Assembly: GCA_029891385.1 (NCBI GenBank)
Contig: JAIWQS010000251.1
Location: 186,001 to 250,000 of the forward strand
DNA from: Erythroxylum novogranatense
Lineage: Eukaryota > Streptophyta > Magnoliopsida > Malpighiales > Erythroxylaceae
Reading direction: 5' to 3'
Length of the DNA: 64,000 bases
Shown: piece by piece, positions 1 through 64,000 of the stretch
How positions within the stretch are numbered: the first letter of the stretch is position 1
How the letters are laid out: every line of letters starts with the position of its first letter
Notes under the pieces: generated by a model
Database searches by the model: none
Seen by the model: the letters and a program-made list of their open reading frames with translations, nothing else
Told to the model about the DNA's origin: nothing
Made by a program: the position numbers and the translations under genes

Positions 1-1176
1 CTACATGTGCATTCGTAAATATTTCTGAATTGGACAATTGGTAATGTTTATATACTATAACTGTTATAGAGGCACATTTGGAGCGTCGATCTACCGATGT
101 TACTGAGACTTCCAGGTATTAGCTCGGAAGTACAGGTAAGTTACCTAGATGGTTATTTCAATTATTATATGTCTAATGTGGGGAATAATGGTGGGATTAG
201 TGATTGTGTTTGTTTATGACTGGGTTCCGGACACGGATGGTCCGATGAATTGGGAGATTTGACATAGAAGTGTCATTTATGTGCTGATTGTCAAATTGCT
301 TGCTATTATTGTAACCGTTCGTTGCCTCTACCGTGATAGACTGTTTTATACTGACTGTGATATATTGGGCATATTGCATTTCATACACAAATACATGAAC
401 GGATAATAATAGTTGTGACTAGAGTCGCCATTGATAATGAAAAAGAGCCTCGAGCTCGAAGGGAGAGAGTGCATACCCAGAGGGCTCTCCTTCTCCCTAG
501 ACACGTCTACTGCCTACTGTTTACTGTTTAAGCGCTCGGTCACAACACTGTAATAAAATGGGAAAGTGTCACATATGCATTGCATACACATTTTGATTGG
601 ATACAGTAAATGGGAAAAAGGCAAGGGCGCATTACACAATTGTGATTCGCTTCTTCTGAACGTGTTATTGTATACACTCTGTAAATTGCTTGAGTGATGC
701 ATGAATTGGGCGAACCATCGATGATGGTTCCTCACGGAGTTCGCAAAACTCATCCAAAATTTGCAATTATTTTTCAAGCCTTGAAGAGTACTCCGTTAGA
801 CACGGGAGTATGCCTGCTGCATGCCAGGGAAAGATAGGGGTCGGGATTAGTTCGCGTCTGCATTTGTGTCTCATAAAATTGTATTCCGCAATCTTTGTAA
901 AATAATGTTTTGCATTTACAGTGAGCCCAAGTTGGTTGTGGATTTGTGTACATTAAATGGCTACGTTAAATTATTATTGAATGTTTGTAATGACTGAAAA
1001 TGTTTACAAATTAACGTGGACTCAAATTGTCTACTGTTTTTTCGCGCGTATGAATGTCTTTATAAAATTTTATACTGAGTTTCGTCTGAGTGATGTAGCA
1101 CGCCACCCTCGCGGGGAATGGACTCGGATATCACCATCGATGTCAGGTTCGGGTCACGCGAGAAAGGGGTGTTACA
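1..1176 (+). mobile_element. Element A, 3' part of the 5' LTR
   Basis: This stretch is nearly the same as 29419-30590, the end of A's other LTR. It ends in GGGTGTTACA directly before a primer-binding site, so it is the 3' part of an LTR whose start lies outside the window. The other copy begins TGTAACATCCC, giving inverted TGTAACA/TGTTACA LTR ends. This terminus together with the GACGAAATTT motif before the PPT is common in plant Ty3/Gypsy Tekay-type elements; the lineage is inferred. No gene is present. Confidence 0.9.
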
Positions 1177-1182
1177 TTTATG

Positions 1183-1194
1183 TGGTATCAGAGC
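1183..1194 (+). other. Primer-binding site of element A
   Basis: TGGTATCAGAGC lies six bases after the LTR end. It matches the 3' end of initiator methionine tRNA, the usual primer of plant LTR retrotransposons, and fixes A on the plus strand. Confidence 0.9.
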
Positions 1195-1257
1195 CCAGAA
1201 GTACGATTGTACATGGGCATTCTGAAATTTGTGTTGAGTTACATGCATTCTGATCCT

Positions 1258-2010
1258 GGCAACACAGACGATAGCAACTGATCCCTAGTCTGAGTCGCAT
1301 GATTATGTGTTCAGTGTGGAAATTGATACTTATAGTGAGATAAATGATGGTATATCGTAATGTGCCAAAATGAAGCTTATAGATATATCAAACAACGATC
1401 TAGCACAATTGTATTGGTGAAGGTATTATGGGATACGATGTTCATATTGTACTGTGAGGATATATCCCATTGTTGTGGATTATTTGATGTGTAAACCGTA
1501 GGAATGATGTTACTTATGCCAGTTAAATTTGGAGATGATGTTGGATGTGAGGAAGTTTTACACTGAAGACCAAGATACGATTTATTGTGATTTTATATGC
1601 ACGGAGACATAATGAAAGTCTCCCGGGCTAAATTGTGTACATGGTTTAAATGATTGTTTTGAGAATTTGAACAATTGGTCAAGTTCCATGCATTTAAGCT
1701 ATGTCACGGCAGACAATGACAACTGATCCCCAATCTAGCATATGAGTCACATGCATGAGCATGTATCAGTTGTTTAAACGGTTAGAAATAGTGAGGAAAA
1801 TGATGATATGTTAGAATGTGATAAATGGAAGCTGTGGATATATTGGAATAAGAAAAAGTGTATGGTTCGATGTGACAAATGAAGATTAAGTGTATTGGTA
1901 TTGGTGGATATATTATGAAATACTACATCAGAGTTATACTGGGGTATATCCTTAAATGTGGGATAGATATGAAGTTATAGTTGTGGATTGATAGAGGAAA
2001 ATAGAGATAT
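1258..2010. repeat. Diverged tandem duplication, unit about 444 bp
   Basis: The block with GCAACTGATCCCTAG near 1275 recurs as ACAACTGATCCCCAA near 1718. Later blocks also pair, for example AATTGTATTGGTGAAGG with AAGTGTATTGGTATTGG, followed in both by a GATAC/AATAC and a TATATCC stretch. Copies are strongly diverged and the borders are approximate. Confidence 0.55.
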
Positions 2011-3821
2011 GTTAGAAATGGCAAGATTTCAAGTGTATGACGTGGATGAAAATAAAATGTTCTATGATCTAGAGAGGTTACAATTGGGTTTAATTACCGT
2101 GATGAGAGTTATGAATAAGGGTTTAAACCTTAGAGTCAGAATATGTTAGTGGGAAATCAAGAGTGATTCTACATCTATGATTCTGACTTAATTGTGAACA
2201 TACATGGGTTTGATGAAATAGTTGTCAAGGTTCAGTTGATTTGCCTAAGTGAACGTACATCTGATAATGGGAGCACCATGGCTAGTGAGTTAGTGGATAA
2301 TTGCTAGTCATAGTTCTTATAATTTAAAGTTCAATATGAGTTAGAATAAGAAGTGAAAGTGCTTATAGTGATCAATTGGGAATGAATTGAGATTGTTATA
2401 AAAAAAGGGATATGATCATGGTATAATTGTTGGGACCCGATCCGGAAACCGGATCCCAACCGAAAAAGCAGAAACGAATGCAAAAAATGAAGTGCGGAAG
2501 CAAAGGGAAATCGAATACGAATACGAACCAATATGAATCTGATCACAAATCGGAAGCAAATCAAATCGAAACCAATTTCCGACATCCGTGAACAAATATT
2601 TTAGAAATCCCTGTCGCGTTGGAAACCTTACACTGAACTGTCCAAAATCCGGTATAAATTTTTCTTTTTCTTTTCTCTCTTTTCTCATTCCTCAATCCAA
2701 ATACATTCACATACAATCGCACTATCCAATGTCCAATACACGTTCATTCATATTTTTCCATATACAAATCATGCTTATATCTCAATTGAACATACAAAAT
2801 CTATATAACATATCCATGTGCAATACCATAACTTAATAGCCTCATCCAAACCTCATAAATTCAATTACGATTTATACACCATTTCATAAATCAAAGCTTT
2901 ATACAAATCATAGTGGCATTTTCAAGCCTTATATGTTACCCATAACCCTAAACCAAAGTACACAATACACAACGATTCTAGACTTCTCAGCAACCATCTA
3001 ACTTAACAATAATACAATATAAACACATGCAAACAGAAATCTTCATTTTCTTTCACCCGATCTTCTTCTCATCACCTGTGGATGGGAATGAAGGGGGTGA
3101 GCTTATAGCTCGTGGGTAACAGTTTATAACTAATAAATAAGCAAAACCTTTTAAAAATGTTTTTCTTTTCTTTTCTTGCAGAAACTTTGTTTGAAACCTA
3201 TAAAGCACGTTTTTAAAAGTTCTTTTCTCGCAGTAGTCGAAATCACAATTTCTAAAACATGAATGCATCAATCATAACACTTCACAATGCAAATGCACCC
3301 ATAACGGCTCGAGAGTTCCATAAACACGACGGAAAACTGAAGTTTTACCGTAAACATGACGAGTCTGATTTCTCAGGATCTCGTGGCCTCTAACTGGCGA
3401 CGGGAGCGGGCTTAAACGTCGGCGCACGTGACTAACGTAAACGTTCCTCTCGCCCAAACACAAGCACATAATCATGCTTAAATCAATTATCGAATGCTCT
3501 TTTCCGAATATACGAAATGCCATGAAATATTCGAGGCATAACACAAATGTATTTGCAATTCATCAAAAGTTCATGTATTGAATCAATAATGATTTTTCAA
3601 ATCATTCATGCAATAATGCAACATTATGATGCAATTGAAATGAGAAGAATCTCTTTGTTTAAAGAAAACAGTAGTGGCTTATAAATTTTATTATAAACAG
3701 GTACCCACCTCGAATCGATGCTAGAAGCTTATCCTTAGCTTCAATTTGACCATTTCTTCTTTTATTATCCCAATTGAAAATTCCCTACACCAATGTCATA
3801 CAAATTCGACCCCATAAATAA

Positions 3822-4270
3822 AAGATGGATTGGCCGTCTTTGGTTTTGTGATGGATTCTGAGTTAAGTGTAGACTTAATTCTTGTTGGTTTGTCAGATAG
3901 TTATTCACAGTTTGTGTTGAACTATCGAATGAACCAAATATCCACCACAATTCGAGTGATCAATCGCTCAAGACAATGAGAACAATGTCGTCAAGCAAGA
4001 TAGTAAGCGTTGTCTATTGGTGGATTCTTCTTCCTCTGGTTCCAAGAAGAAGAAAAGAAGAAAAAGGCTCGAAGTCAAAGGAAGTGCAGCGAAAGGAAAG
4101 AAGAAGACCAAAGAGATCGCACCAAAAGGTACCTGCTTCCATTGCGGTAAGACTGGTCATTGGAGGCGTAACTGCAAAATCTATCTGGAAGAACTGAAGC
4201 AGAAGAAGGCATTAGATGCCTTGACTTCTTCGTGTATGTTTGTCATTGAGGTTATATTGTTTCGATCATA
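3822..4270 (+). pseudogene. Element C gag fragment with zinc knuckle
   Basis: The C-terminal part of a Copia Gag, which packages element RNA. The first part aligns with D's gag at 59660-59830 in several frames. An ORF at 4017-4271 carries lysine-rich sequence and then CFHCGKTGHWRRNC, an intact CX2CX4HX4C nucleic-acid-binding knuckle, at about 4137-4178. The N-terminal half of Gag is absent and the rest has lost its frame at least once, so it cannot make a working capsid protein. Confidence 0.82.
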
Positions 4271-5620
4271 ACATATGGGTATTAGATACGGTTGTGGCTC
4301 ACATATGCAATGATATCACGAGGCCTCGAGGACGATGGCGACTCATAAAGGAGAAATGGACTGCGTGTTGGCAATGGAGCAAGGGTTCTTTGCATTAGCC
4401 GTAGGAACTTATGTTTTGACACTCCCAGGTGGGCTTGTACTTAACTTGGATGATTGTTATTTTGTACCCGTGTTAACAAAGAACATATTATCATTTCTTG
4501 TTTAAATAAATGGTTTCCATTTGTCTTTTGGTAACAATGGTTGTTCTATTAGCTCAAATGGAATGCTTTATGGTCTTGGTACATTATGCAATGGTATTTA
4601 CATATTAGATATGTCACATCTGGTTATGAATGTCAATGACGCTAAAAGACATAAAAGAGATAATTTAAAATCAACTTACTTATGGCATTGTCGCTTGGCC
4701 ATATAAATGAGAGACGATCGCTAAGCTCCACAAGAGTGGAAGTTTAGGGTCATTTGATTATGAATCATATGACACATGTGAATCTTGTTTGTTAGGCAAG
4801 ATGACTAAGTTACCTTTAAGGAAAGGGTGAGCAAGCGATTGGATTATTAGACCTAATACATTCGGATGTATGTGGTCCGATGTCCATCCATGCGAAGTGG
4901 TTGTCGTTACTTCATTACTGTGATCGATGATTATTCTCGATATGGGTACACATGTCGATGAGATACAAATCAAGCGTGTGAAAAGTTCAAACAATTGAAA
5001 TGAAGTAAAAACCAACTTGGGAAAAGTATTAAAACATTACGATCCGATCGTGGTGGTGAATACTTAGACCAAGAGTTTTTGGATTATCTCGAGATAATGG
5101 GATTTTATCTCGGTGGACTCCTCCTTACACACTACTGACATAATGGTGTGGCGAAAGGAGAAATTGAACCTTGTTGGACATGGTACGATTAATGATGGGC
5201 TTTGCAATTGCCAAAATCCTTTTGGGGTATGCGCTTGAGACAAATTGTTTACTTGTTAAGCGAGTTCCATCAAAGTCGATTGATGTTACTCCATATGAGA
5301 TGTGGACTAACAAGAAACCTTATCTTTCTCATTTGAAAGTATGGGGTTGTCACGCTTATGTAAGCGGACACGGTCGAGATAAGCGAAGCAAAATCGACAA
5401 GTGTTTGTTCGTAGGATATCCTAACGAAACAAGGGGATATCAATTCTACCTTCTTTGAGGAACAAAAGGTGTTTGTTTGAGGCATGCTGTCTTTTAGAGA
5501 AAGAGTTTCTTTTAAAAGAGGACGGTGGGAGCAAAATTGAGCTTGAAGAAGTTCAAGATGCTCGGACGAGCAGATCAATCGCTGAACCTAAAGCGTAACT
5601 CATACGAGATGAGGTAACGA
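4271..5620 (+). pseudogene. Element C protease and integrase relic
   Basis: A degenerate aspartic-protease segment starts near 4279: frame-shifted LDT-like sequence followed by HICND. Next comes a GAG-pre-integrase stretch (4521-4706, with LWHC of the zinc-binding region) and integrase core pieces: YSRYGY near 4935, RSDRGGEY near 5047 and the C-terminal TPYEMW block at 5171-5458. Compared with D the frame is broken many times by small indels. The glutamate block near 5150 is frame-shifted (HNGVAKG instead of the family's HNGVAERRN), so the DDE triad is incomplete. Confidence 0.8.
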
Positions 5621-5639
5621 TTCAACCTTCTACTACACA

Positions 5640-6550
5640 CGAAATTCGTGAGGTCAAGTAGGATACGCTTGTTCGAGAGATATGGATTTCGTGAGTGAAC
5701 AGAATGACGTATTGCTCATAGAGGATGATGAGCCTACCACCTATGAAGAGGTTACGAAGAGTTGAGTCGAAAAATGGCCCGTGCCATGAAATCAAATGGA
5801 TTCCATGTATGAAAACCAAGTATGGACTTTGGTTGATGCACTGAAGGATAAAACCTATAGGGTGCAAATGGGTTTTCAAGAAGAAAATCGGCATGGATGG
5901 TAATGTGATTACCTATAAAGCAAGGCTTGTGACCAAAGGCTTTCGTCAAAGACAAGGAGTTGACTATGATGAGACCTTGGTCAAAGAGCAATGCTTAAAT
6001 CCATTAGGATACTCCTAGCCATTGCGCTCATTATGATTATGAGATATGGCAAATGGATGTAAAGACGACTTTCTGAATGGAAATCTGGTGAGGATGTACA
6101 TGACACAACACGAGGGCTTCATTTCAGCTGATGGCGAAAAGGTATGCAAGCTTCGAAATCCATTTATGAATTGAAGCAAGAATCCAGAGTTGGAATATCC
6201 GTTTGATGAGACAATCAAAGAGTTTAGTTTCTCACAAAATCCGGATGAACACCTTGTGTACAAGAAGGTTAATGGGCTGCGATCGTATTCCTTGTGTTAT
6301 ATGTAGATGACATATTGTTGCTAGGAAACGATGTCTCAATGCTACAGTCTGTAAAAATTTGGTTGTCCAAACAATTTGCCATGAAAGACCTTGGAGAAGC
6401 AACTTATATCCTTGGGATAAAGATCTATAGAGATAGTCGAAGAGGTTGCTTGGTCTTTCACGATCAACGATACATAGACAAGGTGCTAAAGAGGTTTAGT
6501 ATGGAGCAATCCAAGAGAGGTTTCTTCCTATTGTTCATGGGATAACACTC
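5640..6550 (+). pseudogene. Element C reverse transcriptase relic
   Basis: Copia reverse transcriptase fragments in several frames. The N-terminal part, near 5790-5990, includes YENQVWTLV and KARLV-like text, and a region near 6040-6230 matches MDVKT..NG and the GLKQAS block after frame correction. The best part is 6294-6545, with the catalytic LYVDDILLLGN followed by MKDLGEATYILGIKIYRD. Stops and frameshifts before and after make it non-functional. It would copy element RNA into cDNA in the particle. Confidence 0.82.
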
Positions 6551-7281
6551 TCGAAGTCCATGTGTCCTCGGACACAGGATGAGAGGATGCGTATGAATAT
6601 GATCCCGTATGCATCTGCAGTAGGATCTATTATGTACGCAATGCTATGTACGAGACCCGATGTATCATATGCTCTAAGTGTTACGAGCAGAAACCAATCG
6701 GATCCTGGTGAGGATCACTGGGTGGCTGTCAAGAATATCCTAAAGTACTTGCGAAGAACTAAGGATGTTTTCTTGATATATGGAGATGGAAGTCTCAGTG
6801 AGCGAGCATCTGAGATGCAGTTTTCAATCGATAAGGGCGACTTCAGTCCCAATCAGTTACGTTTTCACACTAAATGACGGAGGCGATCGGTTGGAAGAGT
6901 TCCAAACAGGAGACGACTGCCGATTCAACGACCGAGGCAGAGTACATTGCCGCATCAGACGCAGCAAAAGAAGCCGTTTGGATCAAGAAGTTCATTACTG
7001 AACTTGGTGTGGTTCCTAGCTGTGATGGACCCATACAGTTGTATTGTGACAACAATGGAGCTATTGCGCAGGCAAAGGAACCAAGGTCTCATCAACGGTC
7101 CAAACACGTACTCCGCCGATACCATTTGATTCGGGAGATCATTGCTCGAGGTGATGTCCTGATAGAGAGAATTTCCACAGAGCAGAATATTGTTGATCCG
7201 TTGACAAAGCCATTGTCACAGAAGAATTTTGATTCTCATGTACTCGCTGATGGTATTAGATACCAAGGCGATTGGCTTTAG
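6551..7281 (+). pseudogene. Element C reverse transcriptase tail and RNase H
   Basis: 6560-6877 keeps the conserved IPYASAVGSIMYAMLCTRP block that ends the RT and the start of the connection. A frameshift near 6790 destroys the first RNase H acidic strand. 6874-7281 is open and carries EAEYIA, YCDNNGAI, the RSKHVLRRYH basic block and DPLTKPL at the end, in the usual Copia order. The stop codon lies 14 bp before the PPT-LTR boundary, as expected for the end of a Copia polyprotein. Confidence 0.85.
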
Positions 7282-7282
7282 G

Positions 7283-7295
7283 TCAAGTGGGAGAT
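7283..7295 (+). other. Polypurine tract of element C
   Basis: CAAGTGGGAGAT directly precedes the LTR start TGTTAAAG, the normal plus-strand priming position. Confidence 0.8.
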
Positions 7296-9143
7296 TGTTA
7301 AAGTAGTGCCCTAAAGGCAATCCCCTTTAGCGCATTTTGTTCATAGTCATGTACAGACTTTATGAATAAATAAAGCAAGGCATATTTCATTTATTTGATA
7401 TTCATTTTATTATGAATTGATAATGATCTTTAATCAAATTAATGAAGTCCCTGATACATGACATAGCATGAAGGAAATTATGATGTGATCATACTATTGA
7501 GATTCCTATCATGTGCAATTATGTCAATATCTAAATTATCCTAGTCATAGGATTAATGAGGCTGGACATCGTTAATCCGGATAGACTAGACATGTCAAAC
7601 TCCTTGATTGGATCAAGCGGTGGATCTCTTTAAAAGCGTAAATATTGAGATATTTGGATTTGACATGTGGATGCTTACTAATGGTAGTAAGTACATTGGA
7701 TGACTGCCATGAGATCATCACATGGATGTCTATACAAATGTCGTTGATAATCTCATCATAGCAATGGTGCAAGTATCCTTAGACTTGAGGTACTCGAGGA
7801 TATCTTGGAATCTTGATTACATACTTTGAATCCATTCCTTGTTGCCTTTCGAGAGGTCGCTCATAGGGTGGTGATTGGAGTGCGACTTGAGGTATTGAAG
7901 GTAATTGAGTAGCCAATAGAGGATTCACCACTTACGTGATAGCAGAAGAGATACCCATGACCTCTTATCGGGATCATTACTTTGAAGTCTCTGGCGCCGA
8001 AACATACATATGTCATGAAGAGGGTCTTCATGGACATATAAAGTAATGAGTCCTAGGACGAGAACCGATTACACTTGGACTAGATTTGATCGATCGGTCT
8101 AGTAAGAGTTGACACATTGCCCATACTCAAACCAAGTGGGGTATAGCATGGTGAAAGGACGAATTGCGGTAATTATCTATGGAAGGGTTAGTGATATGGT
8201 TTCATTAGTCAAACCAATTACTTTCCGGTCAATTGGGGTCATGATGTGTTGCTAGATACCGCTCATGACTTGCTCAGATTAAGTGTTAATCTAAGTGGCC
8301 AACATAACCGGAACCTAATGGGTCACTGCGATAAGAGTGACTCGGAGAATCTGTAAAATAGTTTCGGAAAGAGATCCGATATCTGGAGAGCAATAGGACT
8401 AAATAGATCCCGATGAGATTGGGATATGTCCCGATGAGATCGCGACATCGACATTGCTGAAAACCGTTTCCGGCGATCTTTCAGCGGCGGAGAACTGATA
8501 GTAGGTAGAACAAACTCAGTTTGTTGGACCTCAGAATATATATATATTAATTAATTAATTAAGAATTAATTAATTATATATATATATATATGAATTTCGG
8601 TGGAAGAACCAAATGGAGAAGAAAAAGTAAGTTTGAAAAGTCGAACTTAATCATTCATTTAACATTTCAATGCATTTTTTTATGCCATCAACGTGGATGA
8701 ACATCCACCAAGTCTTCTTATGTCTTTAAGTTGTTAAATAGACACATTAGAAGGCATGGAAAGAGGCTTTACGGTTTTGAAGTGGAGAAGGTCGAAGGCT
8801 TAAGTGTTAAGCTTTGAAAATTGTTTTCATCTTCTTCCTCTCATCCTCTCAAGATTGCTTCTACTCTCCAAGGCTCCACCAAGGTTGATCTCATTTGCTC
8901 TCCAAGGCTAAGGTAAGAGCTAGCACTCTTTTCTTTAGTCTAGCTATTCCCGGGTCAAAGGAGTTTGTCCCGGTTAGGTTTTCCGACCTCTGCGTGGATA
9001 CCGTTAGAAACGGTCTCCTTTGGTCGTTATGGTTTGATTGTTTGTACATACACATGGATCCTGACTTTTGGGAATGTCCCGGGACTCAAAATTTTAAATT
9101 CCGCACCGTGGGCATGTGATGCCTACCCCGGGATTTTCCTACA
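7296..9143 (+). mobile_element. Element C, 3' LTR
   Basis: An LTR of 1848 bp starting TGTTAAAGTAGTGCCC and ending TTTTCCTACA. It matches D's LTR (55380-57183) over its whole length and the partial LTR at 62393-63305. An AT-rich palindromic stretch lies at 8536-8592. At 9144 the sequence returns to B's LTR. Confidence 0.9.
8536..8592. repeat. AT-rich inverted repeat (TA/TTAA)n in a Copia LTR
   Basis: Runs of TATATA flank TTAATTAATTAATTAAG, making a self-complementary stretch. The same place in D's LTR (56641-56700) has a similar but different run, so this is a fast-changing microsatellite within the LTR. Confidence 0.85.
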
Positions 9144-9720
9144 AATCATAGCTCGGATCCTTCATAACATTTGTAGCCCCATGTCTCTCTTTTAATGTAA
9201 AAAAAGAATCAGAACGATCGGAACTCTACCGATCAAGATATCTCTAAAATACTGAACACAGTTCAGCCATTACAACACAGAGACTGAACACTACACCAAA
9301 CTTCAGACCAACATTTGGAAGTCTTAGAGGCTAAATCATAGCTCGGCTCCTTCATAACATTTGTAGCCCCATGTCTCTATTTTAATTTCCAAAAAGAATC
9401 AGCTCAATCAGAGCTCTAGCGGCCTATATATCTACAAAATACTGAACACTATTCAGCCATTACAAAACTGAGACTGAACTCTACACTTAACTTCCGACCC
9501 GAATTTGGAAATCTTAGAGGCTACATTGTTGATTGGATCCTTCATAACATTTGTAGATATATATCTCTATTTTAATTTTCAAAAAGAATCAAATCGATCG
9601 GAGCTCTATATCTCAAGATATCTAAAAAATACCAAACCCTGTTCAACTTTTATAACCTATCAGCTCACTTTCATCCGAGCTATCTTTCTCCATTTAATTC
9701 CAAAACCGATCTATCTAGTA
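9144..9720. repeat. Repeats of about 190 bp in B's left LTR
   Basis: The block with CCTTCATAACATTTGTAG, then TCTCTATTTTAATTT and a GATCGGAGCTCTA-like block, recurs at about 9144, 9333 and 9521. The right LTR has more copies (15729, 15914, 16104, 16294, 16481), so copy number changed between the two LTRs or with C's deletion. Confidence 0.88.
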
Positions 9721-9858
9721 TGGAAAGATACAAAAATGTCTTAGGAATCTAATGCTTCAAGAATCGGGTCGATCGGATGTCGGACGAAGAAGTTATGCTC
9801 AAAAGAGTGAAGGAAGGTCAGAGCTCGGCTAAAAAATCAAAACTCGGCCAGAACGAAG

Positions 9859-9988
9859 ATCGGTCGGTCAACAGAGGTCGGTCGGCCAGCAGAGGTCGGT
9901 CGGCCATCATAGGTTGGTCGGCCAACAGAGGTCGGTCGGCCATCATAGGTCGGTCGGCCAACAAAGGTCGGCCAACAGAGGTCAGCCA
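9859..9988. repeat. Cassette of GGTCGGTCGGCC repeats in B's left LTR
   Basis: About six units of 18 bp (GGTCGGTCGGCCAACAGA and variants), then shorter 14-bp units. The GGCC core is self-complementary and the arms are CG-rich, unlike the AT-rich surroundings. It lies between the block GATGTCGGACGAAGAAGTTATG (before) and CATAACTTTTGACTCCGAGC (after). Confidence 0.93.
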
Positions 9989-10020
9989 GCACCCAATCCG
10001 ACCATCAAACTTCTAACACT

Positions 10021-11000
10021 CATAACTTTTGACTCCGAGCTCCGAATTTTACAAACTCGATACCGTTGGAAAGATAAAAGAAAGATATACAATTTTTAAG
10101 AAGGACTCAAAGGCAAGATCGGTCTTTAAAGGGGTCAAAAATGCACTTAAAGATGACCAATTGATAATCTCCTCAAAACATTACACAACACCTCAACTTG
10201 CAAACATCATAACTTTTGACCCAGAACTCTAAATTTGACAAACTCGGTGTCTATAGAAAGGTAAAAGAACCCTCTAAAACTTTCATGAAGGCCTTAAAAA
10301 TCAGATCGACCTCTAAATGAGTCAAAAACTCCACACAAACTGACTGGTCGATCAACCTCACACTAAACAACATCAGAACTTCTAAAAATCATAACTTTCT
10401 ATTCTCTTGTCCAAAATTTTCGTGCTTTATATCAATGGAAAGATAAAAACAAGCTCTACAACTCTCAAGAAGGCTACTTGATCCCATTCCATACACATCA
10501 GTTCCGAATCTGCATCGATCACAGCACACACAAAACTTCCCTATGAACACATCAATTCAAAATTTGCAGCATCTGCACTCAACTTCAATAACTCACATCT
10601 CCCAACCTCCACATCCAAAAATAGCACATAATACATCATTGGGAAACTATGGAGGTCCTCTATAACATTTAAGAATGCTATTTGATCCAATTCAAACCAC
10701 AATAGTCCAGAAATCGCCTCAAAACACAACATATACAATCCTACACTTAGAGCATTTCCCAAAACCAAAGCAAAATACACTTAACTTTCAAAGATCATAA
10801 CTTTCAATCTCGATATCGAAAAATAGCATACTTTATGGCTACGAAAAGCTCTCAACATAAGCTACAATTTTCATTAAGATCATTTTCTCAAAATGTGCCT
10901 AAATCAAAATTTCAACTCTCAAGTCAAACTTTCTATCTTCAAAAGTCAACTTTCTTAATTTCTTCAAAATATAACACTTTCACTAATTTTTTTTTTGCTT
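10021..11000. repeat. Diverged units of about 185 bp beginning CATAACTTT
   Basis: The phrase CATAACTTT, then a CGA-containing block, ACTTTAT or similar, GGAAAG and AAGAAGG, recurs near 10021, 10211, 10391 and 10797, with a weaker copy near 10590. The right LTR has the same series from 16990, and E has related units from 44980. Confidence 0.7.
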
Positions 11001-11208
11001 TTCAACTTCCAATTCAATCAACTAGTTCATTTTGACTTTCATAACTCATACAACTCTACTCAAATTTCAAAGTCATCAAAATCAATCACTTCATTTCTCA
11101 TCAATCTCCTTTAAGCACAATAACATCTATAACACAATTCATATCCGAAAACACTCATCGAATTCATTTTAATATTTCTAATTCCTACCGAAAGTTCGGA
11201 GTCCAACA

Positions 11209-11835
11209 ATTCTCCCCCTCTTAAAAGAATTTCGCCCACGAAATTCCTATCTGAATAATCACAAAGTAACTTATTTTCTCAAATAATTTCTTCGAAATAA
11301 TCACATTCAATCACTTTCTTAACTAATTCCTCATTATACATATTTCTCAACTTACTCACAATTCATCACTTCTTGTATCAAATACCACCAATATCATATC
11401 ATATTAATATTTCTTAACAGATTTACATAAGTCAATGGTCCAATTCTTAAATAACGTTAATATGGACCAATACCATTCAATTTAATCCTTTTAAACTTCC
11501 ATATATATATCTATATCTCTATCATTCAACTCATCTTTCACATATCCTTACCTATATTACATCTCACATACATATATCCGAAAGGAATTCATCCAAATTC
11601 ATCAGGAAATTCGAACCTTAATCTCCATTATCACATTCTTTTATCATCAATCATGCTTTCGACACCTTATTCAAAACATTCTTATACTCCAAATACATGT
11701 TAGGTCATTCACATCAATATCACATTCTTACTAATTCAATCATATCCATTCACTAACTCTTATCAATTGCTCATATAAGCCATTTACACATATATGCCCA
11801 AGTAAGATCCTATTACTGGGCTCTGATACCACAAA
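11209..11835 (-). mobile_element. Element B internal remnant (non-coding)
   Basis: Only 627 bp lies between B's LTRs. At the left is the reverse complement of a PPT (AAGAGGGGGAGAAT on the minus strand, 11210-11224), preceded on that strand by GAATTTCGTGGGCGAAATTC. At the right is the PBS. Between them is AT-rich sequence with no ORF or recognised domain. Gag and pol were deleted, or the family is non-autonomous. Confidence 0.88.
11820..11831 (-). other. Primer-binding site of element B
   Basis: GCTCTGATACCA on the plus strand is TGGTATCAGAGC on the minus strand, four bases from the LTR end at 11836. It sets B's orientation. Confidence 0.92.
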
Positions 11836-13883
11836 TGTTGGGACCCGATCCGAAAACCGGATCCCAACCAAAAAAGCAGAAACGAATGCGAAAAACGAAG
11901 TGCGGAAACAAAGCGAAATCGAATACGAATACGAACCAATATGAATCTGATCACAAATCGAAAGCAAATCAAATCGAAACCAATTTCCGACATCTGCGAA
12001 CAAATATTTTAGAAATCATTGTCGCGTTGGAAACCTTAGACTGAACTGTCCAAAATCTGGTATAAATTTTTCTTTTTCTTTTCTCTCTTTTCTCATTCCT
12101 CAATCCAAATACATTCACATACAATCACACTATCCAATGTCCAATACACGTTCATTCATATTTTTCAATATACAAATCATGCTTATATCTCAATTGAACA
12201 TACAAAATCTATATAACATATCCATGTGCAATACTATAACTCAATAGCCTCATCCAAACCTCATAAATTCAATTACGATTTATACACCATTTCATAAATC
12301 AAAGCTTTATACAAATCATAGTGGCATTTTCAAGCCTTATATGTTACCCATAACCCTAAACCAAAGTACACAATATACAACGATTCTAGACTTCTCAGCA
12401 ACCATCTAACTTAACAATAATACAATATAAACACATGCAAACAGAAATCTTCATTTTCTTTCACCCGATCTTCTTCTCATCACCTGTGGATGGGAATGAA
12501 GGGGGTGAGCTTATAGCTCGTGAGTAACAGTTTATAACTAATAAATAAGCAAAACCTTTTAAACATGCTTTTCTTTTCTTTTCTTGCAGAAACTTTGTTT
12601 GAAACCCGTAAAGCACGTTTTCAAAAGTTCTTTTCTCGCGATGAGTCGAAATCACAATTTCAAAACATGAATGCATCAATCATAACACTTCTGATGCAAA
12701 TGCACACATAACGACTCGAGAGTTCCATAAACACGACGAAAATTGAAGTTTTACAGTAAACACGACGAGTCCGATTTCTCGGGATCTCGTGGCCTCTAAC
12801 GGCGGTAGGGAAGCGAGCTTAAGCGTCAGCGTGCGTGACTAACGTAAACGTTCCTCTCTCGCTCAAACACAAGCACATAATCATGCTTAAATCAATTATC
12901 AAATGCTTTTTTCTGAATATACGAAATGCCATGAAATGTTCGAGGCATAACATAAATATATTTGCAATTCATCAAAAGTTCATGTATTGAATCAATAATG
13001 ATTTTTTCAAATCATTCATGCAATAATGCAACATTATGATGCAATTGAAATGAGAAGAATCTCTTTGTTTAAAGAAAACAGTAGTGGCTTATAAATTTTA
13101 TTATAAACAGGTACCCACCTCGAATCGATGCTAGAAGCTTGTCCTTAACTTCAATTTGACCATTTCTTCTTTTATTCTCCCAATTGAAAATTTCCTACAC
13201 CAATGTCATACAAATTCGACCCCATAAATAACATAATCCTTAATATTGAACTTAGAAAACACTAATCCCACATATAATCAAGCTACCTAAATCACCAATT
13301 TTCAAAATCCCCAATTTACAAAATTAGGCAAAACCCTAATTAACTTACATCCAAAATTAAACCCATAGTACTAAGCAATCATCAAAATTGACTTCATACT
13401 TCACAAACCCATACCATTTTTCATAATTCTAAACCAAAACTTCAGAAGAAACTCAAATCTTAAAAATTGCTCTTACCTCATTTCTCCTCCATTTTCAGAT
13501 TTTCTAGGCTTGAAAGGAAGCTCTCTTCATCCTTCACGTTTTTCCCTCTTGACTTAACTTAGAAAGCTTGCTTGAAGTCCCCTAAAAATAGAACCCTAGC
13601 TCTCTCTCTCTTTCTTTCTCTTTCACTCATCTGAAAGCTTGCTCTCCCTTCTCTCTTCTTATTTTTCTTTCCTTTTGTTCAAGTGTCGTGCCTCACCTAA
13701 TAAAAACAACAGCCCAATCCTTTTTATAGTGCCATTTCATTTAATGAATGGGGAATGACCCATAAGCCCCTCATTTAAGCCTATAAACTTAACCCTTTAA
13801 GTAAACTTCTAAAATTGCCCCTTCATTGGTCTTTATAACTGACATCTTGTTTGATTATTTCGATCAAGTAAAGAAGCCATTTG

Positions 13884-15551
13884 TGATATGTGCTTAATTG
13901 TTGATATTTTTAATTATTTTCACTTAGCGATTATTGACATAAAAATGCTTAAGATACTCACTTTAATTCATATTTTATTTTAGGTACAATTTGGAAGTAA
14001 AGAAATTAAAGTGAGTTAGAAGCATCATATATGGGTCAATTTCTGGAAAATTTATTTCTACTTGCTTTTATGGAGGAAGAAGAAAAAAATAACAAAAGGA
14101 CAAGAAAAAATGAAAAATAAAAAGAGCAATGCACAAGAGGAAAATGAGGAGAGCATATTAAATTGTCAAGGGTAACAGTGCGGCATCAGTAGTGGGCAAT
14201 AGAGGAAAACGTAACAGACGCATGCGTTTTGGTTTAAAACGCAATGGAGGAGACGCTACAACAAGAAGGCAGAAGGTTTAAAGGGTTAAAAATTAAATAG
14301 CCAAGAGGGACGACTGCGTTTCACGCAGGTATCCTGCGTGAAACGCAGCCAGCGTCTGCGTTTAACGCAGACAGTTGCGTTAAACGTAGCGTTCAAGGAA
14401 GCGCAGCGCACACTGCGTAAAACGCAGTGTGCTGCGTTAGTGAGGAGGATAGGAGGGTTTTAACTCTAAAATCTTAATTGTCTTATCGCAGAAACAATGA
14501 CGCCAGAGAGGAGAAAAGACAGCGGCACTTGAAGAGTAGAGAGTGCGGGCTGAAGGAATAAAAGGCAGTTGCGTTTTGCATAAGGGTCTGCGTTCAACGC
14601 AGTTTTCTGCGTTAAAACGCAGACGAGGAGAGCGAGCCAGCAGTAGGAAATTTTGGCTAGGGATTAAATGTGGGCTAAAGCTATTTGTCGGAAAGTACCG
14701 ATGAAGGGCTGAACATCCCGACGCCGGTTCGGAGGTAAAGTCGACGCCGACGATCCGGGTTAAGTGGTTTTATTATTATTGTTGTTTCTTTCTCTCATTA
14801 GAAATTGTTTGTGTTATCTGATTTTAACTGATTTGGGTTTTATGTATGGATAATCGGATTTTTGTTATTATTCGGTTATTTGTGTATGAACCTATTGGGT
14901 ATTGTGATTTGGTAATTTTAATGCGTTCATTGAATTGCTAATTGCGAACTCATTGCTAGAATTTCAATTTAATCCGTAATTGTTATGTTGAAATTCGTTT
15001 GTAGCGACTAATGATTCTTAATCATTAGGGATAATACGACTAAGTTAAATGACTAGAAACATGTGGTTGTTGCCTTGATTAATCGGTTTTCCTAATTCGT
15101 AATCTTCGCCTAATTAAATCTGAGATCGTATCCTAGGTTATTAGGTGGTTAGGTTTAATCAACGATCTTATCTTTGATTAAACAAAACCTAAGGGAAAAC
15201 TCGGGTTAAGTTTTAATCCACGATTAATAATTCCTATGAGAGGTTAAAGAACAACAAATTAATAAAATCTGCTTAGCCAGGGTGTAGGTCGAGATTGAAC
15301 CAAAGAATCGGGTCCCTACCAAATTTCCCACTTTTATCATTTTTGCATGTTTTCTTTAATTTGTTTTTATTAGTTAGTTTCATTTTTATTTTCTTTCTTT
15401 GAAAAATCCAAAACCCCCCTTTAGTGTAAACACCGATTAATTTCTTTTCATAAACTTTAAACACACTCTCTGTGGGATCGACCTAGACTTGCCACTGCTA
15501 CAGTAGTAGTCTAGTTATTTTAATTTTGACTAGCGAAATGACACGCGGTCA
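13884..15551 (+). mobile_element. Solo LTR L, Athila-like
   Basis: Flanked by ATTTG at 13879-13883 and 15552-15556. Taking out L and one copy restores sequence that matches E at 43950-43995, which confirms the borders. It starts TGATATGTGC and ends in the GACTAGCG...CGGTCA phrase that in Athila/Tat elements precedes a TTGGCGCC primer site. No internal region is present, so it is a solo LTR left by LTR-LTR recombination. It contains a GC-rich palindromic cassette. Confidence 0.88.
14311..14632. repeat. CTGCGTT...AACGCAG palindrome cassette in LTR L
   Basis: Repeated self-complementary motifs such as CTGCGTTTAACGCAG, CTGCGTGAAACGCAG and CTGCGTAAAACGCAG occur in two clusters, 14311-14441 and 14569-14632. 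About ten TGCGTT or AACGCA arms are visible, many pairing with a neighbour to form perfect or near-perfect hairpins. Confidence 0.93.
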
Positions 15552-15724
15552 ATTTGTCAAGAATTTCTTTTTGGGAAATGTCCCTCTATGTCTTACGAAT
15601 CCATCGCTTCGAGAATCAGATCGATTGGACACATAGCTCAAGATATCTCCAAAATCTTGAAGTTTGTTCTTGGACAGAAATTTGAACACTACACCTTACA
15701 TCCAGGCCAATTTGGAAGTCTTAA

Positions 15725-16660
15725 AGGCTAAATCATAGCTCTGCTCCTTCATAACATTTGTATCCCATGTCTCTATTTTAATTTTCAAAAGAATCGGATC
15801 GATCGAGACTCCGGTCGAGATATCTCCAAATCTTGAACACTGTTCAGCCATTACAACTCTGGTGAGCGAATAAACACACCAAACTTCGACCCACATTTGG
15901 AACTCTTAGAGGCTAAATCATAGCTCGTCTCCTTCATAACATTTGTAGCCCCATCTTTCTGTTTTAATGTTCAAAAAAATCAGATCAATCGGAGCTCTAC
16001 CGATCAAGATATCTCCGAAATACTGAATACTGTTCAGCTATTACAACACAGAGACTGAACACTACACCAAACTTCCGACCCACATTTGGAAGTCTTAGAG
16101 GATAAATCATAGTTGGGATCCTTCATAAAATTTGTATCTCCATGTCTCTATTTTAATTTCAAAAAAGAATCAGATCGATCGGAGCTCTACCGATCAAGAT
16201 ATCTCCAAAATACTGAACACTATTCAGCCATTATAACACAGAGACTGAACACTACACCAAACTTCCAACCAACATTTGGAAGTCTTAGAGGCTAAATAAT
16301 AGCTCGGATCCTTCATAACATTTGTACCCCCATGTATCTATTTTAATTTCCAAAAAGAATAAGCTCAATATGAGCTCTAGAAGACTATATATCTCAAAAA
16401 TACTGAACACTATTCAGCCATTACAAATCTGAGACTGTCTACACTTAATTTCCGACCCGAATTTGGAAGTCTTAGAGGCTACATTGTCGATTGGATCCTT
16501 CATAACATTTGTAGATATATATCTCTATTTTAATTTTAAAAATGAATCAAATTGATCGGAGCTCTATATCTCATGATATCTCAAAAATACCAAACCTTGT
16601 TCAACTTTTATAACCGATCAGCTCTTTTTCATCCGAGCTATCTTTCTCCATTTAATTCCA
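15725..16660. repeat. Five tandem units of about 190 bp in B's right LTR
   Basis: Units start near 15729, 15914, 16104, 16294 and 16481 with GGCTAAATCATAGCTC or a variant and each ends near ATTTGGAAGTCTTAGAG. Neighbouring copies are very similar. The unit length is near the plant nucleosome repeat. Confidence 0.9.
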
Positions 16661-16810
16661 AAACTGACCTATCTAGTATTGAAAGATAGAAAAATGTCTT
16701 AGGAATCAACGCTTGAGAATCGAATTCGATCGGATGTTGGACGAAAAGTTATGCTCAAAAGAGTGAAGGAAGGTCGAGCTCGGCGGAAAATCAAAGCTCG
16801 GCGAGCGAAG

Positions 16811-16976
16811 ATCGATTCGGCCATCGAGGTCGATCGGCCAGCAGAGGTCGATCGGCCATCATAGGTCGGTCGGCCAACAGAGGTCGGTCGGCCAACAGAG
16901 GTCGGTCGGCCAACAGAGGTCGGTCGGCCAACAAAGGTCGGCCAATAGAGGTTGGCCAATAGAGGTCGGCCGGCAC
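16811..16976. repeat. Cassette of GGTCGGTCGGCC repeats in B's right LTR
   Basis: Same slot and motif as 9859-9988 but with a different number and order of units: about ten, including three identical GGTCGGTCGGCCAACAGA units and GGTCGATCGGCC variants. Expansion or contraction has occurred between the two LTRs. Confidence 0.93.
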
Positions 16977-18196
16977 CTAATCTGACCATCAAACTTCTAA
17001 CACTCATAACGTTTGACTCCGAGCTCCGAATTTTACAAACTCAATACCGTTGGAAATATAAAAGAAAGATCTACAATTTTCAAGAAGGACTCGAAGGCAA
17101 GATTGGTCTTTAAAGGGGTCAAAAATGCGCTCGAAGATGACCAACTGATAATCTCCTCAAAACTTTACACACCACCTCAACTTGCAAACATCATAACTTT
17201 TGACCCAGAACTCCAAATTTGACAAAGTCGGTGTCTATAGAAAGGTAAAAGAACCCTCTAAAACTTTTATGAAGGCCTTAAAAATCAGATCAACCTCTAA
17301 ATGAGTCAAAAACTCCACACAAACTGACTGGTCGATCAACCTCACACTAAATAGCATCAGAACTTCTAAAAATCATAACTTTCTATTCTCTTGTCCAAAA
17401 TTTTCGTGCTTTATATCAATGGAAAGATAAAAACAAGATCTAAAACTCTCAAGAAGGCTACTTGATCCCATTCCATACACATCAGTTCCGAATCTGCATC
17501 GATCACAGCACACACAAAACTTCCCTATGAACACATCAATTCAAAATTTGTAGCATCTGCACTCAACTTTAATAACTCACATCTCCCAACCTCCACATCT
17601 AAAAATAGCACATAATACATCATTGGGAAACTATGGAGGTCCTCTATAACATTTAAGAATGCTATTTGATCCAATTCAAATCACAATAGTCCAGAAATCG
17701 CCTCAAAACACAACATATACAATCCTACACTTAGAGCATTTCCCAAAACCAAAGCAAAATACACTTAACTTTCAAAGATCATAACTTTCAATCTCGATAT
17801 CGAAAAATAGCATACTTTATGGCTACGAAAAGCTCTCAATATAAGCTACAATTTTCATTAAGATCATTTTCTCAAAATGTGCCTAAATAAAAAATTCAAC
17901 TCTCAAGTCAAACTTTCTATCTTCAAAAGTCAACTTTCTTAATTTCTTCAAAATATAACACTTTCACTAATTTTTTCTTGCTTTTCAACTTCCAATTCAA
18001 TCAACTAGTTCATTTTGACTTTCATAACTCATATAACTCTACTCAAATTTTAAAGTCATCAAAATCAATCACTTCATTTCTCATCAATCTCCTTTAAGCA
18101 CAATAACATCTATAACACAATTCATATCCGAAAACACTCATCGAATTCATTTTAATATTTCTAATTTCCACCGAAAGTTTGGAGTCCAACAATAAT

Positions 18197-20904
18197 CCTC
18201 ACGATCGAGGACAGGTGCAAAAAGGGAAGTGTTGTCAAAAATCAAATGAGATCAAGGTATCTTAGTGTAAGTGACTAATTGGTGAGTTGCCCTACATCTG
18301 TCTCTCGATAAGATGTAATGATTTTGATAGTATATACTTCACTGAACCTTATTAAAAAGGATGTTCTGATTATATGAGTTATGACATAAATTGATCTTCA
18401 AGGGATATTATGAATAGCTAAAATTGATTCCCTAAGGCATTAAGAATGAATGACAAGAAATGGTGATGACTATCAATGAAAGGACAAATTTGAGATAAAT
18501 CTGAAATGAATTAAAAGTCATTGTGGGAGTCCTAATCCTCGTGGAGACTCTAGCGTAAGAAATAGAATCTGCTACTGAGAAGGTATGCACTATGTTAATG
18601 TATAGAATCCAACTATATAATAGGATTATTGAACATTAAAGAGACATTAGTTGCGAATATGAGGAGAATATCGGTTCACGAATATATTGCGTAATTATGT
18701 TCGTGAAGTACAAAGTGGATTTGTTGAATGTGTTATCAAACCAGGGAGTAAGGATTTCAAATAAATTGAGGTATGTGGAGAAACTAGTGTAAAGGAGCTG
18801 ACGTTAGCACACGTCAATGTGAAACTGAGAAAAACATAAGAGAATTTTTCCTCATTGGAGAAATCAGATACTTAAAGAGTTAGGAAAAATCAATCATGGG
18901 TATAAGGAATTTTGGGTTGTAATTGTCAGAGATAACAATTCCCCCGACAGTATTATACTACTGAAGAGTAAAGTGTCTCAATTGTGTTTAATTTGGATAG
19001 TGACTATGATCATTAATGATATTTTTAATGTACATGAAAAGTGGAGAAAGATATTTTGCATAGATGGGGAAATCTTTTATATCATGAAAGCTTTATAAAA
19101 GTGAATCTTAGCTTGATCAAATAAATTGTGAATGAATTAGTATTCGAACATGGCACATTGGAAGACTTAATAACAATAGAGGTGATGATAAAATACAAAA
19201 TTGCAAGGGATATATATATATATGAGATTTGGAGTTATTTAGAACTAGCTGTATGTTGGATACGTCTAGAAGTTGTTAAAGATTTTCTGGTCTTAGCCCT
19301 TTGACAAAATGTTTGAGGAAAAATGTGTGAATCGTATGACTGATGAAGGTAAAAAGAGACATATTGAGAAATTTACAACTCGAGCATTGATCGTATCACT
19401 TTAATTTGGAGATTTTACAATATTTAACGAAGTGTCCCAGTAAAGGTTATGATGCAATCTGTTGAAATAGTGTAAAGTGGTTCTATGTATATGGGGACAA
19501 GTATAACCTCATGGGCTGCATTGTGATTGATGTTTTGAAATTTATTGTACTGGGTATTGCTTTGAAAGTTTGGAGACACTATTCGTACAGAAATATTTTG
19601 GATATATCTATGAGTATGCAAATCGATAACGGTTAAGATATTTCAGGAATTTGAAAGAATTGGAAAGGATTATGCAATTGAGTATTTCAAAATTAAGTTA
19701 GTGATGTAATTTAATGTATTGAATAGAAAATTCAATGGCAGAAGATCATAATTTGGGCGATAAGGTTATTAAACCTAGTGTAATACTGAGTGCAAATTGT
19801 CGAGCTAACAAGGGGCAAAAAGAAAGTATTATTAGCTATTGGATTTCCAAATCAGGTGTGTATAAAAAGGATTGGCAAAGTCCAAATTGAGGATTTAGAA
19901 TATGCGGATCTTATCGAGGAATTGAAAATGAATTCAACTTAAAAAAAAAGATATTTATGACTGGATTAAGAAGTATGTGTAATACCCACTAGAGAAACTG
20001 TTAAAGAAAACATAAGGGACAATCGAAGCTTTATGTTCTAGTAAGAGTACATTGAAAGAGTAATTGAAGGTTTAGAATGTAAAATTGAATGATTATATGT
20101 GTGAATAACTAACAGACTTGACTGCTTGAGACAAATGTAAAACTGATATTTTTGGAGTTCATTGGGACATGAGATTGATGTATCGTTTAGAATGATTGTA
20201 GGCATGAAGATCGTTATATTGGGGACACCATTCGAATAGTGTATAAGGGGTCTTACAACCAAAAAGGAGTCGTTCACCCCTATATTAAAGTGAACAGGGC
20301 CTAAAAATAGTCAAAGGCCATGATTGATTTGAGATAATGTTGATAAGTGAAATGAATCTGTAATAGGGGTTAAGTAATCCAAGTTAATGACAATGAGTTG
20401 AGTTGATTAATATTGAGGTTATGGAATCTTACGAGATTAGTGTTTTAACACTAAAGAGATGTAAATAAATGAAATACTTCGAAGTGTATCGCCTCGGCCA
20501 AGATACACTTAGATGGAGATAAGGGAGTAAATAGGGGAAACTAAATTCGACATAAATTGGTCTATATGCAACTATGGTATGAGGAGAACAAAGGATTGGT
20601 AAATTGGTATAAATCATAAAAGATGTTTCGGATTCACACAGTGTTACATGGATAAGGTTAGGAAAGAGTGTTATGATCCGACATATATGTGTTATTGATG
20701 CCGAGAGTGATGAATCATGAGGAAACAGTTATGACAATGTGTTAATTGAAGAAAGTAAAAGGGTAATTGATTGCATTGACTATAGTCAATTGACAGAAAG
20801 TATTCGAGTAGTGGAGTAAATGGGAAACAGAGAAGTAATGAACAAAATAATTTCCCTGCCTTTCTGATCAATCATATAAGAATTTCGGGGACGAAATTTT
20901 TATT
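18197..20904 (+). mobile_element. Element A internal region, right part, non-coding
   Basis: The continuation of A's interior after B. No open frame above about 80 codons and no recognisable pol motif. The end (AATTTCGGGGACGAAATTTT, 20881-20900) is the conserved phrase seen before the PPT in many plant Gypsy elements. A TA microsatellite lies at 19210-19222. Nothing else is recognised. Confidence 0.75.
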
Positions 20905-20917
20905 AGGAGGGGGGAGT
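20905..20917 (+). other. Polypurine tract of element A
   Basis: AGGAGGGGGGAGT lies directly before the LTR start TGTAACATCCC at 20918. Confidence 0.9.
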
Positions 20918-23125
20918 TGTAACATCCCACCCTCGATGGGAAGGGTAGAATGGTAATTTGGAAAAGGATTAAGAGGGTTTAGGATTTATTTTGCAATGTT
21001 CATGCACATCTGATTCATGAATAGTGAAATTGCACATGAAAATGACTGTACATGCATTCATGACATTTCCCGGTAATTGTGCTTAAATGAGATTTTATTT
21101 TAGAAAATGTGATTTATGGGCTTGAAAATTTAATTGGAGTGGATTGTTATGTGTTTTATATTTTCGGGGAATTTTAGAAATTTTTCTGAACTTTTTCGGA
21201 GAAAATTCTCGGACCGAAAAAATCGCCAAGTAGCGAACCTGTTGATTTTTGGTAGTAAAAATTGCTGTCCAATGGCACTACAATATTGGGTATATTATTT
21301 TGGATTTAGAATTTGGGCCATTAGAATTGAATGGGTCAAATTTCATTAGGGTTTCTTGATAAATCCTATTACATGTTTTTGTCTTATCCTTCTTTTGTCC
21401 TTTTCTTCTAAATGGACAAGTGTCCTACACCATTAAATGGTTTTGTCTTATGCTTACCTATGAAAGTCGGCAACTTCAACTTTAAAGAAGGAAAAAAAAT
21501 CATTTGTTTGCTAATATCCTCCTTCATACGAAACTTCACTCTTCCTTCTAATTCATTTGATGTTCTTTAAGTTTCCTAGTGTTTAACTCTTCCTTCCACT
21601 TTGTTCTTTCTAAAAAGGGCCAAGCATACACCCCTTTCTCTTTTGGCATGATGATGTTTATGTATGGTGTGGAAAAGAAGAGGATTGGTGTATTAGGAGA
21701 AGGATTGGAACATTGAAAGACTTGATTAGGTAAGTTGTTGTTTTAAGCTTTAGTTATGCTTTTAATGAATGAATTGGTAGTTAGATGCATTAAATGGGAA
21801 TTATTGTGCATGAATTATGATGTATTGTGTATAAATTTCATAAAGCTTAGGGTTTGATTTTATGGGTAGGTTACTTCCTTGATTTGGTTTATGATTGTTA
21901 AAAGATAAATGATTAACATGTTTGGGTTGGTTTTGTGATGCTTGATGAATGGAAATTTAGGGATGATAATTGTGTGTGTGGTGTACTGCCATTTTTAAGG
22001 TTAGGTGCTTAGGTTAAGGTCTTGATGACCTAGTGGCTGAATTCTTGCCTCAATTGGATGCTTTTTGATGTGTAATTGGCATTGGAAGTGATAGAATATA
22101 AGTGTAAGAGCAAAGCTGGAAAATGCAAATTGATCATGGTTTAATGTTTTTGCCATAACTAATTGTGTGGCTAAGAAAATGAGGTGAGGTTTGTGCTAAA
22201 TTAAACTTTAGATGTTTGGCTTCAATTTCTTGTGAAATAAGTGTTATCTAATTGTAACTTGAAGAGGTTGAATTTCTGCCTTGAAAGTGAACTATACTGG
22301 TTGTGTGAACAGTATCCGAATTAGATGACCTGAAACTTTGATGAGTTTTCTAGATTGATTTAGGAGGAATTAGTGAAAATGGTCTTAATTAAAGTTGAAG
22401 CCTATCTTGTTAGATTTCCATTGCCACTGATTTTGCAATTTTTTGATATGTACATTGAGAGTTATGAATTGTTAACTATTGACTGGTTATGTGCATTTTG
22501 GTGAAACCTAGCCATAAGTGTAGGTTTTGTGAGTATTGTGATTGGAAGCAAGTTTAGAGATTTCTGTGATTTGGTTTGGCTCAAGTGATCTTCTGGAAAG
22601 TTGTATAGGAAGCAATTATCTTGAAAATGAGATATACTATACTATTTTTGGATGTCAGAATTAGGAATTAGGAATTTTCAAAGATTGGACCTAAGTTAGG
22701 CCATTGGCTAGTGATCAGGGCAGCCACTTGCATGACAGTTTTGAGTTTGTTAGAGATGGAATTGGCTGTTAAGCCCTTCATGAGAAGTGTATTATTCTGT
22801 TCGATCTTTTCATAGGTATAAAGTATGCAAATTTTTGACATTTTTGCAAGAAGTTATACTTTTTATAAAATTGTTGTTCGATTGTGTGGTTTCGATTAGG
22901 TAGAATCATTCATTGAATTGTTTGACCTACTTAGCAATTGAATTTGATTTCATGTTGTTCATGAAAGTTGTAGGTCACATTCGATCTTTCATATAAATCT
23001 TGTAATTTTAACAAAGGAATGAAGTTATGGAATTTATAACATGTTGCACTGTTTTGACAAAATGTTGCACTGTTTTGAGAGGCATTGTGAAGGCAGTAAA
23101 TTTGAGTGTATTTTTGACACCCTTA

Positions 23126-23148
23126 CCCTGCGTTTGGTTGCTGTCCCC
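23126..23148. repeat. Left terminal inverted repeat of K
   Basis: CCCTGCGTTTGGTTGCTGTC matches the reverse complement of the right end at about 17 of the first 20 positions. A second partial copy, GTTTGGTTGTCG, follows near 23195. Confidence 0.9.
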
Positions 23149-25084
23149 GTGAGTGGGGACAGTGGACAGGACATTAAAATCTTGTCATCCGTGCATGTTT
23201 GGTTGTCGACTCCCCCATTCTGTCATCTGCTTCCGGTGTACAGAGTCAGAAATATAATGTCCATTCCAAAACCGAAAGACATATGCTCTCTATCTCTGAC
23301 TCCGAACAACGAAACTCGGTGGAGCCGAAAATACCCCTCTCCTTCGTCATTGTCTGTCCATCTCCGACGGCTTCGCCTCCGACAACCCCTCTTTTCCTCA
23401 CGCTGGTAGAAGGCTCGTCGGTTCTCGTGGCCGGACGTCCACTCTTCTTCTCTCGTCGGGCTTCACTCGCATGACATCCACTCTTCTTCTCTAAGTAAGT
23501 TTTGTCAAGATCCGAAAGCTCTCTCCTTTTCAAGACATTACGATTCTGGCATTCCCGTAAAGCTCTCTCCTTTTCAAGACATCCCATCTCTGTACCAACT
23601 TCCCCTGTCTTGAGGCTCCTCCGGTCGTTCCATTCCATCTTCTTTTAATTTGGTTCCATGTCTTTTAGACTTACATTTGACATCATTTCATCGTCTTTTC
23701 TTCTCAAATTGATTTTGCTGTTTAGATCTGTCTAAATGCGTGGATTTTACTCTATGATAATGTCGTTAGATTGTCACTCGAATGGCCAATTTCTACTCTG
23801 ATGATAATCTCACTCTCTCTTCTCTCGACTCACATTCGATTACTCCGTTTGGCTTATATACATTCTCAATGTTTCTTATAAGAGATCTATGTTACTCCGC
23901 ATGCTCCTCTTATCTACTTTCGAAATGTTTCTCAATAGGTTTGATGATGTTGAAATTTGTTGGATGGTTGCTGGGTGTTGGATCATTCTCTGACCACTAA
24001 AGTTTAACTTGTGTATGATAGGAATTTTCAAGCTTTTTGGTTGAATCCGAGCACCTCACAACTCCCATCCAAACTGCTTCTGCTGTTTCTTTGAACAGGT
24101 AAGTATGCTTTTCTGTAAGCTTTTTAGGTTTACATGGAATTTCCCAGTAGTGATCTAGTTCTTGTTGGCCATGATTTGGAGAATGCAGTTCCCCTGCACT
24201 ACATTAGCTGATTACACTTTCTTAGTTTAGGTAAATGTAATATTTGTCACGATCTCATTCATTCCCAGTTTGTAAAGTTGAGGAAATCTTCATTCATATA
24301 GATATAGAAGAGGATCAAGTACTTTTTATGTGATCGTATTGAATTGTAGTTGATATTAGATGGTTTTCATTTAACATTTATTACTTGTTGTTGGTATATG
24401 AAAGCTTTAAAGGAGAGATATGCTAGCTAGCAAGGTAAGGAAAGATCCATATTTATTTAATTGGATGAAAGAAATCACAAGTGTATAGTTTGGGTTGATG
24501 TTAAAGGAGAATATAACTAAAATAGGTACTTCATAAGTCATTAACACCTATGAGGAACTTCATGGGTCATCGTATGCTTGGTACTTAATGGTCTTCATTG
24601 CACATGCAAATAGGACTTAACATTTACATCGCTTTTTCTTGCTAATGTTCTACTTTAGGACAGCTCTGCTTTTTCTGATTATGTTAAGTGCTATCCACTA
24701 CATTAGTTGATTTTGGTTTGCACAAAACTTTGTGTGAAGTTTGTACAATTGCAGCCAATTGTACAAACTTGATTCGTACTCGACATTTAAATCGGCATAG
24801 TATTTATGATGATAACAATGTATAAATACTTTGCAGATAGTATTTATTTACAAACATGGATAACGGCGTCGGCGTGATATGTAAGGCTTTGACATTTATG
24901 CATGTATAGAATGAGCATTTGGAATTCTTGAAAGTGATAATATTGGTAGTGTTGGCCTTATCTGAAGGAAGCCAAGAGAGTGAACTTGCATTAGGGAGTA
25001 GGGCTTTGTGATGCCATCTAGGGAAGCTAATATTTATAGGATTTTGCATGAGGGTGATAGGAATAGTCGATTGGGATTTAAGGA
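23149..25084. other. K left flank, no recognised gene
   Basis: About 1.9 kb between the left terminus and the transposase relic. It holds two direct copies of AAAGCTCTCTCCTTTTCAAG (about 23515 and 23561) and a relatively GC-rich part (23260-23640) with open frames on both strands, none with a recognisable domain. It may be the transposase promoter and leader. Confidence 0.55.
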
Positions 25085-26225
25085 TGGGCGTTAACACATT
25101 TAATGTGTTATGTGACATGCTTCAAGCACATGGTGGATTGACGAATCTTGGCCATCGCCTATTGAAGAAAAGGTGCTTATCTTCCTACGAATATTAGCTC
25201 AAATGAATCTAATAGAGTATTACAAGTCGAGTTGATGAGATCAGGAGAAACAATAAGTAGGGCCTTTCATAGTGTGTTGAAGGCGTCTTGAGGCTGCATA
25301 ATTACATTATATGTGAAGCTCATACCAATTGCAGATGATTGCAAAGATCCTAAATGGAAATGGTTTAAGGTTAGTAAACTTCCCTTGCAACTACAAAGTG
25401 TCTCATATCAGTATTGTAAATAACTAATGACATAACTATGGTTTCTTGGAATTTTGTTCAAAGGGTTGCCTTGGTGCCCTAGATGGGACCTACATAGATA
25501 TTACGGTTGCCCAATATGAAAAACCAAGATACAGAGGCCGGAAAGGCAGAATATGCACAAATGTTTTAGGGGTGTGTGATAAGAACATGAACTTTGTTTA
25601 TGTTCTTGCATGGATAGGAGGTTGAGATCGGATTATAGGGTTACGCACAATGCTATAACGAGGACCCATGGGCTTCAAGTGCCAAGGGTATGTAACCGGA
25701 CTTATACATAACTTCCACAAGGTTTGATGCTAAATATGCACAATAGTTAAACTATGTTTTGTGTATAGGAAACTACTACTTGGTCGATCTTGGCTATACC
25801 AGCGGTCTGGATTTCTTGCACCTTTTAGAGGTACAAGATACCACATTCAAAGTGGGCAAGAGATGACGGGGCACCTAGGGCGAGAGGAGCTTTATAATAG
25901 CGACACTCATCTCGCTAGGAATGTGATTGAACGTGCATTTGGGCTACTGAAAAAAAGATGGAAAATCTTAAGAACTCCATCTTTTTACTCACCCACAACT
26001 CATGGGCGCATAATTATTGCTTGTACCCTTCTGCACAACTTTATTAGGCTGCATATGGCTGAAGATCCAGAAGAGCATAGTCCTATAGAACCCGAGGATA
26101 TGCCAATTGGGGAAGATGCTTCTTTGCCTGCCACTGTTGATCGTGTTGAGGCAAGTGCTGAATGGAGTCAATGGAGAGATGAATTGGCGACGAACATGTT
26201 TGATGAATGGAGAAGTAACCATTAA
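25085..26225 (+). pseudogene. PIF/Harbinger transposase relic
   Basis: This would be the DDE nuclease that cuts and pastes K. The N-terminal part (25085-25369) reads MGVNTFNVLCDMLQ, then loses frame. A likely intron (25370-25463, GT...AG) precedes GCLGALDGTYIDITV, which carries the first catalytic Asp near 25480, and RICTNVLGVCDKNMNFVYV. A TGA near 25623 falls just before the region of the second Asp. A probable second intron ends at 25768. The last exon (ORF 25761-26225) has GFLAPFRGTRYH and RNVIERAFGLLKKRW with the catalytic Glu, then an acidic tail typical of the family. Stops and frameshifts in the first half make it inactive. Confidence 0.88.
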
Positions 26226-26469
26226 ATTAATACTTTCTGTTTAGAGTTGCGGTTTTGAGATAACTGAATTGCAGGATTTATTTCGGTTTGGTTGTATTGT
26301 AACTGAAATGAAAAATAGTTTTACTCACTTTTTCTCATAAGAATTCTATATTTGTCGCATGTTACTACAAATTTCATATTTTCCTAATCACCACTGCAGT
26401 TGTTGTCAAATGTCGGTTTGCTAAAAACATTTGTTAGTAATGGTTTGCAATGTTGTGGGTGTCGACTAT

Positions 26470-27450
26470 TGCGTCGAATAGGTGAAATGGCAAGAACTTG
26501 GGTGACAAAGTGAAACAGATGCATTAGTTACCTTCATGGAGGCGGTGTGGTAATGGTCGGGAGGCCGATAATGGCCAACTCAAGCCCGGTACTTTCCAAC
26601 TTCTTGCCGTCGGATGGTGGGCAGTTTCTGATGCGGGATTGACAAGCGACATGTCAAAAATAAGCCTGGCGGTTAAAGACAAATATCAAACGACATTTGA
26701 CATGTTAAATTGCGGTGGCTTTGGATGGAATGAGTCCAAGCAATGTGTGGAGGTCGATAGCAAGCAAGTCCTTGAAGAATGGATGAGGTAATTCTATTAT
26801 GATTGTTTTTATAAAGTGTTTGACAAATCATCGTATTTTGTTACGACATGTTATGTTGCTTATTCGAGCCACTCGACTGTGTACTACACTCTGGCAAGCC
26901 ATTCCGCTTTCCACAGACTTGAAAACTTCTTTCAGGCGGGACAGGCGGTGGTAGAAAAGTGAGCATGCTCTTGATCCGATGATGGTCAGACACCACTGTT
27001 GGTGCTTGATGAGGTGAAGCGAAGCGAACCACCGTCTTTGATCCAACTTTGAAGACCCTTTAGATCAACTACCCCACAAACAACTCCTCCTCCAACTACT
27101 TCACCCGGTATACGGTTCCGCGCATCTTCTACCAACAACTGCGGAGGTCAAGACAAACCAAAGGGAAACGTAAGATGCGGGATACTGAAATGTTGGAACG
27201 CATTGCAGACACATTAGCTGCTGCCATTGAATCAGGCAAAACGAATGCGGACAGGCTTGCGGATGCCATTGAAGGAATGAGTGGTGCGAAGTTGAGTGCG
27301 GAACTTGTCAATTTTGGCTTCCCCGTTCATGAAATTGTCGTATTGCGAAATAATGGGGAGTAAACCCCATTTAATGAGTGTTTATTGGGGTTTACCACTT
27401 GAGCTGAAACAGGTTTATGTTAGGAGCATTTTAGATGTAGACACATGAGA
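26470..27450 (+). pseudogene. Myb/SANT-like second ORF of K, broken
   Basis: PIF/Harbinger elements usually encode a Myb/SANT-like protein that helps the transposase bind the ends and enter the nucleus. Here several frames together match that type: a central segment near 26670-26788 reads TTFDMLNCGGFGWNES, a splice-like AGGTAATT follows, and 27175-27363 is an open helical segment (LERIADTLAAAIESGK). The later GLPLELKQVYVRSILD piece (about 27389-27437) resembles the family C terminus. The order fits, but stops and frame changes separate every piece and the SANT domain itself is poorly preserved. Confidence 0.6.
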
Positions 27451-27619
27451 TGCTGTATAATTTCTTAATTTGTATGATGATGAAACAGTCAACGTGTGAT
27501 GTTGACTAATGGATGTTTGAACTATTATCTAACTTATGTATGGTTGCTTATCTGAATTTTTAATATTTGTCTTTTCCCGATGGATGATGATAATATGATT
27601 CATTTTCAGGTTGTCAAAT

Positions 27620-27904
27620 ATGGCCCGATACAATTTTTATGTGGTCTTTGCTGGACGTCAAACTGGAATTTTTACCAGTTGGGATCATGTAAAATTATTA
27701 GTTGACGAATATCCGAATGCTCGTTTCAAGGGATTTCGCACATTAGCTGAAGCACAAACTGCTTATGCCACGGGCTCATATAGGCCGCCGCAACGCAATG
27801 TAGAACTTGTCCCCACCGCCAATGCACCGTCCTTTATGCCGATCGCGATGCACCAACAACAACGCAACAAGTCAACAAACTTCCAACTTTGCAGGAAAAC
27901 ATAG
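27620..27904 (+). CDS. Small ORF with RNase H1-type hybrid-binding domain
   Basis: From ATG at 27620 the 94-residue frame reads MARYNFYVVFAGRQTGIFTSW, then DHVKLLVDEYPNARFKGFRT and LAEAQTAYATG. This matches the N-terminal hybrid-binding domain of RNase H1 (also called the Cauli_VI domain): a YVVFxGRxxGIxxSW strand, a charged helix, xxFKGFxTxxEAxxA. The domain binds RNA-DNA hybrid or double-stranded RNA. The nuclease domain is absent. A polypyrimidine-rich TTTTCAG lies just before, so this may be the last exon of a longer gene, perhaps K's Myb-like ORF. Whether it is expressed is unknown. Confidence 0.65.
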   Translation: MARYNFYVVFAGRQTGIFTSWDHVKLLVDEYPNARFKGFRTLAEAQTAYATGSYRPPQRNVELVPTANAPSFMPIAMHQQQRNKSTNFQLCRKT

Positions 27905-28139
27905 CATGGGCTCTAGCATTTGCTCTCATAGTCATTGACATAATGTTGGCAATTATGGTTCATAGCATTATTAATAAATTTTAAGTGCTTCATGTATGAT
28001 CAACTAATTATGTTATTTCTGTTCAGGATATGCTTAGCTGTTTGTTTTTAAGTTATGTTGACGATTAAAGTCATTAATTATATGAATGTATGTTGAACAT
28101 CTGATGTAATTAATTATATGAATGCTGAGATGATGTAAT

Positions 28140-28570
28140 ATTATATATATATATATATATGCTTAGATTAATTTGACTAAATTGTAATATATAATTTCAA
28201 TTATAATACCTACAAATAATATATTCATTATATATGCTTAGATTAATTTGAATAAATTGTAATATATAATTTCAAAATAATACATACAAACTATATAGTA
28301 ATAATAATAATATTAATAATAATAATAATAAATTTGACTACTAATAACAAATTATATAATAATAATCATAATAATCATAATAATAATAATAAATACAAAT
28401 TATATAATAATAATAATAACAATAATAATAATAATAATATTTAGACATAATAATTATAATAAAAATTTGTATAATTATTATTAAAATTATGCTAAATATA
28501 TTAATAATAATATATTTCAATAATAATAAATACAAATTATATAATAATAATAATATTAATTAGACATAAT
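28140..28570. repeat. AT microsatellites, (TA)n and (AAT)n
   Basis: A TA run at about 28142-28160 is followed by interrupted AAT/TAA runs from about 28299 to 28568, with ACAAATTATATAATAATAA repeated several times. The Tyr/Ile-rich reading frame across it is an artefact. Confidence 0.93.
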
Positions 28571-28830
28571 GATAATAATAATACAAACTATTGAATTACA
28601 AACCATTCATAATAAAAATACCATTGAATTACATCTTCCTAATCATATTAAATACTATGGGCATATTAGTCATTTGCACTATTTTACTCTCTCATCGCTT
28701 CTACAACCAAACACATTTGTCACGGAGGCGGAGACAAGATTCTCTATACATACTCACCATCAAGCAAGACTCTCGTCCCCAATTTACATTCTATCCGATT
28801 ACATTCGCTCTAAGATTCGACTCCGCCTAC

Positions 28831-28853
28831 GGAGACACTAACCAAACGCAGCG
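28831..28853. repeat. Right terminal inverted repeat of K
   Basis: The end AACCAAACGCAGCG, followed by the TTA duplication, is the inverse of the left end. ACAACCAAACAC near 28703 is the matching sub-terminal repeat. Confidence 0.9.
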
Positions 28854-29020
28854 TTAGAGGCAAAATTAGTTTTTGTGTCCTTCATGAAACTTGTAGAGCT
28901 CTCTTTTCTCTATAAAATAGAGACTAAGTTTGTCCAATTTGAAGTTTGGAGTAGGGAGTTATGCCCTGTGAAAGTTGGGATGTCGGAGGACGTTTATTCC
29001 AGATCTGCCATTGTAGTAAC

Positions 29021-29106
29021 ATAAGTCAACTTGCATCCTCAGACAAGTCGACTGGGACATACACAATAGCATAAGTCGACTAGGATCTCAGGCAAGTCGA
29101 CTAGGA
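29021..29106. repeat. AAGTCGACT cassette in A's 3' LTR
   Basis: AAGTCAACTT at 29023 and AAGTCGACT at 29045, 29073 and 29094 (starts 22, 28 and 21 bp apart). The motif is the one repeated in G's LTRs and D's leader. It occupies the slot that holds other cassettes in B and E. Confidence 0.9.
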
Positions 29107-30584
29107 TCATATATTTTTTCTTCTTTTGCTTATAACTTTTTTGTTCGACATCCGATTGACCTGATTCTTGAGGCATCGGATTCGTGGAATATTTGATTTT
29201 ATTTTATGAGAAATTGGGAATTTTTGGACGGAAAATTGACGTGGGTCCGGGTAATGGTTCTTTGGTCACTGTTTTATTTATTTTTAGACCTATAGAGGCC
29301 CGAATTAAGTAATTTCGGTGTCGTTAGATTTCTAATTTTTTGATGGAATGTTTATGATGGAAATATTGGATTAAGGTCGGGAATATCATGAACATGCATT
29401 GTACACATTTTAAATCGCTACATGTGCATTCGTAAATATTTTTGATTTGGACAATTGGTAATGTTTATATACTATAATTGTTATAGAGGCACATTTGGAG
29501 CATCGATCCACCGACGTTACTGAGACTTCCAGGTATTAGCTCGGAAGTACAGGTGAGTAACCTAGATGGTTCTTTCAATTATTATATGTCTAATGTGGGG
29601 AATAATGGTGGGATTAGTGATTGTGTTTGTTTATGACTGGGTTCCGGACACGGATGGTCCGATGAATTGGGAGATTTGACATAGAAGTGTCCTTTATGTG
29701 CTGATTGTCAAATTGCTTGCTATTGCTGTGCTTTATTGCGTTGCCTCTACTGTGACAGACTGTTTTATACTAATTGTGATATATTGGGCATATTGCATTT
29801 CATACACAAATACATGAACGGATAATAATAGTTGTGACCAGAGTCGCCACTGATACTAAAAAAGATCCTCGAGCTCGAAGGGAGATAGTGCATACCCAGA
29901 GGCCTCTCCTACTCCCTAGACGCGTCTACTACCTACTGTTTACTGTTTAAGCGCTCGGTCACAAAACTGTAATAAAATGGGAAAGTGTCACATATGCATT
30001 GCATACACATTTTGATTGGATACAGTAAATAGGAAAAAGGCAAGGGTGCATTACACAATTGTGATTCGCTTCTTCTGAACGTGTTATTGTATGCACTCTG
30101 TAAATTGCTTGAGTAATGCATGAATTGGGCGAACCATCGATGATGGTTCCTCACTGTGTCAAAACTCACCCAAAATTTGCAATTATTTTTCAGGTCTTGA
30201 AGAGTACTTCGTTAGACACGGGAGTATGCCTACTGCATGCCAAGGAAAGATAGGGGTCGGGATCAGTTCGCGTCTGCATTTGTGTCTCATAAAATTGTAT
30301 TCCGTAATCTCTGTAAAATAATTTTTTGTATTTACAGTGAGCCCAAGTTGGTTGTGGATTTGTGTACATTAAATGGCTACGTTAAATTATTATTGAATGT
30401 TTATAATGACTGAAAATGTTTACAAATTAACGTGGGATCAAATTGTCTACTGTTTTTTGCGCGTATGAATGTCTTTATAAAATTTTATACTGAGTTTCGT
30501 CTGAGTGATGTAGCATGCCACCCTCGCGGGGCATGGACTCGGATATCACCATCGATGTCGGGTTGGGGTCACGCGGGAGAAGGG

Positions 30585-31190
30585 TGTTAAATTATTGGAA
30601 AATAGTTTGAAATGCAAGGAATGGAATGAAGAAGTGTAAATGAAAAGACGTGTCTTTTCAATTCAAATGCCATGAATGGTCATATATTTTTCCAAGAGAT
30701 GTCATGAACAGTCATGTACATTATGAATGAATGGTCACATGTTTTCCTAAGAGGTGTCATGAACAATCATGTACGTTATGAATGGGTGTCTTTCAGTCTA
30801 TATAAGGCTGATTTAACATCCAATTCATGGTTAATACATAATCAAATCTTTTCTTCTTCATCTTTATCATATTCATTCTTAATTGAATTTTATCTTTGGT
30901 TCTCTATTAATTTTGTTGTCTTAGAGAACATTAGGCTTGTTGTATCCTAGAAGGAAACTTGTCAAAACCCTGCAGCAAGTAGTAGGGGCAAATATTTCCT
31001 TAAATATAGTGATTTTTCACGCCTCAAGCCATATGATTAGTTCCCGCCAAATGGTCAAATCCTTTAGCACCGTTGATGCACTTAACGTTGAAGACATCGA
31101 AGAATTTATAATTGTATCGTTGAACATGTCTCAGACCCACCCAGGAACGTTCGTTGGAGTATTCTATCATCGACGTTGAGTTTGCCTCTT
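30585..31190 (+). mobile_element. Copia-like LTR fragment with TATA box (tentative)
   Basis: This starts TGTTAAATTATTGG exactly where A's LTR ends. It contains repeated GGTCATGTxxTT phrases, a TATA-like CTATATAAGG at about 30799, and TTGTTGTATCCTAGAAGG near 30938, all typical of short plant Copia LTRs. The right border is unknown. The frame from about 30937 to 31179 is weakly open and I recognise no protein. Confidence 0.45.
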
Positions 31191-31706
31191 CAAAATGCAG
31201 TGTTTACTTCATATACTCTTTTCCACAAGACAATGACACCTTGAAGCCAAAGCTCATGTTAAAGAGTCGTCAGCGATAACGGCCGCGACTTTAAACGTGG
31301 TGTGAAATCTTCCAAGGGGTCAAGGAATCTAGAGACTTAGCGTTGAAGAAAGTTGACGATTGTGAATAAGAAAGCGGACAGTGCCGATTAGACGATGAAC
31401 TCTGAAGAGGATGCCAAAGGTCTCGCAGGATAGTAACTCTGAAGAGGAATTTGTCGTTCCAGATGGTGTTTCTATTATCGACAAGGTCAATATGACTCCT
31501 GAGCTTTGTGGACGAATCGATCCACTCAACTACTTATGTTTACGTCTGACACAGGATAGCAGAAGCTGATTTAAGTTTTGCGTTGAGATCAGATTTTCTC
31601 GATTCCATGGTCAGGTTCTCTGTCTGTTCTTTCCTAGTAAATAACGTTTCTCATTTGATCAAGAAATAAGGAAAGAAAGACCGACGGTTATGAGAGTGCC
31701 AATCTA
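31191..31706. other. Unassigned sequence
   Basis: About 500 bp without clear repeats, LTR signals or domains. Short open pieces on the plus strand (for example EEEFVVPDGVSIIDKV near 31440-31490) look protein-like but match nothing I can name. It may be decayed host DNA, as it abuts, around the solo LTR, the region with the BAG6-like relic. Confidence 0.4.
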
Positions 31707-31711
31707 GATTG

Positions 31712-33130
31712 TGTAGGATCGCTTACGGTCCGAGTATTCACAATACGTTGCGGAAAAAGACCATACAACAACATGAGTATAATCGAAAATACGAGGATTA
31801 ACGAAAATACCTTATTTTCGTTGGGTGGATTGCTTCTTTTTCTTTTTCGGATTCCAAGACACTGCAAATCGCTAATGCCCTCTACCGATATCCACACGAG
31901 CATGCACGATTTGGGTTGCGGCTGTAGTGTGCTAGCACGTCCTGGAAACCTTTCTGAATGCCGCACGATCTTTCTCTTGGATGGCGGCTAGGGTTTCCTG
32001 ACAATTGTGTCGTTAACCTAATGAGACCTAAGCTTTCTATTTATAGAAACCTAATCTCATTCAGGGCCTTATTAAGTTTCGCCCATTATATCATATATAA
32101 TAAAAGCCCGACAACAATTAAATCTAGCCCAATAAATATATCTAAATATATTTATTCAACACCTAATAAATTAGGCCCAAGAGAATAAGCCGGATCACAT
32201 TGCTCTTTGTATGCGACACAGAGGCTTATTTGATGTTGGCAATGGGCTTGATTACACTTCAAGGCCCATAAGTCATAAGCGGCCTCTAGCAAGACATTAT
32301 GACTACCCAAATCAAATGAGGATCGATAATCCGATTTAACCTGTAACTATGGTTATAAGCTCAGTCCTTTTGTAACACGATAGCAAGATTAATCACAAGG
32401 CATGGTACATGTCAACCTTTGATTAATCATAGTTTCTTGATCTCCAAATTGACTGATTATAACAAATGACATTTGATGACTCTTCATCAATTCATTTGAG
32501 CATGGCCATGCATTTCTTCAGTCACACTTGTCAAGAGGCCCAAATGATATCTCTCTCATTTAAGAGAGGTACAAATCCCATCTATATCATTCACATCCCT
32601 CCGCATGATTCATTTAGTGTCCAACATAAGACTATATGTTATTCGGTTAAAAATAACTTAGTCTAATATCAAAACACTAAATTCCTCATGTAGGGAACCA
32701 TGGTGACTTCAGGTCAAAGGACTAAAGGCAAACCATATAAAGAATCACTAATGACATGAAACCATGTAGTATTCTTTATGTGGGTCGGTCCAATATATGT
32801 TCTCTAACATATATCTATGTTTCTGATTTGATATCTCATATCCATGATCAGTAAAACGTGATCATCAATCAGAACACATACTAGTCTTAATTCATTATTG
32901 TTCCACCAATAATGATCGACCAGGGACAGGAATAGTATTATAACGCTTATGGTTTTACTATCAAGTCACATACTTGATGACATAAGTCTAATACCATTCA
33001 TGGAATGTAAATCACATTACATGAAATACATGCATATATGAAACGGAATACCTCATAATATATTATTAACAAATCATAATGTTAATACATGAATCACAAA
33101 TGTTCATTGGCCTAGGGCACACTACTAACA
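31712..33130 (-). mobile_element. Solo Copia LTR
   Basis: Flanked by GATTG at 31707-31711 and 33131-33135. On the minus strand it starts TGTTAGTAGTGTGCCCTAGG and ends GATCCTACA, a usual plant Copia LTR form. There is no PBS, internal region or second LTR, so it is a solo LTR of 1419 bp. Confidence 0.88.
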
Positions 33131-33391
33131 GATTGTAAGGTTAACGGCGGAGTACGATGGTCATCGTTTTCTTAAGACGACGATCAACGGAGATCCTCTA
33201 CCTATCTTGCTACCATTGGAAGCTTACGAGGAAAGATTCTTAAATGATTAATTTTATTATTTGAACAATCAGGCAGGCTTGGACATTTGAAAGGCTACAT
33301 TGAACCATAAAACTTCTATAGAACCAGGTTAAATTCCAAGGCATAAGCCTGTGTTAGATATAAGAGACTTGTTAAAAGGAAGGTATCATGT

Positions 33392-33958
33392 TTACATTAT
33401 GACATCAAAAGCCTCTCTTCTAGATTCATTGGATGGTTTAGCACAGGAACCTGGAACCATTACAGTTTTATGTCTTCTTGTCTTAGTAGTTTTCTTCTTC
33501 TTAGACAGTTTCTTCTCTAAATATTTCACTTTCCCTGTAAGATTGGAAATGACACTCAGTTGCTATTTGCCTACCTCAATTAACTTCTCCCCCATCTCTC
33601 TCAGTTTTGCATTCTCTTCGATAAGTTTGTAGTCATTTTCCATCCTCGTGTTGCTAGCCATAGACGATATGGGTAATAGCTCTGATGCCACTACATCGAG
33701 TTCCACAGATGCAGGAGAAAATTTTTGACCAGTAACAGGACCTTCGTGTGTCTCAGGCCCTTTCATTTGATGTGAATTGTATTTCTTCTCTGGGCCTGTC
33801 GACTCTTCATTTACATCCTGTACTTTGAGTTGGCATTCGTTGTGTTCATCTTTTTCTTGAGTTGACATAATTTGGATGAAACCTTCAGTTGTCAGGCTGT
33901 GATCTATCTCTTCCTGTAGATCATCGTGGCCATGGTTTCTGCAGTTGAGTGACCACAT
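33392..33958 (-). pseudogene. BAG6-like: BAG6-like co-chaperone pseudogene fragment (C terminus)
   Basis: Minus-strand frame from 33958 to a natural stop at 33392-33394, broken by one in-frame TAG at 33563-33565. The acidic, low-complexity first part leads into LIEENAKLREMGEKLIEVGK, the stop, then QLSVISNLTGKV, EKKLSKKKK and a basic tail. This agrees with the conserved C terminus of plant BAG family molecular chaperone regulator 6, a calmodulin- and Hsp70-linked stress protein; the IQ motif and BAG domain are not present. The TAG probably replaces a Glu codon. Upstream (33959-34035) a related but frame-shifted piece repeats QEEIDH. It is the only host-gene-like sequence in the window. Confidence 0.65.
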
Positions 33959-34035
33959 TCTCCATTCGTTGAGGTCCTAACTCTACACCATTCTCATCAA
34001 AAGTGTGATCTATCTCTTCCTGTACATCATAGTTG

Positions 34036-34256
34036 CGATTGCAAAGGTATTTTTGGGACTTAAACTTTCATCGAATTTTCTCGCTCACACCCTTTGCATG
34101 GCAGTCTCGCTTAGATCCGTTTAAGCAAAGACTCAGCCTTTCCCTCACCCTCGAAGTGTTTTCCTAGCACACACTCGAAGAAACAATACTTGAAAGAATA
34201 ATAAGAACGAAGGCAACAAGAATGCACAGAGATACGGTATAAAACCAACTTTATAT
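34036..34256 (-). mobile_element. Element J LTR, left piece (border approximate)
   Basis: G is inserted here, because TATAT flanks G on both sides. The sequence left of G should therefore continue the LTR seen at 53538-54228. The left border could not be fixed: the BAG6-like relic ends nearby and no clear TG terminus or TSD is visible. Confidence 0.4.
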
Positions 34257-34492
34257 TGTTGGACCAATGGTGATTGAAAAATTAAATCCCTTTATGTTTT
34301 GATAATAATAAAATATCTAAAAATAGTTAAGAAATTATTTCAGGTATTATTCAATGAAAGGATTGTGCAAATCAAGATGAGCAAGTGTCTAATCAATGGA
34401 GAATCAAGATGGGAGTTGTCCTCTAAGTGAAAAATGGCATAAAACATGAGGATAATAAAGGATTTGGTCGGATGTTACCATTGAAGGAAATA

Positions 34493-34689
34493 CAAGTCGA
34501 CTTACAAAGCACAAGTCGACTTACAGATGAAGCAATGTCAATACAAGTCGACTTATCAAACACAAGTCGACCTATCGAGGAAGACAAGTCGACTTACATG
34601 GTACAAGTCGACTTATTGGAGAGCGGAGATGAAACTTTTACGTAAATGGTTGAAACAAGTCGACTTATACATTCGACAAGTCGACTTAT
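34493..34689. repeat. AAGTCGACTT cassette in G's 5' LTR
   Basis: Eight sites start at 34495, 34514, 34546, 34564 (ending CCT), 34586, 34605, 34657 and 34678. Spacing is mostly 18-22 bp with 32 and 52 as exceptions. Each is a perfect 10-bp palindrome (one variant), usually within ACAAGTCGACTTA. The cassette lies about 120 bp before the TATA box. Confidence 0.95.
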
Positions 34690-34809
34690 GGATGCACGAA
34701 ATCAGCTCCAACGGTCCAATTTGATAAAAATGGAATGGAGATTATCAAGGAATGACTATATCCAATTAAGAAATGGCTAGTAGAGCTCCAACAGCTATAT
34801 TTCTTCAAG

Positions 34810-34818
34810 TATAAATAG
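34810..34818 (+). promoter_or_regulatory. TATA box of G's 5' LTR
   Basis: TATAAATAG, conserved in the 3' LTR at 53044-53052. The likely start of element RNA is about 30 bp downstream. Confidence 0.75.
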
Positions 34819-35305
34819 AGGATGATGAAAGAAGAGTAGATACAAGTTTCACAAGTCTAAATACTCTTCTATTGCTTCAAATTGCTCACTATTGCTCTTA
34901 TTTTGTTACTCTATTGTTTTGAGCATTTGTTTTTCAATCTTTACTATATTTCTTTTACAATTTGAGTGACGAGTGGAAGGTCACGTGTGAGGTAAGATTT
35001 GTGCCGTAAGACAAATCGTTTGTAAGGTAGCTTGAGCTGGAAGTCAAGTGGAGTTGTAAAAAGTTCACATTCAACTACAAAGTATGCAATAAAGTGATTG
35101 GCAAAATTCTAAGTGGGAGCTTAGGTAGAGGACGTAGGTCTTAGCACCGAACCTCTATAAAAACAAGTGTTTGATTTTCTTCCCTACACTTTTCAATTAA
35201 GTTTATCTAAATTATTTTTTGTGTGTTTTAACTTCTGATTTTCTTGTAGAAATTCTTAAAGAATTTTAAAGATCTATTCAACCCCCCTTCTAGATCACTT
35301 ACAAT

Positions 35306-35317
35306 TGGTATCAGAGC
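35306..35317 (+). other. Primer-binding site of element G
   Basis: TGGTATCAGAGC, two bases after the LTR end, complementary to initiator methionine tRNA. Confidence 0.93.
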
Positions 35318-35330
35318 AGAAGTATCCGGG

Positions 35331-36712
35331 ATGACACACAATAACTTAGCGGAAGAAGGTAATACTAATAATCGCCCTCCTTTATTTAATGGTACTAATT
35401 ATTCCTCTTGGAAAAATCCTATGAAGTACCACATCATTAGCGAGGGAGTAGAATATTGGAAGATAATTATCTTCGGTCCACAACCACCGTTAAAAGAAAA
35501 TGGTGAGTTAAAAACGGAGTTGGAATACGATGACAATGACTGGAGTCAAGCCTACATCAACACTAAAGCGATGAAGCTAATCTATTGCGCTCTCACAGTT
35601 GAGGAAAGAAACCGAGTTAACTCGTGTACCAGTGCCAAAGAAATGTGGGAGAGACTTCGCATCACCCATGAAGGAACCAACCAAGTCCGGAGACAAAATC
35701 AACATCTTTGCTTCATGACTATGAAATGTTTGTCATGAAGGAAGGTGAGTCCATTTCAACTATGCTTGATCGTTTTGCAGAAATCATAAATGGATTAGGC
35801 AACCTTGGAAAGCATATGTCGGACAGTGAGACGGTAAAGAAAATCCTTCGCTCACTACCAAAGGAATGGGACTCACAAGTCACCGCCATTATGGAGTCCA
35901 AAGATCTTAATCATCTGGAATTCAACGCCTTGGTGGGATCACTTATCAACTATGAAATTATTCTCAAATCCAGAGGAGGTAGAGGTAAGCCTAAAAAATC
36001 TATTGCTTTTAAAGCTAACACTTCTTTTGTTGATGAAAGTGATGAGGAAATAGATGAAGACGAAGAAGACGAAGAAATAGCTATGTACGCTAGAAATTTA
36101 AGGAAGTTCAAGGGACTTCTCAAAAATCGAAGGAAAGAATTAAATGGCGAAAAACAAGTAGAAAGAAAGAGGTTTGGCGCGGAAAGAAAATCAAAAGGCT
36201 ATGACGAAAAGAAAGGCAATGAAGAATGTTGGAGCTGTGGAAAACGGGGACATCTTGCAAGAGAATGCAAAAGCTCATCCTCCACATCAAACTTTCAGAA
36301 AAATGACAAATACGACAAAGGTAAAAGGAAAACTAGCCTGGTGGCAACTTGGAGTGATGAAGAGGATGCATATCAAAGCGATGATGAAAACAACCTGGCA
36401 CTTATGGCAAAAAGTTCATTAAGTGATGATGAAAATGAGGTAACTTTCAATGACCAAGATCTAAGAGATTCTTTTGATGCTTTGCAAGATGATTTTGAAG
36501 AAGCCATTGAGATTAACAAAAAATTAAGAAAGAAAATACGAGAATTGGTTGCTGAAAATAATGCTTTACATGAGACTATTGATGACTTAGATAGTCCAAA
36601 TGAAGATCATTCTGCATGTCTTATTGAAAAAGAAAATCTTATTTGTGAACTTGATAGACTTAGAAAAGAATTTTCGTATGTGGTTGGAAAATTCGCAAAT
36701 GGAAACGAATAG
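35331..36712 (+). pseudogene. gag: Element G gag
   Basis: Capsid and nucleocapsid protein. The ATG at 35331 lies 13 bp after the PBS. RPPLFNGTNYSSWK opens the UBN2/gag domain. A frameshift near 35690 moves the reading to the frame of 35708-36712. The second part continues the gag helices (LPKEWDSQVTAIME), then an acidic stretch, the knuckle CWSCGKRGHLARECK near 36229-36273, more acidic repeats, and a predicted coiled coil from about 36480 to 36690 (INKKLRKKIRELVAENNALH). A TAG at 36710-36712 ends the frame. Long Gag with C-terminal coiled coil is typical of Sireviruses. Confidence 0.88.
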
Positions 36713-37033
36713 TTTGAAAAATTGTTATCGCTACAAAGATATTCCATTTCTAAACATGGATTAGGATATGACTCTTTTGATAGAGATTGCTCTTTAATTT
36801 CCAAATTCACTAAGGATAGAAAAATTGCTCAATGTGCTAGATGCTTGAAAGATGGTCACATAGAAATTGCCTGCAAGAGTACTAGAAGATGTGTTAAGAT
36901 TAAGAAAATTTGGATTATTAAAGGCACAATACTACCTAATTTGGTTTATATGGCTAACCAAAATAGACCCAAAATGGCTTGGGTACCTATAAGAAGAAAG
37001 AACGTTGATATTGTAGGTACAAGCAAGGGATGA
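36713..37033 (+). pseudogene. Element G gag-pol linker with second zinc knuckle
   Basis: In the same frame as gag beyond its TAG. It carries CARCLKDGHIEIAC, a second CX2CX4HX4C motif (about 36832-36873), and PKMAWVPIRRK near its end, the phrase that in Sireviruses precedes protease. It stops at 37031-37033, and protease continues in another frame. So there is one stop and one frameshift between gag and protease. Confidence 0.75.
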
Positions 37034-38433
37034 AAGGCCGTCAAGCACTTGGTACATTGATAGCGGATGTTCAAGACACATGAGTGGAGACAAGAACCTT
37101 TTTGCGGAAATCAAACCAAAGAATCAAGGTTATATCACTTTTGGAGACAACAACAAAGGTAAGGTCATTGGAATTGGTAAAGTGGGTAAGGAACCTTTGC
37201 CAACCATTGACAATGTTTTACTTGTTGATGGATTAAAACATAATTTGTTAAGTGTCTCTCAACTTTGTGATATGAATTTTAATGTAAGTTTTGAATCATC
37301 ACATTGCATGGTTAAAAAGGACGGTCATGTAGCTTTCATTGGTTTGAGACACGGAAATACATACATAGTAGATTTACATGATGATAGTTCGTTTAATGAA
37401 AAGTGTTTAGTGACTTTAGAAGAAAATGCATTTTTATGGCATAGAAAATTAGGACATGCACCTTTGCCTCTAATCTCTAAGCTTTCGAAAAATGACATTG
37501 TAAGAGGTTTGCCTAAAATAAGATTTGTTAAAGAACACTTGTGTGAATCATGTTTAAAAGGCAAACATGTTAGAGAATCTTTCAAACCAAAGAAAGAAAT
37601 TTGCACATTTAGAGTTCTTGAACTTGTGCATATGGATTTGATTGGACCATCTAGACATGCTAGTCTTAGTGGAAAATTATATGTCCTTGTGATTGTGGAT
37701 GACTTTTCTAGATTTACTTGGGTAAGATTCCTTGCGAATAAAAGTGATGCAGTTAATGAATTTACCAAGTGGTGTAGATTGGTTCAAAATGAGAAAAATT
37801 TGTCGATCGTTGCTATTAGAACCGATCATGGAGGAGAATTTGAATGTGAACCTTTCGAAAGTCTTTGCGTCAAATACGGGATGGAGCACAATTTCTCAAC
37901 ACCAAGGAATCCGCAACAAAATGGTGTGGTAGAAAGGAAGAATCGTTCTCTTGAAGAAATGAGCAGAACCATGCTAAATGAGTACAATCTTCCTAAATCA
38001 TTTTGGGCGGAAGCAGTCAATACCGCATGCTACGTCATCAATAGGGTGCATTTGCGAAGAGACAAAAATAAGACACCCTACGAACTTTGGAAAGGTAAGA
38101 AACCCAACATCTCTTATTTTCATCATTTTGGTTGTAAAGTATTCATTCATAATAATGAAAAGAACAATTTAGGAAAATTCGATTCTAAATCTGATGTTGG
38201 TGTGTTTATTGGTTATTCTCAAACTAGTAAGGCTTTTAGAGTTTATAATAATAGGACTAAATGTGTTGAAGAAAGTATACATGTTAAATTTGATGATATG
38301 ATTTCACCCCCGAGAAAGGCTTATTTTGATGATGATGCAGGAAGTTCAGGAAATAAAATTGAAGAAATTGAATCCAAGATTGAGGAATTGAAGCTAGACG
38401 AAGAAAATCATGTACCCGACGTTAAATCATGGG
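37020..38433 (+). pseudogene. pol: Element G protease and integrase
   Basis: First half of pol. The protease active-site triad DSG lies near 37059-37067 in STWYIDSGCSRHM. Then follow LLSVSQLCD and the GAG-pre-integrase zinc-binding region (WHRKLGHAPL, CESCLKGKHVRESF). The integrase core keeps its three acidic residues in HMDLIGP, RTDHGGEFE and NGVVERKNRS, then TPYELWKGKKP and the FHHFGCKVF block. This part is intact from 37020 to 38433, where F interrupts it. F's removal with one ATGGG copy would keep the frame. Confidence 0.9.
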
Positions 38434-39880
38434 TGATTGGACCAAATTTATATTATAAATTAGGCCCGTTTTCTTTAGTAATTATGCATTTGTTGACTCC
38501 TGATTTATGATTTTTATGCTTATTTTGGTCCCGCACATTGAGTTTGATAAATTGCACATTGTCAGTATTTTGTTGTCATTTGTCATTAATTCTGCATAAT
38601 TGATACTGCAAATGGGTTGTATTTTATAGGACCAAAGGAGTCAACATTCAAGAAGTCAACATGCCGCGAGATTCGCTGGGGCGAACCCAAACCTCCATTC
38701 GCCGCGGCTAATAAATTAAATGCAATTACTTCGCTGCGACGAGTGACCATCTGGACTTCGCCGCAGCGAACGTCGGGTAACCCGGCCTACAAATGGAAAT
38801 TAATCCACTGTTCTGACCCGGCCCGCACAACTCCCTATAAAATCTTGCCATTTAGGGCAAAAACAAGCGGCCGCTCTCCCGAGGATAACTTCTTCTTCTC
38901 TGTTTTCTCAGTTCGTCTAATAGGTTTTGTTTTCTTTGGTTTTTGCAGTTTTGATTCGGAGGCAACAGACATCGTCCACATTCACCACCTTCTCTTCCGC
39001 CTTCATTTCGCCGCGACCATTCCTTCATCCTTCACCGTCTGAGTCATAAGCAACGTCGGGTGTCCAGCAGTGATGGACTCTTCTGCCGTGATGCGTGGCT
39101 AAGTCTCCGATCTCTTGAAGATGGAGTGAGGGTGCGAGTTAGTGAGCTTAAGCTGGGGTGTCGATCTTAGTTTTAGATTTTGTTATATTTTCGTATTAAC
39201 TCGAGTTGGAGAATACATTGTATGATGGATTGAATCCGGTTATAGTTTAATCGGATGTTAAACTTTGATATATGTTATGGATTGATTATTGTTGAATGTT
39301 GTGCTTAAATACATGGAGTTCATGTATATCAGTTGGATGATTGCATTAATCAATTTAATCTGCCTAGTTGTGTTTGATTGAGTTGGTTGTGTTATTGTTT
39401 GATCGATTTATTGCATTAATCATTCTATACATACACTAAGGTTTTTAACAAATTTTAATTAATCGAGTTGATTAATTAATTTTTGGACTTAACGAGTTGT
39501 TAAGGTTTAGCTTTCTAAATTTAATGGATTTCAAACCTCGATATTATTTTGAACGATGATGACCCGAGCTACATTTTCAGGAGAGTTTTAGTAAGTTGAT
39601 TTCAAACTTGTTTAATTTCAATCGTTTAGTTTTCTAAAAATCCCAAAAACTTTTATTCTTACTTTGGCTTAGTTTAATTTTTAGTTAATCAAATCAAAAC
39701 CCCCTTTTTATTGCTTTAATTGCATGCATCATTCAAACATTAGGCTAGTCTAGGATCAGTTAGTACACTGGTTCCTTGAGAGTCGACCCGAGGTTGCATC
39801 CTGTATTGCAATCCTTGGTATAAATTTTATTTGACGGTTTCGAGGATCAATTTTAATATTGAGCGATAAGTAGAAGATCA
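38434..39880 (+). mobile_element. Element F, 5' LTR
   Basis: TGATTGG...AGATCA, 1447 bp, with the TTCGC...GCGAA cassette at 38661-38775. The end TTTTAATATTGAGCGATAAG leads to the PBS as in Athila elements. Compared with the 3' LTR, most of the sequence is very similar but the cassette is much changed. Confidence 0.9.
38661..38775. repeat. TTCGC-N-GCGAA cassette in F's 5' LTR
   Basis: Four near-palindromes, each TTCGC with a GCGAA, GGCTAA or GCGACGA partner: ATTCGCTGGGGCGAAC, ATTCGCCGCGGCTAA, CTTCGCTGCGACGAG and CTTCGCCGCAGCGAAC, 24-45 bp apart. Much richer in CG than the flanks. Confidence 0.88.
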
Positions 39881-39882
39881 AA

Positions 39883-39900
39883 TTGGCGCCGTTACGGGAA
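39883..39900 (+). other. Primer-binding site of element F
   Basis: TTGGCGCCGTTACGGGAA is close to the TGGCGCCGTTGCCGGGGA site used by Athila/Tat elements (probably tRNA-Asp). Confidence 0.88.
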
Positions 39901-40584
39901 TCAAATTAATTGGTTTTCTAGGTTAGCGGTGTTTGTTTGCATTCTATTTTGCATTTCATAATTTTGTTTCATTCATTTTGCTTCCATCTTTTTAGTGTTA
40001 TCTTGTTTTGTGATTCTTATTCATTTGCTTTCGGTGTTATTCGCTTGTTCTGTTTATTGTGCTTAGTTGCGGGTAATTTTACCTTGCTTGTGCTTTCTTG
40101 TGCCTCTTGGCGCGTGTGAGTTCATCATTCGTCGCAACGAAGTTCATCATTCGTTGCAGCGAGTTCATATATTCGTCATGGCGAATCCTCATCAGGTTCT
40201 CGCTCGCATGGCGAACTTCTCTACGAGCCACAATGAATCGTGTAATTTCAGCCTCATTTTATCCGCTATCGTTTTAGTGGCGTTATTAGGTGAACTTCTC
40301 TTGTGCATGCCCGTAGACTTAGGTTAGTTCATTTTCAACCTGAAATTGAGCGACACCTTAGGCGACTTAGGAAGAACAAGAGAGAGCAAGAAAGACTTAG
40401 CACACTAGAGCGATTAGAAAGCGATATGGTGAACAACAAGATTTTCCCGGTTACCAACCAAGGAACGGAGATCATGGATTAAATGGTGACCAGGAGAGAG
40501 TTGATGACAACAATGCGAACATCAGACGTAGAACCATCCGAGAAGCTACAACCTCGGATGTAAACTACGATCCTTTCATCTGCT
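39901..40584 (+). other. F leader with further TTCGT...ACGAA motifs
   Basis: The untranslated leader between PBS and gag. At about 40115-40215 it has ATTCGTCGCAACGAA, ATTCGTTGCAGCGA, ATTCGTCATGGCGAA and CGCTCGCATGGCGAA, resembling the LTR cassette. From about 40360 a weak Arg/Glu-rich reading resembles the N terminus of Athila Gag, but the frame is broken. Confidence 0.65.
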
Positions 40585-41064
40585 GCCGCCCTAACCCGAC
40601 GTAAATTTGAAGTTAAAGGTTTATTGATTAACTCCCTACCCAAATTTCACGGTTTGGCAGGTGAGGACCCCTACATGCATCTTCAGGCCCTCACAATGAT
40701 CTGTCAAAGTATGAAGCCTGTAGGAGCACATCTGGACCAGGTGCTGTGGAAGGTATTCCACTTGTCGTTAGAAGGAAAGGCCCGGGAGTGGTACATGAGC
40801 CTCCCAAGGCATGTCGCGAATGCCTATCATAGTTGGGCCAACTTGCGGAAAGCTTTCCTGGAAAAATATTTTCCAGCCTCGAGGACTTCGTCAATGCGAA
40901 AAGAGATTTATTCTGCCAAACAGGATTACGACGAATCCTTATATGACTTTTGGAACAGATTCCAAGATCTGATATCTCGGTGCCCCCATCATCAGATCCC
41001 TGATGAACAATTGGTTCAATATTTTTACGATGTGGTGAAAAATCAGGAAAAGGGAATGTTGGAT
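40585..41064 (+). pseudogene. gag: Element F gag, N-terminal part (retrotransposon gag domain)
   Basis: An open frame with INSLPKFHGLAGEDPYMHL, then KVFHLSLEGKAREWYMSLP, and LRKAFLEKYFPASRTS: the Gypsy/Athila retrotransposon gag domain, which forms the capsid. The start is not clear because the frame breaks near 40580. It ends at 41064, where E is inserted; the frame resumes at 45586 without shift. Confidence 0.88.
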
Positions 41065-44000
41065 TGTTGGGACCCGATCCGGGAACCGGATCCCAACCGA
41101 ATAAACTTAACACAAAGAACGAATGACGGAATCAATGGAAACGGAAGCGAAAGGAGACAGAAATTTCGGATCGAAATTGAGAAATGCGGAAGCGAACAAA
41201 TCCGAAAGTAGCGAAGCGGAAGCAAATGCAAATCGGAATCGAAATACAAACGCAAGCGGAAGCAAAAGCTAATCGAATCAAACGAACAGATTCAATCGAA
41301 TATAGCGAAGCGGAATAATCGAATCTGGATCACAAAGGAGCGAATAAGCGGCGGGATCGAATCGAATGCAAATCGAATTCGGATAGAAAACAAAGTAAGC
41401 AAACAAATCAATGTAAATGAAATACTTTCCGACATCCGTGCATAAGCAAAGAACAGAAAGCAGAATCGCGTTAGGGATCTAAGGCGTTCCAAAATCCGTT
41501 ATGAATTTTTTTCCTTTCTTATTCTCATTTCTTTTCTCGTTACTCAATCATATCCAAATCATCTTCAATCCATACATCATACATAATCTTATATAAATCC
41601 ATACAAATCTCAAATTACATTTTATCCTAGATTTTATCGAAATTTCATGAGATAACTTGCCTTTATCTAACAAAATTTCTGCAAAGGCGAGAATACACTT
41701 CTATAATCTCAAATACTGACTCAAAATCATCGGACACTCCGTCCGAATCCAACACCAATGAAACGCACATTTAAACCTAACACTTCCATAATTCTCAAAT
41801 CAACATACCAATCTCATAACTCGATCAAATTCTCAAATCAGTCATACATATATATTCCCAAATTATTCATAATTTCATAAACAAATTTCTCATTCATTCA
41901 CAATACTCAACTTTATACACAAATACACTTTCTTTCAAATCTACCTTAAACCATAAACATTTCCATACTCAAATTTCAGATTACTCAAAACTAACTCATG
42001 CAAATTTCAAAAGCACAAACCGTCGGGCGATGTCTTCACATTCTTTCATCCAATCTCCTTTCAAACACTGAGATGGGGATGAAAGGGGTGAGCTTCAGCT
42101 CGTGGATAACACATTTATAAATCGATAAATAAGCGGAAATCATTTTTCATAAGCTTTTTGCCAAAAGGGCTAATTTTTCAAACTTTATAATTTTTCAAAC
42201 AATTTCTTCAAACACTTTTCATATTTTCACACTTTTCAACTTTCAAATATTTCTCTCAAACTCTTCCAATTTTCCCAAACTTCTCATAAAAATATCATTT
42301 TCTCATTTTCAAAATTCTCAATTCTTCATAAATATGAATGCAACATAATTTCAATTTTCATTTCTCACTTTATAAACAAGAATGCGAACACGTAAACAAA
42401 ACAAAACACATAACATATCGTAATGGTGCTGCTAGGTCCAAACAGAGCGCATCGCACATTCCGCATAAGCGGTCCTGCGATCGTGAGCGAACGTACTACA
42501 CTTTCCGCATTGCGGTCCGATTATAGCCGTGAAGGAGTCCGAATCAGACTCCGTGCCACTAGCGGGCAAGACTGGAGAAGGCTATACACATAGAGACAAA
42601 TGTGACTCACCAAGGACCTACCAAACCCACATAACACATTCCAAGCGAAAATCAAATTGCCCAAGGCACAAATTTCAAATCTTGATCTTTTCACACATTC
42701 ACATAATACATACAATTAAATCACTCAATCAATCAATAACTTCAAGACTTTACATAATTTAGCAATGCATACATAACAAAATGAACTTTCGAAATTTCTA
42801 TTTTCTTTTCAAACATAATTCAACTTGTAATAATTTTCCGAAATCCTTTGGAAATCACAATTTCAAACATTAACCAACCTTTCTTTTCAAACACTTACTA
42901 AAACAATAATGTATCAAAATCCAAAATTTTGCTTTCTTCAATTTTTGAAAATTGCTTTCTTTAATTTTTCAAAATTGCATAATGCTCACAAATCAAAATA
43001 TAAATATGCTACCCACCTCGAATTATTAGGAAACTTGATTTCAAGCTCCAATTGATCCTTGCTTTCTCTCTTCCAAAATACCAAAACCTAAACCATAATC
43101 ATCCAAATTTCACATCGAAAATACTTAATTTTCACAATCAACTTAGAATTCACCATTCCATTTACATTGACTATTTCAATCTCAATTTTGAAAATCCCCA
43201 ATTTTCAAAATTGGCCTAAACCAAAACACTCAAATTCAATCTCATAAATAACAATTTTCAAAATTAATCTCACAATTCATCAATTCACATTAATTCCAAG
43301 ACATCTAAATCCTCAATTTCAAAATTCCCAAATCTTAAAATTGGCTAAACCAATTTATCCAAATTCAATACCATAAAATACAAATTCTTCAAAATTGATT
43401 TCATATATCATCGATTCATCATATTTCCTATAATTCTACACCAAAATATCTCAAAATTCTCAATCATAAAATTTAGCCTAAACCTTACTCAATTTTTTAT
43501 CCAAAATTAAACCCAACCTAAAGCATATACATCAAAATTAATTCCACAATCCATAAACCCATCTCATATGTCATAATTCTAAACCGAAGATTAATCAAAA
43601 TCTCAAAGTAGAAAAATTTCTCTTACCTCTTTCTCTTCCAAATTCGAATTTTTTTGGTTCCTTAGGAAGCTCTTATGCTCCTCTACCTTTTTCTCTCTTG
43701 GAACCATCCCAAAATCCTTAAGAAACAAGTAGAAAAATCAAAACTAAACTTTCTCTCTCCTCTTCCTCCATAACCGAAGCTTCCACTCTCTTCTTCTTCT
43801 TTCTTATTTCTCTTTCTCTCTTCTGTAATTCCAGCCACTTCATCGTTTTTAATAGCTCAAAACGACAATCTCTCCATGTGTTTCATTAATTGATGGTCAA
43901 ATGACCATTTTGCCCTCCATTCAAAACTTAAAATTACACTTACTTGCGGTTTGATTCGCACTATCGATTTGAAGGAATTTGTCAAAACTTCCTTCTCGAG

Positions 44001-45580
44001 AAATGTTCCTCTCACTCATACGAATCCAACGCCACTGACCGCGCTCAATTCCGAGCACTACATCAAAAGTTATGCGCGAAACAGTGCGGAAATATCCATA
44101 TTCTAACACATTTTCTATGTACGATTATTTCCGTCCAAAATTTCACATTTTTAATTCCAGAATTGAAACTCGATGTCTTCATAACAATTGTAGCCTTATG
44201 TCTCTAGTTTAATTCAAAATAAGAATCGTCTCATTTCGATTCCCAGATCAAAAGTTATACTCAAATTACTCTCAGGTGTTCCCAATCCAAAATTTCACCT
44301 AATCCGAACTTAAATTCAAAATTAAAAGTCCTAAGGGCAAAATTGACATTTCATGTCTTCATATGATTTGTAGCCCTTGTCTTATCTTTATTTCTCCTCA
44401 AGAATCGCTTCAATCGGATCTCTACAGATCCCAAATTTCACAAAACATCAGTATCATGCTCGGAAAATTTCCGACTCACTTTGATTAAATTAATCACCAT
44501 TAATTTAATCTCAAAAGTTCACAAATTTCTTATAAATGAAATTCAATGTCTTAGGAATCCAACGCAAAAAGAATCAACTCAATCGGATGTCGGACGGAAA
44601 GATATAAGCAAAATAGTGAGCAAAGGTGGGATTAAAACAAAGAAATCAAAAATTTGAAACAAAAGCGGCGTCAGATGCAGACGGACGCCCCAACTCATGA
44701 GGGCGAGGCGCTCATGAGGGCGAGCACGCCTTCATGAGGCGCGCCTTCATGCGGGCGAGACGCCCTTCGCTAGGGGCGGCGTCGCCTAGCGAGGCGCAGC
44801 CAACACTTCATGAGCCTTGCCCTCATGAGGCGAAGCTCCCGCCTCGCCAGGCGAGGTGTCGCCTAGCGAGGCGCAGACGGGCGCCCGCTCGCTAGGGCAA
44901 GCCGTCGCCCTAGCGAGGGCGCTAAACCTTTTTCTTTTTTTTTTTTTTCTTTTTTTTTTTCCTCTAAACTTCCAAAATTCATAACTTTTAATCCCGATCT
45001 CTGATTTTGACAAACTTAGTCTCTATAGAAAGCTTAAAGAAAGCTCTAAATCTTCCAAGAAGAACATAAAACTCAATTCAACTCCTACGGGAGTCCATTT
45101 TCTGGTCAAAGATACTATCCTCTATACAAACTTGTAAAAATCATAACTTAATTTTCCGAGATCGAAAATTTGCATACTTTATATCGAAATAAAGATCAAA
45201 ACAAATCCTTCAATTCTTATGAAGAACATCAAAGCTCAATTAACCTCTAACTAGGTTAATTTCTCAGTCAAAGATTCAATCATAATAAAAGTCAACCCGA
45301 TCAAACATAAACTTTGGTGATCATAACTTTCACTCCGATATCGAAAAATTACAAACTTTATGTCCACAAAATCTCTTAACATAACCTACAAGTTTCAGAA
45401 GACCATTTTATCAAATTTTGCCTCAAACAAAAGTCAACCTTCAAAGGCCGAAAGTCAACTATTACACAATTTTTCATATTTTCATACTTTCTCTCTTTAT
45501 TTCATGATCTTCAACTTAATTTCAATCAACTCATCCACTTGATCATAGTCAAATTGTCACTCAAGGTTCGGGGTCCAACA
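41065..45580 (-). mobile_element. Solo LTR E, B superfamily
   Basis: Flanked by TGGAT (41060-41064 and 45581-45585). It starts TGTTGGGACCCGATCCGGG and ends TTCGGGGTCCAACA on the plus strand, like B's LTRs, so its sense strand is minus. At 4516 bp it has no internal region. It shares with B the opening hairpin, the block ATGTCGGACGGAAAG near 44587, and CATAACTTT units from 44980. Its cassette (44671-44925) is entirely different from B's. No gene. It separates two halves of F's gag. Confidence 0.93.
44671..44925. repeat. CCTCATGAGG / CGCCTAGCGAGGCG cassette in E
   Basis: A very GC-rich stretch within AT-rich DNA. Two motif families occur: CTCATGAGG/TTCATGAGG (about seven) and CGCCTAGCGAGGCG/TCGCTAGGGC (about six). 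TCATGA and CTAG cores are self-complementary, as are longer arms such as GCCTCGCCAGGCGAGG. A run of T (44931-44962) follows. Confidence 0.93.
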
Positions 45581-45585
45581 TGGAT

Positions 45586-46803
45586 GCTGCGTCGGGAGGT
45601 TCGTTGATTGACCTCACCGCACCAGAAGCTTGGGCCCTGATAAAGAGGATGGCCCTGAATCATCAACAGTATAGTGTCCGTGATTCCAGGAACGTGAATG
45701 AAGTGGGAGCCATGTCGGCTCAAACTAAGAGGATGGAGAGCCTGGAATCGAAGGTAGATTCCTTTGAACATCGGATAACTTCCCAGTTATCCTCGATCAC
45801 GGCTGAACTTAAGAATTTGAATGTGCATCGCCCATCACCTTCCACCGAACCGGTCGCACCGGTTGTGATAGTTAATGGTCGATGATGCACATTTCAAGTG
45901 TTTGTCTGGCAGATATGAAGAAGTCTCCGCAATGTATCAAGGTAGACAGGATCGGAAATGGGACCCGTATTCCAACACGTATAATGAGGGATGGAGATCC
46001 CACCCAAATTTTAGTTGGAGGAATAATGCGGAAAGAGCACCAAACCGATTTCAGCAAGGGAGTGGAGCTGGACAATCGCAAACCAGTTCGGGATCAACAA
46101 GCGTTGACGGTGCAACAACCACCGCCACCAAAGGAGGACACCAACCAAGCACGCATAGTATGATGGCGTTGATGAAAGAGGAGCGAAATTGACAAAGAAC
46201 TCAATTCAACGCCATCGCAAACCTCATCCAACAGGACTCGCTAAGAATGCTGCCCGTTTAGCACCTTGGAAACGCATGGATCAATGGGAGACCAAGGCAG
46301 AGAACTTGAACTCATATGTCACTCAATTGTCTAATAATTTGAGTGACAACCAAGCTAGAGTAGCGGAACCATTCCTCCAACACGGTAATAAACCCAAGAG
46401 TTTAAATGCAATTGAGTTGAGGAGTGGAAAGAAAGTGCATTTCGACATTCCGAAGAAGAAGAATGCACCGAGGAAATTGAGGTTGAAGATCGCCTCAAGT
46501 GAGAGAGAAGCAAGTGTGCGATCGAGAGTGATCGCGAAGAAGAGCTTCGAGAGAAAGGAAGCAAGCCTCAAAGAACAAGGGAACTACTTTAGAGTTCCAA
46601 CGATCAAGCAAAGGATGGAGAGTCAAGCAAGCAAAGGTAAAGGTGAAGAGGTAAATATTCATGAACTTCCGTTTCCTAATTCGTATATGATGAGTAAGCG
46701 CTTAAAAGAGAAACAACATGAGAAGGATATCATTGATCTGTTTGGGAAAGTGGAAGTGAATGTCCCTTTACTTGACTTGGTTAGCGAGTTCCAGCCACGC
46801 TAA
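45586..46803 (+). pseudogene. gag: Element F gag, C-terminal part
   Basis: Continues F's gag after E. 45586-45885 reads GGSLIDLTAPEAWALIKRMA, the typical Athila segment, and ends in TGA. 45875-46192 (another frame) has DPYSNTYNEGWRSHPNFSWR, diagnostic of Athila Gag. The zinc knuckle that should precede it is not recognisable. 46189-46803 continues with LNAIELRSGKKV and the Lys-rich region that leads to protease. So there are two frame changes, and no functional knuckle. Confidence 0.85.
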
Positions 46804-46871
46804 ATATTTGAAGGATACGTGTACAAATAAGAAAAGTTTAGAATTTGAATGAGAGGTGCAAGTGAGCTCAA

Positions 46872-47513
46872 ATGTGTCGACCTTGTTTAAGCCGCAGATA
46901 CCAAAGTAAAATGTCGGGATCTGGATCTTTTACCATCCCTTGCACCTTAGGGAAAGTGACCATAGGTAGAGCTTTGCTAGATCTAGGGGCAGCGATAAAT
47001 GTGATGCCTGAGTCAGTATATAAGGCCTTGGGAGTGAAGAGTATTAAGCCCACATCTGTTATTCTCCAGTTAGCTGATAGGTCATTTAGGCATCCTGTAG
47101 GCATCATCGAGGACATTCTGGTCCAAGTGAAAGGATTAGTGTTCCCTGCCGATTTTTACGTGCTGGATATGTCTACGGAAGTGGTGCAGGACACCTCTCT
47201 AATCCTTGGACGACCTTTCCTTCGGACGGCAAGTACAATGATCAGTATAAAGGAAGGGAAGATCACCATGGAGGTTGGTGATCAACAAGTGAGCTTCAAC
47301 ATGTATGAAGCTATGAAGCACCCTAACGAGGATTACTCCTTGCTTGGGGTGAATATGCTTGATGTTGTGATTGATGAAGCTTGTTCTGAATTTGCAGAAA
47401 CTCTAACCCCGACCACTAATGATCTCTTTGGAGGCAGTTTCTATTTTGTTGATAGTGCAGGTGCTTATTCGGATACGGGAATGGACATGGAGTGCCGGGA
47501 CCCAAGCTATTGA
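46872..47513 (+). pseudogene. Element F aspartic protease domain
   Basis: A retropepsin-like protease that would process Gag. The open frame has GSFTIPCTLGKVTIG, then the catalytic loop LLDLGAAINVMP with its Asp near 46978, the LQLADRSFRHPVGI strand, VFPADFYVLDM and LILGRPFLRTA with the conserved ILGRPF. These are the marks of Athila/Tat protease. In an autonomous element RT would follow; here the frame ends at 47513 with no RT. The domain itself looks complete, but the reading from gag is interrupted near 46803. Confidence 0.88.
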
Positions 47514-49002
47514 CATGGAGCTTGGATATCAACCGCCCGTCCATCCCGAGCTACAAGATCCACCATGAGCACCGGTGTTTCTTTTCCGCATTTTAATATA
47601 TTTGTGCACATTATTTGATTTGACTTGAAATGTTGTGTTGCATGAATGTGTTGATTAAGTGTGGGGGGAGAAACCCATCCAGTAGGAATAGCTGTAGTTA
47701 AGTAGGATTTTCATTTCTGTTTCAATAAATTGATTCCCCTATTTTGTCTATTTGTGTTTTCGCCTCTTACGTGTGCCTGCTACTTTTGTCATTGTGGACA
47801 ATGCCATGTTTAAGTGTGGGGAACGTTCCTTTATATTCTCGCATTGTACACCTATTAAAATTTGTGCATAATTTTGTGGGCCCGTTGCTTTTCTTGATAA
47901 ATTTGGACTCAATCAAAACATTTTCTGCACTTGTTCTTTTGTGCCCTTGCATGCAAAACCCTTATAAGTTTCAAAGCGATACTTGAGTTTTGAAAATGCT
48001 CTCCATTCTTGACGATAATTGGTTTTGGAAAAATTTTAACTTTTGAAGTTTTCAAAACAAAGTAAATGGGAGCATGCTAATAAGGTAGCATTTTAAGTTT
48101 TAAGACTTGAGATTGATCATTGAGACAAAACCTTGTTGGAAGGATATTGAGCCAAAATTTTCTTCTATATTTTGTGTGTGCATCTGCTTAGTCCATTCTT
48201 CTCTAGAACTTGTGTCAATTTTTACTCAAAGCTTGATGGACTAGATTTTTGTGGATATGATAGAGGCGTTCTTTCTTTCAGCTCTTTCCCCAAACACCAA
48301 CCCTTAAACACTTTTCCTCTTGCTAGCCCTTGAGCCTTTTCTTTATGAGCATTTGCATACATTCTTAGATGATCGGTGATACGTGTTTAGTTATTAGTCA
48401 TTGTAAAAAAAAGTTGAAAAATGAAAAGTGTTAGTCTTGTGTATCCGAAAAGGGATCATAATGTGTTGCATCCCAAAAAGGGATTAGCATATCTCAAAAT
48501 GAGATAGCCAAAAAAAAAAAAACGTGTGTGTATTCAATTTATTTTAGTGTAGTCTTTTAGTTTCTTTGTTAACATCGATTCCTCACTTTATCGCATGCTC
48601 ATATTTTTCTTTCTTTCACATCATCCATTCATTTAGCCTTCCGCTCATTACAACCCTTAAAGACCTCTTGATCTTCAAATTGATAGTCCTTGTAGTGGAG
48701 AAATAAAATTGATACAAGCTTTATGGTAGGAGATGTATTAAGCGATTGAGAGAAAAATATCCCTACTATACAAGTGAGACGAGCGTAAACACCATATCCT
48801 GAGTGATTCTCTGTTGTTCAATCTCTTGTGCTTAAATTCTTTCAATGTTTGTTTTATTAACACTCTTTCAATTTGCTGCGTTAGAATTCTGATAAAGTGG
48901 ATTGAGTCAATTTTGGTTGTTGTTTGAGCATGGGCAGAATTTTCTTTTACTCTTGTACCTTTTTGACTCTTATAAGCTTTGTTCAGGAGTACAAAGGTTT
49001 AA
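47514..49002 (+). mobile_element. F 3' internal region, non-coding
   Basis: About 1.5 kb where RT, RNase H and integrase would be expected. There is no ORF with a domain. AAGTGTGGGG-type tracts occur near 47659 and 47813, as in the long untranslated 3' part of Athila/Tat elements. An A-run lies near 48512-48523. Confidence 0.8.
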
Positions 49003-49015
49003 GTGTGGGGGAATT
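49003..49015 (+). other. Polypurine tract of element F
   Basis: GTGTGGGGGAATT directly before the LTR start TGATTGG, typical for Athila elements. Confidence 0.85.
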
Positions 49016-50480
49016 TGATTGGACCAAATTTATATTATAAATTAGGCCCGTTTTCTTTAGTAATTATGCATTTGTTGACTCCTGATTTATGATTTTTATG
49101 CTTATTTTGGTCCCGCACATTGAGTTTGATAAATTGCACATTGTCAGTATTTTGTTGTCATTTGTCATTAATTCTGCATAATTTTTATTGGGACAATTGA
49201 TACTACAAATGGGTTGTATTTTGTAAGACCAAAGGAGTCAACATTCAAGAAGTCAACATCTTGCGAGATTATTGGGCTAACCTAAACCTCCATTCGCGGC
49301 TAATAAATTAAATGCAATTACTTATTGCGAAAGTGACCATCTGGACTTCGCGCTTGCGAACTACAGCCATTCGCCGACCGAATGTCGGGTAACCCGCCTA
49401 CAAATGGAAATTAATCCTTTATTACGATTCGCCCGCACTGACTCCTATAAAATCTTGCCATTTAGGGCAAAAACAAGCGGCCGCTCTCCAGGATAACTTC
49501 TTCTTCTCTGTTTTCTCGATTCGTCTAATAGGTTTTGTTTTCTTTGGTTTTGCAGTTTTGATTGGAGGCAAGAGACATCGCCCACATTCACCACCTTCTC
49601 TTCCGCCTTCATTTCGCCGCGACCATTCCTTCATCCTTCACCGTCGAAGTCATGAGCAACGTCGGGTGTCCAGCGATGATGGACTCTTCTGATGATGCGT
49701 GGCTAAGTCTCCGATCTCTTGAAGATGGAGTGAGGGTCTGAGTTAGTGAGCTTAAGCTGGGTAATCGATCTTAGTTTTAGATTTACATTATATTTTCGTA
49801 TTAACTCCGAGTTGGAGAATACATTGTATGATGGATTGAATCCGGTTATAGTTTAATCGGATGTTAAAATTTGATATATGTTATGGATTGATTATTGTTG
49901 AATGTTGTGCTTAAATACATGGAGTTCATGTATATCAATTGGATGATTGCATTAATCAATTTAATCTGCCTAGTTGTGTTTGATTGAGTTGGTTGTGTTA
50001 TTGTTTGATCGATTTATTGCATTAATCATTCTATACATACACTAAGGTTTTAACAAATTTTAATTAATCGAGTTGATTAATTAATTTTTGGACTTAACGA
50101 GTTATTAAGGTTTAGCTTTGAAATTTAGTGGATTTCAAACCTCGATATTATTTTGAGCGATGATGACCCGAGCTACATTTTAGGAGAGTTTTAGTAAGTT
50201 GATTTCAAACTTGTTTAATTTCAATCGTTTAGTTTTCTAAAATCCCAAAACTTTTATTCTTACTTTGGCTTAGTTTAATTTTTAGTTAATCAAATCAAAC
50301 CCCTTTTATTGCTTTAATTGCATGCATCATTCAAACATTAGGCTAGTCTAGGATCGGTTAGTACTTTGGTTCCTTGAGAGTCGATTCGAGGTTGCATCCT
50401 GTATTGCAATCCTTGGTATAAATTTTATTTGACCGGTTTCCGAGGATCAATTTTAATATTGAACGATAAGCCGAAGATCA
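49016..50480 (+). mobile_element. Element F, 3' LTR
   Basis: TGATTGGACC...AGATCA, 1465 bp, colinear with 38434-39880. The cassette (49259-49390) is largely rewritten: TTCGCTGGGGCGAAC has become TTATTGGGCTAAC, and about 22 bp with ATTCGCCGACCGAA is added. Many small indels elsewhere fall at homopolymers or CG sites. Confidence 0.9.
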
Positions 50481-50485
50481 ATGGG

Positions 50486-51519
50486 CAAAAGAAAAGAACC
50501 ATCCTATGGAGCAAGTCATTGGTGATTTAAATGTTGGTGTAAGAACTAGGAGAAATATCTATGAGAATATGAGTAATTCAGCCTTCATTTCATTGGTAGA
50601 ACCCAAAAATATAGAAGAAGCTCTTAAAGATGAAAACTAGCTTTTAGCTATGCAAGAGGAGCTTAATCAGTTCAAGCGAAATGATGTATGGGATTTGGTA
50701 GCTCCACCAAAGGACAAGACCATCATTGGAGTCAAGTGGGTAAATCAGATAAAATATGATGAGAATGGTGAAGCGATTAAAAATAAATCAAGGCTAGCGG
50801 CTCAAGGATTTTATCAAGAAGAATGTCTTGATTACAATGAGACATATGCTCCTGTGGCTCGTTTGGAGGCAATTAGGCTACTATGTGCATTTGCATCTCA
50901 TAAAAGGATCAAATTAAATCAAATGGACGTCAAGAGCGCATTTCTCAATGGGTATATTCAAGAGGAAGTCTATGTCAAACAACCACCGGGATTTGAAGAT
51001 CATGAGCATCCGGATTACGTCTACAAACTCAAGAAGGCACTTTATGGACTGAAGCAAGCACCTAGAGCATGGTATGAGAGGTTAAGTACTTTTCTAACTC
51101 AACATGGATATGTTCGTGGTAAGATAGATAATACTTTGTTTATTAAACATGTTGATCATGATATGCTTATTTGTCAAATTTATATTGATGGCATTGTGTT
51201 TGGTGCCACTAATGAATTTTTGTGTAAAGAATTTAGCGATTTAATGCAAGGTGAGTTTGAAATGAGCATGATGGGAGAACTCAAGTTCTTTCTTGGATTG
51301 CAAATCAAGCAACACAAAAATGGAATATTCATCCATCAATCGAAGTATACAAAGGAACTTCTTAAGAAGTTTAAAATGGAAGGATGCAAAGTGGCAACAA
51401 CACCAATGGCAACAAATGCGGTCTTGGAGAAAAATGAACATAAAGAAGATGTTGATCAAAAACTCTATAGAGGTATGATCGGTTCTCTCTTGTATTTAAG
51501 CGCTTTAGAGACGACATAA
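50486..51519 (+). pseudogene. pol: Element G reverse transcriptase
   Basis: The second half of G's pol after F. The frame from 38433 continues, meets a TAG at 50638-50640, and is then open (50650-51519). Motifs are DVWDLVAPPKDKTIIGVKWV, RLAAQGF, APVARLEAIRLLCAFA, MDVKSAFLNGYI, ALYGLKQAPRAWYERL and QIYIDGIVFGAT. The last one should be YVDD in an active Copia enzyme; the second catalytic Asp is Gly here, so the enzyme should be dead even without the stop. It ends GSLLYLSALETT, then a stop. Confidence 0.9.
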
Positions 51520-52127
51520 TGTTTGCCACATGTCTTTGTGCTAGATTTCAATCTGTCTAAGATTTCTCACTGAGTGCTTGTAAAAGAATTTTAGATATTT
51601 GAGTTGAACTATTAATCATGGTTTGTGGTATCCTAGTTGTGATTCATTTGATTTGTATGCTTATAGTGATCTTGATCATGGTGGCTGTAGAATTGATAGA
51701 AAAAGTACTAGTGGATTATGTCATTTCTTAGGATCATTTTGATATCTTGGGCTAGTAAAAGCAAGTTAGTGTAGCCATTTCCTTCTTTGAATCTGAATAT
51801 GTAGCAGCTGGGAGTGCCTATGCCCAAGTTCTTTGGATTAAACATCAATTGCTTGATTATGGTATTGTAGTTAAAAACATTCCTATCTATTATGATAATA
51901 CCAGTGCTATTTGTTTGAGTAAAAATCCTATATTGCATAGTAGAACAAAGCACATTGAAATTAGACATCATTTTATTCGTGATCATTGTTTGAAAGGTGA
52001 CATTGTTTTGAAACATGTTTCGTCTAGTGATCAATTGGCTGACATTTTTACTAAACCTCTTAAGGAAGATGTGTTTGTGAACATTAAATTTAGATTAGGC
52101 ATGTGTGATTTAAATTCCTTTGGTTGA
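51520..52127 (+). pseudogene. Element G RNase H relic
   Basis: 51520-51848 aligns with the first half of Copia RNase H only through broken frames (CARF-like, DRKSTSG-like, SEYVAA-like pieces). 51849-52127 is open with YYDNTSAICLSKNP, the RTKHIEIRHHFIRDH block and LADIFTKPL, the end of Copia pol. The stop at 52127 is about 165 bp before the first PPT-like tract. Confidence 0.85.
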
Positions 52128-52292
52128 ATTTGATTTTGCTACATTAAATGGTCAATATATGAGGCACATATGCAATTACATCCAAAGATTTCATCATCAT
52201 GTTTTACACTTAGATTACCAGTAGACTAATTGGTTTTAAACTTCACTAATCTTCATTTGAGTCTATTTTCTCTATTGATTTTTGATTATGAC

Positions 52293-52508
52293 AAAAAGGG
52301 GGAGTAAGATTGAAATTGATATTTGATTAAGGGGGAGTGAAAATTTCATTGATTTGCGATTTTATTGATTTCTATTTTAATCATTGCTTTATAAATTAAG
52401 GGGGAGACAACCTAACCATCAAGACAAGGGAAACCTTGATCAAATTTTATGTCCTTCAAATTTCTTGTCAATTTCTACATATTTTGTCATTATCAAAAAG
52501 GGGGAGAT
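52293..52508 (+). other. Multiple polypurine tracts of element G
   Basis: AAAAAGGGGGAG at 52293-52304 and related tracts at about 52328-52337, 52396-52406 and 52495-52508; the last is next to the LTR and is the functional PPT. Repeated PPTs are known from Sireviruses. Confidence 0.9.
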
Positions 52509-53537
52509 TGTTGGACCAATGGTGGTTGACAAATTAAATCCCTTTATGTTTTGATAATAATAAAATATCTAGAAATAGTTAAGAAATTATTTCAGGTATT
52601 ATTCAATGAAAGGATTGTGCAAATCAAGATGAGCAAGTGTCTAATCAATGGAGAATCAAGATGGGAGTTGTCCTCTAAGTGAAAAATGGCATAAAACATG
52701 AGGATAATAAAGGATTTGGTCGGATGTTACCATTAAAGGAAATACAAGTCGACTTACAAAGCACAAGTCGACTTACAGATGAAGCAATGTCAATACAAGT
52801 CGACTTATCAAACACAAATCGACCTATCGAGGAAGACAAGTCGACTTATTAGAGAGCGGAGATGAAACTTTTACGTAAATGGTTGAAACAAGTCGACTTA
52901 TACATTCGACAAGTCGACTTATGGATGCACGAAATCAGCTCCAACGGTCCAATTTGATAAAAAATGGAATGGAGATTATCAAGGAACGACTATATCCAAT
53001 TAAGCAACGGCTAGTAGAGCTTCAACAGCTATATTTCTTCAAGTATAAATAGAGGATGATGAAAGAAGAGTAGATACAAGTTCCACAAGTCTAAATACTC
53101 TTCTATTGCTTCAAATTGCTCACTATTGCTCTTATTTTGTTACTCTATTGTTTTGAGCATTTGTTTTTCAATCTTTACTATATTTCTTTTACAATTTGAG
53201 TGACGAGTGGAAGGTCACGTGTGAGGTAGGATTTGTGCCGTAAGACAAATCGTTTGTAAGGTAGCTTGAGCCGGAAGTCAAGTGGAGTTGTAAAAAGTTC
53301 ACACTCAACTACAAAGTGTGCAATAAAGTGATTGGCAAAATTCTAAGTGGGAGCTTAGGTAGAGGATGTAGGTCTTAGCCTTAGAACCTCTATAAAACAA
53401 GTGTTTGATCTTCTTCCCTACACTTTTCAATTAAGTTTATCTAAATTATTTTTGTGTGTTTTAACTTCTGATTTTCTTGTAGAAATTCTTAAAGAATTTT
53501 AACGATCTATTCAACCCCCCCTTCTAGATCACTTACA
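52509..53537 (+). mobile_element. Element G, 3' LTR
   Basis: TGTTGGACCAATGG...CACTTACA, colinear with the 5' LTR. The cassette (52744-52922) has seven sites instead of eight: one unit between 34586 and 34605 is precisely missing here. TATA box at 53044-53052. Confidence 0.93.
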
Positions 53538-54228
53538 TATATACTTTCCCTCAAAAGAATACAAAGAATGCTCTCTTTGACTAAATGAGAAGAGCAAAGC
53601 TCGAATGAGCTATATATAGGCATCCTAACTTGCCTTCCAAGTTACATTCAGAATCCTACTCAATCTGAACTACCTAAGATCGTGCTAGATCACGTCTATC
53701 CTTATCAGATTACATCACGTGGACTAATTAGACGACACCTCCGTATAAATAGGACTCTAACTAATAAGATAAGATAACAATAAGATAGAGGTTACATTTA
53801 ACTCAGAAACTAACATCCTTGTCCTCGAAGAACTCTACTATCTTCAGACGTTCAGTTCCACTGTAACTCTAACTTGCCACATCATCCAAGATCTCCCCAC
53901 TATCTCTATCCATTGGTGATGCAATGTGATCTCGCCGAAGCCCACTAGCACATTGACTTGATCCAATGCTCCCATAATAAATCCATTAGTCGTGGTCCAT
54001 TCATCCAAGCTTGGGATAAGTCCTTAGTCTATCAAGTCCTTAGCCTGGGTCGAGTCAATCTCCATAAGGTCCGATGTTGTACTAAAATTCGCACCAAGTC
54101 TGATCCCACTCACCCACGTTTGCCTTAGTATTTTTGCATGCCTCCCTCATGTGTGAATCTAGCAAGCTCTTACCTAAGGCTCCTCATCAAGGTAGCTGAG
54201 AAGTGCTCCGAAACTTAGGGGTCTAACA
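53538..54228 (-). mobile_element. Element J, 3' LTR (right piece)
   Basis: On the minus strand this begins TGTTAGACCCCTAAG directly after the chromodomain ORF and a purine-rich GATGGCGGTGG. A TATA box, TATATATA, lies at 53611-53618. G interrupts it at 53537. No PBS or second LTR of J is in the window. Confidence 0.75.
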
Positions 54229-55297
54229 AACCACCGCCATCAGATGGATTCGATGCCCTCATCGAATTAGTTTGAAGGTAGGCGTTCACCTGATCCTTGA
54301 ACTGCCACAAGGTTGTATCTTTCTCCCATGTTGCTTCCGCAATAGGTTTACCCTTCCACTGGATTAGAAACTCGATCCGTCGGTTCTTCTTATGTTGACC
54401 TATGGTCCGGTGGTCTAGGATCTTCTTCACTTGATCCTCGAACTGTTTTCTCACAACCGGTGGTGCACGCTTCACCTGACTCCTATTCGGATCTGATGCA
54501 TCCTCATAGTAGGGCTTGAGAAAGCTAACATGAAAAGTAGGGTGTACCTTTAACCACTCGGGTAACTTTAATCGGTACGCCACGTTCCCCACTTTCTATA
54601 GCACTTCAAACGATCCATCATACTTCGGCACCAATCCCCTATATACTTGCTTGCTTGAGATTTTCTTCCAAATCTACGGGGTTAGTTTCAACAAAACCTT
54701 ATCTCCCACATCAAACTCCAACGGTCTCCTCCGAAGATCCGCTTGCTTCTTCATCCGTCGAGAAGCTTTACGAAGATTGTCCCTCACCTCATCCAGCATC
54801 TCTTGCTTCTCCCTCGCAAACTTATGTGCCGCAGAACACTTGTAACTTGTCCTTTGTTGAGCAATCTCTAAAGGAGTGAGAGGCTATTATCCCAACACAA
54901 TCTCAAAGGGACTCTTTTCCGTAGCCGAAGATCTGTGCAAGTTATAACAGAACTGTTCAGTATCAAGTAAATTTAACCAATTTCGTTGACTTGCACTTAC
55001 GTAATGCCGAAGATACTCCTCCAAAAAATCGTTGATTCTTTCTGTTTAGCCATCCGTTTATGGGTGATTTGCCGTTGAGAACTTTAACTCACAACCCATC
55101 AAATTAAAAAGAGACGTCTAGAATTGGCCCGTAAATCTGGCATCTCGGCCGCTCACAATATCTGCTGGTACTCTGAAACACTTAACCACACTCTTATAGA
55201 ATAGCTTGGTCGCAACATCCGACGTACAAGTCACAGGAGTTGGCATGAAGACCGTATACTTGGAGAATCTATTAACCACCACCAATGTTTTGAAACC
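54215..55297 (-). pseudogene. pol: Element J integrase with chromodomain (chromovirus)
   Basis: The 3' end of a Gypsy pol on the minus strand. The core begins KTLVVVNRFSKYTVF, where family members have VVVDRFS: the first catalytic Asp is Asn. The second acidic block reads DIVSGRDARFTGQF (normally SDRD). The Glu block TERINDFLEEYL is kept, but two stops precede it. ORF 54215-54592 has GNVAYRLKLPEWLKVHPTFHV and ends in a chromodomain (IEFLIQWKGKPIAEATWEKD) followed by GGG, as in chromoviruses. The stop codon lies within the LTR. RT and upstream parts are lost. Inactive. Confidence 0.88.
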
Positions 55298-55379
55298 CAG
55301 ACCGGTCATCGAACCGGAGGCCTTACTGGTTACCGGTTTGACTGGTTCAACCGGTTCAATCACCGGTCGAACCGGTGTG
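55298..55379. repeat. ACCGGTT-rich fragment between J and D
   Basis: CCGGT occurs about seven times, in words like ACCGGTTTGACTGG and TTCAACCGGTTCAATC. It starts in J's integrase (near GAAACCCAGACCGG) and ends where D's LTR starts. Similar CGGTTCAACCGG strings are known from ends of plant MITEs, so this may be a truncated transposon end. I cannot assign it. Confidence 0.5.
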
Positions 55380-57183
55380 TGTTAGAGTAGTGCCCTGAAG
55401 GCAATCGCCTTTAGCGCATTTTGTACAAAGTTGTGTACATACTTTATGAATAAATAAAGAAAGACATATTTCATTAACTTGCTGTTCATTATTTATGAAT
55501 GGATATTGATCTATAAGCAAATTAATGAAGTCCATGATATATGGCATAGCATGAAGGAAATTGTGATGTGATCATACTACTGAGATTCCTATCATGTGCA
55601 ATTATGTCAGTATCTAAATTATCCCTAGTCATAGGATTCTTGAGGACGGACATCGGTAATCCGAGAGACTAGTACATCTCAAGCTCCTTGATTTGATCAG
55701 CGGTGGATCTCAAAAGCGTAAATATGAGATATTTAGGGTTGAGATGTGGATGCTTACTAGAGGTAGTAAGTATATTGGATGACCTGCTATGAGATCATCA
55801 CATGGATGTCCTATTCTAATGTCAGTGATAATCTCATCATGACAATGGTGCAAGTATCCTTAGACTTGAGGTGCTCAAGGATATCTTGGATACTGATTCT
55901 GTGCTTTGACTCCATTCCTTGTTGCCTTACAGAGGTCGCTCATAGCGTGGTGATTGGGTACAGCTTGAGGTATTCGAAGGTAATTGAGTAGTCAATAGAG
56001 GATTCACCACTTCTGTGATAGCAGAAAATGATACCCATGTCCTCTTGTTAGGGTCATTACTTGGAAGTCTCTGGCCGGAGCATATATGTCATGAAGAATG
56101 TCTTCATTGACATATAAAGTAATGAGTCCCAGGACAAGAACTGATATCACTTGGACTGGATTTGACATAGTCAGTCTAGTAAGAGTTGACACATTGCCCA
56201 TACTCATAACCAAGTGGGGTATAGCATGGTGAAAGGACGAATTGCACGGTAATTATCTATGGAAAGGTTCGTGATATGGTTCATGATGAATACATGTTCA
56301 TTCGTCAAACCAATTACTTTCCGATCAATTGGGGGTCATGATGTGTTGCTAGATACCGCTCATGACTTGCTCAGATTAAGTGTTAATCTAAGTGGCCAAC
56401 ATAACCGGGAACCTAATGGGTCACACGCATAAGAGTGTCTTGGAGAATTCGTAAAATAGTTTTGGACAGAGTTCCAATATATGGAGAGCAAAAGGATTAA
56501 ATGGATCCCGATGAGATCGAGATATGTCCCGATGAGATCACGACATTGATATTGCTGAAAAACGTTTCCGGTAGGTTTTTCCATACTGGGACCCGGTAGG
56601 CCGGTAGGACCGACCCCAGTGTGACTGGACCACTTCAGCATTTATTTATATATATAATTAATTAATTAATTAATTAAAGAATATATATATATATGCCATA
56701 CGTGGAAGGAGAGGAGAAGATTTGCTTTATTATATATATATATATAAGCATAACGTGGATGGTCCACACACTTTGCATTTAATGTCTTTAAAAGCTAAAG
56801 ACACATGGCAAATGAAGAGAAGAGAAGATGATTATCGTGGGTTTTTAAAAGAAAGAGTTTCTTGCTTGCTTGATGATAATCAAGTTTCAAAGAGTTTGAA
56901 AGAAGGAGATCTTCGAAGTTCATCGTTGGTTTCCAAGCTCTCCAAGAACAAGGTAAGATCTAGCAGTCTTCAACTTGTTCTAGCTATTCTCGGGTCAAAG
57001 GGTTTGTCCCGGTTAGTTTCTCTGATCTCTGCGTGGATACCGTTAGAGACGGTCTCCTTTGGCCATTATGGTTTGAGTTTGTTGTATAGACACATGGATC
57101 CTAGCTTTCGGGAAGGTTCCGGAATAAAAATTTTTGTTTTCCGCACCGTGGGCATGTGATGCTCACACCAGGATTTTCCTACA
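55380..57183 (+). mobile_element. Element D, 5' LTR
   Basis: TGTTAGAGTAGTGCCC...TTTTCCTACA, 1804 bp, colinear with C's LTR. It contains AT-rich palindromic runs (56641-56700) and a (TA)n run near 56730-56746. No gene; the open frame at 56722-57159 is a chance reading of U5, as C's copy is not open in the same way. Confidence 0.92.
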
Positions 57184-57184
57184 G

Positions 57185-57197
57185 TGGTATCAAAGCC
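57185..57197 (+). other. Primer-binding site of element D
   Basis: TGGTATCAAAGCC, one base after the LTR end; an initiator-Met-type site with one changed base (A for G). Confidence 0.85.
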
Positions 57198-58305
57198 ACT
57201 TGTGTCGTATATAACGAAGAAACCATGACTAGGTCGGAGTCCTATTGCTTGTGACGATGATGCATGTTGATTGTGTGAATTTCGAATTCAGTATAGAAAT
57301 ATTGTTTTCGAAATTTCCTTGCCCAGATATGTTCACAAGATGCTTTTGCATATGTATGTGGAAGCTCGGAATTTATCAATGTGATTTGATATGGTTTTGC
57401 TAATTTATTCCCCAATGTTCTGGTTGCTGTCTTTGTGCACATTCAATGAACAGGCATGCTTATAAATTCGAGAATAAATTGTAGAAAAATTGTTTTTCGG
57501 ATTTGCTTTCACCAACATGTTTATAAGATGTTTATGAATGTCTATGAGAATGGAAAAATGTTGTCGAGGTGATTTACTATTTATTTGAGAATTTATTGTG
57601 TGCTGCTGGGAATAACTGTGTTGAGGAACACAGATTCTACATTGGTTTTGTTGCTGAGGTTGGATGAGTTTTTAATGGAAATAAATTCTTAAAAAATTCA
57701 TGAAACATGTTATGAACATGTTGTAACCTCTGTAATTTTCTCAAAATTTATTGAAATTTTTTCAATGAGTTTTTCAAGCAAAACACAGAGCTTGGCAGTT
57801 TTGAGAAAGTTACTGGAGCTGTTTTGTTTGGAATGATAAATTGTGTATTTCTCAATTCCAATGCCTTGGATCATTTTTAATGTGATTAAAAATGTGTTAT
57901 ATTGATGTTGTATGCTTTCCAAATTGAATTTCTTGAAATTGGGTTTCCAAATATTTTTCGGATGTCAAATGTGTCACATTAGCGTCTCGTTAGTGCATTT
58001 CGTTGTCTTGATTATTTTGGCCGTCACAAATTTTGTGACCAGTGCCGAAGTAATCTTGATAAAGTTTAGACTACCTAGAGATACTTAGGGTGATAGTTTG
58101 ATATTCTCAAATTATTTAGAAATCTAAATGAATAAGAGTATATTCATCAATTTCAAGTTTTTCATGTATAGTTTAACTATATATGGTAAGCATGGAACAA
58201 TGAAAGTGTTTCATTGGTACATCATAATAAAGGATATTACACTTGGTATTGTGAATTGGAACTGTACGGATTGAGAAATTAGCCGATTAGATAGCAATTC
58301 TACAT

Positions 58306-58486
58306 GGATAAGTCGACTATTAAAGATACAAGTCGACTTGTCCGTGCACTGTAGACTCATAAGTCGACTTGCACAATGGTACAAGTCGACTTGTTCGTGC
58401 ACATGCATAAGTCGACTTACACATGCATAAGTCGACTTACACACTAGTATAAGTCGACTTATACATACACAAGTCGACTTACAACA
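58306..58486. repeat. AAGTCGACTT cassette in D's leader
   Basis: Eight sites start at 58310, 58330, 58361, 58383, 58409, 58429, 58451 and 58471, 20-31 bp apart. Sites often lie in ATAAGTCGACTTA or ACAAGTCGACTT. GTGCAC and ATGCAT words lie between them. Unlike G and A, the cassette is outside the LTR. Confidence 0.95.
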
Positions 58487-58917
58487 TGCAAAGGTGGGAT
58501 GATGGATGATTTTAGGTATAGACTCAATGTGATTGATGAAATACCCTAAATCATTCCATATAGTCATGGTGACTATAATCCTACGGCTTGGAGGAGAAGA
58601 AGATGAGACCTGAAAACCCTCACATCATATGAAAACTAACGCCTTCCATTAATATGGGAGAACTAGAGTTCTTATAGAATTGGGTTGTTAGGTAAACCCA
58701 AGCTCACTCTATACTGGATATGTTGAACCATGAAAATAAGATTTTAGGATTAATGGGTCGGTTTTCACTAAGCGTTGATTTGTTGAGTAAACTCAAGGTC
58801 GGCGTGGACAGAGGCGAAATTGGGCAGTGTGCATCAGATGTACGCGCATCAAGAGTTGATAACCCAATGTGTGTGCATACATCACGAGTTGATAGCACTA
58901 GTCGATAGTTGCATCTA

Positions 58918-59098
58918 TGAAGCAAATGGTATGACCGATACCTGCCGATAGATCTAAGGTGGCTTGTTAGGTAAACCCAAGGTCATTTTAGTAATGTCGG
59001 ATATCTATGATACAATTGGTATGACCGATACCTACCGATTGACCTAAGGTGGCTTGTTGGGTAAACCCAAGGTCATTTTAGTAATGTCGGATATCGAC
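58918..59098. repeat. Two tandem units of about 90 bp in D's leader
   Basis: ATGACCGATACC recurs at 58931 and 59021; each is followed by AAGGTGGCTTGTT and AAACCCAAGGTCATTTTAG. The copies are nearly identical, so the duplication is recent. Confidence 0.9.
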
Positions 59099-59256
59099 CC
59101 ACTAGGACATTTTGTCATAATGTTTCTTGGATTAAATCGAGGGTTATGGATTCTTTGAAACTAGTGGGAGCCATATGCATGTCATGCAAGTCCTTATGAT
59201 CATGCATGTAATTCTATTCTAACATTCTTTCTCTCTTTCCCTTTAGGTTATTGAAG

Positions 59257-60113
59257 ATGACTTCCAGTGTGAACTTGCGCTCCTAATGGATTCGAACAAA
59301 TTAACTGGACCAAATTTTCTAGATTGACCGAGAAATCTGCGAATTGTTCTCAGGTCTGAGGAACTGGGATATGTCCTAGATGTTCCACTTCCTGATCCAC
59401 CTGCTGCTGATGCTTCTGATGAGGATCAGAAAGCATATCGTAAGCATCTTAAAGACAGTGACATGGCTACCTGCATTATGCTTGCCTCGATGTCACCAGA
59501 GCTGCAGAAGCAGCATGAGTCTATGGATGTTAATACCATAGTGTTTCATTTTAGGGAGCTGTTTGATGAGCAAGCTCGGTCTGAAAGGTTCGAGACCTCG
59601 AGGCTACTCTTCACTACTAAGATGACTCGAGGTTCATCTGCGGTGCGAGATGCTGCGAAGATGAATGGGTATATTAAGAGGTTGGTTGTCTTAGGTTTTG
59701 TTATGGATTATGAATTAAGTGTTGACTTAATTCTAGTTGGATTGTCGATAGTTATTCACGGTTTGTGTTAAACTATCGGATGAACCAAATATCCACGACA
59801 ATCCTCGAGTTGATCAATCGCCGAGGCAATGAGCAATCTATCAAGAAGGATAGCAAGTGCTTATGGTGGACTCTTCTTACGGTTCAAAGAAAAGAAGTCA
59901 AGAAGAAAAGGTCTAAGAAACCGAAAGGAAGTCCACCAAGAAGAAAACCAAAGCGCACCTAAAGGAACTTGCTTCCATTGTGGCAAGACCGCCTTTGGCG
60001 GCCGTAAAGTCTATCTGGAAAAATTGAAGGAAGAAGGCATCGGATGCCTCGACTTCCTCGGTATGTTTGTCATTGAGGTTAATACTATTTCGACCATAAC
60101 ATATGGGTATTAG
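59257..60113 (+). pseudogene. gag: Element D gag
   Basis: Starts ATG at 59257 (MTSSVNLRS, then a stop after nine codons). Then come frame-shifted pieces, and an open frame 59463-59771 with MATCIMLASMSPELQKQHE and ELFDEQARSERFE, the UBN2-type Copia Gag core. The C-terminal part (59829-60113) has the basic region and GTCFHCGKTAFGG, where the zinc knuckle has lost its His and last Cys (C keeps them in element C). Non-functional. Confidence 0.85.
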
Positions 60114-61209
60114 ATACGGTTGTGGCTCACACATATGCAATGATATCACGGGGCCTCGGGACGATGAGACAACTCATGAAGGAGAGATAGACTGCGTATG
60201 GGAAATGGAGCAAGAGTTCTGCATTAGCAGTAGGCACTTACTTTTTGTCACTCCCACAGGGGCTTGTAATTAAATTGGATGAATGTTATTTTGTACTGTA
60301 TTAACAAAGAACATATTATACATTTCTTGTTTAAATAGAGCTGGTTTTCATTTGACTTTTAGTAACAATGGTTGTTCTATTAGTTTGAATGGAATGCTTT
60401 ATGGTACTGGTACATTATGCAATGAAATTTACATATTAGATATGTCACATCTAATTATGAATGTCAATGACACGAAAAGACATAAACGAGATAATTTAAA
60501 ATCAACTTACTTTTGGCATTGTCGCCTTGGCCATATAAATGAGAGACGCATAGCTAAGCTCCATAAGAGTGGTAGTTTAGGGTCATTTGATTATGAATTA
60601 TATGACACATGCGAATCTTGTTTATTAGGCAAGATGACTAAATTACAATTTAAGGGAAAGGGTGAACGAGCGACTGGAGTATTAGACCTAATACATTCAG
60701 ATGTATGTGGTCCGATGTCCATCCATGCCAGAAGTGGTTGTCTTTACTTCATTACCTTTATCGATGGTTATTCTCGATATGGGTACTTGTATCTGATGAG
60801 ATACAAATCTGAAGCATTTGAAAAGTTCAAACAATTCAGAAATGAAGTAGAAAACTAACTTGGGAAAAGTATCAAGACATTACGATCAGATCGTGGTGGG
60901 AAATACTTAGACCAAGAGTTTTTGGATTATCTCAGAGATAATGGGATTTTATCTCAATGGACTCCTCCTTACACACCACAGCATAATGGTGTGGCAGAAA
61001 GGAGAAATCGAACCTTGTTAGACATGGTACGATCTATGATGGGCTTTGCAAAGTTACCAAAATCCTTTTGGGGGTATGCACTCAAGACAGCTGTTTACTT
61101 GCTAAACAGAGTTCCATTAAAGACAGTTGATGTTACTCCATATGAGATGTGGACTAACAAAAGACCCTATCTTACTCATTTGAAAGTTTGGGGTTGTCAC
61201 CTTATGTGA
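60114..61209 (+). pseudogene. pol: Element D protease and integrase
   Basis: The protease part (60114-60282) is fragmentary, with an LDT-like start. From 60283 the frame is open through GAG-pre-integrase (YFWHCRLGHIN, CESCLLGKMTK) into the integrase core: DLIHSDVCGPM and YFITFIDGYSRYGY. A TAA at 60856-60858 interrupts it. The same frame goes on with RSDRGGKYLDQEF, HNGVAERRNRTLLDM and TPYEMWTNKRPYL, then shifts near 61200. All three DDE residues are present, so one stop is the main lesion within the core. Confidence 0.87.
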
Positions 61210-62392
61210 AGCGGACACGGTCGGATAAACTTGATGCAAAATCGACAAGTGTTTGTTAGTAGGATATCCTAAAGAAACAATGGGATATCAATTCTACCTT
61301 GCTGAGGAACAAAAGGTGTTTGTTTCGAAGCATGCTGTCTTTTTAGAGAAAGAGTTTCTTTTATAAGAAGACAGTGGGAGAAAAATTAAGCTTAAAGAAG
61401 TTCAAGATGCTCGAGCAGACGCAGATCAATTGCTGAACTCAAGCTGTGACTCATACGGATGAAGTAGCAGTTCAACCTTCTACAACACACGAAGTTAAGT
61501 GGTCACGAGGATACGCTCTGTTCGAGAGATATGGATTTCGTGAATGAACAGAATGACGTATTGCTCATAGAAGATGATGAGCCTACTACCTATGAAGAGG
61601 TTACGAAGAGTTGAGTGCGAGAAATGGCTTCGTGCCATGCGGTGAAATGGATTCCATGTATGAAAACCAAGTATGGACTTTGGTTGAGGCACCTGAAGGA
61701 ATCAAACCTATAGGGAACAAATTGGTTTTCAAAAGAAAACCGACATGGATGGTAATGTAATTACCTATAAAGCAAGGCTAGTGGCTAAAGGTTTTAAATC
61801 AAAGACGAGGAGTTGACTACGACGAGACCTTGACCCGAGAGCAATGCTTAAATCCATTAGAATACTCCTAGCCATTGCCACTCATTATGATTATGAGATA
61901 TGACAAATGGATGTGAAGACAACTTTCCTAAATGGAAATCTAGCGAGGATGTGTATATGACACAACCCGAGGGCTTCATCTCTATGATGGCGAAAAGGTA
62001 TGCAAGCTTGAAATCCATCTATGGATTGAAACAAGCATCCAGAGTTGGAATATCCGTTTTGATGAGGTAATCAAAGAGTTTGGTTTCTCACAAAATCCGG
62101 ATGAACACTGTGTGTATAAGAAAGTTAATGGGACTGCAATCGTATTCCTTGTGTTGTATGTAGATGACATATTATTGCTAGGAAACGATGTCTCGATGCT
62201 ACAATCGGTGAAGATTTGGTTGTCCAAACAATTTGCCATGAAAGACCTTGGTGAAGCAACTTATATCATTGGGATAAATATTTATAGAGATATATCAAAA
62301 AGGTTGCTTGGTCTTTCACAATCAACGTACATAGACAAGATGCTAAAAAGGTTTAACATGGAGCAATCCAAGAGAGGGTATCTGTTAGAGTA
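61210..62392 (+). pseudogene. pol: Element D reverse transcriptase, truncated
   Basis: 61210-62110 aligns with C and with Copia RT only in short frames: YENQVWTLV-type text near 61660, a TQPEGF piece near 61962 and LKQASR near 62026. 62112-62391 is open and carries the catalytic LYVDDILLLGN, MKDLGEATYIIGINIYRD and MLKRFNMEQSKRG. The sequence then runs directly into LTR at 62393; the RT end and RNase H are missing. Confidence 0.85.
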
Positions 62393-63305
62393 GTGCCCTA
62401 AAGGCAATCCCCTTTAGCGCTTTTTGTTCATAGTCATGTACAGACTTTATGAATAAATAAAGAAAGGCATGTTTCATTTATTTGATGTTCTTTATAAATT
62501 GATATTGATCTTTAATCAAATTAATGAAGTCCATGATATATGACATAGCATGAAGGGAATTATGATGTGATCATAATCACGAGATTCCTATCGTGTGTGC
62601 AATTATGTCAATATCTAAATTTTCCTAGTCATAGGATTAATGAGCTGGACATCATTAATCCGGACAGACTAACATATGTCATACTCCTTGATTGGATCAG
62701 CGGTGGATCTCAAAAGCGTAAATATGAGATATTTAGAGTTGACATATGGATGCTTACTATTGGTAGTAAGTTCATTGGATGACTGCCATGAGATCATCAC
62801 ATGGATTTAATGTCGGTGATAATCTCATCATAGCAATGGTGCAAGTATCCTTAGACTTGAGGTACTCGAGGATATCTTGAATCTTGATCACATACTTGAC
62901 TCCATTCCTTGTGGCCTTCGGAGGTTACTCGTAGGATGGTGCTTGGAGTGCGATTTGAGGTATTGAAGGTAATTGAGTAGCCAATAAAGTTCATCACTAC
63001 GTGAGAATGAAGAGATACCACTCGCCTCTTGTCGGGATCATTGCTTTAAGTCTCGGCGAGCATGATTATGTCATGAAGAGTGTCTTCGTGGACATATAAA
63101 GTAATGAGTCCTCGACGAGAACCGATTTCACTTGGGCTAGACTTAGTCTAGTAAGAGTTGACATATTAGTCATACTCATAACCAAGTGGGGTATAGGATG
63201 ATGAAAGGACGAATTGCACAGTAATTGTCTATGGAAGGGTTCGTAATTTGGTTCGTGATGAATTCATCAAACTGATTACTTTCCGTTCAATTGGGGGTCA
63301 TGATG
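62393..63305 (+). mobile_element. Copia LTR fragment (C/D family), 5' half
   Basis: TGTTAGAGTAGTGCCCTAAAGG matches the start of C's and D's LTRs. Over the first 150 bp it is closer to C's LTR (shared GTTCATAGTCATGTACAGAC) than to D's own 5' LTR (ACAAAGTTGTGTACATAC). It may be D's 3' LTR after gene conversion, or another copy. At 63306 B-like LTR sequence begins in place of its second half. Confidence 0.85.
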
Positions 63306-64000
63306 TGTTGGACCCCGATCTTTTGATGAAAATTAGAATTATTAAAATGGAATTCAATGAGTGTGTTTGTATAGGTATTGTGTTGTAGATGTTATTGTAT
63401 TTAAAGGAGATTGATGACAAATGAAGTGATTGATTTTGATGACTTTAAAATTTGAGTAGATTTGTATGAGTTATGAAAATTAAAGTGAATGAGTTGATTG
63501 AAATGAAAGTTGAAAAGTAAGAAATAATTAGTGAAAGTGTTATGTCGCGACCCGACCCGTAGACCGGATCCCAACTGTTGGATCCAAGACCCAACCGCAT
63601 ATAACTTACCATTTACCCTCTTGCTTTGATACCACAAATGTGGGATCCGCTCCGGAGCCCGACTTTCATAGTCTGAAACTTGTGCTTATAGACTTGCAGG
63701 ATTCTTAACCAACCATTCACTTACTTTTATTCAAACATTTTCATTTTAACTCCAATTGTTACAAATTTTAATTGATAACAAGACATATGTCTTAGGAATC
63801 TAATGGTCCAAACCTCACCCCATTTGGAGGTCGGACGAAGGAGTTATGACCCGACAAACTCAGCGTGTTCATGTTTTGACTCCTATCAAACATGTTTTGG
63901 CGCAAATGTCATAACTTTCACTATAGATGTCGGAATGACTTCGTTCTTGGACGGTTAGAAAATAGACATCTAGATCTACAACTCTTATGAAGACCACAAA
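63306..64000. mobile_element. Rearranged B-family LTR pieces
   Basis: 63306-63541 (TGTTGGACCCCG...) is the reverse complement of the end of B's LTR, so it reads plus. At 63542 an opposite-strand LTR start (TGTCGCGACCCGACCCG, then CCGGATCCCAAC) begins. Near 63624 is GCTTTGATACCA, a variant of B's reverse PBS, followed at about 63637 by TGTGGGATCCGCTCC, another minus-strand LTR start. The rest (to 64000) resembles B's LTR blocks (GTCTTAGGAATCTAATG near 63790; GGTCGGACGAAGGAGTTATG near 63831). At least three pieces in both orientations. No gene. Confidence 0.7.

Follow-up and report, generated by a model that had tools for sequence, protein, structure and literature searches.

A cassette slot between head-to-head repeat units in long, probably gypsy-type LTRs of Erythroxylum novogranatense

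Introduction

The LTRs of Sireviruses carry high-copy short palindromes, often different in each element, and some copies lie outside the LTR (Bousios et al. 2010, PMC2829016). In the portions of that paper available to us, these motifs are reported as specific to Sireviruses (Ty1/copia). They lie a short distance upstream of a TATA box, and nearly all of them, Tnd-1 excepted, have a CGG-CCG core. In maize, the Sirevirus palindromes form clusters in the LTR, and the same palindrome is the commonest Helitron motif (Bousios et al. 2016, as cited in the accessible text of PMC10760457). The Tnt1 and Retrolyc1 elements present a modular evolution, in which related elements have differing U3 regions (PMC1838419, available in part). 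Likewise, related gypsy elements of the Ogre/Tat type differ in the short tandem repeats that they carry at one place in the 3'UTR (Macas et al. 2009, as cited in the excerpt of PMC7004042 that we had). The hypothesis offered there is that copies packaged together undergo illegitimate recombination or abnormal strand transfer (PMC7004042).

Here we study a window of 64,000 nucleotides from Erythroxylum novogranatense. The original prediction for this window claimed that LTRs of three kinds, A, B and E, carry different cassettes at one site of a shared scaffold, and that no description of this was known. The second claim goes too far, since close parallels exist in the Sirevirus motifs, the U3 modules of Tnt1 and the 3'UTR arrays of Ogre. 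In the literature searched, which covers few subscription papers and includes the available parts of the plant element surveys PMC6317226 and PMC8282616, we met no account of such a slot in the LTRs of gypsy-type elements. New here are a slot at a fixed site in LTRs of gypsy type, a scaffold of head-to-head units and the apparent exchange at the slot. Known are the Sirevirus, Tnt1 and Ogre parallels.

The proposed modular exchange resembles the modular evolution of Tnt1. However, the Tnt1 work compared RNaseH and U3, whereas both LTR arms are compared here, and the available text of that paper describes neither a palindrome slot nor a repeated-unit scaffold (PMC1838419). The Ogre/Tat arrays, as far as the excerpt goes, lie in the 3'UTR, outside the LTR and in another lineage; in contrast, the present arrays lie inside LTRs, and in both LTRs of B. 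As with the maize palindrome, one motif (AAGTCGACT) is common to different elements, here copia elements and the A slot, although the accessible text of PMC10760457 describes no slot exchange.

Materials and methods

We searched for repeat units with a profile built iteratively from the CATAACTT unit. A 34-base flank motif gave 5,018 exact matches in the host genome (1.3 Gb), and its backwards control gave 0. Loci L078-L107 are the 30 matches that come first by coordinate among the 5,018, all on a single contig (C1). Loci L109-L147 are 39 of 70 further matches listed on the same contig, thinned by us. From the 70 loci L078-L147 we dropped L086, L131 and L139, which have no 5' unit, and L101, in which the wrong unit was anchored. 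Nine loci added by choice (four B, three E and two D) brought the set to 75 LTRs. The two-arm tree holds 72 of them; two D loci and L108 were left out, as their arms were too short.

Cassette classes were assigned with our own regular expressions, written after the slots had been read. L091, L108 and L125 were relabelled, L115 was labelled by hand, and A and A2 were merged into one class for the trees. Among the search matches, we fetched 28 of 42 for B, including the one in the window itself, 20 of 41 for E, 14 of 42 for D and 1 of 40 for A. The breakpoint scan covers three chosen LTRs; their parents and the groups G1 and G2 were picked after earlier comparisons had been seen.

Results

The coordinates of all features are given in Table 1. 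B is a single insertion with sense on the minus strand, with an identical 5-bp ATAAT at both outer sides, according to junction reading and self-comparison. So, its two slots, B1 and B2, belong to the two LTRs of one insertion and are not independent. The internal region of B has only 627 bp; across 2428-18191, a 6.4-kb LTR (11836-18191) adjoins an internal region of 0.6 kb. The sense 3' arm of B is a 190-bp tandem repeat, and its copy number is unequal between the two LTRs of the insertion (9143-9632, 15683-16590).

Table 1. Coordinates of the slot-bearing LTRs, their slots and arms, and the arrays used for comparison.
Feature	Coordinates	Strand	Remarks
B 5' LTR	11836..18191	-	ATAAT flank beyond 18191; PBS-like TGGTATCAGAGC just inside 11835
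B 3' LTR	2428..11208	-	Interrupted by copia fragment, ~3830-9143; ATAAT flank before 2428; PPT-like tract just inside 11209
B1 slot (B 3' LTR)	9798..10020	-	Array 9859-9988, 18-bp units
B1 arm, sense 3' side	9159..9797	-	4 units, all '-'
B1 arm, sense 5' side	10021..10878	+	4 units, all '+'
B2 slot (B 5' LTR)	16754..17004	-	Array 16811-16976
B2 arm, sense 3' side	15567..16753	-	7 units, all '-'
B2 arm, sense 5' side	17005..17862	+	4 units, all '+'
E solo LTR	41065..45580	-	4.5 kb; TSD TGGAT; inside gypsy gag region
E slot	44601..44979	-	GC-palindrome array 44671-44925
E arm, sense 3' side	43991..44600	-	4 units, all '-'
E arm, sense 5' side	44980..45401	+	3 units, all '+'
A 5' LTR end	~1176		PBS TGGTATCAGAGC at 1183
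A 3' LTR	20918 to ~30591	+	PPT-like tract before 20918
A slot (A1)	28964..29131	+	AAGTCGACT boxes 29021-29106
A arm, sense 5' side	22384..28963	-	3 units, all '-'; split by Harbinger-type insertion
A arm, sense 3' side	29132..29193	+	Innermost unit
D LTR	63543..64000	-	Sense 3' end at 63543; runs off window end
D slot	63849..63909	-	Short, without array
D units flanking slot	63781..63992	.	63781-63848 '-', 63910-63992 '+'
AAGTCGACTT array in Sirevirus-like (Ty1/copia) LTR S	34486..34700	+	Second copy ~52738-52933; comparison
AAGTCGACTT array of copia element C, between LTR and gag	58310..58480	+	Comparison

A Pfam Retrotrans_gag domain lies to the left of the E solo LTR, in a gag region that we take to be Athila-like. 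This interrupted region is itself nested in the Sirevirus-like element at 34255-53537. In the genome, the E matches include at least seven pairs spaced 4.8-5.3 kb; given these pairs, E may be non-autonomous too. The A 3' LTR holds a Harbinger-type insertion (~23125-28853, DDE_Tnp_4). D is a fourth slot-bearing member at the window end, absent from the original prediction. For comparison, S shows RVT_2, TGGTATCAGAGC and several GGGGGAG tracts. Its LTR pair has 1.7% substitutions over the LTR, and a 19-bp difference that corresponds to one AAGTCGACTT unit. In copia element C, three sub-threshold microRNA-family matches fall on the leader AAGTCGACTT array at 58310-58480.

The cassettes of B, E and A are at the predicted places, at the same site of a shared LTR scaffold, and D adds a fourth content. 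In B1, B2, E, A1 and D alike, the slot is bounded by the innermost '-' and the innermost '+' unit of the CATAACTT type. The units measure ~84 bp, lie ~181 bp apart and are oriented outward from the slot. The unit profile matches the window 32 times; the reversed window gives 0 matches at E<1, and 20 dinucleotide shuffles give 0 at E<1e-3. Spacing is 182 +- 8 bp within the window (18 spacings; 3 longer). It is 181 +- 9 bp over 48 fetched B and E loci, one of them the window's B1 (246 single spacings and 23 longer gaps). Around the slots of the fetched B and E loci, 365 of 368 units point outward and 3 inward. A spacing of ~181 bp is near the nucleosome repeat length.

Two other readings of the unit were examined. 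We rejected a structured RNA: 23 aligned units show no consensus pairs, and the six Rfam matches at E<=1 are all under their gathering scores. Relatives in viral contigs gave 0 matches with one pattern and 14 with a looser one, none of which the unit profile confirms (best E 6.5).

As predicted, the flanks can be aligned, and the middle mostly cannot. The 20 pairs of innermost units have identities of 57-94% (z 3.1 to 49.6). Nineteen exceed all 200 shuffles, and E-D on the sense 5' side ties with the best shuffle. Among the ten slot pairs, B1-B2 aligns (z 81), eight do not (z -1.2 to 0.6), and B1-E shows a slight match of 43 nt (z 3.9), which we read as a shared linker. Some details of the prediction changed. 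The block named beside the cassette, GATGTCGGACGAAGAAGTTATG, occurs exactly only once (9776), with diverged versions in B2, E and A. Its orientation does differ in A; this is only an effect of strand, since A has sense plus, B and E have sense minus, and the slots are alike in sense orientation. CCTCATGAGG has a single exact occurrence. The A1 boxes are palindromic over 8 bp only (AGTCGACT). The B units, described as palindromes, are in fact tandem 18-mers, with 1 perfect hairpin in B1 against a shuffle mean of 0.7 and 4 in B2 against 1.2.

The other arrays differ in the same count. Perfect hairpins are 18 against a shuffle mean of 4.6 in E, 9 against 1.9 in S, 16 against 1.9 in C (in the leader, not the LTR), 0 against 1.1 in A1 and 2 against 0.5 in D. 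By these counts, the arrays of E and S are palindromic like the Sirevirus motifs, and those of B1 and A1 are not. S itself resembles the Sirevirus LTRs with repeated motifs, in the portions of the literature at hand. On the other hand, AAGTCGACTT of A and S has no CGG-CCG core, the B 18-mer is not a palindrome, and the element that hosts D is of gypsy type. No TATA box at a common place downstream of the slot was found in A, B and E, which also departs from the Sirevirus arrangement. TATA-like sites follow the slot start at 1512 in A, at 392 and further in B2, and at 2860 and further in E; in S, one lies ~120 bp after the last box. Finally, in the slot families the type of array changes at one slot of one scaffold, which differs from Sireviruses as far as their description is available to us.

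Regarding the type of element, a D internal piece (2.4 kb, from one genomic copy) presents, in order on the sense strand, RT_RNaseH_2 (8.8e-25), RT_RNaseH (2e-18) and SH3_Tf2-1 (2.5e-29). RVT_1 (0.00058) is under its cut-off. A Chromo match of 22.1 bits (E 0.00015) has the right position for an integrase end, with a curated cut-off of 25.1. These pol domains show that Ty3/gypsy elements carry the scaffold, at least in D. Given the sub-threshold chromodomain match, the D-type elements are probably chromoviruses. No coding region of A, B or E was recognized; for A, a Pfam scan covered two internal ORF pieces and gave no match. A, B and E are linked to D by the common units and, in B, by 35 bp of the LTR end.

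In the genome, the slots of the 75 LTRs hold GC palindromes (E/F), AAGTCGACT boxes (A), an 18-bp repeat (B), a GATCGTGC palindrome (G), or are empty. Reading L078-L107 by eye (n=30), we found 14 E/F, 3 A, 1 A2 (CTAGTCGACTAG), 3 B2, 3 G, 1 H (at a locus without a detected 5' unit), 4 empty and 1 D-like slot. L109-L147 (n=39) hold 24 E/F, 8 empty, 2 B2, 2 G, 1 A, 1 H and 1 hybrid (L131). All 28 fetched B loci carry the B cassette, with a query that included the slot, and all 20 fetched E loci carry the E cassette, with an array-free query. L086 and L139 have the flank motif with another palindrome array (CACACGG/CCGTGTG) and no detected 5' unit; perhaps they are a further LTR type.

The comparison of scaffold and slot phylogenies, proposed in the original prediction, was made on this sample. 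Cassette class requires 8 changes on the two-arm tree of 72 LTRs, where the least possible is 4 and the shuffled mean is 29.1. Single-arm trees give 8 (74 rows) and 9 (73 rows). Class thus mostly tracks the scaffold, as 0 of 200 shuffles are as low as 8. A single origin is rejected for E/F (AU p 3e-87), G (2e-4) and empty slots (5e-47), and the B cassettes form a single clade. The predicted replacement of cassettes is supported by these changes and rejections, together with three LTRs that switch ancestry at the slot edge (below). A comparison of nearest clades through pairwise alignments flagged 14 of 72 rows; its identities of 1.00 are artefacts of end trimming, and we took no counts from it.

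One ancestral cassette could also have diverged vertically, with array evolution so fast that the classes seem unrelated and with empty slots as deletions. The clustering of classes on the tree fits this explanation. Likewise, E and F arrays look alike and intergrade, as do B and B2 with their common GACCGACC, in both cases by eye. Part of the variety is then gradual divergence, which the original prediction had listed as a refutation, though within classes. The L114 slot matches a G slot weakly (19.5, slightly above 18.0 in 60 shuffles), but G against L111, L125 and L145 stays within shuffles, and the slots of A, B and E share a linker match at most. The rejection of E/F, G and empty slots as single clades also speaks against vertical divergence, as do the G1 and G2 arms, which have different relatives around the same cassette. 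We consider this explanation unlikely.

One scaffold clade of 13 rows contains empty slots as well as A, A2 and E/F cassettes. Two of its members, L111 and L114, carry arrays, and six relatives of that clade (arms 78% and 83%) have a short AT-rich sequence instead. The L111 cassette is 65% identical to E over 257 columns with gaps counted, and the arms are 57% and 64% (81% by a looser measure). Since the cassette is about as close to E as the arms are, old shared ancestry with losses could account for it, as could a recent transfer of the L111 array from E.

The A clade, with filled and empty states, could also suggest that every cassette entered the slot as a small transposon or as foreign DNA. 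Against this, tandem periods of 18, 36 or 20 bp exceed shuffles in B, E and C (S is marginal; A1 and D do not), and a non-systematic view noticed no terminal repeats or target duplications. We find such an insertion very improbable.

The slot does not change faster than its arms in every family. The LTR pair of the B insertion has 4.1 gap events/100 bp in the slot, against 0.08 and 0.77 in the arms, and the E copies have 8.5 against 0.8 and 1.1. The E excess is what vertical divergence would lead one to expect. In the 28 B loci, where the query held the slot, the slot has 1.8 gap events/100 bp against 3.4 and 1.2, and its identity is 91% against 87% and 86%. In the S array, substitutions amount to 0.5%, compared with 1.7 and 2.0% in the surrounding sequence, and gap events are 1.0 against 0.4 and 1.0. 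The B loci and the S array contradict a general rule of faster slot turnover.

Many small slot indels in the E copies L043-L062 are possibly assembly errors in GC-rich palindromes. We therefore discarded E slot hypervariability as a biological feature, being inseparable from such indels. Even in L047/L052, the LTRs of one young element with arms of 99.6 and 100%, the slot has 6.3 gap events/100 bp, and the 100% arm itself has 1.3. These indels would fit an assembly artefact as the source of the slot differences. However, it would account for the E indel excess only: the classes differ across long stretches in many loci, and the D slot agrees in all 14 genomic copies fetched (of 42 matches), with a length of 59-63 bp and one AAACATGTTT palindrome. 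An artefact is hardly credible as the general explanation.

L083/L084 (G1) and L088/L135/L138 (G2) share the G cassette, and their sense 5' arms are 94% identical, against 59% between G1 and the empty group I and 66% between G2 and F. On the sense 3' arm, G1 is 93% identical to I and 76% to G2, and G2 is 91% identical to F and 90% to E. The 3'-arm clades have supports of 99/99 (G1+I) and 96/86 (G2+L145+L125+F+E), and a single G1+G2 clade is rejected on this arm (AU p 0.0022). The 5' arm likewise rejects a clade of only G1 and G2 (p 0.00016), since L145 and L125, which hold E/F cassettes, are placed among them; all seven form a 5'-arm clade with support 73/100. L145 combines a G-type 5' arm (88%; F 65%) with an E/F cassette, and its 3' arm is 86% identical to G2 and 87% to F.

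The scan places the switch point of L084 10-40 bp past the slot (informative sites agreeing 308/324 and 96/106) and that of L138 at the slot edge (220/241 and 87/98). For L145 it lies 8-26 bp before the slot and is weaker, with 120/129 sites agreeing and 109/164 on the weak far side. The three switch points fall within the conserved units or next to them, and there these units raise the similarity between families. This suggests homology-guided template switching at the units; gene conversion between genomic copies would look alike.

Arrays could instead be born repeatedly at a fixed and fragile site, through duplications of local sequence and with no exchange. By eye, the B linker carries array-like CTCGGCCAGA pieces. 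The single palindrome pair in the L125 slot and the one palindrome of D might represent such a beginning, and the Ogre 3'UTR arrays, as far as described in the text we had, are a precedent. Nevertheless, repeated birth explains neither the differing arm ancestries joined at the slot nor why two kinds of 3' arm share the G cassette. We give it little probability.

Discussion

The reading that we favour, and consider likely, is that the slot is a fixed site in a long gypsy-type LTR scaffold, whose conserved units serve as homology patches, and that cassettes or LTR halves are exchanged between families. Two conserved head-to-head units bound the slot, which either is empty or contains a short array; several types of array occur, and they change repeatedly on the scaffold tree. 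Reverse transcriptase may change template at the homology patches between co-packaged RNAs. Alternatively, genomic copies could convert each other at the units. In both routes, a cassette or a whole LTR half would pass between families, and slippage could alter the copy number of the array afterwards. More tentatively, and by analogy, the cassette might be a putative cis-regulatory array that binds host factors. Its replacement could follow from the host silencing or outgrowing it, an idea already put forward for the palindromes of Sireviruses and the U3 regions of Tnt1.

A broader reading is possible but rather doubtful. The slot would be a standing exchange site, where head-to-head units dock and gypsy-type LTRs trade regulatory cassettes and LTR halves, with a pool that extends beyond one superfamily. 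In the window, AAGTCGACT is confined to four arrays: the A slot, both LTRs of S and the leader of copia C. The spacers of A and C are similar beyond the core in one of three comparisons (score 221 against a highest of 217 in 500 core-preserving shuffles); A1-S (p 0.15) and C-S (p 0.066) are not significant. L131, an F-type LTR (89.5% to L092) that adjoins a C-type copia LTR (87.6%), has four AAGTCGACTT boxes immediately ahead of the E/F array of its slot (L131:616-720, sense). The AAGTCGACT arrays, the A-C spacers and L131 are suggestive of a cassette pool common to superfamilies.

With this slot, the vague idea that LTR retrotransposons exchange control modules becomes directly testable. It offers one site, few cassette types, flanks of mixed ancestry and a flank motif that occurs thousands of times in this one genome. 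The results also suggest that palindrome arrays, reported as a Sirevirus specialty, are more widespread. If the cassettes have the regulatory function proposed here, these LTRs would offer natural promoter swaps for the study of how plant elements evade silencing.
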